From: Thiomicrospira aerophila AL3
GTDB lineage: Bacteria > Pseudomonadota > Gammaproteobacteria > Thiomicrospirales > Thiomicrospiraceae
Assembly: GCF_000227665.2 (NCBI RefSeq)
Contig: NZ_CP007030.1
Coordinates: forward strand, 1,984,001-2,048,000
Reading direction: 5' to 3'
Length of the DNA stretch: 64,000 bases
Below are positions 1-64,000 of the stretch, in pieces. The notes beneath the pieces were generated by a model. It worked only from the letters and a program-made list of their open reading frames with translations, was not told where the DNA came from and ran no database searches. Positions within the stretch are counted from its first letter, which is position 1. Every line of letters begins with the position of its first letter. The position numbers and the translations under genes are program-made.

Positions 1-327
1 TGGGCTGAACTAACTGACCATCAAGTTATTGATTTGGCAAAACGCTTTGAACAGGATGGCATTGCCGCCATTATTTATACGGATATTGGCCGTGACGGCA
101 TGATGCAGGGAGTCAATATTGCCGCTACGCAACAACTGGCTCAAGCGACTAGCACACCGATCATTGCGTCAGGCGGCATTACCAATCTTGATGATATTAG
201 CGCCCTCGCACCGCTTGCTGCAGATGGTGTAATGGGTGCCATTACTGGACGCGCTATTTATGAAGGCAGTTTAGACTTTGCTGAAGGTCAAAATCTAGCT
301 GACCAATTGGCTGGAGCGAAGTTTTAA
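1..327 (+). CDS. hisA: HisA, phosphoribosylformimino-AICAR ribotide isomerase (C-terminal part)
   Basis: This is the 3' end of hisA; the open frame runs in from the left edge without a start. HisA isomerises ProFAR to PRFAR in histidine synthesis. The visible half-barrel carries the phosphate-binding and catalytic segments [12 protein letters not shown] and ASGGI, typical of the C-terminal half of the HisA (beta/alpha)8 barrel. It ends in TAATG, so its stop overlaps the hisF start by one base, indicating translational coupling within a his operon. Confidence 0.93.
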
Positions 328-1100
328 TGGGTTTAGCAAAACGCATTATCCCTTGTCTGGATGTCGCGAATGGTCGCGTTGTAAAAGGCGTTCAATTTGT
401 TGACATTCGTGATGCGGGCGACCCTGTTGAGGTAGCGAAGCGCTATGACTTACAAGGTGCCGATGAAATCACTTTTTTGGATATTACGGCGAGTTCTGAT
501 CAACGCGACACGCTGATTGACACGGTTGCTCAAGTTGCCAGCCAAGTATTTATTCCCTTAACCGTTGGCGGCGGAGTGAGGACCGTTGAGGATATTCGAC
601 GCCTACTGAATGCTGGCGCGGATAAAGTGTCGATTAACACGGCAGCTATTCATCGCCCCGAGTTTGTTAAAGAGGCCGCTGATCGCTTTGGCTCCCAATG
701 CATTGTGGTGGCCATTGATGCTAAACGTGTCAGCGCTGACGGTGAAGCCTTACGCTGGGAAATCTTTACCCACGGCGGACGCAAGGCCACAGGGATTGAT
801 GCCATATTGTGGGCACAAAAAATGGTGAAATTTGGAGCAGGTGAACTCTTAGTAACCAGCATGGATAAAGACGGCACTCGAAGCGGCTTTGACCTTAAAC
901 TCACCCGCGCTATTGCCGATAGCGTCAGTGCGCCGGTTATTGCCTCTGGGGGAGTTGGCCAACTTAATGACCTTGTCGATGGCGTAGTTGAAGGCCATGC
1001 GCAAGCTGTACTTGCAGCCAGCATTTTTCACTTTGGCCAACATACGATTGCTGAAGCCAAACAGGCCATGCAACTGGCTGGCGTCGAGGTAAGATTATGA
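327..1100 (+). CDS. hisF: HisF, imidazole glycerol phosphate synthase cyclase subunit
   Basis: HisF forms imidazole glycerol phosphate and AICAR from PRFAR with ammonia supplied by HisH. The 257-residue length is normal for the family. The start [15 protein letters not shown] holds the catalytic Asp near residue 11, LTVGGGVR is the first phosphate loop, and [11 protein letters not shown] carries the second catalytic Asp; ASGGVG closes the barrel. The start overlaps the hisA stop and the 3' end overlaps hisE by 4 nt, so the three genes are coupled. Confidence 0.96.
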
Positions 1101-1420
1101 GTGATATTTTAACCCGCCTCGATCAAGAACTAAACGCACGTAAAGGTCTTGATCCGGACTCTTCTTATGTCGCTAGCCTGTATGCCAAAGGGCTCGAAAA
1201 AATATTAAAAAAAGTGGGCGAAGAAGCCATTGAAACGGTGATGGCCGCTAAAGATGGTGACAAAGAACATCTTATTTATGAAGTCACCGATTTGTGGTTT
1301 CATACCCTAATACTGCTTGCCCACCAAGACTTAACCAGTGAAGACGTGCTTAAGGAACTAGAGCGCCGCTTTGGCGTGTCAGGCCACACTGAAAAAGCAC
1401 AACGCCAAACTGACCAATAA
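1097..1420 (+). CDS. hisE: HisE, phosphoribosyl-ATP pyrophosphatase
   Basis: HisE hydrolyses phosphoribosyl-ATP to phosphoribosyl-AMP. The 107-residue protein contains the MazG-like all-alpha motif [16 protein letters not shown], in which the Glu pairs bind metal, followed by [13 protein letters not shown]. It is a stand-alone HisE and contains no HisI domain. The ATG overlaps the hisF stop in ATGA. In many relatives hisI sits between hisF and hisE; here it does not. Confidence 0.94.
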
Positions 1421-1434
1421 CAGGGATAAACATC

Positions 1435-1755
1435 ATGAGCAACCAAGACACTATTTTTACCCGCATCATTAATCGGGAATTACCCGCAGATATCGTCTAT
1501 GAAGATGATAAATGCATTGTCATTAAAGACATCAATCCACGCGCACGCATTCACTTGTTAGTTATACCGAAAAAACCTATCGCTACGCTATTTGACCTTA
1601 CACCGGAAGATAAGGATTTAATGGGCCATATGATGTTATTGTTGCCACAGTTAGCACAGTCGCAAAACTTGGATGGCTTTAAAACCCAAATTCACACCGG
1701 TGAGTCAGGCGGACAAGAGGTTTTTCATATCCACATACATTTACTTGGTAACTAA
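1435..1755 (+). CDS. HIT-family protein, HinT-like purine nucleoside phosphoramidase
   Basis: This is a 106-residue histidine-triad protein. The C-terminal HIHIHLLGN is the H-x-H-x-H triad that binds and attacks the alpha-phosphate of AMP-linked substrates, and the N-terminal TIFTRIINRELPADIVYEDD is the usual nucleotide-binding start of the HinT branch (shown here as two adjoining short segments). HinT enzymes hydrolyse nucleoside phosphoramidates. It follows hisE by 14 nt with an AGGGA ribosome site and precedes tatA, a common arrangement in gammaproteobacteria. Confidence 0.9.
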   Translation: MSNQDTIFTRIINRELPADIVYEDDKCIVIKDINPRARIHLLVIPKKPIATLFDLTPEDKDLMGHMMLLLPQLAQSQNLDGFKTQIHTGESGGQEVFHIHIHLLGN

Positions 1756-1812
1756 CAAACAAGTTTGTTATTATTCATTCTTTAACCCAACCCGCTAATT
1801 TTGGAGTGCATT

Positions 1813-2070
1813 ATGGGCATTAGTATTTGGCAGTTATTAATCATCTTAGCCATTGTTTTAGTTATTTTTGGTGCTAAACGTTTGAAAAATGTTGGTACAG
1901 ATTTAGGCAGCGCCATCAAAGGCTTCAAAAAAGCTGTCGCAGAAGATGAAGATAAAAAAAACACCGAACAAGCGCAAGCTAAAACCCTAGCCGATGAGCA
2001 GAAAGACCAAAATGTCTATGATGTTCAAGCAACTGAAAAAGAAAACAGCGACACCAAGCCAAAAGCTTAA
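1813..2070 (+). CDS. tatA: TatA, Sec-independent translocase pore-forming subunit
   Basis: TatA oligomerises to form the twin-arginine translocation channel in the inner membrane. The N-terminus has one membrane helix ([19 protein letters not shown]), then the amphipathic helix with [17 protein letters not shown], and an acidic-basic disordered tail; 85 residues is a usual size. I start at the ATG at 1813, preceded by GGAG at 1803-1806, and not at the in-frame TTG at 1801. It is followed by tatB and tatC in the canonical order. Confidence 0.95.
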
Positions 2071-2118
2071 GGTTTAACGGCACATTGGCACACTGCAACA
2101 GACTAAGGACTAAACGCC

Positions 2119-2568
2119 ATGTTTGATATGGGTATTTTGGAAATTGCCGTTATTCTGGTTATCACCCTATTGGTTGTTGGTCCTGAACGTATGCCCGAAG
2201 TTGCGCGTAAAGCAGGGCAAATGGTGGCTAAAGCACGCAACTTTATTAATTCCGTTAAAGAAGATTCCAGCTTAAGAGAAACGGTGCGCGAACTTCAGCA
2301 AGCGGTTGATCTCAAAGAAGAGAAAAAGAATATAGAGCATATTCGAAAAGACTTGATGACCGGGTTTGACGACATCAAAGATCAAATTAATTTTGATGAA
2401 CTACAACGCCCGTTTGACAGTAAGTCATTGAGTGAACCGCCCTCTCAAGCGCAACGCGAGCAAGCTAGCAAACAACTTGAGTCAACTGACGATGTGCCGA
2501 CTGAGCAACTGACTTCATCTGAAACAACTCCCTCCTCCAATCGGCCAGACAAGACCGCAAGAGACTAA
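2119..2568 (+). CDS. tatB: TatB, Sec-independent translocase substrate-receptor subunit
   Basis: TatB forms the twin-arginine signal receptor with TatC. It has the TatB-type start MFDMGILEIAVILVITLLVV with a membrane helix, the conserved GPERMPEVARKAGQM segment, a coiled helical region (about residues 50-90) and a Ser/Pro/Glu-rich tail. The 149-residue length fits TatB better than TatA. It is spaced 48 nt from tatA and 6 nt from tatC, consistent with one transcript. Confidence 0.94.
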   Translation: MFDMGILEIAVILVITLLVVGPERMPEVARKAGQMVAKARNFINSVKEDSSLRETVRELQQAVDLKEEKKNIEHIRKDLMTGFDDIKDQINFDELQRPFDSKSLSEPPSQAQREQASKQLESTDDVPTEQLTSSETTPSSNRPDKTARD

Positions 2569-2574
2569 CAAAAC

Positions 2575-3582
2575 ATGAAACAGAGCGCCTTACCGCCTAA
2601 CGACCAAGAAATGACACTGGTGCAGCATTTGCTGGAACTGCGCAATGCCGTCACCAAGTCCGTCATTGCGATTGCGGTGATGTTTTTGATTTTGTTTCCA
2701 TTTGCCAACGACATCTACACCTTTATTGCCGAACCGCTGACCCGTTATTTGCCAGATAACACCAGTATGATTGCCGTAGGTGTTGCTTCACCCTTTTTAA
2801 CGCCTTTTAAGTTGAGTTTGGTGCTAGCCATCTACTTGGCCATGCCGTTTTTGCTCTATCAACTGTGGAGTTTTATAGCACCCGCATTGTATAGCCATGA
2901 AAAACAGCTGATTGGGCCCGTCCTGTTTTTTAGTTCATTTTTATTTTATGCCGGCGGTGCATTTTCTTACTTTGTCGTTTTCCCACTGGTATTTGGATTC
3001 TTATCTCAAACAGCACCAGACGGCGTCACGATTGCAACAGACATTGCGCTTTATCTTGATTTCGTTATCAAGATGTTTTTTGCATTTGGTTTAGCCTTTG
3101 AAGTACCGGTTATTACAGTACTGCTGATTCTTACCGGCATGGTCAAACCCAAAACCATGTCTCACGCCAGACCTTATGTAATCGTAGCAGCGTTTGTCTT
3201 AGGCATGCTCCTCACGCCGCCGGATATTATTTCTCAAACCCTGCTCGCGGTACCCGTATGGCTGCTTTATGAACTGGGGATCATTATCGGCACCTTTATT
3301 CTTAAGCGCAAAGGCTTGGATAAAGAGGAAGATGAGACCAACGATAACTATGAGCACGAGCCCAGTTCAAAAAGTTATCAAGGGTCTGCGCAAAAATTTG
3401 ATCGCGGCTTTGCAGAACAAAATAGCAAATCTACCGAAGATGATTTCGATTTTGACAGCGAGTTTGATAAGATTGAAAGAGAAATGGCTGCATTACGCGA
3501 CCAATCCAACGCAAGCAAGTCAAACGACAGCAAAGGCAAATCAAATGATGATCAACAGGAGCCGAAGCGTCCTAACACCTAA
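2575..3582 (+). CDS. tatC: TatC, Sec-independent translocase subunit with long charged tail
   Basis: TatC is the polytopic core of the Tat receptor. Six membrane helices are visible between about residues 25 and 245, with the signature segments LVQHLLELRNAV near the N-terminus and AFGLAFEVPVI in the fourth-fifth helix region. Typical TatC proteins end near residue 250-260; this one continues for about 85 very hydrophilic, mostly acidic residues to residue 335. The tail end overlaps the next gene by 38 nt. Confidence 0.95.
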   Translation: MKQSALPPNDQEMTLVQHLLELRNAVTKSVIAIAVMFLILFPFANDIYTFIAEPLTRYLPDNTSMIAVGVASPFLTPFKLSLVLAIYLAMPFLLYQLWSFIAPALYSHEKQLIGPVLFFSSFLFYAGGAFSYFVVFPLVFGFLSQTAPDGVTIATDIALYLDFVIKMFFAFGLAFEVPVITVLLILTGMVKPKTMSHARPYVIVAAFVLGMLLTPPDIISQTLLAVPVWLLYELGIIIGTFILKRKGLDKEEDETNDNYEHEPSSKSYQGSAQKFDRGFAEQNSKSTEDDFDFDSEFDKIEREMAALRDQSNASKSNDSKGKSNDDQQEPKRPNT

Positions 3583-5269
3583 ATTAACATGGCAACCTTT
3601 AGTTGCTGTGTTAGGTTTATTGGCCTGCCTGCCCTGGCTGATCCTCTCGCCTGTAAATGCACAAAACCCCTTAACTCATCACCCATCTGCCTACATTGCT
3701 TTGCATGCCGATGATCCGATCAATTGGCATCTATGGGGCCCTGAGGCTATGCAGCTGGCACAAGAACAACAAAAACCCATCTTTATTTCCTCGGGTTATT
3801 TTGCTTGTCATTGGTGCCACGTCATGCACCAAGAAAACTATAAAGATCCGCTTGTAGCGGAACTACTTAATCAGCATTTTATTTCAGTTAAGATTGATCG
3901 CGAGTTATTACCCGATCTGGATGACTACCTGCTAAATCGATTGCGAGCAGCTACCGGTTCTGCGGGCTGGCCACTCCACGGCATTCTTACACCTGAAGGT
4001 CAACTATTTAGTGGCTTTGTTTACCAACCACGCGACACATTGCTGCAAACACTTTTGCACCTTAATCACTGGTGGCGTGAAGACGCTACTCGCATTCGCG
4101 CCTTAAGCAGGCCTGCTACTCAGGCAAATGAAACCCCAGTATCCCGCGAACAACTCCACGAGCGCATCCATCACAACCTAGTAGATGCTATGGATAGCTT
4201 CGAAGGCGGCCTAAATCACACCCAAAAATTCCCACACAGCCCATTGCTATTGAGTCTAATCAAACAAACACCCCTCAATAATGACCAAGCTGAATGGCTA
4301 GAAACAACGCTTGAACAGATGCAAAACGAGCATCTACGTGACCACATTCATCAAGGTTTTTTTCGCTATACAGTCGATCCTAACTGGCAGGAACCGCACT
4401 TTGAAAAAATGCTTTATGACAACGCCCAGCTCGCAGAGCTATTCTTTATTGCTGGTCAAAAGTTTGACCGTGATGATTTTATAATCACCGCCCAGCACAC
4501 ACTTGATTATATTGAACGCGAACTATTTTCACCCATTACCGGTCTTGCACAATCAAGTCAATCCGCGATTGATGCGCAAGGAATAGATGGTGGACGCTAT
4601 ATTTGGTCGAGCGCAGCATTGGCTGATGTGCTTAGCGAAAACCAATTTAATCTGGTAAATCAGGCCTGGCAATTAGACAACCCACCCCCATTTGAATTAG
4701 GCTGGCTTCCCAAGCCTATTCAATCTGACGAGTGGCTAAACATACAACAGGCGCTTGCTTTACGCCCTGCGATTACCGATGATAAGCAATTACTCAGTTG
4801 GAATGGGTTACTGATTCGAAGCTATTTGCAAGGTTTTCTGGTCACTCAAAACCCTGCTTATCAGCACAATATGATTAGTCTAGCTAATCGTTTACACAGT
4901 TTGCTTTCGTTACCTACCCCCCCTAGAGCATTAAACAATCAAGGACAACTTGTCGAGTATGCAACGCTTGAGGACTTCGCTTATGTCATTAGTGCGCTTG
5001 AAGACATGGCGCATTATTTAGCGGATAACTACTGGTTAAACCAGGCCGCCAATCTCCGAGACCTCGCCAGGCAGCAGTTCTTTATAAATGAACAATGGCA
5101 TACCAGTACCCAAGCCTTACTGCCGGGCCAAAGTCGCTACTATGATTTAATTGATTTAGCTACCCCTTCTAGCACGGCGATAATGCGATGCAATGAACCC
5201 ATGATTGCTATTTCTGATGACTTTCAGCCATGGCAATACGCCAGCTATCTCCGCTATCAATGTGACTAG
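3545..5269 (+). CDS. DUF255/YyaL-type thioredoxin-domain protein, secreted or membrane-anchored
   Basis: The protein has an N-terminal hydrophobic signal (about residues 12-36, ending VNAQN) and then the DUF255 thioredoxin-like domain: YIALHADDPINWHLWG, a CHWCHVM active-site-like motif and SAGWPL. The C-terminal half is an alpha/alpha toroid like that of YyaL/spermatogenesis-associated protein 20. The in-frame ORF extends upstream inside tatC, but the signal-like start makes the ATG at 3545 (or 3548) the likely start, overlapping tatC by 38 nt. The molecular function of this family is unsettled; a redox or thiol role is inference only. Confidence 0.8.
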   Translation: MMINRSRSVLTPKLTWQPLVAVLGLLACLPWLILSPVNAQNPLTHHPSAYIALHADDPINWHLWGPEAMQLAQEQQKPIFISSGYFACHWCHVMHQENYKDPLVAELLNQHFISVKIDRELLPDLDDYLLNRLRAATGSAGWPLHGILTPEGQLFSGFVYQPRDTLLQTLLHLNHWWREDATRIRALSRPATQANETPVSREQLHERIHHNLVDAMDSFEGGLNHTQKFPHSPLLLSLIKQTPLNNDQAEWLETTLEQMQNEHLRDHIHQGFFRYTVDPNWQEPHFEKMLYDNAQLAELFFIAGQKFDRDDFIITAQHTLDYIERELFSPITGLAQSSQSAIDAQGIDGGRYIWSSAALADVLSENQFNLVNQAWQLDNPPPFELGWLPKPIQSDEWLNIQQALALRPAITDDKQLLSWNGLLIRSYLQGFLVTQNPAYQHNMISLANRLHSLLSLPTPPRALNNQGQLVEYATLEDFAYVISALEDMAHYLADNYWLNQAANLRDLARQQFFINEQWHTSTQALLPGQSRYYDLIDLATPSSTAIMRCNEPMIAISDDFQPWQYASYLRYQCD

Positions 5270-5272
5270 TCG

Positions 5273-5971
5273 ATGGGATTAATCATCATAGCTGTCATTG
5301 TCCTTGCGACAATTAGTTTTGTACCCCAGCTATGGACGCGTGCTGTTTTAAAAAAATATAGCCAACCTCATTCAGACTTGCCTGGAGATGCAAAAACCTT
5401 TACCGAGCATCTCATCAATAAACACCAATTGACCGAAGTCACCCTACATTGCTTACCTGAAAACAGTACGCAGGGCGATCACTATGACCCACTTAGCCGC
5501 AGTATTCATCTTTCATTCCAAAATTATCATAGCAATTCATTAACCGCGATAGTGACAGCGGCCCATGAATTTGGCCATGCATTACAACACGCTGAACGCT
5601 ATGAGCCATTATTGCAACGTACTGACATGGTGATGCGTGCGCAATGGCTGCAAAAGTTTAGTGGTGCAGCCCTTATCGCAACGCCGATACTGATTCCCTT
5701 ACTACACACTCCCATGATTGGCTTAATAACCTTTGCCGCAGGCTTTATTGCGATGGGCATACCCGTACTGATTCATTTGAGTACTTTACCTGTTGAATTT
5801 GATGCTAGTTATAAGCGCGCACTCCCGATCCTTAAAGAAGGAGGTTATCTTAATAATAGAGATCTTCGTGCCGCACGTCATATCCTAACAGCCTGCGCTT
5901 TCACCTATGTAAGCGCCAGCCTAGCTAGCCTATTTAACCTTTGGCGTTGGTTTAGCGGATGGCGCCGCTAA
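5273..5971 (+). CDS. Neutral zinc metallopeptidase, YugP family
   Basis: This 232-residue membrane protein has the zinc-peptidase motif HEFGHALQHAE (HExxH) near residue 102, preceded by YDPLSRSIHLSF, as in the YugP/Zn_peptidase_2 family. There is one N-terminal membrane helix and two hydrophobic segments after the motif (about residues 135-170). A later segment LPVEFDASYKRALPIL provides the probable third ligand Glu. It starts 3 nt after the stop of the DUF255 gene and so is likely co-transcribed. The substrate is unknown. Confidence 0.82.
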   Translation: MGLIIIAVIVLATISFVPQLWTRAVLKKYSQPHSDLPGDAKTFTEHLINKHQLTEVTLHCLPENSTQGDHYDPLSRSIHLSFQNYHSNSLTAIVTAAHEFGHALQHAERYEPLLQRTDMVMRAQWLQKFSGAALIATPILIPLLHTPMIGLITFAAGFIAMGIPVLIHLSTLPVEFDASYKRALPILKEGGYLNNRDLRAARHILTACAFTYVSASLASLFNLWRWFSGWRR

Positions 5972-6036
5972 TTGCAAAAATAAGCAAATCATGCTATGTT
6001 TAATGAATTAAGTTACTATTTATGGAGGTTGTAGAG

Positions 6037-6894
6037 ATGGCAAGTACAGCACTGACAATTCAACAACTTAGTCCAGGCCAAAACCTGGAATCCTATATCA
6101 AAACCGTTAAAACCTTACCTTTATTGAGTGCTCAGGAAGAAAAGGCCTTAGCTGAAAAACTCTATTACCATAAAGACCTTGAAGCTGCACGTCAGCTTAT
6201 TCTGGCGTCATTACGCTTTGTGGTACCCATTGCTCGCAGTTATCAGGGTTATGGTCTACCCATGAGCGATTTAATTCAGGAAGGTAATATCGGATTAATG
6301 AAAGCGGTTAAGCGCTTTAACCCTGAAGAAAATGTCCGCCTCATGACCTTTGCGGTGCATTGGATAAAAGCTGAAATTAATGAATTTGTGATTAAAAACT
6401 GGCGCATTGTTAAAACCGCCACAACAAAAGCCCAGCGTAAACTGTTCTTCAAACTACGTGGCGCTAAGACTGCTCTCACCTGGTTTAGTGATAAAGAAGC
6501 GGATGAAGTGGCTGAGCAACTTGGGGTAACCCGTGCTGATGTACTTGAAATGGATAGTCGTTTATACGGTAAGGATATGCAAGTCGATATGAGCCAAGAC
6601 GAGGAGGAAGCCGAAGGCTATCTTGCTCCAGTGCTTATCAGCCAAGCACCGACACCGGAAGAATCGCTTATTCAAGAAAATGAAGAGCAATACCAGCATC
6701 TCGCTATGCAACAGGCTTTGGCCGTGCTAGATGAACGCAGCCGTGACATCATTCAAACGCGCTGGCTGAATGAGTCTAAACTAGGCCTTAAAGAATTAGC
6801 GGAGAAATACCAGGTTTCGATGGAACGCATCCGTCAAATTGAAGTGCAGGCCATGAAAAAAATGAAACAAGCTATTACCTCTATCCCGGCTTAA
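6037..6894 (+). CDS. rpoH: RpoH, heat-shock sigma factor sigma-32
   Basis: RpoH directs RNA polymerase to heat-shock promoters. Region 2 is clear: LILASLRFVVPIARSYQGYGLPMSDLIQEGNIGLMKAVKRF (given here only as its position, about residues 48-88), followed by the RpoH box region around AQRKLFFKLR. Region 4 ends with ELAEKYQVSMERIRQIE. I use the ATG at 6037, 8 nt after GGAGG at 6024-6028; the ATG at 6022 would lie on top of the ribosome site. A hairpin terminator follows. The 285-residue length is normal. Confidence 0.95.
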   Translation: MASTALTIQQLSPGQNLESYIKTVKTLPLLSAQEEKALAEKLYYHKDLEAARQLILASLRFVVPIARSYQGYGLPMSDLIQEGNIGLMKAVKRFNPEENVRLMTFAVHWIKAEINEFVIKNWRIVKTATTKAQRKLFFKLRGAKTALTWFSDKEADEVAEQLGVTRADVLEMDSRLYGKDMQVDMSQDEEEAEGYLAPVLISQAPTPEESLIQENEEQYQHLAMQQALAVLDERSRDIIQTRWLNESKLGLKELAEKYQVSMERIRQIEVQAMKKMKQAITSIPA

Positions 6895-6927
6895 TATGCA
6901 AAGGTTGCTCTTGTAAGAATGATTAAA

Positions 6928-6957
6928 CAAAAAACCAGCTTTACGCTGGTTTTTTTA
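6928..6957. terminator. Bidirectional intrinsic terminator between rpoH and the iota-CA gene
   Basis: The inverted repeat AAAAAACCAGC - TTTAC - GCTGGTTTTTT has an 8-11 bp stem flanked by A and T runs on both sides. It can serve rpoH on the plus strand and the end of the CO2-concentrating island on the minus strand. Confidence 0.85.
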
Positions 6958-7497
6958 ATTGGGCATAACTGATGAATGATGATGCAATATTTTCCAACGA
7001 CCCGCATGAAACGCATACACAAACGTATAACGCGCTTTCACCACCTTGCGCTTTATGCTATCGCCGCCTACCACAAACTCATAAACACCCGCATCAGTTA
7101 GCTTATTACAACCTTTACGAACTATACGCTGCAATACCTTCGCTTGAGGCTGTTTTAATAAAAAGTGCTTAAAGTAGGCTTCAATCTCGCTCAAACCAGA
7201 GCGAGGCAAATTTGAGACAGTCGGCAATAACACCGCATCTTCAGAGTAAAGCGATGCAACATAACGCGCATCTCCTGAAGCTAAGGCCTTATTCCAAACA
7301 GTAAATAACTCTTCTGCTAAAGCTTCATCTACTGGCGCACAATAACTAACTTCTTGACCAACTGGCGGTGTATCAAACGGTTGCTGGACACTGGGCAAGC
7401 GTGGGCGGGTTACATGGCGCAACGAATTATCCAAGCTCACACTCGAATGGCGCATATACTCAATGCCTGTCGTACCTGTTATGCGGTTATTTGCCAT
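6955..7497 (-). CDS. Iota-class carbonic anhydrase-like protein (copy 1) with CsoS2-like N-terminal tag
   Basis: This is a 180-residue SnoaL/NTF2-fold protein of the group often annotated SgcJ/EcaC or CaMKII-association domain, which includes the iota carbonic anhydrases. Family marks visible are VWNKALASGD, SEDAVLLPTVSN, CNKLTDAGVYEF, ARYTFVY and a C-terminal HHHSSVMP; HHHSS is the signature of the iota enzymes. It would interconvert CO2 and bicarbonate. There is no signal peptide, so it is cytosolic. Residues 6-27 instead carry ITGTTG...VSLDNSLR, resembling the CsoS2 C-terminal peptide. It lies 26 nt after csoS1D and has a paralogue at 8887-9435. The class assignment is from motifs; activity is inferred. 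Confidence 0.8.
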   Translation of the reverse strand: MANNRITGTTGIEYMRHSSVSLDNSLRHVTRPRLPSVQQPFDTPPVGQEVSYCAPVDEALAEELFTVWNKALASGDARYVASLYSEDAVLLPTVSNLPRSGLSEIEAYFKHFLLKQPQAKVLQRIVRKGCNKLTDAGVYEFVVGGDSIKRKVVKARYTFVYAFHAGRWKILHHHSSVMPN

Positions 7498-7523
7498 TTT
7501 AAACGCTTTCCTTTACCTGCGTA

Positions 7524-8150
7524 CTACACACGTACATCTTGACCGGTTAGATTTTGAATCGCTTTAGTCGCCGCCTCAGCTGCGACATTAATGTCGGCTT
7601 CACGTCCTGCCATAATTAATCGACCAAACGCACCCACCGCACGCGCTTCAATAAGGGTAATGTTAGATGCTTTCTCAGCCTCATTGGCCGCATAAACAAT
7701 ATAACCCGCCGGCTCGGTCTCCAAAATATACATACTTTGACCTGGTAGAATCATGGAGCCACGTCGATTATCACGGTTAATCAGTACTGCATGATCAGGT
7801 GTGATTGCGCGAATGATTTCGTTCCACATAATATGGCACTTCTGTCGCGAAGATTCATCGGTCTGCAAATAATCCAACACCTTTTGCCCAGACTCCAATA
7901 CATCACTCTGGTCGCGATGATGCAGGAACATCGAACCATAGGAACGTTCGACTATCTGTTGCCCCAAATGCACATTAGAACCTTTTAGTGCAATATCAGT
8001 CAGACGATGCACTGCCATACCTGGTGCCACTTCCATCCATAAACACGCATCACCCGGCACAGGTAAAAAACCCTGTGATGCTGTACCCATATAGGAGGCA
8101 ATTTGCGGTTGCAATGAATTGATAAAAATATAGGTTCTAAGCTTAATCAT
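7524..8150 (-). CDS. csoS1D: CsoS1D, tandem BMC-domain (BMC-T) carboxysome shell protein
   Basis: This 208-residue shell protein consists of two fused BMC domains, forming gated trimeric pseudohexamers in alpha-carboxysome shells. The second half ends with a typical BMC core ([18 protein letters not shown], then [15 protein letters not shown]). The N-terminal half includes [22 protein letters not shown], a CsoS1D hallmark. It lies in the satellite part of the island, downstream of ham1 and upstream of an iota-CA gene, 15 nt from ham1. The large central pore probably passes metabolites such as RuBP. Confidence 0.9.
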
Positions 8151-8165
8151 AATAAAGGCGCCTTG

Positions 8166-8882
8166 TTATCGCCTTGACTTAATAATCTGTGGCACGAGGC
8201 TTCTAAACGCCTCGAGACGATTACTTAAGGTTTGCTTTTGTTCAAAGTTTAATTGTGCTGCTGTGACACCAAATTCTGGCACATAAAATAGTGCATCGTA
8301 ACCATAACCCCCCTGGCCCTCCATGCGGTCATGTAAATAGCCCGCCCATTCACGTGTTACGATTACAGGCAAGGGGTCGGTTGCATGACGCATAAACACC
8401 ACCGTTGAGATATAACTTGCTCGGCGTTGTTCGCCCTTTAGCTCGCTCGCCAACACAAGTAGCTTTTCACAGTTCTGTCGCTCTGTTGCATTTGTACCAG
8501 CAAAGCGTGCTGAATAAAGACCCGGCATGCCGCTTAGTTCTGGCACAAATAAACCAGAATCATCGCCAACAGCTGGCAACCCAGTTTGTTCACAAGCATA
8601 ACGTGCTTTTAAAATCGCATTTTCTAGTAAGGTCCCGCCGGTTTCCTCAATAGATAAAATATTAAAGTCTGCTTGAATCAGCCACTCCACCTCATCAAAA
8701 AAAGGCATCACTTCTGCGGCTTTATTCGCATTACCCGTTGCCAACACCACACGCGGTTTATCTACTGTCACAGTTGGACAGCTTGGTGTCGTAAGATTTT
8801 TTTTACGCGCAACCGGCTTGTTGCGGCTATAAGCAACGGGCTTAACGGCTGTTTTCGTTGACGCTATTCTAGTACGCGGCAC
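8166..8882 (-). CDS. Ham1/RdgB-family nucleoside triphosphate pyrophosphatase with basic N-terminal extension
   Basis: Ham1/RdgB enzymes hydrolyse non-canonical purine NTPs such as XTP and ITP. The core starts near residue 43 with VVLATGNANKAAE and contains TGGTLLENAILKA, VGDDSGLFV, LPGLYSARFAG and the C-terminal GYGYDALF. Before the core there is a Lys/Arg/Thr-rich extension of about 42 residues that is not part of RdgB. Ham1 homologues are known companions of alpha-carboxysome loci, with unclear role. The gene is tightly packed between iota-CA copy 2 (4 nt) and csoS1D (15 nt). Confidence 0.88.
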   Translation of the reverse strand: MPRTRIASTKTAVKPVAYSRNKPVARKKNLTTPSCPTVTVDKPRVVLATGNANKAAEVMPFFDEVEWLIQADFNILSIEETGGTLLENAILKARYACEQTGLPAVGDDSGLFVPELSGMPGLYSARFAGTNATERQNCEKLLVLASELKGEQRRASYISTVVFMRHATDPLPVIVTREWAGYLHDRMEGQGGYGYDALFYVPEFGVTAAQLNFEQKQTLSNRLEAFRSLVPQIIKSRR

Positions 8883-8886
8883 AAGT

Positions 8887-9435
8887 TTACTCTGGCATCA
8901 TTGATGAGTGGTGATGAATAATTTTCCATCCGCCATCTCTATGCTCATAAACGAAGGTATAACGGGCATTAACCTCTTGTGCCTGACCATTTGACGTCAG
9001 TTTAAATACATACACACCAGCATCCGTTAATTTATTACAACCCTTCTTAACATTGCGCTGCTTAATGATGCCAAACGGTTGCTTTTCAAGAAAGTGATTA
9101 AAATAATCAATAATCTCATTACGAGATGTGCGCGGAACATTTGATACAGTTGGCAACAAAATCGCATCATCTGCATACAGATCGGCCACTTTGGCTGCTT
9201 GACCTGTTTGCAACGCGTTATTCCACTTATCAAATAGAGCAGCGGCTAATTTTTCATCAGCTGGCGCACAATAACAGCTCTCAGCAGAAACGGGCGTATC
9301 AATTGGACGTCGTGATACACCTGAGCCAGTAATAGCTTGATAAGGTGTGCGTAACGAATTACTCAAACTGACACCGATTGCTTGCGAATGATCAATACCT
9401 GATGTACCGGTAATTTGAAATGAACTTGATTTCAT
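8887..9435 (-). CDS. Iota-class carbonic anhydrase-like protein (copy 2) with CsoS2-like N-terminal tag
   Basis: This 182-residue paralogue of the protein at 6955-7497 shares CNKLTDAGVY, DDAILLPTVSN, ARYTFVYE and the signature HHHSSMMP. The start has no signal peptide; residues 8-29 carry ITGTSG...VSLSNSLR, again close to the CsoS2 C-terminal ITGSSG...VTVSGGAR. The catalytic domain begins around YCAPADEKLAAALF. It precedes ham1 by 4 nt and follows the LysR-type regulator gene by 59 nt. As with copy 1, carbonic anhydrase activity is inferred from family motifs and the setting inside a CO2-concentrating island. Confidence 0.8.
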   Translation of the reverse strand: MKSSSFQITGTSGIDHSQAIGVSLSNSLRTPYQAITGSGVSRRPIDTPVSAESCYCAPADEKLAAALFDKWNNALQTGQAAKVADLYADDAILLPTVSNVPRTSRNEIIDYFNHFLEKQPFGIIKQRNVKKGCNKLTDAGVYVFKLTSNGQAQEVNARYTFVYEHRDGGWKIIHHHSSMMPE

Positions 9436-9494
9436 TTAATTTAATTCCAATAAAAACACCCAAAACAGGGCGCAAGTTTAACAAAATTTGGTCC

Positions 9495-10493
9495 TTACTG
9501 CTTGATACTTGTTGTGCTTTCTGTGGCATCAACACTGGTTTGGAAATATTCCGCGCCTTTTTCTAACAAAAAATCTAAAAATTTACTGGCAAGGATAGAC
9601 ATAGATTTCCCACTCGGATAAACGATATTGAGTTCTTTTTCTAGTGGAAAACCTTGCACATCTAATACCGCAAGGGGTCCTTCGACCCCCTCAAGATAGA
9701 GTGAATGTTTTGGTACAACAGAAATACCCAAACCACCAAACACAGCATGCTTGATGGTTTCAGTACTTTCCAATGTGAGTCGCTCATTAATCCGTAAGTG
9801 CTGTTCATTAAATCGTTCTTCTACCGCTGAACGAATACCCGACCCAAATTCACGCATCAAGATCGGCTCTTCCGCAATCCTTGCCAACGAAATATTAGTC
9901 TGACCCACCAGAGGATGATCACGGTGCGCGATAAACACCAGTGGATTAGGGGCGAAAGGGATTACGACTGCATCTAATGAACTGGGAGGCTTTTGACCCA
10001 TGATATACATATCATCCAGATTATCTGCAATACGGTTTAATATCGTCTCCCGGTTGCACACGGTAAAACTTAAATCGATATTTGGGTAAACCTTAGAAAA
10101 CTCTCCCAAGGCTAGCGGCAAAAAATATTTCGCAGTGGTCACTACCGCAATACGTAAACGCCCTTTACGCATGCCTTTAAAATCATGAAGGCGCATTTCT
10201 AAATTAGCCAACACGTCCATGACTTCACGACACGCAATAGCCACTTCTTCACCCACTTCTGTTAAGAAGATATTACGACCAAGTTGTTCATACAAAGGCG
10301 TATCAATCGAGTCCTGAAAACTCTTCACCTGAGCAGATACCGTCGGCTGGGTTAAATGAAGTTCCTCTGCCGCACGGGTAAAGCTAGCCAGACGCGCCAC
10401 AGCTTCAAAAACCTGAATTTGACGCAAGGTTAAATGACGAATCAAATAATGATGCGTAATTGTCGGGTTGTCCATGTGGCTACTGGCATTCAT
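9495..10493 (-). CDS. cbbR: LysR-type regulator, CbbR-like
   Basis: This 332-residue LysR-type regulator has an N-terminal winged helix-turn-helix (RQIQVFEAVARLASFTRAAEELHLTQPTVSAQVK, about residues 23-56) and a periplasmic-binding-like effector domain. The sequence style (HLTLRQIQVFEAV, KYFLPLALGEF) matches CbbR/CcmR proteins that control RuBisCO and carbon-uptake genes. It sits between sbtB and the iota-CA gene. The first ATG gives MNASSHMDN; the internal Met at residue 7 is an alternative start. The CbbR role is inferred from similarity and context. Confidence 0.85.
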   Translation of the reverse strand: MNASSHMDNPTITHHYLIRHLTLRQIQVFEAVARLASFTRAAEELHLTQPTVSAQVKSFQDSIDTPLYEQLGRNIFLTEVGEEVAIACREVMDVLANLEMRLHDFKGMRKGRLRIAVVTTAKYFLPLALGEFSKVYPNIDLSFTVCNRETILNRIADNLDDMYIMGQKPPSSLDAVVIPFAPNPLVFIAHRDHPLVGQTNISLARIAEEPILMREFGSGIRSAVEERFNEQHLRINERLTLESTETIKHAVFGGLGISVVPKHSLYLEGVEGPLAVLDVQGFPLEKELNIVYPSGKSMSILASKFLDFLLEKGAEYFQTSVDATESTTSIKQ

Positions 10494-10524
10494 TTAGCGC
10501 TACCCTAAACTCCATTTAAGGCCA

Positions 10525-10845
10525 CTATTTTGTTCCCGGCCGACATTTTTTGGGCGAATGAACTTCAGCATTCAAACTAAATACAAAATGATGGTAACCC
10601 TTCTCGATATCGCGATTAAGCTCAGCAATCAGAGGCTCAAATTTAGCCTCTGACACCATTACCATAAACATCACATTGCTATCCGCATCAAAATGACCAG
10701 ACTGCAGTCCAGAATCACCCTCACCATTGACACTTAGGTTGGTATAACTATTAATGGCTAACTTCTTAAAGATTTTTTTAATACGTGTATCTAAGATATT
10801 AGATGTAATAATTTGAACTAACTTTTGGTTGCATAAATTATCCAT
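10525..10845 (-). CDS. sbtB: SbtB-like PII-family regulator
   Basis: This small PII-like protein (106 residues) is encoded directly downstream of sbtA, as in cyanobacteria, where SbtB binds adenine nucleotides and gates SbtA. The fold is suggested by KLVQIITSNILDTRIKKIF and the closing GYHHFVFSLNAEVHS. The C-terminus has KKCRPGTK, a Cys-Pro-Gly tail recalling the redox loop of some cyanobacterial SbtB proteins. The start at 10845 is chosen for its GAGGG ribosome site; an upstream in-frame codon at 10872 would overlap sbtA. Confidence 0.82.
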   Translation of the reverse strand: MDNLCNQKLVQIITSNILDTRIKKIFKKLAINSYTNLSVNGEGDSGLQSGHFDADSNVMFMVMVSEAKFEPLIAELNRDIEKGYHHFVFSLNAEVHSPKKCRPGTK

Positions 10846-10864
10846 AAGGCCCTCTCTACTTTGC

Positions 10865-11845
10865 CTAACCAATATACCAAACCGACAAGCTGTAGAACAA
10901 TGGAATGCCTACCAGCACGTTGAATGGGAAGGTAACACCCAAGGCCAGAGTTAAATAATATGATGGGTTTGCTTCTGGCACACCCATCCGCATCGCTGGC
11001 GGCACGGCAATATAAGATGCACTCGCCGCTAGAATAGCTACCAACATCGTGCCACCCGCACTAAAGCCAAGAATTGAAGCACCTACAAAAATCCCAATTA
11101 AACCGCCAATTAGTGGCATGATTATACCAAATGCAACCAGTGGAAGACCAACCTGCTTAAAGGCCTTCATCCGACGTGCAGCTTCCATACCAAGATCTAA
11201 TAGGAACAAGCACAACACGCCCATAAAAATACCATGTGAAAACGGATAAACCTTTTCCATGGCCTCAGGACTTGAAACAGCACCAATAACAAGTGCGCCA
11301 AGCAGTAAGACCACGCTTCCATTGGTTGTAGCTTCATGTAGCAGTGATTTCCAAGGCGTGGCTACCGCCTCACCCCCGACGGCTTGCAACTTTCTTCGTG
11401 CCATGGCAGCGAGCAATAAACCAATAATAATTGCAGGCGCTTCCATAATCACCATCATGACTATTGGGTAGCTCTCGTATTCAATTCCCGACACATCCAA
11501 AAATGCAATTGCTGCTAAAAATGTCCCCGCGCTTACTGAACCATAATGTGCCGTTATCGCAGCAGCGTTAAACCGGTCGATACGATCTCTAAAACGTAAA
11601 ATCACATAGCCAATCATGGGCGTCAAGAAACCTAACACCATGGCCCAAAATATTGACTTAAATGCCAAACCTAACTCGGCGTTAGCAAGCTCAACACCAC
11701 CTTTTAGGCCGATAGCAATCAACAAATAAATCGATAGGCCTTTACCAAGACCATCAGGGAACTTTAAATCAGACTTAATAACCTTTGCAATAACGCCCAA
11801 TGCGAAAAACAAAATGGCAGGAATCAAAATTGCATCTAAACCCAT
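10865..11845 (-). CDS. sbtA: SbtA, sodium-dependent bicarbonate transporter
   Basis: SbtA imports bicarbonate with Na+ across the inner membrane. The 326-residue protein has about ten hydrophobic helices in two inverted repeats and the family segments FPDGLGKGLSIYLLIAIGLKGG, HYGSVSAGTF and ASASYIAVPPAMR. I choose the ATG at 11845, 9 nt after GGAG (11855-11858 on the minus strand), over the GTG at 11854. Its stop lies 19 nt before the sbtB start. Bicarbonate delivered here would feed the carboxysome encoded in the same island. Confidence 0.93.
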   Translation of the reverse strand: MGLDAILIPAILFFALGVIAKVIKSDLKFPDGLGKGLSIYLLIAIGLKGGVELANAELGLAFKSIFWAMVLGFLTPMIGYVILRFRDRIDRFNAAAITAHYGSVSAGTFLAAIAFLDVSGIEYESYPIVMMVIMEAPAIIIGLLLAAMARRKLQAVGGEAVATPWKSLLHEATTNGSVVLLLGALVIGAVSSPEAMEKVYPFSHGIFMGVLCLFLLDLGMEAARRMKAFKQVGLPLVAFGIIMPLIGGLIGIFVGASILGFSAGGTMLVAILAASASYIAVPPAMRMGVPEANPSYYLTLALGVTFPFNVLVGIPLFYSLSVWYIG

Positions 11846-11972
11846 AATAGACACTCCAAGTTAAATTCAACAGCCATCATAGGGCAAAAATTTTTGAAAA
11901 TTAAATCGGAATTTCCTTCGATAACCATAACCAATAATCTATGAGTTAAGTATTGTCTGATTGAGCAATCTA

Positions 11973-13292
11973 CTAATTCAATCCATCCTGCTCTTTAAAC
12001 TTGTTCAAATAATTACGGACGATGTCATGTGTACCGATATTGTCGCGCTCTTTAAAAATAACAAAATTTATAAATGCATGAATTGCGAGTGCGATAAGCA
12101 GTCCTTCAAAAATACCGACCCAATAGACTAACAAGCCACATAGTATGGCCAATAACATGGCGTAACGTCCAAAATTAGCCACATGCAGTAATCCTAGAAT
12201 CATTTTAATGCCAACAAAAATCATGATAATTCCAAGCGCAAACTTTGGCAGGAACTCTAGATACTGTATGTTAATGACGAAGAAGGTAATCACTATAGCA
12301 ATGACTAAAACCGAAAATTTAGTATAGGCACCGGCGAGACGGTTAGTAGAGCTTTTTGCTAACCCGTCAAGGTTAGTCATACCACCAAAGAAACTAGAGC
12401 CCATGTTGGACACCCAAATCGACAATAGACTATTGTTACTATTGCATTTGCGCTTAAGTGGATCTATTTTCTCAATTGCAGCATTACTCATCACCTGCTC
12501 AATCACGTCAATAATGGCCAGCATGAGGGCAAACCCTATTGCATAAGCCCACAGGCTAATCGAGTTAAAATCAGGTATAGGTAAGGCTAATGCAAGGTCA
12601 GCATCCTCAACCTTTAGCATCGATAAAGGGAAGAACAATGCGACCAGAATTCCAAACACGATCAATGCAAAATAAGGCACGGCAGGCTGGCGATCTTTAA
12701 ATAGTTTAAACAAAACCAAAAACAAGACTGCGCCAAAAATAGACAATCCAATAATCAGCATACGCTCGAAGGTTAAAAAACTGTCAGCTGAATCAAAGAC
12801 TGCTGGCACCTCGTAAGTAAACACCAAAAAGGCCAATACGATTTTTAAACCTATCCCTGCCAACAAACCTTCAACTAAATAAGTAGGGACAAGCTGTAAA
12901 ATGTAGCGCTGCCAGTTAAATTTCCAAATAATTGCCTGAAATGCGGCCGTTAGGAAAATAATAAACGCCATATTCGATATACCGAATATTGACACACCCA
13001 TGGCAAGGATGGGAGCCAGGCCTGCTGCAATACCAGGTGCGCCAATAAAATTCCCCGGCCTAAACCACGCAAACATCCAACCAATAAAAGAGGCAAACGC
13101 GACTGTAGCAAGTCCAACTTGGATAGGGTAGTCTGACATGATGGCAATCCCTATAGAGAGGGGAATCGCCATAGCAGCAGTGATAATTCCTGCTTGTACG
13201 TCACGTGTTACATATTTTTTTTGGAAAGCCGCACAGGTTTTAGTTTCACACTGTACGTCTTGAGATAAATTTTGATTTGCTGAGTTCGACAT
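11973..13292 (-). CDS. SulP-family anion transporter, probable bicarbonate carrier, no STAS domain
   Basis: This 439-residue polytopic protein has the SulP start DVQAGIITAAMAIPLSIGIA and about ten to twelve membrane segments, with FFGGMTNLDGLAKSSTNRLAGAYTK in the core. It ends soon after the last helix, so the cytosolic STAS domain usual in SulP proteins is missing. SulP-type dissolved-inorganic-carbon carriers are known in this bacterial group; placement between the carboxysome operon and sbtA supports a bicarbonate role, which remains inference. The ATG at 13292 starts MSNSANQ; an upstream start (13322) has little support. Confidence 0.85.
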   Translation of the reverse strand: MSNSANQNLSQDVQCETKTCAAFQKKYVTRDVQAGIITAAMAIPLSIGIAIMSDYPIQVGLATVAFASFIGWMFAWFRPGNFIGAPGIAAGLAPILAMGVSIFGISNMAFIIFLTAAFQAIIWKFNWQRYILQLVPTYLVEGLLAGIGLKIVLAFLVFTYEVPAVFDSADSFLTFERMLIIGLSIFGAVLFLVLFKLFKDRQPAVPYFALIVFGILVALFFPLSMLKVEDADLALALPIPDFNSISLWAYAIGFALMLAIIDVIEQVMSNAAIEKIDPLKRKCNSNNSLLSIWVSNMGSSFFGGMTNLDGLAKSSTNRLAGAYTKFSVLVIAIVITFFVINIQYLEFLPKFALGIIMIFVGIKMILGLLHVANFGRYAMLLAILCGLLVYWVGIFEGLLIALAIHAFINFVIFKERDNIGTHDIVRNYLNKFKEQDGLN

Positions 13293-13461
13293 AAAAAACT
13301 TCTTTCGTTTAAGGGCTAGCAAAACCTGCTTGACCGATTAAGAACCTTAGTTCAACTGAAACGACATTAATCAAAGCTTTTGGCTACACCAGACTAATGA
13401 AAAATATTAAATAATCGTATGTGAGCGCAAGTGTCTTTTAAACAACATGCTCTACTCATAA

Positions 13462-13492
13462 AAAAAAAGGCTGGATAAACCAGCCTTTTTAT
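13462..13492 (-). terminator. Intrinsic terminator of the cbb/cso operon
   Basis: On the minus strand AAAAAGGCTGG - TTTAT - CCAGCCTTTTT is followed by more T residues. It lies just after the acRAF stop and separates the carboxysome operon from the SulP gene. Confidence 0.88.
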
Positions 13493-13505
13493 AAAATAAA
13501 TTGCT

Positions 13506-13751
13506 TTATTTTTGATACTTACATTGAATATCTTCAGCAAGTTTGTATTCAGCGGCAGACAAATTGTCACCAGCTGCATAAATAATTAAACTCGCAAAAT
13601 CACGCCCAAAACTGATATTTGGATAAAGGTTGGCCGTTTCAGTAACAATGGCAACCTCATCTAAAAAATCACGCAAGGCAGTGTAATTCTCAAACAAGAA
13701 TTTTGCTTCTAAGGTCGTAGAGTTTTTGTTTTCACGCCAACTCCCACTCAT
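13506..13751 (-). CDS. acRAF, alpha-carboxysome RuBisCO assembly factor
   Basis: This 81-residue pterin-carbinolamine dehydratase-like protein (WRENKNSTTLEAKFLFENYTALRDF, about residues 5-29; later LYPNISFGRDFASLII) sits at the end of the carboxysome operon, where the RuBisCO assembly factor acRAF is found in sulfur bacteria and marine cyanobacteria. The catalytic HH-P-x-W pattern of true dehydratases is not evident: the region reads LYPNISF. It overlaps the ferritin-like gene by 4 nt (ATGA) and is followed by a terminator. Confidence 0.85.
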   Translation of the reverse strand: MSGSWRENKNSTTLEAKFLFENYTALRDFLDEVAIVTETANLYPNISFGRDFASLIIYAAGDNLSAAEYKLAEDIQCKYQK

Positions 13752-14290
13752 AAGAACCCTCTATTCATCTGCTGCGTTCTTGATTGAGCCATGTAGTCTG
13801 CAGACCATTGACGAATTCTCATCAATTGATCTTGCTCTTCTTCATAAAGACGACCAAAAAGCTCAGCATCTTGAATTGCACCTAAATTTGCACTGAAGTT
13901 GTAGGCTTGTTCATATAAATTGATCAGCTGAACTTCATGCAACTCACAAATAGAAAGTGCTTCAATAACATCAAACGATGGCTTAGAAGGCGTAAGAATT
14001 GAACCTGCTGGCAATGCACCATGATCAACCATACGCTCAGTAAGCTCAGACGCATGACGAAGTTCTTCGTTAGCTAACTGAACAAACTGTTCGGCAAACG
14101 CATCTTCTGAACGTTTTTGAGAAAGTGCCGCATGAGCAAGATACTGCTGAGCAGCAGAAAACTCTAAACTCATGGCACGACCTAGAAAACCAAGTATTTG
14201 AGGATTCATGCCATTAGCGCTGCGCAATTCACGACGAGTAAGCTGACCTACTCCTGCCATTACACTTCGGCTGTTAGTACGATAAGGCAT
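13748..14290 (-). CDS. Ferritin-like (bacterioferritin-type) carboxysome operon protein
   Basis: This 180-residue four-helix ferritin-like protein has SLEFSAAQQYLAHA (first-helix Glu) and ANEELRHASELTERM (ExxH), both carboxylate-bridge style ligands, then CELHEVQLINLYEQAY and YEEEQDQLMRI. Such a gene is a regular member of alpha-carboxysome operons of proteobacteria, but its job is not established; iron or redox handling is a guess. A good AGGAG ribosome site precedes the ATG, and the end is coupled to acRAF. Confidence 0.85.
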   Translation of the reverse strand: MPYRTNSRSVMAGVGQLTRRELRSANGMNPQILGFLGRAMSLEFSAAQQYLAHAALSQKRSEDAFAEQFVQLANEELRHASELTERMVDHGALPAGSILTPSKPSFDVIEALSICELHEVQLINLYEQAYNFSANLGAIQDAELFGRLYEEEQDQLMRIRQWSADYMAQSRTQQMNRGFL

Positions 14291-14339
14291 TGATGACTCC
14301 TAATTTAGAGGCACTAGGTACCTCTAAATAAACACTTAA

Positions 14340-14648
14340 TTACAGACGTGCTGCTGGGTTAAGACCCGCAACTAGAACTGGCTCAACTTCTTTGTGAGGA
14401 CGCGCAATAATGTGAGCAGCAACTAAGCCATCACCTACACGCTCACAAGCATCAGCACCAGCACGAACTGCTGCGTTAACCGCACCTGTTTCACCACGTA
14501 CCATAACAGTTACGTAGCCGCCACCAACGAATTCACGGGTGATTAGACGTACTTCTGCTGCTTTAGTCATCGCGTCAGCTGCTTCGATAGCAGGCACAAG
14601 ACCGCGAGTTTCGATCATACCTAAGGCAATACCGTATTCATTGCTCAT
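14340..14648 (-). CDS. csoS1: CsoS1, hexameric BMC-H carboxysome shell protein (second copy)
   Basis: This 102-residue BMC protein forms the hexameric tiles of the shell facets. The core MIETRGLVPAIEAADAMTKAA and AVRAGADACERVGDGLVAAHIIARPH are nearly identical to its neighbour at 14724-15023; the tails differ (VLVAGLNPAARL here). The GGAG ribosome site is spaced 9 nt. A 14-nt element shared with the other csoS1 lies 39 nt upstream of the start. The letter (A, B or C) cannot be set from sequence alone. Confidence 0.96.
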   Translation of the reverse strand: MSNEYGIALGMIETRGLVPAIEAADAMTKAAEVRLITREFVGGGYVTVMVRGETGAVNAAVRAGADACERVGDGLVAAHIIARPHKEVEPVLVAGLNPAARL

Positions 14649-14686
14649 TCTTTAAAACTCCATTCTGATTTTAATCACTGTTAATG

Positions 14687-14700
14687 TTTGAGTTCGTAAC
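14687..14700 (+). repeat. TTTGAGTTCGTAAC element upstream of second csoS1
   Basis: This 14-nt word is identical to one at 15063-15076, and its 12-nt reverse complement is in the cbbL leader (20448-20459). In the transcript sense, CTGTTA and TAACAG can pair around it to leave CGAACTCAAACAT in a loop. Function is unknown; a leader structure or processing site is possible. Confidence 0.6.
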
Positions 14701-14723
14701 AGGGTTAAATTCAATCTATTAAA

Positions 14724-15023
14724 TTAAGCTTGTGGAAGAGTTGAAGTTAATACAGGCTCAACTTCTTTATGTGGACGAGCAATAATGTGAGCTGCTACTA
14801 AACCATCACCTACACGCTCACATGCGTCAGCACCAGCACGAACTGCAGCGTTAACGGCACCAGTTTCACCACGAACCATAACGGTTACATAACCACCACC
14901 AACAAAATCACGAGATACTAAACGTACTTCTGCTGCCTTAGTCATTGCATCAGCTGCTTCGATAGCAGGAACAAGACCACGAGTTTCGATCATACCTAGA
15001 GCGATACCATATTCAGTTGACAT
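14724..15023 (-). CDS. csoS1: CsoS1, hexameric BMC-H carboxysome shell protein (first copy)
   Basis: This 99-residue BMC-H shell protein is first of two tandem copies; proteobacterial loci often have three. It differs from the second copy mainly at a few positions (VSRDFVGGG) and in its tail (VLTSTLPQA). It has a strong AGGAGAAAG ribosome site and a leader with a potential stem, AACAGTTA with TAATTGTT, holding the shared element in its loop. Hexamers of CsoS1 bind CsoS2 repeats and pass small anions through the central pore. Confidence 0.96.
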   Translation of the reverse strand: MSTEYGIALGMIETRGLVPAIEAADAMTKAAEVRLVSRDFVGGGYVTVMVRGETGAVNAAVRAGADACERVGDGLVAAHIIARPHKEVEPVLTSTLPQA

Positions 15024-15062
15024 AACTTTCTCCTAAAATAAAAAAATTTAACAATTAGCTAA

Positions 15063-15076
15063 TTTGAGTTCGTAAC
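15063..15076 (+). repeat. TTTGAGTTCGTAAC element upstream of first csoS1
   Basis: It is a perfect 14-nt match to the element at 14687-14700, placed 40 nt before the csoS1 start codon. A potential 8-bp stem (one G-U) brackets it in the transcript. Confidence 0.6.
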
Positions 15077-15143
15077 TGTTAAAAATTCTGTAAAAACTAA
15101 ACGTTCTTACTGACTCTACCAATAAACCCGCCCAATGAGCAGA

Positions 15144-15416
15144 TTAATCCTTATCAACGTCCAGTGACCAATTATCAATAATGCCACTGATCGTTAAATC
15201 TGTTAAATAACGGTCATCACCCGATGCCGTTCTGGCGGCTGAATTTGCTATGGTAAAAACCCACTCCCCAACCTTACAACCGATTGGGTCCAGCGCAGCC
15301 GCAGTGCCTCCTGAGACACTTTTTAATACTTTTACCGGTAAATGACCTAGGTCATCCAATCGACTGGTAAGTATGAGCTGATGTGTAACTTGATGGATTT
15401 CCATCAACCTTCCCAT
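15144..15416 (-). CDS. csoS4B: CsoS4B, pentameric carboxysome vertex protein
   Basis: This 90-residue BMV (EutN/CcmL-type) protein caps the vertices of the icosahedral shell. The beta-barrel start MEIHQVTHQLILTSRLDDLGH and the motif AALDPIGCKVGEWVFTIANSAAR are diagnostic. The C-terminus TISGIIDNWSLD matches CsoS4 proteins. It overlaps csoS4A by 13 nt, so the two are translationally coupled. It is more diverged than CsoS4A, as is usual for the B form. Confidence 0.93.
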   Translation of the reverse strand: MGRLMEIHQVTHQLILTSRLDDLGHLPVKVLKSVSGGTAAALDPIGCKVGEWVFTIANSAARTASGDDRYLTDLTISGIIDNWSLDVDKD

Positions 15417-15652
15417 TTATCAATAATACCAACAATAGTTAGATCACTCGGGTAAGCCTTAGTGCCTGTTGCATCACGCGCTGCCGAACTACCTACACAA
15501 AGCACCCAATCACCAGGCTTACAACCAACAGCATCAACCGCTACCATTGGCGACGCACCTGGCTTTTCCCTTACTAAAAGCAAAGGCTTATGATCCATGG
15601 TCGCTATACGATTGGTTGACACTATGGCTTTTTCAACTTGATATATCTTCAT
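15404..15652 (-). CDS. csoS4A: CsoS4A, pentameric carboxysome vertex protein
   Basis: This 82-residue vertex pentamer protein has the typical MKIYQVEKAIVSTNRIATMDHK start, the AVDAVGCKPGDWVLCVGSSAAR core and TIVGIIDKWEG at the end. Its ATG overlaps the stop of the CsoSCA-like gene (TGATGA) and its 3' end overlaps csoS4B. The order csoS2 - csoSCA position - csoS4A - csoS4B is the standard one for alpha-carboxysome operons. Confidence 0.95.
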   Translation of the reverse strand: MKIYQVEKAIVSTNRIATMDHKPLLLVREKPGASPMVAVDAVGCKPGDWVLCVGSSAARDATGTKAYPSDLTIVGIIDKWEG

Positions 15653-16422
15653 CAGCCACTTTTCCCAACCTTAGGCGACAGTGTTATAACTGTCATAAAC
15701 AAAATAACGCTTAGTAACAACACATCACTAGACTTAAGCTGAAGATTTGACCTATACAACATCTCGTTCAAATAAAGACCAATCAATCTTGAACTCAAAC
15801 TAACATCCAATGTCTCAGCTAAACTAGCGATGGTATTCAAATTCAAATTCAGTTGGCATCCAGCTGAATTAAGCCGCAGCGTAGAGTATTCAAGATTATT
15901 AGGCACCACCAAAGTTATTTGGTTACCATCACTCGGATTCATGAATTCACTCACTGCTCGCTTTAAACCATTCAGTTTACGCGAATCAATACCGCTTCGC
16001 TCATCCACAATATTAAATGAAAACTCAGCGGTGGATACGGTGTCATGCTTTATTGAAACGGCTAAAAGTCTTCGGATTAAAAAGTAATAATAAACATCCC
16101 ACTGGGTTTTGGTTTTGAGCGCTAAGCCGCTTAACCAGTTCGTATCAGGATGATGACTAAACTCTTTTAGTAATCTACTCTTAACAATTTCAATAAAACA
16201 CGGATCTAACTTAGATAAAAACAACTCATCCACAAACATTTCGAGTTGAAAAATATCCTTCTCCAATAAACTTGGAGATAACGCTGGAAGACAAATGAAT
16301 GACTTAAGGTTTGCATCCAGATGTTTTCCAGTGTTGTTTAAGCGACTTTGACTATATTGCTTAGCAATATAGTGCTTTGTTATCACCCGCCCGTTTGGGG
16401 CTCTAATAACGCCACTTTGCAT
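15652..16422 (-). CDS. CsoSCA-derived protein lacking the carbonic anhydrase site (probable remnant)
   Basis: This 256-residue protein fills the slot of the carboxysomal carbonic anhydrase CsoSCA (csoS3), which is normally about 500 residues. Compared with CsoSCA from memory, PDTNWLSGLALKTK recalls the end of the N-terminal domain (NWISGHNLKG), and LKRAVSEF...ITLVVPNNLEYSTLRLNSAG recalls the later catalytic-domain part. The C-x-D segment is absent, and where the zinc His and second Cys should lie there are ERSGID and FMNPSD. The C-terminus is a hydrophobic stretch (SSDVLLLSVILFMTVITL) instead of the C-terminal domain. It is 3 nt from csoS2 and overlaps csoS4A, so the frame is maintained. Structural role or decay are both possible. 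Confidence 0.68.
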   Translation of the reverse strand: MQSGVIRAPNGRVITKHYIAKQYSQSRLNNTGKHLDANLKSFICLPALSPSLLEKDIFQLEMFVDELFLSKLDPCFIEIVKSRLLKEFSHHPDTNWLSGLALKTKTQWDVYYYFLIRRLLAVSIKHDTVSTAEFSFNIVDERSGIDSRKLNGLKRAVSEFMNPSDGNQITLVVPNNLEYSTLRLNSAGCQLNLNLNTIASLAETLDVSLSSRLIGLYLNEMLYRSNLQLKSSDVLLLSVILFMTVITLSPKVGKSG

Positions 16423-16425
16423 AAT

Positions 16426-18594
16426 CTAGGCTCTTGCACCACCTGAAACGGTTACACTAGCACCTTGTTTAGTATTACCTGATGAACCCGTAATAGGACT
16501 CAATTCAGCTACTTTAGGATTTGTTTCTGGTCTAAAGTCTCTTGCTAGATTCAAGGGCTTTGATGCATTCCCTTTCATGCTAACATTCCGACCTTTTGCC
16601 CAACGGCCTTCAGTGCCTGTCACACTACCTGCGCGTCCCCATGAATCTCCAGTAATAGAAAATCCACGATCTGCGCCATCGCCTGTAACTTTTGAAGATA
16701 AATCTTCCGCAACATCATCACTTGGCACGGCTACAGATGGTGATTGCATTGGCATAGCCATCATCATCGGTTGCGAAATAGCATGCATGCTTGCCGGATT
16801 CATCAAGACTGGAAAGTCTGATTCACCTGGCACTGATGCAACACTGTTTTGACACATTGCTGAAGTTTGATCAATACCCTGATAAGGCGTACCACTGACA
16901 CTACTGCAAACTCCCTGCTGAGCACCCGTTAGACCCATTGGGCCTGGTTGAGTACCAGTAGTCGGTTTTGCAGCAAAGCCGGGACGATTCATATAATCTG
17001 GCTTTACTCTTTCAATAGGTAAATCGCATTCTTCAACTGCATCAAGGCTTTGATAACTTGATCCTGTTACACTTTTGCAACGGCCCGCCCCAGCACCAGT
17101 GATTTTACCGCCTAAACCGGCACGATCACCCGTGATTTTATGCCCTGCAAATGTTTTTGACTCTGCCACTTTTTTAGCAGCTGGCTGTAATGTATCACCA
17201 CAGCGAGCACTGCGTGCTTCACGTGATTGATATTCATTGCCAGATACTGTCTTACAAAAACCAGCTTCATCGCCTGTAACAGGCTTATAAAAATTTACGT
17301 TAGTACCCGAAACACGGTTTCCAGCTGAAGTTTCTGAAACATCAACTTTTGTTGGCACTGACATTATTCCAGGCCTAGCCTGACGGGACGGCTCTTTAGC
17401 AAGCTTTGCCACATGTGACAAATACTGAGTGCCCGTAATAGCGCGCTCAGATCCTGCCTCTAATCCTGTCATTGCTTCACGTGGCAGCATAGATGGGCCA
17501 GAAATAATCTGGTTCTTTGCTGTACGTGATTGACTTACTTTACTTGGACCAGATTCTGGTTTGCTGCCACAGAACATTTCGCCCTGATCAGCTGGCAAGT
17601 ATTCAGTACCAGTTACACCTCGGCATTGGCCTGGCTCAGTTCCAGTAACTTTCTCAGACAAACCCACTTCAGTACCACTTACGTGACGACCTGCTGCGGT
17701 TTTAGTCATAGCAACTTTACGAGGATTCGCTTCAGGCTTAAAACTACATTTAGCCTGAAATTCGTCAGGACTGGTATATTCAGTACCACTGATGACGCGA
17801 CACGAACCGGCTTCTGATCCTGTCATTTTGTAAGTATCAGATACCATTGTTCCACTCACTGTCTGGTCATAACCGGTCTGAGAAAATCCAACCTTTGCAG
17901 GGTAGGGTTCAGATGCTGCTGGCTTACGTGCGACTTTTCCTGTTGGACGGCATACACCTGATGAGGTTTTGCCTTGCGTACAACGTTGATGTCTAACTTC
18001 ACGAGCAATCTGACGACCATTTGCATCGGGATTCGCCATTTTTGCAATACTTGATACCGAGCTTGAGCTTGAAAGTTTTGCTTTCAATGCGGCTTTACCT
18101 TCAGACTGGGCCTTACGGTAAGTACGTGCAACCAAACGACCTTTAGGCATAACACTACCCATCGGCTTAACACTAGTTGTTTTAGACTTTACTTCCTGAC
18201 GGCTACGTTCAGTAACAGCTGCAACGGGTGCTGCTTGTACTGGCTTAGCTGTCTCAGTGGTAATTGGCTCTACAACTGTTTTTTGTCTTGGTTGACGAGT
18301 CGGCTGCGATTTAGCTTTGTATCCACTGCCTTTGACAAGCTGTTTACGGCGTTCTACTGCTGCTTTACGTCCCTCGTTAACAACAGGGGCGACGGCAGCA
18401 ACAGTATTTCTTGAACGTGCTGGCGCAGCGATTGGCTCGCTACGCACAGGCTCCGAACTCTTGACAGATGCAGAGGTATTCACAATAGGCTGATGAGCTT
18501 TAGGAACAATTGGCGTTCCCTTGCCCTTCGTTTGAGCTTGGCGACGTGCTCTTGCGAGATCGCGACCAGATAGCCCTTGTGTGTTTGAACTCAT
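16426..18594 (-). CDS. csoS2: CsoS2, carboxysome assembly scaffold
   Basis: CsoS2 is the disordered scaffold linking RuBisCO to the shell. The 722-residue protein shows four basic N-repeats (GRDLARARRQAQ near 10, GRKAAVERRKQL near 75, GRLVARTYRKAQ near 152, GRQIAREVRHQR near 193) that bind RuBisCO. About five to six middle repeats follow, with paired (I/V)(T/S)G motifs and Cys residues (233-560). The C-region ends in ITGSSG...VTVSGGAR, the shell-anchoring peptide. A strong AGGAGG site precedes the ATG. Programmed frameshifting is known for CsoS2 of Halothiobacillus; I could not confirm a site here. Confidence 0.95.
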   Translation of the reverse strand: MSSNTQGLSGRDLARARRQAQTKGKGTPIVPKAHQPIVNTSASVKSSEPVRSEPIAAPARSRNTVAAVAPVVNEGRKAAVERRKQLVKGSGYKAKSQPTRQPRQKTVVEPITTETAKPVQAAPVAAVTERSRQEVKSKTTSVKPMGSVMPKGRLVARTYRKAQSEGKAALKAKLSSSSSVSSIAKMANPDANGRQIAREVRHQRCTQGKTSSGVCRPTGKVARKPAASEPYPAKVGFSQTGYDQTVSGTMVSDTYKMTGSEAGSCRVISGTEYTSPDEFQAKCSFKPEANPRKVAMTKTAAGRHVSGTEVGLSEKVTGTEPGQCRGVTGTEYLPADQGEMFCGSKPESGPSKVSQSRTAKNQIISGPSMLPREAMTGLEAGSERAITGTQYLSHVAKLAKEPSRQARPGIMSVPTKVDVSETSAGNRVSGTNVNFYKPVTGDEAGFCKTVSGNEYQSREARSARCGDTLQPAAKKVAESKTFAGHKITGDRAGLGGKITGAGAGRCKSVTGSSYQSLDAVEECDLPIERVKPDYMNRPGFAAKPTTGTQPGPMGLTGAQQGVCSSVSGTPYQGIDQTSAMCQNSVASVPGESDFPVLMNPASMHAISQPMMMAMPMQSPSVAVPSDDVAEDLSSKVTGDGADRGFSITGDSWGRAGSVTGTEGRWAKGRNVSMKGNASKPLNLARDFRPETNPKVAELSPITGSSGNTKQGASVTVSGGARA

Positions 18595-18628
18595 GCATAG
18601 CCTCCTAAGAGTTGGCTGGTTTTATAGA

Positions 18629-18973
18629 TTACAGACCGCGTGGGCGATAAACTACGAATTCATGGCCTTTACACTGGGTGTAATTGTCATAACCAACCAT
18701 ACGGATCAAATGATCAGGATAAGCACGACGACATTCATCAAGCTCAGCTAGAACTTGATCAGGGTTGCGCATACCGAAGAATGGAAGTTTCCACATACCC
18801 CAGTAGTGTGCAGACGCCTTCTCAGGTGCTTCATGCTCAAGAGCAGGTGTCCAACCTTGGTTGATGATGTATACGATTTGATCGTAGATTTCGTCTTGGC
18901 TCAAAGGTGGCAAAAACGAGAAAGTTTCATAGGTGCGCGTAGTGCGGAAATCACCTGAACTCATTACTGACAT
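18629..18973 (-). CDS. cbbS: CbbS, RuBisCO small subunit (form IA)
   Basis: The 114-residue small subunit of form I RuBisCO has [26 protein letters not shown] near the start and [32 protein letters not shown] in the middle (about residues 56-87). There is no transit or carboxysome-specific extension. It follows cbbL by 35 nt with an AAGGAG ribosome site and precedes csoS2 by 34 nt. Together with cbbL it encodes the carboxysomal L8S8 enzyme. Confidence 0.97.
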
Positions 18974-19008
18974 AGAATTCTCCTTAAACTAATTGGGCAA
19001 GTCTGAAA

Positions 19009-20421
19009 TTAAGCGTCTAGCTTATCAACAGTGTCAAATTCAAACTTGATTTCTTTCCAAGTTTCTAGTGCAACGGCTAGTTCTGGGCTATGACGCGCTG
19101 CATCACGAAGAATGTCACCACCTTCACGCTCTAGATCACGACCTTCGTTACGTGCTTTAACACAGGCTTCCAAAGCAACACGGTTAGCTGCTGCACCGGC
19201 TGCGTTACCACCTGGGTGACCTTGCGTACCACCACCGAACTGAAGAACTGAGTCATCACCGAAGATAGTTACCAACGCTGGCATGTGCCATACGTGAATA
19301 CCACCAGAAGCAACAGCCATAACACCTGGCATTGAACCCCAATCCTGGTCGAAGAATACACCACGTGAACGATCTTCTGGAACGAACGCTTCACGTAACT
19401 GATCAACGAAACCTAGTGTAGAAGCACGGTCGCCTTCCAACTTACCAACAACAGTACCGGTATGTAGGTGATCACCACCTGACAAACGTAAACACTTAGC
19501 TAAAACGCGGAAGTGAATACCGTGGTTAGGGTTACGGTCGATTACAGCGTGCATTGCACGGTGGATATGTAACAACATACCGTTCTTGCGACACCAGTTA
19601 GCTAATGACGTGTTAGCAGTGAAACCACCTGTTAGGAAGTCATGCATAACGATACGTACGCCAAGCTCTTTAGCGTATTCAGCACGTTCCATCATGTCTT
19701 CACACGTTGCAGCGGTTACGTTTAGGTAGTGACCTTTAACTTCGCCAGTTTCTGCTTCTGCTTTGTTGATTGCATCAGCAACGAATGAGAAGCGATCTCT
19801 CCAACGCTGGAATGGCTGTGAGTTGATGTTTTCGTCGTCTTTGGTTAAGTCCAAACCACCACGAAGACACTCATATACCGCACGACCGTAGTTCTTAGCT
19901 GACAAACCTAGTTTTGGCTTGATAGTACAGCCCAACATTGGACGCCCATATTTGTTTAACTTGTCACGCTCTACCTGGATACCGCTTGGTGGGCCACCAC
20001 AGGTTTTGATGAAAGCGATTGGGAAACGAATATCTTCTAAACGTAATGAACGAACAGCTTTAAAGCCGAATACGTTACCAACCAATGAGGTCAATACGTT
20101 TACAACAGAACCTTCTTCGAAAAGATCCAATGGGTAAGCGATGAATGCATAGAATGCATCTTTGTTACCAGGAACGTCTTCGATTCTGTAGCAACGGCCT
20201 TTGTAGAATTCCATATCAGTCAAAAGGTCAGTCCAAACTGTTGTCCAAGTACCTGTTGATGATTCTGCTGCTACAGCGGCTGCTGCTTCTTCACGTGGTA
20301 CACCCGCTTGTGGGATAACTTTGAAACACGCCAAAAGGTCAGTGTCAAGCGGAGTGTAATCTGGCGTCCAATAGGTCAGTTTATAATCCTGAACACCAGC
20401 GTTAAATGTTTGATTTGCCAT
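19009..20421 (-). CDS. cbbL: CbbL, RuBisCO large subunit (form IA, carboxysomal)
   Basis: The 470-residue large subunit of ribulose-1,5-bisphosphate carboxylase has the active-site segment [11 protein letters not shown], whose Lys is carbamylated, then [34 protein letters not shown] and loop 6 [11 protein letters not shown]. It fixes CO2 to give two 3-phosphoglycerate inside the carboxysome. It is first gene of the cbb/cso operon. The leader has a GAGGTGA ribosome site and an inverted copy of the csoS1 element at 20448-20459. Confidence 0.98.
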
Positions 20422-20625
20422 ACTACTATCACCTCAAATTAAAGGTTGTTACGAACTCACCGGACATATTAATTATCTCAAACCATAATGACTAATTGGA
20501 AAATCTAATGCTTTGCATAGACAATTATCAATACACGGTGCCAATTTATAATATTTTTTTATACTTTATGAAAACTTTGTATCTGCCCTAATGCTCTAAA
20601 CACTATCCAACCACGACTCAGTTGA
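20422..20625 (-). promoter_or_regulatory. Promoter and leader region of the cbb/cso operon
   Basis: This 204-nt AT-rich gap upstream of cbbL has no convincing ORF. On the minus strand it holds AT-rich stretches suited to a promoter (around 20540-20570) and two GCATTAG words about 86 nt apart that could belong to a CbbR site. These assignments are weak; only the leader position and ribosome site are clear. Confidence 0.45.
20448..20459 (-). repeat. TGAGTTCGTAAC element in the cbbL leader (inverted relative to csoS1 copies)
   Basis: On the minus (transcript) strand the cbbL leader reads TGAGTTCGTAAC, whereas the csoS1 leaders read GTTACGAACTCA. The leader sequences are therefore complementary over 12 nt. 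It lies 26 nt before the cbbL start. Confidence 0.55.
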
Positions 20626-20997
20626 TTAGAAAGGCCAGACTTGCTTTTCAACTGCGACCGCGACCAGAAAAAACAATACCGCTAAATTTAACACCCAAAA
20701 TAATGCTCGTTGGGCACGAGATTTTGCGACCTTAAACACCACAACACTCAGGGCAACATAGACCAACACCCCAAACGTTTTCATCAAAATCCAAGGATCG
20801 CTGAATGCAAACGGAGTGACTAACACAATACCCACCGCACTTAGAATCAATACCGTATCAATTACATGCGGCACAATCTTAACCGGTTTACGTGTAACCC
20901 ATTCACGGTTGTATATCACGCCCAACCCACGTATAAAAAACACACTGATACTAGTTAAGACCGCAATCTTATGTAACAACAACAACCCTGCATACAT
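20626..20997 (-). CDS. SirB-family membrane protein
   Basis: This 123-residue protein has four hydrophobic segments and the SirB pattern: an early HKIAVLTSISVFFIRG, then PHVIDTVLILSAVGI and WILMKTFGVLVYVALSV. SirB proteins were named for invasion-gene regulation in Salmonella, but their molecular role is unknown. It lies 30 nt downstream of bioC on the same strand, so it may be co-transcribed, and it marks the outer border of the carboxysome island. Confidence 0.82.
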   Translation of the reverse strand: MYAGLLLLHKIAVLTSISVFFIRGLGVIYNREWVTRKPVKIVPHVIDTVLILSAVGIVLVTPFAFSDPWILMKTFGVLVYVALSVVVFKVAKSRAQRALFWVLNLAVLFFLVAVAVEKQVWPF

Positions 20998-21027
20998 AAC
21001 CCAACCCTCATCGTTATATGAATGAAC

Positions 21028-21990
21028 TTAAATAGTTTTACGATTACTTTTCAACTTTTCCGCCAACTCATCAAGAGTAATATTTACCACGCCTGATTTA
21101 TCTCTATTTGGCCCTTTTATCACTTCTTTGGACGCCCATGCATGGCCTTGAACCACTTCAAAGGTGGCTGGCAGTTTTCCTTGACCATCTCGGCATTGTT
21201 CGTAAGCTGCTATCACCGCGCTTAATGTACCACGACCCAGCATACCACGCGCACCTTGGTTAGACTGGTTAGCCTGTGTGGCACCCAGCGTCTTTAAATC
21301 TCGCATCACTTGCATCGCATCATCATAAATAAGACGCACCTGCTCCACATCCATAACCGGCTGACCAAAACCATTACGTATCAGCGCATCGCCTAAATCA
21401 TGCATGTCAATAAAATCATTAAAACGCTGATGAGCCGCATCACCTTCGACACTTAACCAGGCCTGGCGCAACTCTTTTAGCGTATCAGGGCCAAAGGTAC
21501 TAAATAAAATCGCACCACCAGGCCTAACGACCCTTCGCATCTCAGCAAACACCCGGTCCAGATCTTGACACCACTGCAACATAAAGTTGCTAACAATTAA
21601 ATCAAAGCACGCATCATCAAATGGCAAGGCATAGGCATCAGCCTGCACCCAACGCACTGGCGATTTCGCCTCTGACCAAAACTGCCACAATGGCGGCTTG
21701 ATAGACAGCCGAGTCTTAGCGTACAAAAGCATATCAGTCGCTAAATCGACGGCGGTAATGGCGGCATCAGGATAATGCTTGACGAGCTGTTCAGTTAGCA
21801 ACCCAGTACCACAGCCCAATTCCAAGATAGTCTTTTTTTCACTGGTTAAAAGCAATGTACGCTCAGCGACATCCTCAGCGGTTCGACGCTGAATAATCGC
21901 TGCCTCATCATAGGTGGCGGCCGCTTTTGAAAAATGCTGTTTGACGCGCTGTCGATTAATCAACTCGATTCTCAGTGTGAATAAATTCAA
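21028..21990 (-). CDS. bioC: BioC, malonyl-ACP O-methyltransferase
   Basis: BioC methylates malonyl-ACP to let fatty-acid synthesis make pimeloyl-ACP for biotin. The 320-residue protein starts with VKQHFSKAAATYDEAAIIQ, typical of BioC, and has the SAM-binding motif ILELGCGTGLLTEQL, then DLATDMLLYA and the segment FDLIVSNFMLQWCQDLD. It overlaps the 3' end of bioH by 35 nt, so the two biotin genes are coupled. The exact start within the overlap is uncertain. Confidence 0.92.
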   Translation of the reverse strand: MNLFTLRIELINRQRVKQHFSKAAATYDEAAIIQRRTAEDVAERTLLLTSEKKTILELGCGTGLLTEQLVKHYPDAAITAVDLATDMLLYAKTRLSIKPPLWQFWSEAKSPVRWVQADAYALPFDDACFDLIVSNFMLQWCQDLDRVFAEMRRVVRPGGAILFSTFGPDTLKELRQAWLSVEGDAAHQRFNDFIDMHDLGDALIRNGFGQPVMDVEQVRLIYDDAMQVMRDLKTLGATQANQSNQGARGMLGRGTLSAVIAAYEQCRDGQGKLPATFEVVQGHAWASKEVIKGPNRDKSGVVNITLDELAEKLKSNRKTI

Positions 21991-22750
21991 TAATACTTTG
22001 GCTGGTTAAATCTGGATGCGACAAGAATGGAATATGCGCCGCACCATTGATAATTATAGCTGACCCTACCCGTTCGCGTGCCACCCAGTCTAGCAGGCCT
22101 GCTGCCGGAATAAGCGGATCTTTTTCGCCAAGCAACCATAAACAAGGCCGCTTATTGTGGCGCATTTTATCTCGCAGGTCTAGTGACTGTAACAGCTGAA
22201 GACCTTGATAAAGACCCTTAAAACTAGGCAACGCACGTCCCAAATACTGCTGGCGTAACTGACGGGTAAACATCCGAGCCTTATCCCCGCCCTGACACTG
22301 CAGCGCATAAAAGGTGTTTAATAATGCCTTACCATCTTCTTGTAATGCATGAATAAAATCCACCATCAACGAAGGCGCAACGCCATAACGCCAGCCTTGC
22401 CCTTGTTGAAAACAGGGGGTTGAGGCGAGACTAATAACCCCTAAAATGCGCTGTGGATGCTGCAAAAAAAGCTGCTGCGCCATCAAACCGCCTAAAGACC
22501 AACCCAGCAACCATGTCGGCTCATTGGGCAGTCGCTCGACTAAACTCTCTAACCAGGCCTGGTTCACTTTTTCAGCCGAAGCAGTTAGGGCCAAATCAAT
22601 TTCAGGCTGCTGTCCAAATCCGGGTAACTCAATAAAATGTAATGTCATGCTAGCACCAAGCGTTTGTTCCGCCCAAGTTTGCCAAACGTTGTTGTCGGCA
22701 CCCCATCCATGTATAAGCACTAAATTGGGTTTTTGCACGTCAGTAGTCAT
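21956..22750 (-). CDS. bioH: BioH, pimeloyl-ACP methyl ester esterase
   Basis: BioH removes the methyl group from pimeloyl-ACP methyl ester. It is an alpha/beta hydrolase with LVLIHGWGADNNVWQ (oxyanion region), the nucleophile elbow GWSLGGLMAQ, LLGEKDPLIP with the catalytic Asp and GAAHIPFLSHP with the catalytic His. I start at the ATG at 22750 (MTTDVQKPN), with AGG upstream; the longer reading from 22846 adds a poor leader. CAGGCCTG occurs twice in it, at 22094 and 22554. Confidence 0.92.
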   Translation of the reverse strand: MTTDVQKPNLVLIHGWGADNNVWQTWAEQTLGASMTLHFIELPGFGQQPEIDLALTASAEKVNQAWLESLVERLPNEPTWLLGWSLGGLMAQQLFLQHPQRILGVISLASTPCFQQGQGWRYGVAPSLMVDFIHALQEDGKALLNTFYALQCQGGDKARMFTRQLRQQYLGRALPSFKGLYQGLQLLQSLDLRDKMRHNKRPCLWLLGEKDPLIPAAGLLDWVARERVGSAIIINGAAHIPFLSHPDLTSQSIIEFIHTENRVD

Positions 22751-22953
22751 TAAAACAGCCTGCCTTTTGATATTAAGGTGATTATAATTTAAGCAAACTT
22801 TGCCATTAAATTTGCAAAAAACAAGTTTTAAGCAAAAAAAACCCAAAAAAGACCCAAGTTTTGAAAACTAAGTATTCTTTTAGAAAAATACTATGGTAGG
22901 ATTAACTTACGTCATCAAATCCGATGATGAATTTTTTGTATTTTGAGGTAGTT

Positions 22954-23163
22954 ATGTCAGATTTAGTTACAGGCACCGTTAAATGGTTTAACGATGAAAA
23001 AGGTTTCGGTTTCCTAGCACAAGAAAATGGTCCAGATGTTTTTGTCCATTTCCGCGCAATCAATGGTAGTGGCCGTAGAACTTTAGTTGAAGGTCAAGCT
23101 GTGACGTTCAACATCACTGAAAGTGATAAAGGTTTACAAGCGGACAACGTTACCGCGCTGTAA
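22954..23163 (+). CDS. CspA-family cold-shock protein
   Basis: This 69-residue single OB-fold protein carries RNP1 (NDEKGFGFL) and RNP2-like (DVFVHFRAI) motifs that bind single-stranded RNA or DNA. The ATG at 22954 follows a TGAGGTAG ribosome site. The leader (about 22871-22892) can form a stem AGTATT with AATACT, and a terminator follows. Cold-inducible RNA chaperone activity is known for the family; temperature control here is not shown. Confidence 0.94.
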
Positions 23164-23198
23164 ATCCAATTGCACTAAACCTTGTGTTAATGCAATCG

Positions 23199-23231
23199 AA
23201 ACCGTGTAGTTTTTAACTCCACGGTTTTTTT
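23199..23231 (+). terminator. Intrinsic terminator after the cold-shock gene
   Basis: The hairpin ACCGTG(TAGTTTTTAACTC)CACGGT with TTTTTTT after it ends the csp transcript; an inner AGTT/AACT pairing extends the stem. Confidence 0.85.
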
Positions 23232-23270
23232 ATATCCAGAATTTATAAAAAATACATGAAGGAGCTTACC

Positions 23271-23765
23271 ATGACTCGTTTAACTCGAATTATATTACCC
23301 CTATTCATTTTCTTGGGTCTAGCGACACCGATCCAGGCCCAAACCCTTAAAGCCGTACCAGAAATTCAGGGACCCACCCAAGATCGTTTTCCAGGTGATC
23401 CCGCCACGCATAAAGTGGTCTATATGTTTAACCAAGCTGATAGTGATTACCAAACCTCGATTTTGAACTCTATTCAGGCCATGCTGAGAATGTACGATGA
23501 TGATGTCGAAATTGCTGTAGTGGTGATTGGTCCCGGCATTCACGTTTTAGCTAATGAACCCCAGCGTGAAGTTGATCCGCTTATCTATGAGCGTGTAGCA
23601 AGCTTTGCCAATGACTACAATGTGCGCTGGATTGCCTGTGGTAACACGATGAATTCTATAGGTTGGCAACATGAAGACATGCGCCCATTTGCTGAATATG
23701 TTGAAGTGGGGGCATCGGCTTTAATGGAGCTACAAGCCAACGGCTTTGCGTTTATTGCTTGGTAA
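23271..23765 (+). CDS. Secreted DsrE-family protein
   Basis: This 164-residue protein has a signal peptide (LTRIILPLFIFLGLATPIQAQ) and a DsrE/DsrF-like fold: HKVVYMFNQADSDYQTSILNSIQAML, then VEIAVVVIGPGIHVL and VRWIACGNTMNSIGW with one Cys. Periplasmic DsrE-like proteins are common in sulfur bacteria and may handle sulfane sulfur, but this one is unassigned. The start at 23271 is set by GAAGGAG at 23257-23264. Its 3' end overlaps the convergent bioF by 14 nt. Confidence 0.85.
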   Translation: MTRLTRIILPLFIFLGLATPIQAQTLKAVPEIQGPTQDRFPGDPATHKVVYMFNQADSDYQTSILNSIQAMLRMYDDDVEIAVVVIGPGIHVLANEPQREVDPLIYERVASFANDYNVRWIACGNTMNSIGWQHEDMRPFAEYVEVGASALMELQANGFAFIAW

Positions 23766-24909
23766 GCTGCGCAAAAGCTTCAATCAAGCCTGCAATTTGC
23801 TCGGGCTGATGACTGGCACTGAGCGTAATACGTAATCGTGCTTGTGCCACCGTGGGTGGACGAATCGCCGCCACCCAGAATCCGGCTGTTTTAAGCTGCT
23901 CGCTCCAGCTCACTGCCTGAGCCGCATCTCGACACAACACGGGCTGAATAGCACTTGCTGAAGGCAACAGAGGCATGCCCAAGTCAGCTAGTCCTTGTCT
24001 GAGCTGGGTAATATTCGCTTTCAGCCTTGCTCTAAGCTGATCACCTTCTTGCACCAGCTCCAATGCCGTCAAAGTTGCCAAGGCATTAAGGGGCGACATC
24101 GCCGTAGTATAGATAAAAGGTCTAGCAAACTGAATTAAACTCTCAATCAAAAGGTCACTACCGGCCACAAACGCACCACTGGTGCCAAACGCTTTACCAA
24201 ACGTACCCATCAAAATATGATCTGCCGCAGGCATCACGCCAAAATGACTAAAACTGCCGCGCCCTTGCTCACCTAATACACCCATTGCATGCGCATCATC
24301 GACCAGCAACCAGGCCTGGTGCTGATCAGCTAACTGAGTTAAATGTGCAATATCCGCTAAATCCCCATCCATGCTAAATACGCTATCCGTCACAATCAGT
24401 GCCTGCTGTTCAGTGCTAGCAAGACGGCGCGATAATGCCGCATAATCCAAATGAGGGTAACGTTTAAAATCGGCTGACGAGGCTAATGCACCATCAATCA
24501 GGGAGGCATGATTCAATTTATCCGCAATAATGACATCACCCGACTGCATCAAGGTTTGTTGCACTGCTAAATTGGCCATATAACCGGTAGAGAATAACAA
24601 AGCACGCTCAGTTCCCAACCAGCTCGCTAGCGCCTGCTCAAGCTGCTGATGATAATGATGATGACCGGTTACCAGATGCGCAGCGCCTGAGCCCCAGCCT
24701 GCAGCCTTATCCTTGCAAACCACGTCTTTAATCTTCGGATGACCAGCCAAACCTAAATAATCATTGGAACAAAAATTAATATAGGCTTGGCCATTAATGG
24801 TCATGGTGACCGCTTGGGGTGATGAAACCAATGGACGCTGGCGATACAGCGCTTGTGATTGACGCTCAGCTAAACGTGACTGAAAGCGTTGCTTGATTGA
24901 CCCTTTCAT
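23752..24909 (-). CDS. bioF: BioF, 8-amino-7-oxononanoate synthase
   Basis: BioF is the PLP enzyme that condenses pimeloyl-ACP with alanine. The 385-residue protein shows FCSNDYLGLAGHP, GSGAAHLVTGHHHYH, LLVDDAHAMGVLG (PLP-binding Asp-x-Ala-His) and GTFGKAFGTSGAF with the Schiff-base Lys. It follows bioB by 11 nt in a bioB-bioF unit. A CAGGCCTG site at 24311 encodes part of HQAWLL. Confidence 0.96.
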   Translation of the reverse strand: MKGSIKQRFQSRLAERQSQALYRQRPLVSSPQAVTMTINGQAYINFCSNDYLGLAGHPKIKDVVCKDKAAGWGSGAAHLVTGHHHYHQQLEQALASWLGTERALLFSTGYMANLAVQQTLMQSGDVIIADKLNHASLIDGALASSADFKRYPHLDYAALSRRLASTEQQALIVTDSVFSMDGDLADIAHLTQLADQHQAWLLVDDAHAMGVLGEQGRGSFSHFGVMPAADHILMGTFGKAFGTSGAFVAGSDLLIESLIQFARPFIYTTAMSPLNALATLTALELVQEGDQLRARLKANITQLRQGLADLGMPLLPSASAIQPVLCRDAAQAVSWSEQLKTAGFWVAAIRPPTVAQARLRITLSASHQPEQIAGLIEAFAQLTKQ

Positions 24910-24920
24910 CCCAGGCTCAA

Positions 24921-25928
24921 CTAGGCCGTCTGAGCCGCCACAGTGTCACCAGCAAGCTCGGCTTTCACGGTTAAATGGACATTTATGCCCAGCTTTTTGA
25001 ACAACTGATGATCATGGTCCGCTTCGGGATTATCCGTCGTGAGTAACTTATCACCATAAAAAATGGAGTTAGCACCGGCAAAAAAGCACCAGGCCTGGGC
25101 TTGCTCATTTAACGACATCCGCCCCGCAGATAAACGCACATAGGACTTAGGCATTAAAATTCGTGCCGTTGCAATCACTCGAATAAAATCAAATGGATCC
25201 GTTTTGTCACGCATCTCGGCAAGCGGCGTGCCCTCAATCGGAACCAGTAAATTAATCGGCACGGAATCGGGGTGATGACTCATATTGGCAAAGGTTTTTA
25301 ATAACTCGGCACGATCTTGCTGCGCTTCACCCATGCCAATAATCCCGCCAGAACAGACATTAATCCCTGCATCTCGAACCTTATCAATCGTATCTAAACG
25401 ATCCTGAAATGAGCGCGTGGTAATCACTTGCGGGTAATAAGCTTCAGAGGTATCTAAATTATGGTTGTAATAATCCAACCCGGCTTCCTTGAGCTGCTGA
25501 ACCTGCTCATCATCAAGCATTCCCAAGGTCATACAGGTTTCCATGCCTAGATCTCGTACGACCTTTACCATTTCAAGCACCACGGGAAAATCTTTTTTAT
25601 TGGGATTGCGCCAGGCCGCACCCATACATAAACGAGTAGCGCCTTGGGCTTTTGCCTGCATCGCTTTATCCAAAACCTCTTGCACCGCCAGCATTTTTTG
25701 CTTTTCTAAACCGGTGTCGTAACGCGCGCTTTGCGAACAATAAGCACAGTCTTCGGCACATCCGCCGGATTTAATATTCACCAGCGTACTTACCTGCACC
25801 TCAGATGGGTTAAAATACGTACGGTGAATGCCGTGAGCCTGGAACATTAAATCATGAAAAGGTTGCGCCATAATGGCACGAATCTCTGCGACAGACCAAT
25901 CATGACGGAGCGTATCAACTTGCTGCAT
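24921..25928 (-). CDS. bioB: BioB, biotin synthase
   Basis: BioB is the radical SAM enzyme that inserts sulfur into dethiobiotin. The [11 protein letters not shown] motif (CxxxCxxC) holds the [4Fe-4S] cluster; [18 protein letters not shown] precedes it, and [12 protein letters not shown] and [14 protein letters not shown] follow, with the Arg for the second cluster. The 335-residue length is usual. bioB and bioF are transcribed together, away from comF. Confidence 0.97.
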
Positions 25929-25979
25929 TGCGACACCTGCACAAAAAATAAAGCGTTATTATAGCTCAAGCAACTGGAG

Positions 25980-26672
25980 ATGCCGATGCATTGGTTAGAG
26001 AAATGGTTTTTCCCGCCTTGTTGCGTAGTCACAAGCGCCCCTACAGACCAGCTGGATCTAGACCCCAAATTTGTACAACAATGGCAACGTTATGGCGATG
26101 CCTGCCCTTGCTGTGGGACTCACAGCCCCAAAGGCAAAATATGTCGAAGCTGTGAACAGGGTTCACCTCGCTTAATCGAGCAAACCCATATAGCCTTTGC
26201 TTTTCGAGGCGAACTGCGCCAGCTGGTCCATCAATTTAAATACCACCAACAGCTGCATTTAAGTCGACTATTTGCCACCCTAATCCAACAACAACTTCAG
26301 CTCAATCCAGTTGATGCACTGGTACCCATCCCCCTGCATCCCAGCCGCCTTGCACAACGAGGCTATAATCAAGCCTACGAAATCGCGCGCATTTTGAGCA
26401 AGGACCTCGGCATCCCGATTTATCAGGGGCTCATTCGCGCCCAAGCAACCCCCAGCCAAACACGCCTGAGTCGCTCGCAGCGTCAACAAAATATCAGCCA
26501 CGCCTTTGCCATTAACCCAAAGGCTGAAGCAGGCCTGCTAAAATTACACCGCCTAGCTCTAATTGATGATGTCATCACCACCGGTGCAACCTTACAAGCC
26601 GCCGCGCAGTCGCTCAAAGCCGCGCACCCAACCCTTGAAATCCATGCCTGGGCACTGGCCAAAACACGTTAA
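25980..26672 (+). CDS. comF: ComF-family phosphoribosyltransferase-like protein
   Basis: ComF proteins act in natural DNA uptake and recombination. This 230-residue protein has an N-terminal zinc-finger segment (CPCCGTHSPKGKICRSC), the middle LVPIPLHPSRLAQRGYNQA and the PRPP-binding-like loop LALIDDVITTGAT. The start could be 25980 or the ATG at 25986. It faces bioB across 51 nt. A CAGGCCTG site at 26530 is inside it, which is of interest if that palindrome is an uptake signal. Confidence 0.9.
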   Translation: MPMHWLEKWFFPPCCVVTSAPTDQLDLDPKFVQQWQRYGDACPCCGTHSPKGKICRSCEQGSPRLIEQTHIAFAFRGELRQLVHQFKYHQQLHLSRLFATLIQQQLQLNPVDALVPIPLHPSRLAQRGYNQAYEIARILSKDLGIPIYQGLIRAQATPSQTRLSRSQRQQNISHAFAINPKAEAGLLKLHRLALIDDVITTGATLQAAAQSLKAAHPTLEIHAWALAKTR

Positions 26673-26725
26673 ATCATTCACTTAGCTATGCTAGTATGGT
26701 TTGAACGATGACTAGGGAGTTGCCA

Positions 26726-27877
26726 ATGCCTCGTATCCTTATTGCGCCAGATAGTTTTAAAGGCTCGTTATCAGCCGTTGAATTTTGCCGAATTAGTGAG
26801 GACCTGATTCAACAACACTGGCCTCACATTGAAGTAATTACCCGACCATTATCAGATGGCGGCGAAGGTTTTATTGACGCCTTTTGTTACGCCGGCTTAG
26901 CGCAAGCCATCCAGGTCGATTGCCTAGACCCATTGGGTCGCGCCATCACCGCGCAGTATGCTTGGCAAGCTAGCACCCAAACCGCGATTGTAGAAATGGC
27001 ACAAGCCTCTGGCCTGCCTTTACTCACACCGACTGAACGCAACCCGATGCTTACCAGTAGCTTTGGTACAGGTCTAGTGATTAAAGCTGCGCTCGAGCGC
27101 GGCGCCAAAACGATTATCTTAGGCCTAGGCGGCAGTGCCACCAACGATGGTGGCGTGGGTGCTATGCAGGCATTAGGTATTGAGTTTTTAAACCATCAAG
27201 GCCAGGCCATTCCACTTGGCGGAGCTGGCTTAAATCAGCTGGAAGCGATTGGCAATATCCCTGCCTCATTGCAAGCAATTAACTGGCAACTCGCTTGTGA
27301 CGTGACCAACCCACTGACCGGACCCAGTGGCGCGACGGCTATTTACGGGCCACAAAAAGGATTGCAAACCACCCAGTTTGAAGTCCTAGAGCAAGGTTTA
27401 ACCCGTCTGGCTGACGTCGTAAAACAGCAATTTAGCCGCGAGATACTGACCAGGCCTGGTGCCGGCGCAGCAGGTGGCATGGCTGGAGGCTTTATCGGCG
27501 TACTGGGCGCCCAAACTGCAAACGGCTTTGATTTGTTAGCCCAAGCCAGTCAATTGCAGCAGGTTTTTGAACAACCCAATCAACCCAATCAACCGATTGA
27601 CTTAGTGATTACCGGTGAAGGAAAATTAGACGCGCAAACACGTCATGGCAAGCTACCGATTCGTGTGGCGCAACTGGCTAAGCAGTATCAGGTGCCCACC
27701 CTAGCACTCTGCGGCCAACTGGCTGTGCCACCGCAAGAATTAGACGAATTTATCGGTGTGTTTAGCCTGATACCAGGCCTGGTTGATGAAGCCAGCGCCA
27801 TGCAACAGGCGCCAACTTGGCTAGCAGATCGGCTCTACTCAACACTTAAGCTATTTTATACCCCAGCAGGCCACTGA
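26726..27877 (+). CDS. Glycerate kinase (GlxK/GarK family)
   Basis: This 383-residue kinase of the GlxK/GarK type phosphorylates D-glycerate. Family marks are RILIAPDSFKGSLSA, RPLSDGGEGF, GLGGSATNDGGVGAMQALG and VITGEGKLDAQT. I start at the ATG at 26726 after GGGAG; the upstream ATG at 26708 precedes the ribosome site. It lies convergent to a GH13 phosphorylase gene with only 6 nt between stops. Here it may recover glycerate released from glucosylglycerate. Confidence 0.92.
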   Translation: MPRILIAPDSFKGSLSAVEFCRISEDLIQQHWPHIEVITRPLSDGGEGFIDAFCYAGLAQAIQVDCLDPLGRAITAQYAWQASTQTAIVEMAQASGLPLLTPTERNPMLTSSFGTGLVIKAALERGAKTIILGLGGSATNDGGVGAMQALGIEFLNHQGQAIPLGGAGLNQLEAIGNIPASLQAINWQLACDVTNPLTGPSGATAIYGPQKGLQTTQFEVLEQGLTRLADVVKQQFSREILTRPGAGAAGGMAGGFIGVLGAQTANGFDLLAQASQLQQVFEQPNQPNQPIDLVITGEGKLDAQTRHGKLPIRVAQLAKQYQVPTLALCGQLAVPPQELDEFIGVFSLIPGLVDEASAMQQAPTWLADRLYSTLKLFYTPAGH

Positions 27878-27883
27878 ACGCTG

Positions 27884-29710
27884 CTAATCCGTATGCATCG
27901 CCCATAGAGGGTTTACATCATCAAGCTGCCCTGGCATCAACCATAACACCTGATAAGGTGCCAGCATGACCGCAGCATCATCTTGATCATAGGTCTGATG
28001 ATCCAAAAGATTAACCCATTGTTGACTTTGCGATTCAATGCCAGCGCTAGCCACCAAACAGGCCGCTAAATCAAAGGTCTGAAAATCATTGGTTAAATTA
28101 AACACCGCCAACAACGGAAATTTAAGCTCACCCAACCCGCGCCAAAGTGCAAAAAATGCTGGACCTAGGTTTAACACCTGCTGGTTGGTATCTGGGTGAA
28201 AGGCGCGGTGTTTCTTGCGCCGCTTTAATACCGCCACTAAGCGCTTTAACACCTTTGCATTCGGCGAATGCTCTCTTGCCAAAAGCGCCTCCAGGTAGGG
28301 CTTGGCCCATTTGCGCCGGTTAATCGATCGAGTTCGACCCGTACGCTCAACCCCCTCTTGGTCATTAACGGTTGCTAACAAGCTGTGAATATAAAGCGCC
28401 GGAATCCCTTGCAGACTCAGCATGATTAACTGCGAACAAATAAAACGATCAACCTGCCATTGATCTGGACCCAGGCCATGACAGGTTTCTCGAAAGGCGC
28501 TAAACAACGAGATATTAATCTCATAAGGCGACTGTGAGCCATCTGGGCGACTGCGCATCGACACATAGCCACCTTGACGATGCATCCCGGCAATCAAGTC
28601 TTCAATTTCTCGATCCGGCAATAAGCCCTCAACTGGGCGCAGGCCTATGCCATCATGCGAAGCGGTAAAGTTCAAATAATTACAACCCGGTGGGGGTGCC
28701 GCCAAATCTTGCGCCCAAGCGGTTAAATACTGGCCATCGCCGCGATAGAGCGCATGTAACACGAGCGGAGCAAGGCTGAATTGATAAACTAAATGCGCTT
28801 CATCTCCCTCGCCAAAATAGGAAACATTTTCTTGATGCGGCACATTGGTTTCAGTCAGCACTAAACTATTTGGACTCACCCAGGCCATCACATCACGAAT
28901 CAACTTCACCACCTCATGAGTTTGCGGTAGATGAATCGAGGGCGTACCCAATACTTTCCATAAAAACGCCACCGCATCTAAACGGACAATCTCGGCTCCC
29001 TGCTCAATATAAAACAACAACACGTCTAACATTTTGAGCAGAACTGCCGGGTTGGCAAAATTCAAATCAATTTGATCAGCACTAAAGGTCGCCCACACCC
29101 ATTTACGCCCAGCATGGGTGTAAGCCGGCACCAGTAATGGCGTATTTCGTGGCCGCACCACCATCGACACATCCGTTTTAGGATCGACCTCAATAAAAAA
29201 CTCATTAAAAGGCGCCACATTCGCCTTAAAGTCAGTAAACCATAAACTTTCACGCGACACATGATTCAGCACATAATCAAACATCAGTTTATAGTGCTGA
29301 TGCAATGCCGCGACATCTTGCCAATCCCCTAAATCGGGATCGACTTGCAAATAGTCAATCACTGAAAAACCATCATCCGAGCTGTAAGGAAAAAACGGCA
29401 ACAAATGCACATGACTAATGGCATCCTGCACATGCTGCGCTAAAAAATCTTTCAGTTCTCGTAATGGGACCCCTCCTTCGGCATCGTAAATACTGTCACC
29501 ATAGGTAATCAGCACTACATCATCCTGTGACCAAACATTTGAATGACTCGGGGCGGCAGGCGCATGACGCCCTTGTTTTTGCGCTAGTTTGTCCCTGCTC
29601 GCCGTCATAGCTTCACAGAGTTGTTGATAACATTCTTGTGCCTGCTCAGCAGAATATAACCGCTGCAAACGAGTCAAGATCTGCGTTAAGGTTAAATCTG
29701 CTGTCGCCAT
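27884..29710 (-). CDS. GH13 sucrose phosphorylase-like enzyme, probable glucosylglycerate phosphorylase
   Basis: This 608-residue glycoside hydrolase family 13 protein resembles subfamily 18 phosphorylases. Marks are HLLPFFPYSSDDGFSVIDY, DYVLNHVSR, EIVRLDAVAFLWK (nucleophile Asp), LVLTETNVPHQEN (acid/base Glu) and FTASHDGIGLRP. These enzymes cleave alpha-glucosides with phosphate to give glucose 1-phosphate. The partner genes (GpgS-like, phosphatase, glycerate kinase) favour glucosylglycerate over sucrose as substrate, which is inference. The ATG at 29710 lies 6 nt after GGAG. Confidence 0.85.
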   Translation of the reverse strand: MATADLTLTQILTRLQRLYSAEQAQECYQQLCEAMTASRDKLAQKQGRHAPAAPSHSNVWSQDDVVLITYGDSIYDAEGGVPLRELKDFLAQHVQDAISHVHLLPFFPYSSDDGFSVIDYLQVDPDLGDWQDVAALHQHYKLMFDYVLNHVSRESLWFTDFKANVAPFNEFFIEVDPKTDVSMVVRPRNTPLLVPAYTHAGRKWVWATFSADQIDLNFANPAVLLKMLDVLLFYIEQGAEIVRLDAVAFLWKVLGTPSIHLPQTHEVVKLIRDVMAWVSPNSLVLTETNVPHQENVSYFGEGDEAHLVYQFSLAPLVLHALYRGDGQYLTAWAQDLAAPPPGCNYLNFTASHDGIGLRPVEGLLPDREIEDLIAGMHRQGGYVSMRSRPDGSQSPYEINISLFSAFRETCHGLGPDQWQVDRFICSQLIMLSLQGIPALYIHSLLATVNDQEGVERTGRTRSINRRKWAKPYLEALLAREHSPNAKVLKRLVAVLKRRKKHRAFHPDTNQQVLNLGPAFFALWRGLGELKFPLLAVFNLTNDFQTFDLAACLVASAGIESQSQQWVNLLDHQTYDQDDAAVMLAPYQVLWLMPGQLDDVNPLWAMHTD

Positions 29711-29725
29711 ATCCATCTCCTTCAA

Positions 29726-30937
29726 CTAGGCATTATCACGTTCAACGGCTTCACGTAACTCTTGCAAAATACTGGGCCGCGCGCTAATGACTCGGTTCCA
29801 ATTAGGCACAAAAGGTTGGTCATCCGCCATGTTAATAAAATCATCGCCGGCACTTATCAGATTATCCGCAAACAATTCCACCACCCGCTCTTCTTCATGT
29901 CGATCTAAGGTTAGGCCATTCATTTCGGCGTCAAAGGCATAGGACTCAAGTTGGTCCAATGCAGTACGATAATAGACCGCACGCACCGAACGAAGTGTTG
30001 CCCGCGAAAATTGATGACCACTGGTGGCCAGCTTACGATAAAGTGATTTGGCAATATCTTGACTCATCCGCGACAGGCCAGCGTTCGCATCATCAAAGGA
30101 TACCTGCTGATGCTTATGATCATAACGATCTGCTACCTCTACCTGACACACCCGGCGATTAGAAAAATTACGGCGAATCTCGGCCAGAATGCCGATTTCC
30201 AAGCCCCAATCGCTGGGAATACGCACATCCCGCAGGGCATTGACTTCTAGGGCAAATTCACCGGCTAAGGGATAACGAAACGAATCTAAATAGGTCAACA
30301 AATCATCTGGCCCTAATACCGTTTCAAGCGCACGCAATAACGGGGTGACCAATAGACGCGCGACCCGTCCATTAAGCTTGCCATCGGCGTGACGGGCATA
30401 ATAGCCTTTTGAAAAAACAAAGTTAAACGTCGGATGCGCTACCGGATAAAACAAGCGCGCCAACATACTACGATCATAAGTCAACACGTCACAATCGTGC
30501 AGCGCCACCACCTGCGCACGTTGTGAAGCCAATACATACCCAAAACAACCCCAGACATTTTTGCCTTTACCCGGCTCTTGTGGCGCTAACCCCAAATCGA
30601 CCAGTGGTTGCATCGCCGCCTGCACATTCGGGCCATCATTCCACAAAATTTTATGCGATTGCGGCAACCTTGCAAAAAATCGCTTGGCATAGTCAAATTC
30701 TTGCTGATTCGCACGATCTAAACCAATCACAATCTCCGTTAAATAAGGCACTTGCGCTAATTCATCTAAGATTTTGCTGAGCGCAGGGCCAGACAGCTCG
30801 CTAAATAACGAAGGTAAAATTAATGTCATCGGCCGAGATTGGCTAAACTGCAACAGCTCACGCTCTAAATCCTCTACCGATCGCTGGGTTAAATTATGAA
30901 AAGTGGTAACGGTACCGTTTTGAAAAAAATCGCTCAT
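29726..30937 (-). CDS. gpgS: GpgS-like glucosyl-3-phosphoglycerate synthase (GT81-type)
   Basis: This 403-residue GT-A glycosyltransferase has LTLILPSLFSEL-like start (MTLILPSLFSEL), EIVIGLDRANQQEF, the metal-binding VVALHDCDVLTYD and the downstream PLAGEFALEV and SDWGLEIGILAEI. These are features of GpgS, which moves glucose from an NDP-glucose to 3-phosphoglycerate. 3-Phosphoglycerate is also the RuBisCO product. The gene overlaps the following phosphatase (ATGA in operon order phosphatase to gpgS) and leads into the phosphorylase gene after 15 nt. Confidence 0.87.
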   Translation of the reverse strand: MSDFFQNGTVTTFHNLTQRSVEDLERELLQFSQSRPMTLILPSLFSELSGPALSKILDELAQVPYLTEIVIGLDRANQQEFDYAKRFFARLPQSHKILWNDGPNVQAAMQPLVDLGLAPQEPGKGKNVWGCFGYVLASQRAQVVALHDCDVLTYDRSMLARLFYPVAHPTFNFVFSKGYYARHADGKLNGRVARLLVTPLLRALETVLGPDDLLTYLDSFRYPLAGEFALEVNALRDVRIPSDWGLEIGILAEIRRNFSNRRVCQVEVADRYDHKHQQVSFDDANAGLSRMSQDIAKSLYRKLATSGHQFSRATLRSVRAVYYRTALDQLESYAFDAEMNGLTLDRHEEERVVELFADNLISAGDDFINMADDQPFVPNWNRVISARPSILQELREAVERDNA

Positions 30938-31728
30938 CCTGCCTCCTGAAAAATTAGCTGTTCAACACATTGAATCCAGCCAGCTGGTGCGGGTAGTGCA
31001 CTATAAATGACTTGCTGACCAGGCCTGGTCGCAAGCTTGAGATAAGACCCATCGGGTTTGGGCATGATTACCGCGACATCAGCAGCCATCAACATCGCGC
31101 GGTCGTTGTCACCATCCCCTAACGCCAAAATTTGGTAATCGGGTTTAAATTGATAATCGGGCAACCAACTACTTACATCCGATCGCAATGCGGCAAGCGC
31201 GGTCGCTTTAGAATGACGTCCCATGACATGAAAAAAACGCCCGCCGGCCACGCATTGCAAACCGAGTTGAGCTAGATAAGTTTCAAACTGCACCAATAGC
31301 GCTTCAGTACCTAACCATTTAATTGGCTCAGACACTAAACGCGCTTTTGCCAAGGCCGCTTCGGCTGATGACAAGCCCGTAGCCGCCACCACCTCATCAA
31401 GGCTCCAATCACTAAAACCCACAAAGGAAGGCTCCGAGAGTTGCTCACGCCAAGCATGCAAAGAAGGTAGAAAGTCAGTTAGAGCGACACCTAGACATTC
31501 AGTGTGGTGATTGGCCATAACCCCGCCATTTTCAGCAATCACCGGTGACAATAAATTTAATTGATGACGCCAGGCGGTTAGCTCTGCCAGCGTCTTAGAA
31601 GAGTTAAGAATAACAGGGATAGCATGATGTTGCAGCTGCTCGATTATCTCGGGAATTCCCGTGGCATCATAACTATGATGATTGAGCAGCGTACCGTCTA
31701 AATCCGTTGTGATCAACCAGTCCGTCAT
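30934..31728 (-). CDS. HAD-IIB phosphatase, MPGP family, probable glucosyl-3-phosphoglycerate phosphatase
   Basis: This 264-residue HAD phosphatase has motif I LITTDLDGTLLNHH, motif II VILNSSKTL, and motif IV ALGDGDNDRAML. The best family match is mannosyl/glucosyl-3-phosphoglycerate phosphatase. Placed first in the operon with gpgS, it would remove the phosphate to give glucosylglycerate, a compatible solute. The overlap with gpgS supports coupling. Specificity for the glucosyl form is inferred from the neighbour. Confidence 0.85.
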   Translation of the reverse strand: MTDWLITTDLDGTLLNHHSYDATGIPEIIEQLQHHAIPVILNSSKTLAELTAWRHQLNLLSPVIAENGGVMANHHTECLGVALTDFLPSLHAWREQLSEPSFVGFSDWSLDEVVAATGLSSAEAALAKARLVSEPIKWLGTEALLVQFETYLAQLGLQCVAGGRFFHVMGRHSKATALAALRSDVSSWLPDYQFKPDYQILALGDGDNDRAMLMAADVAVIMPKPDGSYLKLATRPGQQVIYSALPAPAGWIQCVEQLIFQEAG

Positions 31729-31808
31729 GGTGATCTCCCGCGTTTAGTAATAAGTTAATTTTATTAAACCACACTTTTTTGAGATCACCAAATCGACGTA
31801 GCAAGCGC

Positions 31809-33992
31809 TTAAACAGGGGTTAAATTAGCATAGGCCATCACCAACCACTTGACCCCCGCCTGTTTAAAGGAAACCTGAATACGTGCGTGATCACCACTGC
31901 CTTCAGTCGCCATCACCACACCCGGCCCAAACTTTTGATGAAATACCGCTTGGCCTAAACGCAAGCCCGTATCATTCTGTTGTATCTTAGCCGCCGTCGA
32001 GGCATCCGCTGCCCAACTGCGCGTGGATTGCACCGCTGATTTCATTCGCACCCATTGCACGGCATCATCAGGTAACTCCCTTAAAAAGCGCGAAGGTTGG
32101 CTATAAATCTCATTACCATGCAAACGCCGACGCTGGGCCGCACACATAAATAGCCGACGTTCCGCGCGCGTAATCCCCACATAAGCTAGGCGACGTTCTT
32201 CTTCAAGTCGCGCCGGATCATCTTGAGAAGACTGGGAAGGAAACAAACCCTCTTCCATACCCACCATAAAGACCAACGGAAACTCCAATCCTTTGGCCGC
32301 GTGCAGCGTCATCAATTGAATCGCCGATTCACCCGCACTGGCTTGATTATCACCCGCTTCTAGCGTCGCCTGAGCTAAGAAATTAAGCAAACTATGATCA
32401 GATTCGCCATCAGCTTGTAGGTCTTGGCGTTTTTCAAAACTCGCCGCCGCGTTGACTAATTCATCCAAGTTTTCTAATCGTGACTGACCTTGCTCAGAAC
32501 GATCCTTTTCGAAATGCGCCTGCAAACCGGAATCCTGCATCACCTGCAAGACAAAATCCGCCAACGCCAAACTCGGTTGCAAACTCGCCAACTCGGTAAT
32601 TAAATTTAGAAAACCCTGCAACGCCCCTTTGGCGCGTGCCGTTAAGCCGCCATGATCCAATAACCACTCGCTGGCCGCCCACATTGAGCAGGCCTGGTCA
32701 CGCGCAATATCACGCACCTGCTGCATGGTCTTATCCCCTAATCCACGAGTCGGTAAATTATAGACACGCTCAAATGCGGCATCGTCAGCCGAATTCATCA
32801 CCAATCGCAAATACGCCAGCACATCTTTAATCTCAGCGCGATCATAAAAACGCAACCCGCCATAAATGCGATAGGGCATCTCGGCCTGTAACAAGCCCTG
32901 CTCAAACACGCGCGACTGGGCATTAGAGCGATATAAAATGGCGACCTCCTCACGCGCACCACCCTCTCGCAACCAGGCCTGGATTTGCTCAATGACATAT
33001 TGACATTCATCCAAATCATTAAAGGCTTCATAAATCAAAATCGGCTCACCGGGCTCCCCATCACTCCATAGGTTTTTACCCAGCCGTTCGGTATTATGGG
33101 CAATAAGCTGGTTGGCCGCCTGCAAGATACGATTGGTTGAACGATAATTCTGCTCCAATCTAACCAAAGTCACATCGGCAAATTGCTGTTCAAACAACCG
33201 AATATTTTCGACCTTGGCACCCCGCCAACCATAAATGGATTGATCATCGTCACCAACCACAAATAATCGTCCTCGCCCGCCAGCTAACACACGCAACCAG
33301 GCATATTGCAGACTATTAGTGTCTTGAAATTCATCCACCAGAATATGTTGATAACGCTGCTGATAAAACGCGAGCACCTCCGGGGCACGTAACCACAACT
33401 CATGCGCGCGAAGTAACAGCTCGGCAAAATCAACCAGGCCGGCTTGCTGACACTGTTGCTCATAGGCTTGATAAACGGCAACCAAGGTTTTTAAATAAGG
33501 ATTGTGCCCAACATCAACGTGCTTGGATCGACGACCTTCTTCTTTTTCACCATTAATAAAGGCCATCACCTGCTTAACCGGCCATTGCGTTTCATCAAGA
33601 TTCATTGCTTTTAAAAGCCGTTTGACCAAGCGCTTTTGATCATCACTGTCTAAAATTTGAAAGGCTTGCGGCAGGCCTGCTGCTTGGTAATGTTGACGCA
33701 ATAATTGATAAGCGATGCCGTGAAAAGTCCCCATCGTGACACTTTTAGCAGAGGGCCCCATCAACGCTTCCATCCGTCCGCGCATCTCACGCGCCGCTTT
33801 ATTTGTAAAAGTGACCGCCAACACATTATATGGACTCGCCCCTATCACCTCGACCAACCAAGCAATCCGATGCACCAATACCCGCGTTTTACCCGAACCT
33901 GCGCCGGCTAAAACTAATCCATGACCCGACGCTAGGGTAACCGCTTGACGTTGTGCATCATTCAAGCCATCTAAAATGTAACTGACATCCAT
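31809..33992 (-). CDS. uvrD: UvrD/PcrA-type DNA helicase II
   Basis: This 727-residue superfamily 1 helicase for excision and mismatch repair has all motifs: LAGAGSGKTRVLVHR (Walker A), TFTNKAAREMRGR, ILVDEFQDTN (motif II), VVGDDDQSIYGWRGA (III), RLEQNYRS (IV), TLHAAKGLEF (V) and AYVGITRAERRL (VI). The C-terminal tail has the short Tudor-like FGPGVVMATEGSGDHARIQV. It is divergent from trx with a 292-nt gap. Four CAGGCCTG or near-CAGGCCTG sites lie inside. Confidence 0.95.
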   Translation of the reverse strand: MDVSYILDGLNDAQRQAVTLASGHGLVLAGAGSGKTRVLVHRIAWLVEVIGASPYNVLAVTFTNKAAREMRGRMEALMGPSAKSVTMGTFHGIAYQLLRQHYQAAGLPQAFQILDSDDQKRLVKRLLKAMNLDETQWPVKQVMAFINGEKEEGRRSKHVDVGHNPYLKTLVAVYQAYEQQCQQAGLVDFAELLLRAHELWLRAPEVLAFYQQRYQHILVDEFQDTNSLQYAWLRVLAGGRGRLFVVGDDDQSIYGWRGAKVENIRLFEQQFADVTLVRLEQNYRSTNRILQAANQLIAHNTERLGKNLWSDGEPGEPILIYEAFNDLDECQYVIEQIQAWLREGGAREEVAILYRSNAQSRVFEQGLLQAEMPYRIYGGLRFYDRAEIKDVLAYLRLVMNSADDAAFERVYNLPTRGLGDKTMQQVRDIARDQACSMWAASEWLLDHGGLTARAKGALQGFLNLITELASLQPSLALADFVLQVMQDSGLQAHFEKDRSEQGQSRLENLDELVNAAASFEKRQDLQADGESDHSLLNFLAQATLEAGDNQASAGESAIQLMTLHAAKGLEFPLVFMVGMEEGLFPSQSSQDDPARLEEERRLAYVGITRAERRLFMCAAQRRRLHGNEIYSQPSRFLRELPDDAVQWVRMKSAVQSTRSWAADASTAAKIQQNDTGLRLGQAVFHQKFGPGVVMATEGSGDHARIQVSFKQAGVKWLVMAYANLTPV

Positions 33993-34284
33993 AACACATC
34001 TCTACTCAACCAACTAAAATGGCTACTATGCTAGGCGAATTTGAACCAAAAGTGAAAAAAACACTGCAGTAAGATTTTTTTAACGATAATACTTGCAACT
34101 TTGAATTGCGTGGTGTAATAATAGCTTATTAGTTTCAGACTATACAGATCACCTGCTTAGTTGATGTGCTCACAAAGCCAAGTACCTAAGCAATCTGCCA
34201 TATTCCGTACGAACGCCTCTATTCCCCTAAATAAGTTATTTAGGATTGTCGTACCCTAATAAAATAATAATAAGGAGTTACCTT
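33993..34284. promoter_or_regulatory. Intergenic region between uvrD and trx
   Basis: This 292-nt AT-rich gap between divergent genes must hold promoters for both. The only clear element is the AAGGAG ribosome site of trx near 34272. I see no ORF, repeat or RNA gene in it. Confidence 0.5.
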
Positions 34285-34611
34285 ATGAGTGACAAAATTT
34301 TTGTAACCTCAGATGCCAATTTTGAAGCGGAAGTATTGAATTCAAACCTACCTGTCCTAGTTGATTTTTGGGCAGAATGGTGTGGCCCATGTAAAATGAT
34401 TGCTCCTATTCTTGATGAAGTAGCGACCGATTACGCTGGCAAAGTCAAAGTGGTTAAATTAAATATTGATGAAAACCCATCTACCCCACCACAATACGGC
34501 GTCCGCGGCATTCCAACACTGATGTTATTCAAAAATGGTGAAGTAGATGCGACGCAAGTTGGCGCACTATCTAAATCGCAGCTTTGCAGCTTCTTAGACA
34601 ACAACCTGTAA
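34285..34611 (+). CDS. trxA: Thioredoxin
   Basis: This 108-residue thioredoxin has the active site [13 protein letters not shown], the cis-Pro segment [11 protein letters not shown] and the N-terminal [15 protein letters not shown]. It reduces protein disulfides in the cytosol. I start at the ATG at 34285, preceded by AAGGAG; an upstream start at 34246 adds 13 residues of poor quality. The gene precedes rho, as in many gammaproteobacteria (trxA-rho), and is followed by a terminator. Confidence 0.95.
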
Positions 34612-34623
34612 GATTCGCGTTAT

Positions 34624-34646
34624 TTGGGCCCAAAAGGCCCTTTTTC
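34624..34646 (+). terminator. Intrinsic terminator after trxA
   Basis: The hairpin GGGCC-CAAAA-GGCCC is followed by TTTTT. It separates trxA from rho. Confidence 0.75.
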
Positions 34647-34723
34647 ATTTTTACCTCAGCTCAAAACGCTCAACTTCTGCCAACACACCTTATTCCAACA
34701 CTTACATGTGATATCTACTGATT

Positions 34724-35980
34724 ATGAATCTAACTGATCTAAAAAAATTATCCGCCGCATCATTGCTTGATATGGCCAACGACATGGGCCTTGATAACCT
34801 CGCCCGTCAGCGCAAACAAGACATTATTTTTGCCATTCTTAAAGGCCACGCCCAAAAGGGTGAGGATATCTTTGGCGAAGGCGTCTTGGAAATCTTACCT
34901 GACGGCTTTGGTTTCCTGCGTTCAGGAGATGGCTCTTATTTAGCCGGCCCTGACGACCTTTATGTGTCGCCCTCACAAATTCGCCGCTTCGGTCTGCGTA
35001 CCGGCGACACCGTTCAAGGCAAAATTCGTCCGCCTAAAGAAGGCGAGCGTTATTTTGCATTACTCAAGGTTGATAAAATCAACTTTGAAGACCCTGATGT
35101 CGCCCGTAAAAAAATTGCCTTTGAAAACCTGACGCCGCTTCATGCTGAAGAACGTTTGAAAATGGAATTGGGCAATGGCAGCACCGAGGATATTACCCCT
35201 CGCATTATCGATTTGGCATCACCGATTGGTAAAGGCCAGCGTGGTTTAATTGTCGCACCACCCAAGTCCGGTAAAACCGTTATATTACAAAGCCTGGCGC
35301 AGTCGATTGCTGAAAATCACCCAGAGTGCTACTTAATTGTATTGCTGATTGATGAGCGTCCTGAAGAAGTGACCGAAATGCAACGGACCGTTAAAGGTGA
35401 GGTCATTGCCTCTACCTTTGATGAGCCGGCAACGCGTCATGTTCAAGTAGCCGAAATGGTTATAGAAAAAGCCAAGCGCCTGGTTGAACACAAAACGGAC
35501 GTAGTCATTCTACTCGACTCGATTACGCGTCTAGCACGTGCTTACAATACCGTGGTACCCGCATCAGGAAAAATCCTCACCGGCGGTGTCGATGCCAATG
35601 CCCTACACCGTCCAAAGCGTTTTTTTGGTGCCGCACGTAATATTGAAGAAGGCGGATCTTTAACCATTATCGCCACTGCTTTGGTTGACACCGGCTCTAA
35701 AATGGACGAAGTTATCTTTGAAGAATTCAAAGGCACCGGTAACATGGAACTGCATTTATCACGGGCCATTGCCGAAAAACGCACCTTCCCAGCGATCAAT
35801 CTGACCAAGTCAGGTACCCGTAAAGAAGAATTGCTCACCACGCCAGAAGAACTGCAAAACATTTGGATTTTGCGTCGCTTCTTGCACACCATGAATGAAA
35901 TCGAAGCGATTGAAACCTTGATTGACCAAATGAAGGTCAGCAAAACCAATGCGCAACTATTTACATCCATGAAACGCTAA
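34724..35980 (+). CDS. rho: Rho transcription termination factor
   Basis: Rho is the hexameric RNA-dependent ATPase that ends transcription. The 418-residue protein has the N-terminal helical [18 protein letters not shown], the cold-shock-like RNA site [17 protein letters not shown], the P-loop [12 protein letters not shown], Walker [17 protein letters not shown] and the R-loop [20 protein letters not shown] (about residues 287-306). Length and order match the family. No ribosome site is strong at its start. Confidence 0.97.
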
Positions 35981-36069
35981 AAAACAACTTGAAGGCTTGA
36001 AATAACAAATCTTTCTGTTAGAATCACGTCTTCAAAATTTTTATCCACATTTTAATTTGGACCGTCACT

Positions 36070-36321
36070 ATGAAAGCAGACATTCATCCAGAATACAACG
36101 AAGTGGTCTTTCAAGACATTTCAACCGGTGAGACGTTCAAAACACGTTCAACCATCAAAACTTCTGGTGATACTATCACCCTAGACGGTAAAGATTACCC
36201 TTTAGTTCGTGTAGAAGTTTCAAGTGCCTCGCACCCATTCTACACTGGCAAGCAAACCTTGGTTGACACCGAAGGTCGCGTTGAAAAGTTCCGTCAAAAA
36301 TACGGTTCACTTCGTCGCTAA
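36070..36321 (+). CDS. rpmE2: Ribosomal protein L31, type B (zinc-free)
   Basis: This 83-residue L31 of the C-minus type has [20 protein letters not shown] at the start and [21 protein letters not shown] (positions about 53-73). The zinc-binding Cys residues of the type A protein are absent. Type B paralogues usually replace the zinc form under zinc limitation; no Zur site was seen upstream, so it may be the only L31. A terminator follows. Confidence 0.95.
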
Positions 36322-36334
36322 GCGAATCTTTATC

Positions 36335-36378
36335 TCAAAAAAACCGGCAACGCTGTTTCCAGCCTGCCGGTTTTTTTT
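36335..36378 (+). terminator. Intrinsic terminator after rpmE2
   Basis: AAAACCGGCA pairs with TGCCGGTTTT around an inner GCTG-TTTC-CAGC stem, followed by eight T residues. Confidence 0.88.
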
Positions 36379-36432
36379 ATTTTCAAACACCCTCCCTTGT
36401 TTTCAACGCTCAATTAGCTCTACAATGCTGTT

Positions 36433-37233
36433 ATGAAAACACTTGTTTCCCTTACCCTAATTTTAATCCTTGGCCTGAGTGGTTTAGTACGAGCGAGTAG
36501 CTGCGAACTCGATCCGCGGGATGAGATTACCTGGACGCAAGCACAAATGGCACTATCAGGTGATACCTTATTGGTTAATAATCGCCAGATTAGGCTGATT
36601 GGCATTCAAGCGCCGGCAATGGGCAACCCTAGTAATCGAAGCGATCCCCCACAACCCTTATCACGGCAAGCCCAACGCACGCTTAATCACTTCATTGCCA
36701 GCCATAACCTGGAAGTGGGTATTGTGTTTGATGAGCAAGCACAAGAAGCCTTTGGCCGCCTGCAAGCCCATGTGTTTTTACCCAATGGACAATTGCTAGC
36801 AGGCATTATGGCAGCTGAAGGCATGGCGTTAGCCATAGCTCCCCCCCCCAACCTTCGCTACCAGGCCTGCTTATTTAACCAAGAGCAACAAGCGCGCGCT
36901 GCTGAGCGAGGACTTTGGGAACTGCATCGCAACTCACCCGAGTTAAAGTTTCCGCTTGCCCAGAGCAGCCAACTAAGTGATTTAGATAATGGTTTTCGTA
37001 TCATCCGTGGCGAGGTGGTCAGTGTGTCGCGAACACGACGTCAATGGCAAATTAACCTAGACACGACCGGCATTCGTATTCCGCGTGCCGCTTGGTCTCA
37101 TTTCAACTGGGATCAAGTAAAAGCGCTAGAAGGCCAAACCATTGAGGCACGCGGAAATGGCTTTGTATTTCAAGGCGGGCTGTTCATGACCCTTGAGCAC
37201 CCCAACATGATTAATCTACTCAATCCCTATTAA
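36433..37233 (+). CDS. Secreted staphylococcal-nuclease-like (thermonuclease) protein
   Basis: This 266-residue protein has a signal peptide (MKTLVSLTLILILGLSGLVRA) and an SNase domain: QIRLIGIQAPAMG carries the metal-binding start, and FGRLQAHVFLPNGQLLAGIMAAEGMA is the core, with AAERGLWE at its end. The C-terminal 90 residues resemble an OB-like extension (IIRGEVVSVSRTRRQWQINL). It would cut nucleic acids in the envelope, or act as a binding domain. A CAGGCCTG is at 36862. Confidence 0.83.
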   Translation: MKTLVSLTLILILGLSGLVRASSCELDPRDEITWTQAQMALSGDTLLVNNRQIRLIGIQAPAMGNPSNRSDPPQPLSRQAQRTLNHFIASHNLEVGIVFDEQAQEAFGRLQAHVFLPNGQLLAGIMAAEGMALAIAPPPNLRYQACLFNQEQQARAAERGLWELHRNSPELKFPLAQSSQLSDLDNGFRIIRGEVVSVSRTRRQWQINLDTTGIRIPRAAWSHFNWDQVKALEGQTIEARGNGFVFQGGLFMTLEHPNMINLLNPY

Positions 37234-37305
37234 ACAGTCTTACCGTGACACCGGCCAGAATACAGGCTAAAATATCGCTTTTGAATTTTTATAAAGGCAG
37301 CCCCC

Positions 37306-38373
37306 ATGTCCGGATTGCAAAATGATCGTTTTCTTCGCGCCCTTCTTCGTCAACCGGTCGACCGCACCCCAGTATGGATGATGCGTCAAGCCGGTCGCTA
37401 TCTGCCTGAGTATCGTGCAACACGCGCACAGGCCGGATCGTTTATGGACTTATGCCGCAATGCGGAACTCGCCTGCGAAGTGACCCTGCAGCCGTTAGAG
37501 CGCTTTCCGCTTGATGCGGCGATTCTATTTTCCGACATCCTGACCATTCCTGATGCCATGGGTTTAGGCTTGCGCTTTGAAACGGGCGAAGGGCCGATTT
37601 TCGACAAGCCGGTGCGCAGCATGGCCGATGCTAAAAAGCTTTATGTGCCGGATATGGGCTCCGAATTGGGTTATGTGATGAATGCCGTCAGTACCATTCG
37701 CAAGGCATTAAATGGCCGTGTACCGCTAATCGGCTTCTCTGGTAGTCCTTGGACACTGGCTACCTATATGGTCGAAGGCGGCTCTAGCAAAACCTTCTCG
37801 AAAGTCAAAGCCATGATGTACGATGAGCCAGCGACCCTGCATCACATTTTGGACGTCTTGGCTGACTCGGTGATTGCTTACCTAAATGCCCAAATTGAGT
37901 CTGGTGCGCAAGCCGTGCAGGTGTTTGACACCTGGGGCGGCGTGTTAACGCCACGCGACTACAAGGAGTTCTCGCTCAACTATATGGCCAAAATTGTTGA
38001 TGGCTTAAAGCGTGAACATAACGGCGTGAAGATTCCGGTGATTCTATTTACCAAAGGCGGCGGTCAGTGGCTTGAAGCCTTAGCGGATACCGGTGCGGAT
38101 GCATTAGGCTTAGATTGGACAACCGATATTCACGACGCACGTCGCCGTGTGGGAGATCGCGTTGCACTGCAAGGTAATATGGATCCAAGTATGCTGTATG
38201 CATCACCTGCTCGCATTCGCGAAGAAGTCGCCAGCATCTTGTCACAGTATGGTCATGGCTCGGGTCACGTGTTTAACTTGGGTCACGGCATTCATCCCGA
38301 AGTGGATCCTGAACATGCCCGTGCCTTCATTGAAGCCGTGGTGTCATTAAGTCCAGCCTATCATCAGGCCTAA
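37306..38373 (+). CDS. hemE: HemE, uroporphyrinogen decarboxylase
   Basis: HemE decarboxylates uroporphyrinogen III to coproporphyrinogen III in haem synthesis. The 355-residue protein shows the N-terminal signature [32 protein letters not shown] and the second signature [31 protein letters not shown] closes it. Ordinary length. The gene is followed by a pair of CAGGCCTG palindromes that could act as a terminator. Confidence 0.97.
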
Positions 38374-38397
38374 CTTAATTAATACCTAGGCAATGAG

Positions 38398-38422
38398 CAG
38401 GCCTGCAGCGCGCAGGCCTGGC
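38398..38422. repeat. Paired CAGGCCTG palindromes between hemE and yggX
   Basis: GCAGGCCTGC - AGCGC - GCAGGCCTGG consists of two copies of the dispersed palindrome set 7 nt apart (38398-38405 and 38413-38420). The two arms can pair into a hairpin between convergent genes. It lacks a good T tract, so termination is only suggested. Confidence 0.6.
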
Positions 38423-38435
38423 TGATTAGATCGGT

Positions 38436-38705
38436 TTAAACGGGATTAAACTCTTTTGGCAATTCTACTTCTTGATCACTAAACAAAAACTTTTGCATTT
38501 CTTCTTGTAAAAAACTACGTGCTTTAGGATCCAAGCTCGACAAGCGATACTCGTTAATCAAAATTGTTTGCTGACCCAACCACTGTTTCCAAGCTTCTTT
38601 TGATACATTGTCAAACACCTTTTGACCTAGTTCACCTGGAAATGGCGCAAAATCCAATCCATCCATTTCTTGCTTTAACTTAACACACTGCACTCTTCTA
38701 GCCAT
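38436..38705 (-). CDS. yggX: YggX, probable Fe(2+)-trafficking protein
   Basis: This 89-residue protein has the YggX pattern: [46 protein letters not shown] and the C-terminal [10 protein letters not shown]. YggX protects iron-sulfur enzymes against oxidative damage and interacts with iron. It follows mutY by 15 nt; the mutY-yggX pair is conserved in gammaproteobacteria, and MutY has a [4Fe-4S] cluster. Confidence 0.95.
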
Positions 38706-38720
38706 CTTTTGTCCCCTTAA

Positions 38721-39854
38721 TTAAATTAACTGTTCAGCCTTGCCTACTTGTAGTTGTTCGATGATCTGCCTAATCGGTGCTGGCAGGCCCAAAGTTAGCG
38801 CCTCGGCCACATCAAACCACCGCCCCGATGTGACCAGCGCCTCAGCATAAGGCGGCGGCGCCTCATTTACCTGTACCGGCGCTATCCTTGCTTGATCGTT
38901 CAACGTCACTTCTAACGGATAAATCATTAAATGATAATGACTAAAGCTATGTTTAAGACTAGGCCATTCTATCAAAGACTGAACCGACGACTCAAACTTC
39001 TCCAACATATCAAATTCTAATCCTCCAGCCTGCGCAAGCGGTGTTTCTGGTAGGCTATATAAACCGCCCCAAATACCGGAGGCTGGACGCGGTTGCAACC
39101 AAACTTGACCCAAGCTATTGCGTAAAATCCAGCAGCAGGCCTGCTTGGTCGCCAAGGTTTTTTTCGGTTTGGGTGTTGGGAAACGATGCACCGCACTCAT
39201 TTGCCAGGCCTGGCAGTCTTGCTGAATAGGGCATTGGCCACAACGCGGTTTGGAACGGGTGCAAAGAGTGGCACCTAAATCCATTTGCGCTTGCGTATAG
39301 TCTGCTAGTCGCGAACTAGGTACAGCCGCTAACAAGGCTTCGGCCTGCTGCCAAAGCTGTTGCTCAATTTTCTTTTCTCCCGGCCAGCCCTCTATCGCAT
39401 AGTAACGACTTAACACCCTTTTAACATTACCATCTAATATGGCATAGGGTTGGGCAAAGGCTTGCGCCAAAATCGCCGCTGCCGTCGAACGCCCAATCCC
39501 CGGCAAAGCTAAAATCGCATCATAATCCTGCGGAAACTGACCCTGATGCCGCGCCACAATCAACTGCGCCGCTTGATGCAAATTGCGCCCGCGTGCGTAA
39601 TAACCCAATCCAGACCAATGCGCCAATACCTCATCCTGAGTCGCAGACGCTAGAGTTTGTATGTCCGGAAAACGCTGCATAAAACGCTGATAATAGGGAA
39701 TGACCGTTTGAACCTGGGTTTGTTGCAGCATAATTTCCGACACCCACACATGGTAGGCCGTACGCGGCTGATGCCACGGCAAATCATGACGGCCATGTTC
39801 ATCAAACCAGGTTAACAACCGCTGTGCAAAACTCACTTTTGCCTCCAAGGACAA
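38721..39854 (-). CDS. mutY: MutY, adenine DNA glycosylase
   Basis: MutY removes adenine opposite 8-oxoguanine. The 377-residue protein shows [28 protein letters not shown] (about residues 17-45), Hh[16 protein letters not shown] with [16 protein letters not shown], and the cluster ligands [19 protein letters not shown]-terminal NUDIX-like domain recognises 8-oxoG ([14 protein letters not shown]). CAGGCCTG occurs at 39136 and 39205. Confidence 0.96.
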
Positions 39855-39911
39855 GCTTCACTAAGTCGGTTATACTATCAAACTTTTCAACGGCTGCCAG
39901 AGAAGCGTAAC

Positions 39912-40655
39912 ATGACTGAACACCTTGCCTCCCCTTCACAGGATCCTAACCACGCATCAGATACGCCACAACCAGGCCTGGCACGTCGGATTAAAAGCTT
40001 TGTGTTACGCCAAGGGCGTATGTCCAAAGCGCAACAAGGCGCGTTAGAACGCATCTGGCCGCAATATGGCTTAGAGCCTGAGGGTGATCTGCTTGATTTA
40101 ACGCAGCTGTTTGGCCGCGACGCGCCCACCTATGTTGAAATCGGTTTTGGTATGGGCACCAGTCTGGCGCAAATGGCGGCAGATAATCCGGCACGAAATT
40201 ATATTGGCATCGAAGTGCATCGCCCCGGTGTTGGCGCGTTATGCAAACTGATTGAAGAACAGGGTTTAACCAATATTCGGATTTTTAACCACGACGCGAT
40301 TGACGTATTAGACAAGCGTATTCCGCTCAATAGTCTAGCGGGCGTGTATTTGTTTTTCCCCGATCCTTGGCACAAAGCGCGCCATAAAAAACGCCGCATC
40401 GTGCAGGCGGAATTTGCCGCCAAACTAGCACAACATCTTAAAAGCGGCGGCGAATTTCACATGGCAACCGATTGGGAAGATTACGCCCTGCACATGATGG
40501 AAGTCATGTCCGCCGCGCCCGACTACAGCAACGCCGCCGGAGAAGGTCAATACACCTCCCGCCCCGACTACCGCCCGCTCACCAAATTCGAACAACGCGG
40601 CCATCGTTTAGGACATGGCGTTTGGGATTTGATATTTGTTAAACAAAACAGATAA
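39912..40655 (+). CDS. trmB: TrmB, tRNA (guanine-N7-)-methyltransferase
   Basis: TrmB makes m7G46 in tRNA. The 247-residue protein has [15 protein letters not shown] (SAM motif), [34 protein letters not shown] and [11 protein letters not shown]; the end [17 protein letters not shown] is typical. It is divergent from mutY with about 57 nt between. The first 40 residues are a variable leader that contains a CAGGCCTG site at 39973. Confidence 0.96.
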
Positions 40656-40719
40656 CATCACTAAGCTAAAAAGTTCATGCTAGTATTTGTCATAAATAAT
40701 CCAGACTAGGGGTTCAATT

Positions 40720-41259
40720 ATGAAAGGCATGGTATTTACCGAATTTTTAGACATGGTGGAAGAAAAGTTCTCAGCGGATATGGTTGATGACATCATAGAC
40801 GACACCAACCCGCCTTCAGGTGCCGCCTATACCGCAGTTGGCACCTACGATCATAATGAACTCGTTAATATGGTCACCGCTTTATCTAAGCGCACAGAAA
40901 TTCCTGCAGACACGCTAGTAAAGATATTTGGTGAACATGTGTTTAGTAAGTTTGCTACCAGCCATCAGCAGTTTTTAGTGGGTGTACCTAATGCACTGGC
41001 TTTTCTTGCTGGCATTGAAGATATTATCCATGCTGAAGTCATCAAACTCTATCCAGATGCACAATTGCCCAAATTTAAATGTACTTTTATTGATGATGCT
41101 ACTTTAGTGATGGACTATCAATCGCCCCGGCATTTTGCAGATTTAGCCGAAGGCCTTATTAAAGGTTGTGGCAAGCACTTTGGTGATACACTTTCCGTTG
41201 ATCGAGACGATATCCACCAAGATCTTACTCGATTTACAGTCCGTCGTTTCAATGCATAA
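40720..41259 (+). CDS. H-NOX haem nitric-oxide/oxygen-binding sensor
   Basis: H-NOX proteins bind NO (sometimes O2) at haem and control a partner enzyme. The 179-residue protein has the start [18 protein letters not shown], the proximal His region in the middle helix ([23 protein letters not shown]; His near residue 105) and the porphyrin-clamp motif YQSPR (YxSxR). The stop overlaps the next kinase gene (TAATG). It probably inhibits or activates that kinase when NO is bound. Confidence 0.93.
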
Positions 41260-42566
41260 TGGTCGCTGAAAGAGAACCCCAACCAAGTGACATTACTAGT
41301 CGCTTAACGCGTAGGCTAGAGCGTGAAAAAAAAGCACGCAAAGAAGCGGAGCGCTTACTTGAAGAAAAAAGCTTAGCTCTTTACAAGTCTAACCTTGCCC
41401 TACAACAACAAACCAACAGTCTTGAACAAACCGTTTTAGAAGCGACCCAAGAGCTACGCAACGCCCTCCAACGAGCTGAAACGGCAGCGCAAGTGAAAAG
41501 TGAGTTTTTGGCTAATATGAGCCATGAAATTCGGACACCCATGAATACGATTGTGGGCATGTCACATTTGGCACTCAAAACGGTTCTTGATGATAAGCAG
41601 CGTGACTATATTGAAAAAATAAAAACTTCTGCAGATGGATTACTAAAAATAATTAGTGATATTTTAGACTTCTCTAGCATTGAAGCCGGAACTCTCGATG
41701 TTGAAAAGACTGAGCTTAATATTCCTGGCCTAGTTCAAGAAGCTATGTTACAGGCAACTTCAACCGCTCGAACTAAAGGCTTGGACATTCTAGTCGAAAT
41801 CAGCCCTGAATTGCATGGTACTGATGCGTTATGCTATTTGGGAGATGCGCTTAGAATCAATCAAGTGTTAATCAACCTCCTTAATAATGCAGTCAAGTTT
41901 ACCGAGCAGGGGCATATTAAGATCCAAGTCAATTTTAACGCTAATACGAGTATGCTGGTGTTTGATGTAGAAGATACTGGCATTGGCATAGATAAGGATC
42001 AAATGCACAAACTTTTTAGCGCATTTTCGCAAGCCGATGCCAGTACTACTCGAAAATATGGTGGCACAGGGTTAGGTTTGGCTATATCAAGGCATCTGGC
42101 CCGATTAATGCAAGGCGATATCGAAGTTTCTAGCATACCCGGACAGGGTAGCCGGTTTCGCTTTACCGCTCATGTGCAGAGAAAGAAGACCACAAAGCAG
42201 ACGCCTAATACGCATGAATTTCAAACAGTTCAAGCCGATCTAACGCATCAGCAGACGCTGATTGATAGTGGCAACCTCGTTAACCACCAGATTGCACGCG
42301 AATTGTTAGCTCATACAAATGAACAAGTTATGTACGAAGATGTTGGCACAACACAAGAGTTTGATGAAAAACAATGGTTTAACGTTTTAAAAAACTTTAA
42401 TGATCTTTTAAACGATTTTAGTGCGGCTGCATTAGATGAATTTACGCAGCAAAAGCATTACTTTGAACACTACCTTTCTCCAGATAAAGTGCAACAAATT
42501 CAGACATCGCTTGAAAATTTTGACTATGACAAAGTCCAAGACCTACTGCCCCAAACAGCTAGCTAA
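41259..42566 (+). CDS. H-NOX-associated histidine kinase (HnoK-like)
   Basis: This 435-residue soluble kinase has a coiled-coil start (residues 10-70), HisKA with [12 protein letters not shown] and an HATPase with [17 protein letters not shown] and [18 protein letters not shown]. No receiver domain is complete. Residues about 340-365 read like the first strand and helix of a receiver ([12 protein letters not shown]), and the last 70 residues match the C-terminal module of the hybrid kinase at 51868-55986. Output is probably to a receiver elsewhere. Confidence 0.9.
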
Positions 42567-42644
42567 TTGTTATACTGAACAACTAGGCCTGGTTGTCATC
42601 TAAAATCACCCTTTAATTTACAGACTTCGTTATTAAGGTTACCC

Positions 42645-45446
42645 ATGTCCCACACCGATTCTGCTCCGATTATTCTTGTTGATGGTTCGTCTTATTTATT
42701 CCGCGCGTTTCATGCGCTGCCGCCTTTGACCAATAAAGATGGTCACCCGACCGGCGCGATTTATGGTGTCACCAATATGATTGGCAAGCTGTTGGAAACC
42801 TATCAACCGGAATTTATGGCGGTGGTGTTTGATGCCAAGGGCAAAACCTTCCGCAACGATCTTTATCCCGAATACAAAGCCCATCGCCCACCCATGCCGG
42901 ATGATTTACGAGTCCAAATCGAGCCGATTCATCAGATTGTCAAAGCCCTGGGCTTACCGTTGCTGGTGATTGAAGGCGTGGAAGCTGATGACGTGATCGG
43001 CACGCTGGCGGTGCAAGCCACCCAAGCCCAGCGCGATGCGTTGATTTCAACCGGCGACAAAGACATGGCACAATTGGTGAATGAACATATCACCCTGATT
43101 AACACCATGAACAATACCCTGATGACACAGGATAAGGTGGTGGAAAAGTTTGGCATTCGCCCTGATCAAATTATTGATTACTTGGCGCTAATGGGCGATA
43201 GCTCGGACAATATTCCCGGCATTCCCAAGTGCGGACCGAAAACCGCCGTGAAATGGCTCACCGCTTATGACACGATGGATAACTTGATTGCCCATGCCAA
43301 TGACATCAAAGGCAAAATAGGCGAAACCCTGCGTGAGCATATTCCGCATTTGCCCTTGTCGCGCACCTTAACCACCATTCGCACCGATTGTGAGTTGCCG
43401 ATTAATCTGCCGGATTTAAAACGCGATGAAGCCGATATTGAAACGCTTAAAACCCTGTTTGCCGAATATGAATTTAAAAACTGGCTGAAACAGTTGGAAG
43501 ACGGTCAATTGCCGTTTAGCAAACAGGTCAATCACCATGCTAAACCTGCGCCGAAAAACGCGGCAAACATTGACAATACACCATCACCAGGCCTGGTAAC
43601 AAGCACTAGGCCAACCCAAACCTTTGAATCAGCCGACTATCAAACGATTCTTGACGCGACTAGCCTCGACAACTGGCTTAATAAACTCCAACAAGCCGAA
43701 CTGTTTGCGTTGGATACGGAAACCACTGCGCTTGAGCCCATGCAAGCGCAATTGGTCGGACTGAGTTTTGCGCTAGAACAAAACGGCAAAATCGAAGCCG
43801 CCTATTTGCCGCTGAAACATGATTATGACGGTGCTCCGACTCAACTTGATTTTGAGGCTACCCTCGCCAAACTTAAACCGCTGCTGGAATCTGACACGCC
43901 GCAAAAAATCGGCCAAAATCTCAAATACGACTGGCATATCCTCGCTAATCACTGCATTCAATTGCGCGGTATCGCGTTTGATACCATGCTTGAATCCTAT
44001 GTGCTTAATTCGGTGGCGACGCGCCATAATATGGACGATTTAGCGCAACACTATTTGCACAAAACTACAATTAAATTTGAAGACATTGCCGGCAAGGGCA
44101 AGGCGCAAAAAACCTTTAACCAAATTGAACTCGACCAAGCCGCGCCCTATGCGGCGGAAGATGCCGATATTACTCTGCAATTGCATCAAACCCTTTATCC
44201 GCAACTGACCGATCAACCGGGCCTGGTACCGGTTTTAAACGACATAGAAATGCCACTCTTGCCGGTATTGGCAAAAATGGAACGCCACGGCATGCTCATC
44301 GACAAAGACCTACTGAAAATTCAAAGCGGCGAACTGGCGGAAAAAATTAATCTGTTAGAAGAAGAAGCCTACCGCCTTGCCGGACAAGAATTTAACCTCG
44401 GTTCACCCAAGCAACTGCAAGACATTCTATTCGAGCAGTTGGGGCTACCGGTCATCAAAAAAACGCCAAAAGGCGTGCCCTCCACCGCCGAACCTGTATT
44501 GGCGGAGCTGGCAGAACAAGGCCATGAACTGCCCAAAGTGATTACTCAACACCGCAGCCTAGCCAAACTCAAATCCACCTACACCGATGCGCTACCCAAG
44601 CAAATTCATCCCGACACTGGGCGCGTGCATACCTCTTACCAACAAGCCGTCGCCTCGACCGGACGCTTGTCGTCCACCGAACCGAATTTGCAGAACATTC
44701 CGATTCGCACCGCCGAAGGGCGTCGCATTCGCCAAGCGTTTATCGCCAGGCCTGGTTATCAACTGCTGGCCGCCGACTATTCACAAATCGAATTGCGCAT
44801 TATGGCGCATCTGAGTGAAGACCCAGGCCTGGTGCAAGCCTTTGCCGAAGGGCGCGATATTCACCAAGCGACCGCCGCTGAAATTTTTGACATGCCGTTA
44901 GATGAAGTCACGCCCGAACAACGCCGCAGCGCCAAAGCAGTGAATTTCGGGCTAATTTACGGTATGTCAGCCTTTGGACTCGCCAATCAACTTGGCATAG
45001 ACCGTGGGCTGGCGCAGGCCTATATCGACCGTTATTTTGATCGTTATCCAGGCGTGAAAACCTATATGAACACCACCAAGGCCGATGCCGAATATTATGG
45101 CTATGTCGAAACCCTGGCCGGACGGCGTTTTTATCTGCCGGACATTAAAGCACGCGGACCGCGCAAACAACATGCCGAACGCACCGCGATCAACGCGCCG
45201 ATGCAAGGCACGGCAGCGGATATTATTAAAAAGGCAATGATTCGCTTAGATCAATGGATTGAGCACAGTGAGTTAGATATTCGGATGCTAATGCAGGTGC
45301 ACGATGAATTGGTGTTTGAAGTCAAAACCGAACAACTTGAACAGGCCAAACCGGAGATCAAGCGCATTATGGAAAGCGCGATGCCACTCAGCGTGCCGTT
45401 AATTGTAGAAATCGGCGATGGCGATAACTGGGACCAAGCGCATTAA
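42645..45446 (+). CDS. polA: PolA, DNA polymerase I
   Basis: The 933-residue repair polymerase has three domains: 5'-3' exonuclease (DGSSYLFRAFHALPPL, STGDKDMAQLV, GDSSDNIPGIP), 3'-5' exonuclease (FALDTETTALEPM, IGQNLKYDW) and the polymerase core (AADYSQIELRIMAH, RRSAKAVNFGLIYGMS, QVHDELVFEV). The exonuclease ligand Asp-x-Glu is present, so proofreading is likely intact. It follows the H-NOX/kinase pair with a 78-nt gap. CAGGCCTG sites at 43588, 44747 and 44824. Confidence 0.97.
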   Translation: MSHTDSAPIILVDGSSYLFRAFHALPPLTNKDGHPTGAIYGVTNMIGKLLETYQPEFMAVVFDAKGKTFRNDLYPEYKAHRPPMPDDLRVQIEPIHQIVKALGLPLLVIEGVEADDVIGTLAVQATQAQRDALISTGDKDMAQLVNEHITLINTMNNTLMTQDKVVEKFGIRPDQIIDYLALMGDSSDNIPGIPKCGPKTAVKWLTAYDTMDNLIAHANDIKGKIGETLREHIPHLPLSRTLTTIRTDCELPINLPDLKRDEADIETLKTLFAEYEFKNWLKQLEDGQLPFSKQVNHHAKPAPKNAANIDNTPSPGLVTSTRPTQTFESADYQTILDATSLDNWLNKLQQAELFALDTETTALEPMQAQLVGLSFALEQNGKIEAAYLPLKHDYDGAPTQLDFEATLAKLKPLLESDTPQKIGQNLKYDWHILANHCIQLRGIAFDTMLESYVLNSVATRHNMDDLAQHYLHKTTIKFEDIAGKGKAQKTFNQIELDQAAPYAAEDADITLQLHQTLYPQLTDQPGLVPVLNDIEMPLLPVLAKMERHGMLIDKDLLKIQSGELAEKINLLEEEAYRLAGQEFNLGSPKQLQDILFEQLGLPVIKKTPKGVPSTAEPVLAELAEQGHELPKVITQHRSLAKLKSTYTDALPKQIHPDTGRVHTSYQQAVASTGRLSSTEPNLQNIPIRTAEGRRIRQAFIARPGYQLLAADYSQIELRIMAHLSEDPGLVQAFAEGRDIHQATAAEIFDMPLDEVTPEQRRSAKAVNFGLIYGMSAFGLANQLGIDRGLAQAYIDRYFDRYPGVKTYMNTTKADAEYYGYVETLAGRRFYLPDIKARGPRKQHAERTAINAPMQGTAADIIKKAMIRLDQWIEHSELDIRMLMQVHDELVFEVKTEQLEQAKPEIKRIMESAMPLSVPLIVEIGDGDNWDQAH

Positions 45447-45452
45447 TAAGTC

Positions 45453-48134
45453 TTAGGTACTCGGCTGGGCTTGCGTATCCTCATCGATCATAACGAGTTT
45501 ATTACGTCCTAGATTTTTGGCTAGGTATAACGCATTATCAAGATCTCGGTACACATCCTTAAAGGCGCTAATACTATCTGAAGCCCAAACGCCTGCTCCA
45601 AGGGATAAAGATAACCAACCTAACTCAGTTGATTCGTTGGGAATTCTTGCTGTAATAATGGCCAGTCGGAACTTTTCCAGCTGTTCCATAAACACAGTTG
45701 AACTCTGATTTGAAGTCATAATTAAGAACTCTTCACCACCCAACCTAAACACATAATCATTCGCTCGGCCAAAATAGACTTTAGATAGCATTGAGATTTG
45801 CTGAAGCACTTGATCACCCTGCTCATGGCCGTAGGTATCATTTATCAGCTTAAAGTAGTCTAAATCGAACACCGCAAGACATAACGTATGATTTAACCGT
45901 TTGAGTCGTCCCAACTCTTTATCAAAAAGCTGCAATAAATAACGCCGGTTATATAGACCCGTTAATTCATCTTCAATTGACTGAGTTTCTAAACGCTTTT
46001 TATCGGTAATATTGACCCGTGTTGCCAATAGTTTTTCCACTTTACCAAATAGATTGCGTTGCGGACTAAGCGTTATCTCAACCCAATATGACACGCCTTG
46101 TTTAGATTGCCCTTCTATTTCACCTGTCCAACTATCGCCTTTCATCACTTGATTTACAATCATAGCAAGCTCATCTTCAGACATTTTCACGCGCATTAAA
46201 TCTAGAATGGATAACTCTGCAAGTTCTGAAGAAGAGTATCCAGTTAATTTAGTATAACTATCACTTGCCCAGACTATTTTATAGGTGTGCGGATCAATAT
46301 GACTGGCATAGCTCAACTCATTGACCTGTGATAGAAAAACTTTTAACTGTTGCTTTTGCACTCTATAAACAACTATCCAGGCAATCAGCGCGAACGCAAT
46401 GAGCAACCCATAGATAAGCAGCTGAAAAAGTTGTCGATTATCTAACCGAGTCAATAGGGATAAATTAACCCACTTCGCATAAATGGCATTGTGTTCATCA
46501 AGAGTGATGTCATCGAGCGCTTTTTGCATAATGCTAAATAGCAATGGGTTATCTCTTGGCACGCCAATCGCGAGCTCAAAGCGTTGATCCGATTGTCCAA
46601 CAATTTGCATGCCGGTGATGCCTTGCTGCCTCATGATATAGTTGATAACAGCTAAATTGCCAGAATAGACAAAAGCTTTTCCCGACATTACCGCTTGTAA
46701 GCCCTCCAAAACACTATCAACTAAATATAAATTAACCTGTGGATAGTTATTTTGTAGATACTCATGAGACCAATAATCCCTCACCACCGCAACGGTTTTT
46801 CCTTCAAGCTCTTGATAATGATTAATAAAAAAAGTATCTGGATTTCCTGCTAAGACCATCGGGAAAGTCAAATAAGGCTGGGTAAATTTAAGATACTCAA
46901 GACGCTCTGGAGTTGGTGTCGCTCCTGACAAAAGATGAATCTCACCCTGTTGCACTTTACTAAGCGTTTCGGACCAAGTGGTATTTTTTTGAGGCTCAAA
47001 TCTCACACCTAAGCGCTGCTCAAAAAGGCGAAAATAATCAGCCACCATGCCAGCGTACTGACCTTTAGCATCTATAAACTCAAATGGCGCCCAGTTTATG
47101 TCATTACCTATACGGATCACTGGGTTTTGATGCAAAAACGCACGCTCTTCTTCGGTCAAGGAACCTAAGCCAGTAGAATTAAATATAAAAGCTTTTGGAC
47201 TAAATTGATTAAAGAGACTATCAGTAATCAAGCCAATATCTCTTGCCTCCGCAGCCGTCGCTAAGACTCTACTTGCATCAATAGCCCCAATTGGAATGCG
47301 ACCAACTCGCACATACTTTGTCGTCGCCTGAGCCTCGTAAACTAGTGCCTGCTCACTCTTAACCACCGGATAATTTTGCATTATAAAGGCCACGACTTCT
47401 GGCTGATTATCAATTGCATAACGCCAGCCGGCCACTGTAGCACGTCGGAAACGCTCAACGACATCCGGATACCTATCTGCAAACTTTTGTGCCACAATCA
47501 CAATATCTTCCATACTATTGACACCAAAGTCTGCGGGTTTCACTAAGTGATAACTCAGGTTATGTTCCTTTAGTTGATAGGGCTCATTAGTTTCATAGGC
47601 ACCATAAAGATCAATCTTTTTATTAATAAAATCGTTCAAATCACCCGAAGGCGGGATGGTAATAAGTGGAGCGGTCAAATCCTGTTCCGCTCGATTTAGT
47701 AACGCGAGGATTTGCAGATTATTGTAGTGTGAAACTGTTTTGCCACTAAGCTGGCTGAGGTGGGTAATAGGCTCTTTTGATAAAAGTACCATAGGGGAAA
47801 ATTGAAAAGATGTCATAACCGCCGCAATAGGGGCGCCATGGATAAAATCAACCACGGCGCTGGAATAGGCCGTACCAAATGTCGCCCGACCAGACACCAC
47901 TTCATCGACAATATCAAGTCCAGGCCGCCAGTCTTTAATGGTTACGTCCAACCCCTCATCACGATAATAACCTTGCGCAAGGGCGGCATAAAAGCCAGCA
48001 AACTGATACTGATGATGCCAATTAACTTGCACCGAAACAGATTTTATAGGGGCTTGCTCTTCAGCGATTGCAACGACCGCGCCGAAGAGCAGGCCAAGGA
48101 ACACCCATAAATTTGTTAATTTTTTTATATACAT
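45453..48134 (-). CDS. Diguanylate cyclase with two periplasmic binding domains (NMT1-like, SBP3), PAS and GGDEF
   Basis: This about 893-residue membrane sensor starts with a signal segment and an NMT1/ThiY-like domain (VSVQVNWHHQYQFAGFYAA, residues 35-250), then an SBP_bac_3 domain (IRIGNDINWAPFEF; GLQAVMSGKAFVY), a membrane helix near 580, a PAS domain and a GGDEF domain with DELTGLYNRRYLLQLF and FRLGGEEFLIM. The GGEEF site predicts cyclic di-GMP synthesis. The first domain resembles pyrimidine-precursor binding proteins. I prefer the ATG at 48134 to the TTG at 48152. Confidence 0.9.
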   Translation of the reverse strand: MYIKKLTNLWVFLGLLFGAVVAIAEEQAPIKSVSVQVNWHHQYQFAGFYAALAQGYYRDEGLDVTIKDWRPGLDIVDEVVSGRATFGTAYSSAVVDFIHGAPIAAVMTSFQFSPMVLLSKEPITHLSQLSGKTVSHYNNLQILALLNRAEQDLTAPLITIPPSGDLNDFINKKIDLYGAYETNEPYQLKEHNLSYHLVKPADFGVNSMEDIVIVAQKFADRYPDVVERFRRATVAGWRYAIDNQPEVVAFIMQNYPVVKSEQALVYEAQATTKYVRVGRIPIGAIDASRVLATAAEARDIGLITDSLFNQFSPKAFIFNSTGLGSLTEEERAFLHQNPVIRIGNDINWAPFEFIDAKGQYAGMVADYFRLFEQRLGVRFEPQKNTTWSETLSKVQQGEIHLLSGATPTPERLEYLKFTQPYLTFPMVLAGNPDTFFINHYQELEGKTVAVVRDYWSHEYLQNNYPQVNLYLVDSVLEGLQAVMSGKAFVYSGNLAVINYIMRQQGITGMQIVGQSDQRFELAIGVPRDNPLLFSIMQKALDDITLDEHNAIYAKWVNLSLLTRLDNRQLFQLLIYGLLIAFALIAWIVVYRVQKQQLKVFLSQVNELSYASHIDPHTYKIVWASDSYTKLTGYSSSELAELSILDLMRVKMSEDELAMIVNQVMKGDSWTGEIEGQSKQGVSYWVEITLSPQRNLFGKVEKLLATRVNITDKKRLETQSIEDELTGLYNRRYLLQLFDKELGRLKRLNHTLCLAVFDLDYFKLINDTYGHEQGDQVLQQISMLSKVYFGRANDYVFRLGGEEFLIMTSNQSSTVFMEQLEKFRLAIITARIPNESTELGWLSLSLGAGVWASDSISAFKDVYRDLDNALYLAKNLGRNKLVMIDEDTQAQPST

Positions 48135-48206
48135 AGGTTGATTATAGAGCAAAGATGCTTGGCTTTATTATGTATATAAAAAATCGTAACCACAAGTGAA
48201 AAGAAA

Positions 48207-48246
48207 CAAAAAAGTCCGCACTTAATATTATTAATATGCGGACTCC
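48207..48246 (-). terminator. Intrinsic terminator after the orphan secreted protein gene
   Basis: On the minus strand GAGTCCGCA pairs with TGCGGACTT around an A/T-rich 16-nt loop, then TTTTTT. Confidence 0.8.
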
Positions 48247-48286
48247 ATTAATGCCTAAAAAGAACTAAAGGCTGGTTTAGTCAGGA

Positions 48287-48952
48287 TTAGGCTCTGCGGA
48301 ACAAGGCTACCAAATCTTCGCGTAAATCTACACGACCCATTTCTTCAAGCTTCACATCGGTACCCGTTACGGTTACTTTTTGTAGTGCGGCTTGCGAATT
48401 CGGGATATCGAGAGTAATAGCTGCTAACTTGGCACTCGCTAAATAGCCTGCAACCTTAGCATTGTTTTTCAAAATATCCTGTGGCTGTTGCTGCGCCCAA
48501 GTGGTTGCGTGGAACACAATCGTACCTTGGTAGTTGGCATCAGCAAGCGCAACTAGTGTTTGTTCAAGTACTTTAATGTTTTCATCACGCTGGAATTCGC
48601 CACCAAAAGCCAAATAAACCGCTTCTTGCTCCATCATTCGCGCTACAGCAGCTTTAACGTCTTCTTCTGTGGCAACAGATTCATATACAAACCCCGCGTC
48701 ACCCTGAGTGGTTAAATAGCCACCACCAATCCCCCCCACTAGTGTTCCACACACGCGTGAACGGTTACTAATCACACCAAGATGAGTGACATTCATTGCG
48801 CCTTGCAAAGTTTGCCCAATCGTCGCACCCGCCATAATTCGAATGGTTTGAGCTTCTCCAGCCGTCAGTGGTTGTTTAGCTTCTGCATAGGCCGCCATTG
48901 ATCCCATACCCATAAAACCGACAATCATTGCACTTATAATTGATTTGCGCAT
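48287..48952 (-). CDS. Secreted protein of unknown function
   Basis: I do not recognise this 221-residue protein. It has a clear signal peptide ending at about residue 24 (MAAYAEAKQ). The mature part begins with a Gly/Thr-rich stretch (IRIMAGATIGQTLQGAMNVTHLGVISNRSRVCG), has a single Cys, a glycine cluster (VGGIGGGY) and then a mixed alpha/beta region ending KVTVTGTDVKLEEMGRVDLREDLVALFRRA. It stands alone, with its own ribosome site and terminator. The sequence is compatible with a periplasmic fold. Confidence 0.75.
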   Translation of the reverse strand: MRKSIISAMIVGFMGMGSMAAYAEAKQPLTAGEAQTIRIMAGATIGQTLQGAMNVTHLGVISNRSRVCGTLVGGIGGGYLTTQGDAGFVYESVATEEDVKAAVARMMEQEAVYLAFGGEFQRDENIKVLEQTLVALADANYQGTIVFHATTWAQQQPQDILKNNAKVAGYLASAKLAAITLDIPNSQAALQKVTVTGTDVKLEEMGRVDLREDLVALFRRA

Positions 48953-49059
48953 AACTAAACTCCTAGTTCATTAATAAATAATACTCAATTTATATTAGTT
49001 GAAACCAACAAATTAATTGTGTCTAAATCAAGGAAGTTAAAGTTTTTCTTATGCCCGCA

Positions 49060-49968
49060 TCAATAAAGTTTTTGGCCTGGCACATTCTTGTAGCGCTTGT
49101 AGGACCACTGATACTGCGCTGGACACAGGCTCAATGCCTGCTCAACGCCTTGATTAAGAGCGGTCGCTGCGACTAGATCATCGCCATCACTCACCTGCTC
49201 ACTTGCTGGTATAACATGTATACGATAGCCTTCAGCAGCAGGCAAACGCTCCGCAAAGGTATAAAAAACGGGGCACTGGGCTTTTTGCGCCAATTTAGCG
49301 ACCAATAACATCGTATTCGCCGCTTGGTTAAAAAATGGCGCAATCACCCCACCGCTCGCACCCGGATCTTGATCAGGCAAAATACCTACAATCTCCTGCG
49401 CCTTCAATGCCCGGCGCAAGGCTTTAACGCCACTCATATCGGTTGGCACTAAATGGGCGCCGCCACGTTCGCGCACGGAACGCATAAAGGTTTCAATTGA
49501 AGCCATACGCGGCGGACGATACAAGCTCGTAATGCCATAACTAACCGACCAATACCAGCCCATCAATTCCCATGCACCTAAATGCGGCGATAACACTATC
49601 ACGCCACGCTGCTGCGCCAGGCCTGCTTCGAGTAAATCTAAACCCCGCACCTCTTTAACCAAAGGAAGCAGCTTCTCTTGTGGCCATAACCATAATGGGC
49701 CCAACTCCGTCACGGTTTTACCCAACTCGACCAAACTCTGCTTAGCCAATTGCTCGCGCCACGCCTGCTCTTGGTCAGGATAGGCAATCGCCAAATTAAT
49801 CAAGGTAATACGTTTAACCTTATTAGGCACCCGCCATAATAACCAGCCCAGCCCTTGGCCTAGACGACGATTTAAACCTAAAGGTAGTTTAGAAAAAAAC
49901 CAAATTAATCCTTTAAACAATGCACCTGCAATGGGATGTTGATCACTTGACGCCAATGTTTTACTCAT
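49060..49968 (-). CDS. LpxL/HtrB-type lipid A acyltransferase
   Basis: This 302-residue inner-membrane acyltransferase adds a secondary acyl chain to lipid A or a related lipid. The catalytic motif HLGAWE (HX4E) is in VIVLSPHLGAWELMGWY; LLWRVPNKVKRITLINLAIAYP is typical of LpxL/LpxM, and GILPDQDPGASGGVIAPFF is the second conserved block. It overlaps ttcA by 8 nt in a three-gene run with trmA. LpxL versus LpxM is not decided. Confidence 0.9.
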   Translation of the reverse strand: MSKTLASSDQHPIAGALFKGLIWFFSKLPLGLNRRLGQGLGWLLWRVPNKVKRITLINLAIAYPDQEQAWREQLAKQSLVELGKTVTELGPLWLWPQEKLLPLVKEVRGLDLLEAGLAQQRGVIVLSPHLGAWELMGWYWSVSYGITSLYRPPRMASIETFMRSVRERGGAHLVPTDMSGVKALRRALKAQEIVGILPDQDPGASGGVIAPFFNQAANTMLLVAKLAQKAQCPVFYTFAERLPAAEGYRIHVIPASEQVSDGDDLVAATALNQGVEQALSLCPAQYQWSYKRYKNVPGQKLY

Positions 49969-50722
49969 CTAGCTCCTCCACCAGGCCTGCTAAGCCGGCA
50001 TGATTGTCATCGCTAATCAACGGCTGCATCGCGGTCCATAAATTGGCATAAAGGTGCTTGTTACGTTGTTCTTCAGCCAACAACAATTGCTTAAAATGCT
50101 GCCTTGCTTGCGGCTTAGCAAAGCAAGCAGGACAATTATCGGGGATCACCGGCAGGCCTGCTGATAAGGCAAAGTCGCGGGTTTGATTTTCACGCACTCG
50201 AACAAACGGACGGATAATCCGAACATCTTTTTCATTATTAAGATAGTGTGCCTTCATGGTGCGCAACTGACCGGCATTAAACGCCGACATCACAAAACTT
50301 TCCGCCAAATCATCAAGGTGCTGGGCCAAAGCCAACACGTTATAACCCTCACGACGACAGACGGTATAGAGCTTACCGCGCTTTTGACGTGAACAAAAAC
50401 TGCAAAATGAATCGCCTTTCATATACTGATTAGCCAGCGCGACCAAATCTTCAGATTCATAAAAATAAGGCACCTCAAGCTCGGCTAAAAAAGTTTTCAG
50501 CGGCGACGGGTCAAAGCCAGGAATTTCAGGGTCAATGGTACAGGCGGCTAGCTCAAATTTGATCGGCGCATGACGTTGTAAATGTTTCAAGACGATTAGT
50601 AGCGCAAGGGAGTCTTTACCCCCAGATAGGCCTAACAGCACACGATCGCCGTCGCGCAACATTTTGTATTGGGCGATAGCGCGACCAACCGGTTGGAGGA
50701 TTTTTTTAGGGGGTTTAATCAT
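49961..50722 (-). CDS. ttcA: TtcA, tRNA 2-thiocytidine biosynthesis protein
   Basis: TtcA thiolates C32 of tRNA. The 253-residue protein has the PP-loop [17 protein letters not shown], the [10 protein letters not shown] motif for an iron-sulfur cluster and the later CPAC. Three near-adjacent start codons (GTG-ATG-ATG) occur; I choose the ATG at 50722, 6 nt after the GGAGG that lies inside the end of trmA. It overlaps trmA and the acyltransferase. CAGGCCTG sites at 49982 and 50153. Confidence 0.93.
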
Positions 50723-51827
50723 CATCACCCTCCTTGCGCACTAACCACACGCCCGATTCAATATGGTGACTATAGGGAAACTGATCAAACAAGGCCGAGG
50801 CTTGGAGCTGGTGTGATTGCAATAGGGTTGCTAAATCGCGTGCCAAGGTGTCAGGGTTGCAGGATATGTATAAAATATTGTCGTATTCAGCCACCATACG
50901 GCGGGTTAAATCATCCAAACCAGAACGCGGTGGATCCACAAAAATTGCTCTAAAGTTATAACGGCCCAAATCCACCTCAGCCATGCGATTAAAGGCTTGA
51001 CCGGCCATAGCCTGCGACACTTCTTCAGCGGCCATTTTAACCACCGTGACATTGTCAATCCCATTTTGGGCTAGATTGAACTTGGCCGATTTCACTGAGG
51101 TTTTGGAAATTTCAGTAGCCAACACACGCGAATAAATATCGGCCAAAGCAATCGAAAAATGGCCATTACCGCAATAAAGCTCCAGTAAATCACTCGGTTG
51201 ATCGGCGACAATCTGGCGACTTTGTTCACGCGCCCATGCGAGCATATTTTGCGCCATCTGCGCATTCGGCTGCGTAAAGCTATTTTCAATTTGCTGAAAC
51301 CACCAGGCCTGGTTATCCGCCGCTAAACGCTCCATCACAAAATCCTGATCCAACAGAATTTTTTGTTTACGACTGCGGCCAATAATATGGTTAATCGGCA
51401 ACTTGTCACGCAAACCTTGTGCGGCAACTAACCAGGCCTGCTCGTCAATTTTTTTTCGATAAATAAGCGTGACCAGCATTTCACCGCTTAAGGTGGCTAA
51501 AAAGTCGATTTCAAATAAGCCGTATTTCAATATCTGATCTTGGCTTATCTCGGCTAACAATGGCTGCATCAGCTGATCAATGGCTTCACAAGCCATTGGG
51601 CACTGACTAATTTCAACCGGCTGTTTTGGATTCGCCGGATCAAACATGGCATAAAACAACCGCTCCGGCGTATGCCAAATCCGAAATTCAGCACGCTGGC
51701 GATAATGTGATGCGGGGGATGCAAAGACGCTTAATGAGCCCTCAAGCGCAGGAATCAAACTCGCTAAACGTTGGCGTTTTTCGTCGAGCTGGGCTGGGTA
51801 ATCGTGTGGAGAAACCTGACAAAGCAC
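50715..51827 (-). CDS. trmA: TrmA, tRNA (uracil-5-)-methyltransferase
   Basis: TrmA makes m5U54 in tRNA. The 370-residue protein has [17 protein letters not shown] (SAM motif), [11 protein letters not shown] and the catalytic-nucleophile segment [12 protein letters not shown]; the start has the [10 protein letters not shown] segment. It overlaps ttcA by a few nt, so the two tRNA-modification genes are coupled. CAGGCCTG sites at 51305 and 51433. Confidence 0.96.
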
Positions 51828-51867
51828 TGCTTGTCCTCAAATTAGCTAAAACCACTATTATACCTGC

Positions 51868-54800
51868 TCAGTCGGGCAAGAGGTCTAATACCTTGTCATA
51901 GTCAAAATCATCAAGCATGGTTGCTATTTGTTGCACAGACTCTGGGGTTAAATAGTGTGAAAAATAGTGCTTATGCGCATTAAAATGATCATGCGCTGAA
52001 CCACTAAAGTCTTCAAGCAATGATTTAAACCTTGTTAAGATATTTTGCCATTCGGCTTCATCAAGTGCCACTTGGTTCAGGTTCACCGATGGCGCTTGGT
52101 CTTTAGGCTGCAGTTTACAGTAGTCTTCAAGCTGACTGATCAAAGTCTGATAGGATGCAATAAATTCGTCATCTACTAAACCCTCAATAGCCTCATACTG
52201 CTGATTTTGTAACCCTGCTTCAATATCGGCCAACTTGGCCGCCATTTCAGTCAGACCAAAGGTTAACATGATGCCCTTCAGGGTATGTGCATTGATTAAT
52301 GCATCCTCCCATTCTGAACCCGCTAAGCTGTTTGCTAACTCAACCAGGCTCTGCTGATAGCGTGCTGCAAAATCACACAAGGACGCCATTATTAAACCAG
52401 GCTTCGCACCCAAATTACGTTGCAGCACAGCGATATCTAATCCTGTTATATTGGGAAGCTCAAACATTGCTGGATGATCAACGGACGGGCTAGGCAGTAT
52501 CACCGTTGTCACCTGCAACCAGTTAGCTAGGGCCTTGTAAAAGCCTGCCGGATCAATGGGTTTAGATAGATGAGAATTCATCCCCACTTCTAAACAGCGC
52601 TGTCTTTCCTCTTCAAGAGCATGAGCTGTCATAGCAATAATCGGGGTGGTAATCCCTGCCGCACGCATCATTCGTGCTGCATTCAAGCCATCAAGAACGG
52701 GCATTTGAATATCCATTAAGATTAAATCGTACGCCTGCTGCTGATCCACAACAAATGACACGGCAATTTGACCGTTATCAGCGCAGGTTATATCAGCATG
52801 TGTTTCCTGCAACAGCTCTGTCGCAATTTGTTGATTAATGGGATTGTCTTCAACCAGTAAAATTCGTTTACCACTTAAATCAGGATAGCCTTCGGATAAG
52901 TTTTCATAAGTGTTTAGCGCAACGCCGCTGAGTAACTTATAAAGCTTCTCGGCAAAAACGGGCTTCATTATGGCCCGTTCAATATCGACACCCTGCGCCA
53001 AGTCATTCAACTCGGTCACATCATAAAAAGACATCAACACACAACGATTAATTAGGATAGGAAAATGTTGTTTGATTTCATTGAGTAACCACAACCCATT
53101 TTTATCGGGCATTTGCCAATCGATAAAAATCCAGTCTGGCACAGCTTGAGTGCTCGATAACCATGCCAAGGCTGCCTCAGCCGTAGTCTCTGGTCTTGAC
53201 TCAATACCAAATAGCGCCAGTTGACTTGCCACCTGTTGTCTTGCGAGTGGGTGATCATCAACAATTAATGCATTCTGATCTAATTTTGGATAAGCCAAAG
53301 GTTGTACAGCTGAACTTTGGGCTACCCCAACGCTAAATACGAACTGACTGCCCTTACCAAACTCACTAGCAACCGTCACATCACCGTTCATTAAACGTGC
53401 TAAATTTCTTGAAATTGCCAGACCTAAACCGGTACCGCCATATTTACGCGTGGTACTGGCATCCGCTTGAGAAAACTCTTTAAACAACTTACTCATTTGC
53501 GCATCGGTCATCCCAATGCCAGTGTCTTCAACCTTAAACACCATTTTTGATTTAGCCTGATCAAAGCTCACTGCTAAGCTGACATAACCTTGCTCAGTAA
53601 ATTTCACGGCATTATTAAGCAAATTAATCAGCACTTGTTTAATGCGTGACGCATCACCGATTAGCCCTAAATGAAGCGCGGTAGTTAATTCAGGTGCAAT
53701 AGACACAATTAATTCTAATCGCTTAGCACGCGCAACCACTTGGACGGGTAACAGCGAGTCTTGAGCGAGTTGTTCAATATTTAATTGCGTCTCATCAAGC
53801 TCTAACTTGCCCGCCTCAATCTTGGAGAAATCCAAAATATCATCAATAATCGTCAATAACCCATCGGCTGAACGCTTGATTTTTTCAATATAATCGCGCT
53901 GCTTATCGTCTAAATTTGTTTTTAATGCCAAATGCGACATGCCCAAAATAGCATTCATTGGCGTACGAATTTCATGACTCATATTGGCTAAAAAGTGCGT
54001 CTTAATAGTCGAGGCCTCTTCAGCATTTCGTTTTTCAATTTCTAATTTTTGCAATAACTCGCGCTGCTCTGCCGCTTGTTGCAAACTGGCAATCATCACG
54101 CCACAAGTATTATTAAAGGGTTGCAAAAACTCCGCTAACTCAGTGGTGTAATCTGCATCACTGTTGGCAATACCATAAACCCCAATCAGCTCACCCCCTT
54201 GAAAAATCGGCACCCCCATATACTTAAGCAAAGGTGGGTGGCCCGGTGGAGTGTGACCGCCACGCGGATCATTTTGAACATCATTACTGATAACGATTTG
54301 CTCTTGATACATAACCGCACCAATCATGGTGCTATCACTACACAACAACATATCTTGATTTTTTAATCTCTCATAAAGTTGACGGGATGGCTCGTCCCAG
54401 GCAATGTTGGTGATAACATGAATTTTTAAGCAGCGCGAGCCATCTTTTTGAAATAGCACCTCACCAATAAACCCCTGCTCACTATGGGTAATTTTTAGGA
54501 CACTTTGCAATAAGTCATCCCAAACCTTTTCAGTCTGCTCACTTAAACCAACGAAATCCTCTGTCGCTGTTTTCAAAGCACTCAACAACAAACTACGCGT
54601 TTCAGCCTCTTTGCGACTGGCTTCACGTTCGCGAAGATCAGTTACAATGCCAATGAAACTTAATTCATCACCCGAATCAATACGACTGACCACTAAATGA
54701 ATCGGAAAGTTTTCTCCAGCCTTGTTTAAAGCAACTAACTCGCGCCCACCACCCATTAAACGGCTTTTACCGGTTTCAACATAGTTTTGCACAAACGCAT

Positions 54801-55986
54801 CATGCTCATCAGCATACATAGCGGGCATTAATTTTTTGACATTTTGCCCTAACAGCTCTTCCGCTGAATAACCAAAAATTCGTAAAGCAGCCGGGTTTAA
54901 ACGAATCATTTCAGCCTTTAAATTAATTTGAATAATACCTACTGCCGCCGCATTTAGGATCGCTTCATTTTGATGAAGTGGTAAAAAAGCTTGGCGGCGA
55001 ATACCCCGCCCGAATACAAATAAAATAATCAGTAAAATGACCGCCCCCAAAATCAGCACGACTCGATTAAAGGTTTTGGTTAACATAATTTGCTGATATT
55101 GAACGTTTAACCCTTGGTTAACCAAGTGTAAGGTCTTATTTAACTGGGCATAAAAAGGTCTAGATACATCGGGACCAAAATCAATACTCGAATTGGCTAT
55201 ATAGCTGCGATTTAGCATGGGGGAAACATAATCAGCCTTTAACTGCCGATATGCCATCTGATCCTCATCAAGCTGCGCCAACAGCTCGGCCGAAAAACTA
55301 TCCTGGTGCACACTGATTAATGCATCGAGTTTATTAAACTGCAGGTCAGCTTCATTAATGCGAGTTCTTAATGCACCAACCTGCTCATAGCCAGTACCAT
55401 CAATCACCCGTATAGTACTTAATACATTAGATAAGGCTTGGCGATAGTTTAAATAAATGCGCATAAGCGCCATATGATCAGTGACTTGTGACTCATAAAT
55501 AGGCGTTTGAAAGAATAAATTACTGATGGAGCCTACAAGATGAGCATGGAGGTTAGTGCCTTTGACTTTAAGCTGCTCACCCAATAGGTAACAAGATACT
55601 GCGTCATTACAGGCATAGAGCGCCAGACGAGTTTGCTCGAACTCATGAACTAAATGCTTTAAATAATCACCATCGGCTTCTGCATCCGTAAATAAGGCTG
55701 TTGAAAAAACTAACTGCGTGAATCGGCGAGTGTCTGCTGCCATCGCATCTAGCTCTTCTTGTGTTACAAAGCGAGGAATCTGGCTCCATACATAGCCACG
55801 GCGCGCCTCTTGGGTAATAGCAAAACCATAATCAATCACAACCGGCAAACTTGCTAACTTTTTCTGATAGTCTTGTTGTTCTTTGATCAACATAATGGCA
55901 TAGACAAGCATCGCAATAACAATCGCTAGAGTAATAGCAAATACCGTTGCTAATTGTAAATTGAGCGTGCGAATGCCGTTTTTCAT
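51868..55986 (-). CDS. Hybrid histidine kinase with PAS, GAF, two receivers and HPt
   Basis: This 1372-residue membrane kinase has two N-terminal membrane helices around an extended helical sensor (residues 30-310), PAS ([19 protein letters not shown]), a GAF domain (residues about 485-640), HisKA ([14 protein letters not shown]), HATPase ([18 protein letters not shown]), a first receiver, a second receiver ([14 protein letters not shown] with [14 protein letters not shown]) and an HPt ([13 protein letters not shown]). It ends in a 65-residue module shared with two other kinases here. It precedes a lone receiver and an HD-GYP gene in the opposite order on the same strand. Confidence 0.92.
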
Positions 55987-55999
55987 ACCATTACTACTC

Positions 56000-56413
56000 T
56001 TAAATTTGTTTACGCACCGAGCTAGAAAACAACCTAATAATCTTATCAGACAGCATTTTAGCGCTCAGTGGTTTAACAATAAAATCATCGACACCTGCTT
56101 TAAGTGCCAATTGCACCACACTAGCAGCAGTATCTGCTGTAATCATAATGAACTTTGTATGCTTTAGATGAGATAGATTCCTCACTTCTTCCAGTAAAGC
56201 CAAACCACTTAGATCTGGCATGTTGTTGTCTAGTAACACCAAATCGTAGGATTGTTTTTGTAACAGAGTCAAAGCTTTCTTGGCATTAATCAAAACGGAC
56301 ACATTTTTATAACCTTCTCCATGAAGCATAGAACTGATTAGGCGACACATGTGTGGCGTATCATCCACAACCAGAATCGACAGATCTGCATTTTTGTTAA
56401 GTATCTTAGCCAT
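56000..56413 (-). CDS. Single-domain response regulator (CheY-like)
   Basis: This 137-residue receiver has the acidic start [15 protein letters not shown], the phosphoacceptor Asp in [13 protein letters not shown], the Thr in FIMITADT and the Lys in [13 protein letters not shown]. It has no output domain. It sits between the HD-GYP regulator and the hybrid kinase, all on the minus strand with short gaps (13-21 nt), so it probably serves as phosphoacceptor or sink for that kinase. Confidence 0.93.
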
Positions 56414-56434
56414 AGGCCTTTTCCTAATGGGAAG

Positions 56435-57514
56435 CTAGTCAGCAAGCTGACTACTAATCTCCGCAACCTCTGCTTCGATGCGTAAAAAGCAGGCAAATAA
56501 CTCTGGATCAAAGTGTTTTTCACTCATCTCTTTCATGATCGTCAAGGTTTGTTCGTGATCAAAGCCTTTTTTGTAGGGGCGAGATGAACGCAAAGCGTCA
56601 TAAACATCCGCTATCGCCATTAATCGACCTGCCAAAGGAATATCGTTACCTGCGAGCCCATTAGGATAGCCGCTGCCATCCCACTTTTCGTGATGGCTTA
56701 TCGCAATCGCCTTGGCCATCTCTAAATAGCCACCATAGCTTCCCATTGACTTGGCTGCCGAGGCGAGAATGTCATGACCACGCTGAGCATGGGTTTTCAT
56801 AATTTCAAATTCTTCATCTGTTAACTTGCCTGGCTTTAATAGAATATGGTCTGGTATCGAAATCTTGCCAATATCATGTAGTGGTGCACAGCGGGTGATG
56901 AGCTCGATTTCCTGATCAGTTAACCTTAAATGAGGCAAATTAGATTGTGCCTGCTGAGCAATGAGCTGCACAAATTTTTGCGTCCGTTTGATGTGCATAC
57001 CGGTATCTTCGTCCCGAAACTCGGCCAAAGAAATCATCACAGCTAAACTGGCATCTTGTAGGTTATAAATATCACTTAAACGCTGTTGTAAATCTTCTTC
57101 TAAGCGATCTTTTTGCATTGTCAGGCTATCATGAAACAACTTGAGCTGTAGGTGAGTATAAATTCTAGCTAAGAGCACATCTGGATTTATCGGCTTGGTT
57201 ATAAAGTCATTCCCCCCAACCTGTAAGGCTTTTTTTTCATCTTCGGCCTTGGTTAGCGCCGTTAAAAAAAGAATGGGAATAGACTGCCTTTCTGGATCTT
57301 GCTTGAGTCGACGACACACTTCATAACCATCCATTTCTGGCATCATGACATCGAGCAAAATTAAATCCACTGGCAATCTTGCTAACAAACTTAATGCTTT
57401 TTCCCCAGAGTTAACTAACTTAACGTCATACTCTTCTTCCAGTAAAGCCTTTAGTAGCATCAGGTTAGCGGGTGTATCATCCACACAAAGTATCGTAGGT
57501 TTGATTGCAGACAT
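56435..57514 (-). CDS. REC-HD-GYP cyclic di-GMP phosphodiesterase (RpfG-type)
   Basis: This 359-residue regulator has a receiver (ILCVDDTPANLMLLKALLEE, Asp in LDVMMPEMDG, Lys in NDFITKPI) and an HD-GYP domain (CAPLHDIGKISIPDHIL, HEKWDGSGYPNGLAG). It would hydrolyse cyclic di-GMP when phosphorylated. It is 3 nt after the hybrid kinase at 57518-61000. REC-HD-GYP proteins are known targets of H-NOX-kinase systems, so it is a candidate partner of the kinase at 41259, though the distance makes that a guess. Confidence 0.95.
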   Translation of the reverse strand: MSAIKPTILCVDDTPANLMLLKALLEEEYDVKLVNSGEKALSLLARLPVDLILLDVMMPEMDGYEVCRRLKQDPERQSIPILFLTALTKAEDEKKALQVGGNDFITKPINPDVLLARIYTHLQLKLFHDSLTMQKDRLEEDLQQRLSDIYNLQDASLAVMISLAEFRDEDTGMHIKRTQKFVQLIAQQAQSNLPHLRLTDQEIELITRCAPLHDIGKISIPDHILLKPGKLTDEEFEIMKTHAQRGHDILASAAKSMGSYGGYLEMAKAIAISHHEKWDGSGYPNGLAGNDIPLAGRLMAIADVYDALRSSRPYKKGFDHEQTLTIMKEMSEKHFDPELFACFLRIEAEVAEISSQLAD

Positions 57515-57517
57515 AAT

Positions 57518-60500
57518 TTAGTTACCTGTTATTCTTTTTTGTTGTCGTAAGTACTGGCGCTGCGCTAACTTGTGCAGTACTTTTTCAAGCTTTTCACGTT
57601 CAATGGGCTTAGTTATATAATCATCCATGCCCAATTGGTAGGACTTTTCAATCTCTTCTTGCATCGCATGTGCTGTCACCGCCACAATCGGAATGGCATC
57701 ATACTGACTATCGGCACGAATATGCTTAGTAGCTTCATGCCCGCCCATTACCGGCATTTGTAAATCCATTAAGATGGCATCAATCTCATTATGTGCGCCA
57801 TTCATTAGCATATCAAGAGCTTGCTGACCATCCTCAGCCAACAAACTATTAACTCCCAACCTCGATAAATACTCTAAAACAATCTGTTGGTTAATCTTAT
57901 TATCTTCGACAACCAAAATCTTTAAACCACTCAATTGCTTCAGATCGTCTGAACTAGCGCTTTTAGGTTGCATTGATGGCTCTTGCTCTTGCTCTTGCTC
58001 TTGCTCTTGCTCTTGCATTTGATTTATCAGACCCAACTGCCTAAATAGCCGCGTCGGAGCGATAGGTTTATCAATAAAGCCACCCAAACCAAACTCAGTT
58101 ATAGCCTGCTCAATTTCCTGGTTTTTAATGGCTGACACAATTAAGGTTTTTGCCAACAACGCAGGTCGATTATTTGCTAACCATTCACACAAGGCTAAAG
58201 CCAACTCATCTTGCAGATACCAATCTATTAACAGCCAATCTAGTGGTTGCGAGGCAGTTAGTATAGCAATCGCCTGGCCACAATTTTCAACTTCAACTAT
58301 CTGCGTATTAAGACGACCTAAGTAGGCCTTTAAAATATCTCGCGCAATTTTTTGATCATCCAATACCATAATATTGGCTGGAAGAGCGGCGGGGTTAAAT
58401 TCGACTCGCGTCATATCCTGTTGCCATGGTAGCACTAGAGTAAACTCAAACTCACTTCCTTTGCCTAATTGACTCTTAACCGTAATTTCACCGCCCATTA
58501 ACTTAACCAGACGCTGTGCAATCGCCAAACCTAAACCGGTACCGCCATATTTTCGCGTCGTGGTCTCATCTGCCTGCATAAATTCATTAAATAACAATGC
58601 TTGGGTGTCTTCGTTCATCCCAAGACCACTATCTTTAACACTAAAATGAACCTGCACCGCATCATCTAGTGGAGGACCTATGTTGACACTCAGTAACACA
58701 TAGCCACGATCAGTAAATTTAATTGCATTGGCCAATAGGTTGTTGAGCACTTGCTGAAGTCGCAAACTATCCCCCATGACCAAGCAGGCCTGGTTGTCTA
58801 GAGATGCAACATCAAAATTCAATCCGATTTCAAGCTTTTTACTCCGCGAAGCGGCCGACATAACCGCCACTAAATCCACAACCATCGACTCTAAATTAAA
58901 CCATGAGGTATCGAGTTTTAAATGCCCTGAATCCATTTTAGAGAAATCTAAAATGTCATTAATAACCCCCAGGAGCGCTTTGCCGGAACGCATCAACTTG
59001 TCAAGATAGTCTTGCTGTCGCGGCGCAAGCTGGGTATCGTAAAGCAGTTCCCCCATACCCAACACCGCATTCATAGGAGTCCGAATTTCATGACTCATGT
59101 TAGCCAAAAACTGTGACTTTGCTTGAGCCGCCTGCTCAGCTTTTTGTTGCGCAGCCATGGCAGTGGCGGTTTTTTGCTCTAGATCCTGTAGCAAGGTTTG
59201 GCGCTCAGTTTCTTTAATCCGTCGCTGGATCATCACCGATAAGGCTTCATTTAAAATCGAAATTTCAGCTGAAAAATCGTCCATACCATCAGTTTGTGCC
59301 GCAAAACCAAAGTAACCTATCACTTGATCGGTAAGGAGTATTGGATAAATCTGCGCGACATCGGATGAAGCCAAGGGATAAATTTCATCAAACAATATTC
59401 GGGTGATCGACTCATCCAATTCAAAAAGATCAATCGTCAATCCTTGCCATAACGGCGTTTGAGCAGCAACTAAACAAGTCATGCGTTCACTGTTACAAGC
59501 TAATAATAAGATTTCCTGATCATAGTGCTGAGCAACAAACAGTGCTTTTACACCCAACAGGCGTTGAACCTCCTCTAACAAGGTTTGCCAAAGTTGCTGA
59601 TCCCAGGTGTCGATAGCACTTTTTTCTAACGCTGTTCTTAGGCTAATTTGCAGTTGGTTTTGTCGCTCTGCGTGTAATGCGAGCTGCTTGCGCTCTGTTA
59701 AATCGGTTACCAAAATAATAAACAAGCTACGGCCTGCTTGTTTGATTTCAGAAACTGAAACTTCAACAAAGACAAACTCTTGTTCGCTGTTTAGGGCTAA
59801 TATTTCACGTTGTCGACCAATAAATTCCGGCTCTGCGCCAGAGAGATAGGCTTGTAGCGCATTAAAAACAGCCAATCTAGATACAGGTGCTAAGAGTTTT
59901 GCAATCGATTGTTCAAGTAATTCATCTTCTTGGTAGCCAAAAAGCTCAGTCACTTTTTTATTTATCTTTTCTATTCGCCCCTGCTCATTGATTTGTATCA
60001 CCCCTACTGGTGCACTCCTTAAAATGGCTTCATTTTGCTTTAAAGGAAGTAATGCTTTGCGTCTGATGGTCAATATGGTGTATATCAACAAGCCGACACC
60101 CGCTAAAATCAAACCAATCAAAGCAAAGCGCGTCCATTTGGTATGCTGAATGGTTTGATCTGCTTGAAGCGAAACCTGTTGTAATAATGCATCCCTCAAA
60201 CGCCATGACGCGTTAACCGGTGCTTGTAAAACAGCATAGTCTAATGGGGCCTGATTCGGATGATGACTAGCTGCAGTCCATGACATAATAGGCTCATAAT
60301 AATCTGCGAGCTCAAGGATTTGAGTCGAAAAGCGTCCAGGCAATTGTGTCGAGCTAAGCGGTATGGACGATAAAGAATGCTCAATAAGTAACCAGTTAAG
60401 TCTTTCAACTCTTGAGTTAAGTAATGCTTGATCATGCCCCGATTGAAGCAAATTTAACTGATTAACAAGATTAGTTAAATAGCCATGCCATCGAGCGACT

Positions 60501-61000
60501 TGATTAAGAACCCTTACTTCATTACTTATGCCTAAGGTTGTTAGCTGCTCGAGTTGAAATGCATGATGGTGGTAAACTAAACGATATAAGTCTTCTAGCG
60601 CTTGAGTAATCGGATTGATCTGCTCAAAGTTACAATTCGGTGGATCTTCACAAGTTTGATGCTGCGCTCGATGATAACTTAGGTCATCAAAAACGATATT
60701 AATGAGGTTATCCCAATGTGATTCAGACACCTTGGCATAAAGTGCGTCTAATTGTTCACGGGCATGCGTCAACCGGCGCGGGGCAGCCAGCCCATAATGC
60801 ACATCTAATGTAAATTGAAGTTCTAAATTAATGGCATCTAGCAAGCGTAAATAGTCTGGAGATTGACTCAAGACTAAGCGCTGTTGTTCTTGTTGCTTGA
60901 GTTGTTTTGCGTTGGTTAATATTAAAAAGCTAGACGCTAATACCATTAAAATAATGAACAAACCGGTCAGCAGATTTAATGCATAAAATTTACTATTCAT
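57518..61000 (-). CDS. Hybrid histidine kinase with PAS, GAF-like region and two receivers
   Basis: This 1160-residue membrane kinase has two membrane helices (residues about 8-28 and 292-312), PAS ([19 protein letters not shown]), a GAF-like region, HisKA ([19 protein letters not shown]), HATPase ([18 protein letters not shown]), a first receiver-like domain, a glutamine/glutamate linker and a true receiver ([16 protein letters not shown], Asp in [14 protein letters not shown]). No HPt is seen, and the shared C-terminal module is absent. It is coupled to the HD-GYP gene (3 nt). Confidence 0.92.
57981..58016. repeat. Tandem hexanucleotide (TCTTGC)x6 in a kinase linker
   Basis: Six perfect 6-nt repeats encode the alternating Gln-Glu run between the two receiver domains of the hybrid kinase. 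Unit length is divisible by three, so copy change would alter linker length without a frameshift. Confidence 0.95.
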
Positions 61001-61041
61001 CGCACCTGTACCCTGCTTGACTTAATACTTAACCCCACCGG

Positions 61042-61497
61042 TTACCTCACGATGTCGCGTAAATAAATGTCTGGTATGCCTCTAACTAAGTCGTAACTAA
61101 CATAACCAATTGCACCAGGCGTTGATAACACAGCTCGCACCATGTCTCCTTCTGTGGTCACAACCCGTGGTGGGTTACCACGACCACTAAACACCAAACG
61201 ACTCCAAACTCGCTCCAGTTCCTCAGTTTCAATATCAAGCTGATCCTTAACAAATGTAATATGAATTGGATGACGACTGGGCAATCGAAAGACATGAATA
61301 GGCTCACCAGATGGCCAAACTCTTTGACGCATCATGTAAATCTGGACTAAATCATCTGCCAAAATAGATTTAGCATCGGGTTGATTAACTAGCAGCACCC
61401 AACTTGACTCTTTCGCCAACAAGGACGGTGCAATAGCCATTAAGATCAAACCTAACAACCCATTAAATCTAAACAACCCGGCGAACTTAGGCATCAT
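61042..61497 (-). CDS. Small PstS-like periplasmic binding protein
   Basis: This 151-residue protein has a signal peptide (FNGLLGLILMAIAPSLLAKES) and a shortened PBP-like fold: SWVLLVNQPDAKSILADDLVQIYMMRQRVWPSGEPI (about residues 32-66), then FVKDQLDIETEELERVWSRLVFSGRG and GAIGYVS. It matches the phosphate-binding-like proteins that accompany sensor kinases. It lies between two hybrid kinase genes on the same strand (gaps of 41 and 3 nt) and is a candidate ligand-binding partner of one of them. Confidence 0.82.
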   Translation of the reverse strand: MMPKFAGLFRFNGLLGLILMAIAPSLLAKESSWVLLVNQPDAKSILADDLVQIYMMRQRVWPSGEPIHVFRLPSRHPIHITFVKDQLDIETEELERVWSRLVFSGRGNPPRVVTTEGDMVRAVLSTPGAIGYVSYDLVRGIPDIYLRDIVR

Positions 61498-61500
61498 TAA

Positions 61501-64000
61501 TTAATTCGTCCCTGCGTCAACATCTTTTAACATCTGCATAGCTTGTTCAAAATCAAAGTTTTTAATCGCACCATCCAGTACTTTATAGGCTTGCTCTGCC
61601 ATCTGTGCCTCGAAGACTAACTTATTATCAAGCCAGTAATCTATGGCACTAGAGTCATAATCATTTAATAGCTCAAGAAGGTTGGTAATCAGCGCATCAA
61701 TTTGAACATCCTCATGGCTACTCTGAGCGACTTTAGCCGGGACAGCTACTGATTCCTCAATGAGCAAAGCTTGCTCAAGTTGCATCCAAAGTTTTTGGTG
61801 CAACAAGTTCAACGCTTGAAAATAATCATCACTGGGCCAAGAGCCAGCAATTAACAGATCCTCGCCTTGAGCTAATAGTCGGCTAATCTCAATCATACCG
61901 ACTGATGCGGCTAAGCCCTTAAAGGTATGAATATAGCGTTTGGTATCTTCAAGCTGATTATCGGCCACCATAGCCGCTATTTTTTCGGGCGCATCTTGAT
62001 AAGAGTCCAATACATCTTTCAAAATCATTTCAAAAAAGCCCGGAGTGGGTGGCATCATCGCGCGGGCCGACTGAAAATCTGTTCCTGGAATGGAATCTAT
62101 ATCTGACATAGCTTCTGCCCCTTGTTGTACTTCTTCTTCTTGATCAAAATTGTTGTTATTAAAGTCATTGTTAACACTGTCTTCAGCAAGATATCTAGCC
62201 AGCAACTCATACAACATGGTTGGCAAAATAGGTTTAGCTAAATGATCATTCATACCTGTTGCGGCGAAGTTGGCTACCTCATCAGCCAACACATGCGCGG
62301 TCATCGCAATAATAGGCAGCTGCGTTGCAGTAAATTGCTCTCTAATCACCTTAGTCGCTTCAATACCATTCATTATTGGCATTTGGATATCCATTAAAAC
62401 CAGATCGAATGATAGATTGGTATGACAAATAAAATTAATGGCCTGCTCACCATTTTCAGCCAAGGTAATATCTACGCCAGTCACACTCAACAACTCTTGT
62501 GCAATTTGTTGATTAAGACGATTATCTTCCACTAACAAAAGTTTCTTACCCGATAAAGCCGGCACCGGTTGCACCTTAGCTGACTGTGATGACGAGCTTA
62601 CTTTATCACTAGGTCGATCAGTCAGCGCTGTAACAAAAGTATTAGGCATAACCGGTTTTGCCAATACACGGCTGATATTATGAAGATGAGCAACATGCTG
62701 CAACTCAGCCAAATCATAAAACGAAATCAGCACACAACGCTCATGCCAGTTCTGATCAAGGGTCGATATTTTGGCAATCAGCTCAACACCATCGAGTTCA
62801 GGCATCACATAATCGACAAATACCTTTAAAATTTGCGCAGGCTCAAACTGATCAATAACAGCTAACAAATCCTTAGCCGATTGAAAACAATAACACTCAA
62901 AGCCAAAATCAGCGGCCAATTTTTCAAATTGCATCAGCGCCACTGGATTATCATCCACAATAATAATTTGCGCTGACCAACTCGGACATCTTGCGCTGGG
63001 CGCGGCTAATTCAACATCAAATGGTAGGCTTAGGGTAAACTCACTGCCTTCATTAACTTTAGACGCTACAGTTAAATCACCGCCCATTTGCTGGGCTAAT
63101 TGTTTTGATATCGCAAGTCCGAGGCCTGTTCCGCCATAATTTCGTGCAACCGACTCATCAGTTTGGTTGTAGGACTCAAATAGTTGCGATAGTTGGTTGC
63201 TTGTCATACCCACACCTGTATCGGTCACCTTGAAGGTTATCCACCAGGTCGTGTTATGTTGTTCTATCAGTTCAATCTGTACCGCGACATGTCCTTGCGC
63301 AGTAAACTTAACGGCATTACTTAGCAAGTTGATCAATATTTGACTTACTCTGACCGCATCACCTTTCAACACTGGCTGCGCGCAATGCGTTAAGGACGAG
63401 TCTAAATAAACAATAAGCTCTAATTTTTTAGATTGGGCCTGTGTCTGAACGGCGATCAAGGCATCTTCGATCACCTCTTCCACATAAATAGGAATATGCT
63501 CGATAGTTAATTTGCCTGATTCAATTTTTGAAATGTCCAAAATATCATTAATAATGCTTAATAGATGCGTAGCTGAGCGATTGATCTTGTTGATATAGTC
63601 CATCTGTTGAGGGTCTAAATTGGTTTTTAACGCCAGGTGCGTCATCCCCAAAATACCGTTCATAGGCGTTCGAATCTCATGACTCATATTAGCCAAGAAA
63701 TTCGCTTTACTCGTCAGCCCCTTTTCGGGTGTAGCTGTTTCGGTTATAAGGTCAGTACTCAATGCGCTTGTGCTGAGCATTCGATTAAAACAACTTAACC
63801 AAGCAGCCGTATGCTGCAACACCTGCGCTGTGACAATCCATTGTTCATCAAAACCGTATTTTTGGTTATTGAAACCTAAAATACCAATTAATTTTTCATC
63901 TCTTACCAACGGAAAACATAATATATTTTGTAGCTCTGGATAAGCCTTAGATAACTGGTTCCAACGAGAATCTTGCCGAATATTATTTGAAACAACCAGT
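61501..64000 (-). CDS. Hybrid histidine kinase, N-terminus outside the window (GAF-HisKA-HATPase-REC-REC-HPt)
   Basis: The frame is open to the right edge: the residues encoded at 63910-64000 continue a GAF-like domain (NILCFPLVRDEKLIGILGF), so no start is visible. Then come HisKA ([14 protein letters not shown]), HATPase ([17 protein letters not shown]), two receivers (FVDYVMPELDG; KLLLVEDNRLNQQIA with LVLMDIQMPIMNG), and an HPt (YIHTFKGLAASVG). It ends with the shared C-terminal module (FDFEQAMQML). It probably forms a phosphorelay with the neighbouring receivers. Confidence 0.92.
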   Translation of the reverse strand, partial: LVVSNNIRQDSRWNQLSKAYPELQNILCFPLVRDEKLIGILGFNNQKYGFDEQWIVTAQVLQHTAAWLSCFNRMLSTSALSTDLITETATPEKGLTSKANFLANMSHEIRTPMNGILGMTHLALKTNLDPQQMDYINKINRSATHLLSIINDILDISKIESGKLTIEHIPIYVEEVIEDALIAVQTQAQSKKLELIVYLDSSLTHCAQPVLKGDAVRVSQILINLLSNAVKFTAQGHVAVQIELIEQHNTTWWITFKVTDTGVGMTSNQLSQLFESYNQTDESVARNYGGTGLGLAISKQLAQQMGGDLTVASKVNEGSEFTLSLPFDVELAAPSARCPSWSAQIIIVDDNPVALMQFEKLAADFGFECYCFQSAKDLLAVIDQFEPAQILKVFVDYVMPELDGVELIAKISTLDQNWHERCVLISFYDLAELQHVAHLHNISRVLAKPVMPNTFVTALTDRPSDKVSSSSQSAKVQPVPALSGKKLLLVEDNRLNQQIAQELLSVTGVDITLAENGEQAINFICHTNLSFDLVLMDIQMPIMNGIEATKVIREQFTATQLPIIAMTAHVLADEVANFAATGMNDHLAKPILPTMLYELLARYLAEDSVNNDFNNNNFDQEEEVQQGAEAMSDIDSIPGTDFQSARAMMPPTPGFFEMILKDVLDSYQDAPEKIAAMVADNQLEDTKRYIHTFKGLAASVGMIEISRLLAQGEDLLIAGSWPSDDYFQALNLLHQKLWMQLEQALLIEESVAVPAKVAQSSHEDVQIDALITNLLELLNDYDSSAIDYWLDNKLVFEAQMAEQAYKVLDGAIKNFDFEQAMQMLKDVDAGTN

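Follow-up and report, generated by a model that had tools for sequence, protein, structure and literature searches.

How carbonic anhydrase is loaded into the alpha-carboxysome is an unsettled question, and it is raised anew by the locus described here, which lies in a window of 64,000 nucleotides from Thiomicrospira aerophila AL3 (the whole stretch of DNA analysed): what is the role of the short N-terminal segment shared by two iota-type carbonic anhydrases (iota-CAs) that are encoded among its carboxysome genes? We propose, with a probability of roughly 0.65, that this disordered stretch of ~30-45 residues is an encapsulation tag that delivers the iota-CA to the inner face of the shell through a triplet like that of CsoS2. 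If this is true, a defined, short and portable tag borne by an unrelated carbonic anhydrase makes the loading of this activity into alpha-carboxysomes directly testable, offers a natural peptide for loading cargo into engineered carboxysomes, and leads one to expect that many CsoSCA-encoding carboxysomes contain a second carbonic anhydrase.

Two iota-type carbonic anhydrases in a carboxysome locus

By the gene order of the window, both iota-CA genes belong to a Thiomicrospira-like alpha-carboxysome cluster with the following features:

6929..6954, reverse strand: terminator-like hairpin and T run directly 3' of protein 2, seen by eye and missing from the output of a consensus terminator scan; it faces the convergent gene 6022-6894
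6955..7497, reverse strand: iota-type carbonic anhydrase 2 (protein 2), 180 aa, a fast-evolving tagged paralogue
7524..8150, reverse strand: shell protein between the iota-CA genes, CsoS1D-like (PF00936; NF053796 below its cut-off)
8166..8882, reverse strand: Ham1/RdgB-like NTP pyrophosphatase, extended at the N-terminus by a basic stretch of ~44 residues
8887..9435, reverse strand: iota-type carbonic anhydrase 1 (protein 1), 182 aa, comprising tag, linker and CaMKII_AD/NTF2-like domain
8896..9255, reverse strand: catalytic-type domain of protein 1, residues 61-180, with LLPTVSN and HHHSS motifs
9495..10493, reverse strand: LysR regulator of the cbbR type, immediately upstream of iota-CA 1
14340..15023, reverse strand: two csoS1 paralogues, both with His79
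15144..15652, reverse strand: vertex proteins, presumably csoS4B and csoS4A, names that rest on position and resemblance; homologues occur in relatives' loci
15652..16422, reverse strand: csoSX, an ORF at the place of csoSCA, matching nothing in Pfam at E 1 and reaching the cut-off of no NCBIfam family
16426..18594, reverse strand: csoS2 (PF12288, E 6e-102)
18629..20421, reverse strand: cbbS and cbbL, carboxysomal Rubisco by resemblance, with homologues in relatives' loci

The first-pass annotation had called both proteins iota-type enzymes of 180 residues each. The class assignment is borne out by matches to PF08332 (E 2e-15 and 8e-22, above cut-off) and also to TIGR02246, and the ORF coordinates hold, but only 6955-7497 has the length given, 8887-9435 encoding 182 residues. 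The two proteins are 54% identical. In the AF2 model of protein 1 the domain (residues 61-180) has pLDDT block means of 84-97; its best fold match is 3h51 (E 1e-17, 57% identity), and the PDB relatives of the protein comprise 3h51 and, weakly, the iota-CA 7c5x. The C-terminal His-His-Ser-Ser motif that marks iota-class carbonic anhydrases (PMC8132391) is present in both proteins as HHHSS, with H175, H176, S177 and S178 invariant across 39 sequences. T96 and Y111 are, like H176 and S178, invariant in the same 39, and may, judging by motif order, correspond to Thr106/Tyr124, the active-site threonine and tyrosine of the iota-CA all2909. As had been claimed, neither protein has an evident signal peptide when judged by eye, and a secreted enzyme was rejected on this ground for the tagged proteins as a whole.

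A carboxysomal iota-CA of Thiomicrospira is already published (Wieschollek 2024, AEM), a work known here through PMC12628692, PMC13159521 and PMC12918739; the first two of these, in the passages that cite it, state that the enzyme is a carboxysome component. As far as those passages go, it resembles the window in gene family, in the kind of locus and in the absence of CsoSCA, and they mention neither an N-terminal tag, nor a second paralogue, nor coexistence with CsoSCA. Likewise, no description of the tag was found in the literature searched, in which Wieschollek 2024 is represented by the papers citing it. A profile search of the window's genome finds no match to CsoSCA_C; csoSX, which has been published as a probable degraded csoSCA, has an AlphaFold model too poor for use (mean pLDDT 39). 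The strains of the original Thiomicrospira study may, at a guess, include T. aerophila, and the enzyme reportedly interconverts CO2 and bicarbonate. In COG4337, a related enzyme group, bicarbonate dehydration, the direction that the carboxysome needs, was not seen in vitro.

The tag, its conservation and its bearers

The N-termini read as the first-pass annotation had them, MANNR-ITGTTG-IEYMRHSS-VSLDNSLR in 6955-7497 and MKSSSFQ-ITGTSG-IDHSQAIG-VSLSNSLR in 8887-9435:

7417..7482, reverse strand: tag core of protein 2, residues 6-27, ITGTTG..VSLDNSLR, without a second triplet
9325..9333, reverse strand: second (V/I)(T/S)G triplet of the protein 1 tag, residues 35-37, ITG
9349..9414, reverse strand: tag core of protein 1, residues 8-29, ITGTSG..VSLSNSLR, disordered in the AF2 model

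Residues 1-41 of protein 1 have a pLDDT below 50, residue 18 excepted, and the AF2 model has no helix in residues 1-60. Classical microcompartment encapsulation peptides are likewise short terminal peptides that send an enzyme into a microcompartment; they are amphipathic helices, and such a peptide was ruled out for the tag, which has no predicted helix.

Despite its predicted disorder, the tag is under purifying selection, as judged from sequence comparisons. Between three species the tag of protein 1 has a dN of 0.020-0.047 against a dS of 2.5 or saturated, and in protein 2 the dN of the tag (0.019-0.039) is below that of the domain (0.063-0.109); tag change somewhat exceeds domain change in two of eight species pairs. 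Across 23 divergent tags there is no variation in the G, S and D columns and almost none in the I, T, I, R, T and I columns. A triplet is found in all 71 tags, a circular count because the triplet helped to define them; at least two are present in 62 of the 71 and one in the other nine, protein 2 being among these. The distance from the first triplet to the second is 27-29 residues in 53 of the 71 tags and 16 in nine. A triplet also precedes the domain in 3/34 untagged proteins.

The relatives examined were the best 80 of 407, of which the 46 best-scoring are tagged and 34 untagged (two of the tags, in L109 and L116, escaped the regular expression and were recognised on reading). In a tree of 129 columns, from which L149 and L156 were dropped by a motif or length filter, the tagged relatives form one clade (support 100/99), within which iota-CA 2 lies on a long branch. 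The tag marks a single clade and therefore probably arose once. The untagged bacterial iota-CAs of the COG4875/CaMKII_AD type (L130-L163) share the domain and, in those aligned, the HHSS motif; they differ in having no tag, N-termini that are mostly signal-peptide-like by eye, and no CsoS2 found in any of the 34 genomes.

The tag is almost confined to carboxysome bacteria. Among the best 80 of 407 relatives, a CsoS2 match was found in 43 of the 45 genomes with a tagged protein and in none of the 34 with an untagged one (Fisher 2.5e-20), counts that are not independent because the tagged proteins form a single clade. The refuting condition named in the first-pass annotation, the tag in iota-CA homologues of species without carboxysomes, was looked for and gave two tagged genomes without detected CsoS2, both of them metagenome bins that also lack EutN_CcmL. 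A shell gene or csoS2 lies in the flank (up to 10 kb) of 29/46 tagged loci versus 0/34 untagged ones, and a cbbR-type neighbour, as in the window, is shared by 22 of the 46 (flank and neighbour counts of 29, 22 and 17 of 46 were tallied by hand). Within the family, iota-CA occurs in 25/47 CsoS2-positive genomes versus 0/15 CsoS2-negative ones (P 1.4e-4), a sample whose tagged genomes partly overlap those of the best 80 relatives. Searched against 369 genomes of the class, the tag profile gave 12 matches in 10 genomes, all 12 on iota-CAs, and nine of the 10 genomes encode CsoS2. A phylum sample yielded two borderline partial matches, taken as chance.

Likeness of the tag to CsoS2

The first-pass annotation had described the tag as a copy of the C-terminal peptide of CsoS2. 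That peptide does read ITGSSG-NTKQGAS-VTVSGGAR-A as reported, and two parts of CsoS2, aligned with the PDB structure 8b12, bear on the comparison:

16429..16494, reverse strand: extreme C-terminus of CsoS2, ITGSSGNTKQGASVTVSGGARA, aligned to CsoS2B of 8b12 and part of the resolved F3 in H. neapolitanus
16570..16623, reverse strand: penultimate repeat of CsoS2, VTGTEGRWAKGRNVSMKG, part of F2 and the better profile match to the family tags

The shared register I-T-G..VS-x-x-x-x-R was recovered by unsupervised alignment: when 11 Thiomicrospira N-termini are compared, profile to profile, with the C-terminal 100 residues of CsoS2 from the family, it aligns with ITGSSG..VTxSGGAR. 'Copy' is too strong a word, the likeness, as read from sequence, being at the level of a motif. 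For the two window tags taken alone it is weak. Scored against an HMM that covers both CsoS2 repeats, the tag of 8887-9435 is equalled or beaten by 75 of 14,000 composition shuffles, pooled over 28 N-termini, and that of 6955-7497 by 3,301 of 14,000; with single-repeat HMMs the shuffles as good number 595 and 723 for protein 1 and 1,874 and 5,133 for protein 2, again of 14,000.

A trimmed family-tag profile matches CsoS2 at P 2.8e-5 (0/400 permutations as good), a value that is too good because the trimming regular expressions were picked after the segments had been viewed. In this trimmed test the penultimate repeat (VTGTEGxWAxxRNxS) outscores the extreme C-terminus, and the last repeat alone does not exceed permutations. 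The fairer, untrimmed comparison with CsoS2 is equalled by 10/200 column permutations for the Thiomicrospira N-termini against family CsoS2, 6/200 for family tags, 21/200 and 43/200 for two other family groups and 43/200 for Thioalkalivibrio-like tags, and by 27/200 for family tags against other CsoS2; the best untrimmed tests reach P of about 0.02. With the wide set the comparison is not significant (P 0.03-0.05, at least 8/300 permutations higher). A tag HMM found only chance matches among PDB chains and no CsoS2, and in nine genomes of the genus it found the iota-CAs and four weak matches, again without CsoS2. A recent duplication of the CsoS2 C-terminus as the source of the tag was accordingly rejected, the likeness being too weak and the spacing different.

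A pattern derived from the tag, which accepts T as well as S at one position and likewise I at a second because these occur in CsoS2, matches 64 of the 71 tags and, among 11,682 frames, otherwise just iota-CAs and CsoS2, with 24 of 25 CsoS2 frames matched at the C-terminal end. The loosest of three versions has one match in an unrelated frame and the two stricter ones none. In the 5,781 frames of the window and L074-L129, the 13 matches of the tag pattern are 11 CsoS2 fragments and two iota-CAs that the filter had missed.

The CsoS2 fragments F2/F3 (Ni et al. 2023, PMC10484944; PDB 8b12) and the family tags alike have a (V/I)(T/S)G triplet followed at a similar distance by [VLI][ST]x...R, a parallel that holds within the family, profile likeness being weak beyond it. 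The triplet is the experimentally supported contact of CsoS2 with His79 of CsoS1A in the cited papers, and both CsoS1 paralogues of the window keep that residue. The C-terminal region of CsoS2, like the tag, is disordered when free; unlike it, the tag sits at the N-terminus of an enzyme and usually has its triplets 27-29 residues apart (16 in some), whereas those of CsoS2 recur about every 8 residues.

The tag is thus probably an address label that brings the iota-CA into the carboxysome, because it is nearly confined to carboxysome bacteria and carries the triplet with which CsoS2 grips the shell. We infer that it both localises the enzyme and binds the shell. It would bring the iota-CA to the shell's inner face in the alpha-carboxysome, where its triplet, by analogy with CsoS2, most likely attaches to CsoS1 hexamers in the region of His79; the NTF2-like domain, with its putative activity, would then turn bicarbonate into CO2 beside Rubisco. 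The first-pass annotation had likewise proposed that the tag sends carbonic anhydrase into the carboxysome, and this part of its reading gains from the locus, the tracking of CsoS2, the presence of both triplet and His79 and the published location, while the likeness to the extreme C-terminus of CsoS2 had been overstated.

An unlikely but serious alternative is an encapsulation signal that binds Rubisco (or CsoS2) instead of the shell, in the manner of the N-terminal peptide of CsoSCA, its triplet likeness to CsoS2 being convergent or incidental. The recruitment of CsoSCA through a Rubisco-binding N-terminal peptide, as stated in the passages of a review (PMC12918739), is in its favour, as are the conserved Arg and Ser in the tag besides the triplets and the weak profile likeness to CsoS2 outside the family. 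However, the triplet is otherwise rare (0.04 per 45 residues in window frames), yet a second one occurs in 62/71 tags, and CsoS2, in its shell-binding part, is the one other protein singled out by the tag pattern. Less probable still is an extension serving oligomerisation, stability or regulation, whose overlap with carboxysomes would merely stem from one clade in one guild. The single clade, with its non-independent counts, would fit this, but iota-CA follows CsoS2 even within one family (25/47 versus 0/15), and the tag is a disordered arm in the AF2 model; moreover, it is not needed for folding, since the domain persists without it in untagged relatives, among them FKBP fusions encoded at carboxysome loci. 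That the N-terminus is a decayed signal peptide of an ordinary iota-CA, devoid of targeting function and like CsoS2 by chance, is very improbable: most relatives outside carboxysome bacteria do begin in a signal-peptide-like manner (by eye), and the CsoS2 likeness of protein 2 alone lies within chance, but the persistence of a conserved tag in divergent species of several families has largely refuted this reading, which is further opposed by the purifying selection on the tag, the carboxysome-locus neighbours and the location of the Thiomicrospira enzyme as given in the passages citing its publication.

Relation to CsoSCA

The loading of CsoSCA is itself disputed between Rubisco binding and nonspecific shell contact in the parts of the literature seen here. 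As there described, its N-terminal peptide resembles the iota-CA tag in being a disordered N-terminal arm on a carboxysomal carbonic anhydrase that is thought to direct encapsulation. The two have no sequence likeness by eye, belong to different enzyme classes, and are expected to have different partners, Rubisco for the CsoSCA peptide and the shell for the tag.

With the tag as a shell-directed label, the tagged clade would often serve alongside CsoSCA. Tagged iota-CA is indeed found beside it in 15 of 37 CsoSCA-positive family genomes, compared with an iota-CA in all 10 family genomes with CsoS2 but without a CsoSCA_C match (P 8e-4). In Thiomicrospira CsoSCA would have decayed, leaving the tagged enzyme, here in two copies, as the only carboxysomal carbonic anhydrase. 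We give about even odds to a broader picture, in which gammaproteobacterial alpha-carboxysomes of a whole class (Thioalkalivibrio, Guyparkeria, Thiomicrorhabdus, Methylonatrum and others) contain two unrelated carbonic anhydrases, the zinc enzyme CsoSCA, tethered to Rubisco, and a tagged iota-CA that a peptide mimicking the scaffold fastens to the shell; on this two-enzyme reading, redundancy would be the reason why CsoSCA could decay in Thiomicrospira, and a separate lineage would have reached the same point with an FKBP-fused iota-CA. Two of the 10 family genomes with CsoS2 but without a CsoSCA match encode such an untagged FKBP-domain fusion, recruited independently of the tagged clade.

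The carboxysome locus and its two iota-class carbonic anhydrases

The source genome, a single contig of 2.16 Mb, groups with Thiomicrospira, the name borne by its nearest matches among the best 80 of 407 relatives. On its minus strand, the window carries an alpha-carboxysome cluster; family scans cover ten of its genes, and the names of the others are presumed from resemblance and gene order.

Alpha-carboxysome cluster, in gene order
Minus strand, first part: cbbL, cbbS, csoS2, an ORF at the csoSCA place (csoSX, 15652-16422), csoS4A, csoS4B and two csoS1 genes
Minus strand, second part: bacterioferritin-like and acRAF-like genes, SulP- and SbtA-type transporters, P-II
Minus strand, last part: cbbR, iota-CA 1 (8887-9435), ham1 (8166-8882), csoS1D, iota-CA 2 (6955-7497)

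The two iota-class carbonic anhydrase (iota-CA) genes are thus separated by ham1 and csoS1D, and iota-CA 2 is the final gene of the run; on its 3' side come a hairpin resembling a terminator, recognized by eye, and then a convergent gene. As a separate observation, the N-terminus of the Ham1/RdgB protein is extended by a basic stretch of about 42-44 residues, in which a [VL][AS]YSRN[KR] motif is conserved in the three genomes where iota-CA 2 also occurs (entries: window, L002, L003 and L084); the remaining Ham1 sequences fetched have shorter or different N-termini, and the extension could be another targeting arm.

Family scans place both iota-CAs, which share 54% identity, in the CaMKII_AD/SnoaL-like superfamily. 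The PDB matches of protein 1 are 3h51 and, as a weak hit, the iota-CA structure 7c5x, and a Foldseek search with its model likewise ranks 3h51 first. The HHSS motif described as characteristic of iota-CAs (PMC8132391) occurs in both proteins, and T96, Y111, H176 and S178 are invariant in a 39-sequence alignment. In the model of protein 1, the confident domain spans residues 61-180, whereas pLDDT falls below 50 at residues 1-17 and 19-41, a predicted disordered N-terminal stretch that carries the tag.

Distribution and conservation of the tag

A two-row profile recovered iota-CA in 25 of the 62 genomes of the host family, namely 25/47 CsoS2-positive versus 0/15 CsoS2-negative genomes (22/40 versus 0/10 when completeness is 90% or more and contamination 5% or less). 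The tag is present in 23 of these 25, being absent from G001 and G021. When the best 80 of 407 relatives from a scan of bacterial genomes were taken, the tag was found at 46/46 loci of one set (L084-L129; those of L109 and L116 were missed by a regular expression and then recognized by eye) and 0/34 of the other (L130-L163), the majority of which begin, as judged by eye, with signal-peptide-like segments. The tagged loci represent 45 genomes, as L108 and L117 come from one, and 43 of these have a CsoS2 match (20/22 and 23/23 in two batches) against 0/34 untagged genomes (0/28 and 0/6). The two exceptions are bins: L091, of ~1.1 Mb, apparently the same bin scored elsewhere as 84% complete, and L128, on a 3.7-kb contig; a search for EutN_CcmL found it in neither genome. 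A shell gene or csoS2 flanks 29/46 tagged versus 0/34 untagged loci, and cbbR lies immediately upstream on the same strand at 22/46 tagged loci.

Run on 369 genomes sampled across the class, the tag profile gave 12 matches in 10 genomes, every one on an iota-CA. CsoS2 occurs in 9 of these 10 and in 72 of the 369 overall; hence, most CsoS2-positive genomes of this sample (63/72) have no detected tag. Among 398 genomes sampled from the phylum, the profile matched only the window's genome and, partially, two borderline cases.

Comparison of 23 divergent tags shows no variation at G10, S23 and D46 and almost none at I8, T11, I14, R29, T36 and I45, giving the consensus I-[TS]-G-T-x-[GF]-I ... [VLI]-S-[LVFM]-x3-R ... 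[VI]-T-[GQ] ... P-I-D-T. The dN of the tag ranges over 0.019-0.070 in eight species pairs, with dS from 1.3 to saturated. In paralogue 2, the tag (0.019-0.039) evolves more slowly than the domain (0.063-0.109); for protein 1, in these same species, tag and domain have similar values (0.020-0.047 and 0.046-0.054), and in two further pairs the tag (0.058 and 0.070) somewhat exceeds the domain (0.031 and 0.053). That a disordered segment changes so little argues that it is likely functional.

Likeness to CsoS2 and the proposed role of the tag

The first-pass annotation had read the tag as a copy of the CsoS2 C-terminus that sends the enzyme into the carboxysome. The C-terminal region of the window's CsoS2 aligns to the stretch of 8b12 containing fragments F2 and F3, which are resolved on the shell (PMC10484944). 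The (V/I)(T/S)G triplets of CsoS2 contact His79 of CsoS1A (PMC10484944; PMC11365436), a residue present in both window CsoS1 proteins. Such a triplet occurs in 71/71 tags, a circular figure because it was part of tag recognition; a second is found in 62/71. For comparison, window frames average 0.04 triplets per 45 residues, and 3/34 untagged proteins have a triplet ahead of the domain. The interval between the first two triplets is 27-29 residues for 53 tags and 16 residues for 9 others, unlike the roughly 8 of CsoS2.

A tag-built pattern that matches 64/71 tags was searched in 11,682 frames from 91 sequences, where it gave 51 hits in iota-CAs, 27 in CsoS2 (24 at the extreme C-terminus, 3 in the penultimate repeat), two more in CsoS2 ends truncated at contig edges, and none outside these two families. 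Trimmed profile-profile comparison with both CsoS2 repeats gave P 2.8e-5, with 0/400 permutations as good; the penultimate repeat by itself also gave 0/400, and the last repeat by itself did not beat permutations. Untrimmed, permutations did as well in 6/200 cases for the family, 10/200 for Thiomicrospira, and 21/200 and 43/200 for two other family groups; against other CsoS2, the figures were 43/200 for Thioalkalivibrio-like tags and 27/200 for family tags, and the wide set was not significant. An HMM of both repeats matched the Thiomicrorhabdus-type tags L015 and L016 at E 1e-4 (0/14,000 shuffles as good), with 75/14,000 and 3,301/14,000 shuffles as good for the window tags of proteins 1 and 2. 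The likeness is therefore real as a short motif, and homology is not demonstrable; to call the tag a copy of the CsoS2 C-terminus goes too far.

Wieschollek in 2024 reportedly found the enzyme in carboxysome-enriched fractions of T. pelophila and T. aerophila. The carboxysomal location that had been proposed for it was already known from published work on Thiomicrospira, stated in PMC12628692 and, briefly, in PMC13159521 and PMC12918739. The literature on carboxysomal iota-CAs, as far as our search covered it, makes no mention of an N-terminal tag; hence, its novelty is probable and not established, and it is probably a new variant of encapsulation signal. The tag, its conservation, its specificity to iota-CAs and its co-occurrence with carboxysomes are observed here. 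The best-supported mechanism is that the triplet of the disordered tag would bind the shell interior, keeping the enzyme at the shell, where bicarbonate would be converted to CO2 near Rubisco. The main rival, that the tag instead binds Rubisco, draws on the Rubisco-binding tag reported for CsoSCA (PMC12918739).

Recruitment of iota-CA and its relation to CsoSCA

Beyond the tag, our analysis adds that the enzyme often coexists with CsoSCA and that iota-CA was recruited a second time without a tag. CsoSCA_C was sought in the window's genome and not found; it is present in 37/47 CsoS2-positive family genomes. Iota-CA occurs in 10/10 of those lacking it versus 15/37 of those with it (P 8e-4), and CsoSCA is encoded in the same flank at 17/46 tagged loci, e.g., in Thioalkalivibrio; tagged iota-CA is therefore often a companion of CsoSCA. 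Within the host family, only the Thiomicrospira group has the tagged enzyme without CsoSCA. G057 (L076), an 83% complete genome of the genus, has CsoSCA and no iota-CA match, possibly the ancestral state for the genus.

The Thiomicrospira gene between csoS2 and csoS4A has been described as a likely degraded csoSCA (PMC9164163). Three other species have this csoSX, at 50% (L084:3026-3778), 22% (L085:2555-3499) and 17% (L088:2608-3606) identity to the window copy. Despite this low identity, all four keep an N-terminal R-[AS]-P-[NS]-G-[RK]-[VA]-I-T motif, found in none of 25 CsoSCA proteins searched, which may represent the surviving function of the presumed csoSCA remnant.

All 53 tagged rows form one group (support 100/99) in a tree built from 87 rows and 129 columns. 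G001 and G021 have their iota-CAs in carboxysome loci with no csoSCA match; these two enzymes cluster with the untagged ones and carry a fused FKBP_C domain (PF00254).

FKBP_C-iota-CA fusions in carboxysome loci without csoSCA
L074:3202-3924, minus strand
L075:13877-14569, plus strand

This grouping indicates independent recruitment; therefore, iota-CA has come into carboxysome loci on at least two occasions, with differing N-termini.

Two minor observations may be recorded. L074 holds a stretch with acRAF-like and csoS1 genes twice (1213-2292 and 8937-10017, ~7.7 kb apart), the acRAF-like protein being identical in both copies. The window also has, by eye, a cluster of several large sensor kinases and response regulators in which kinase and receiver domains recur (45453-63909, minus strand).
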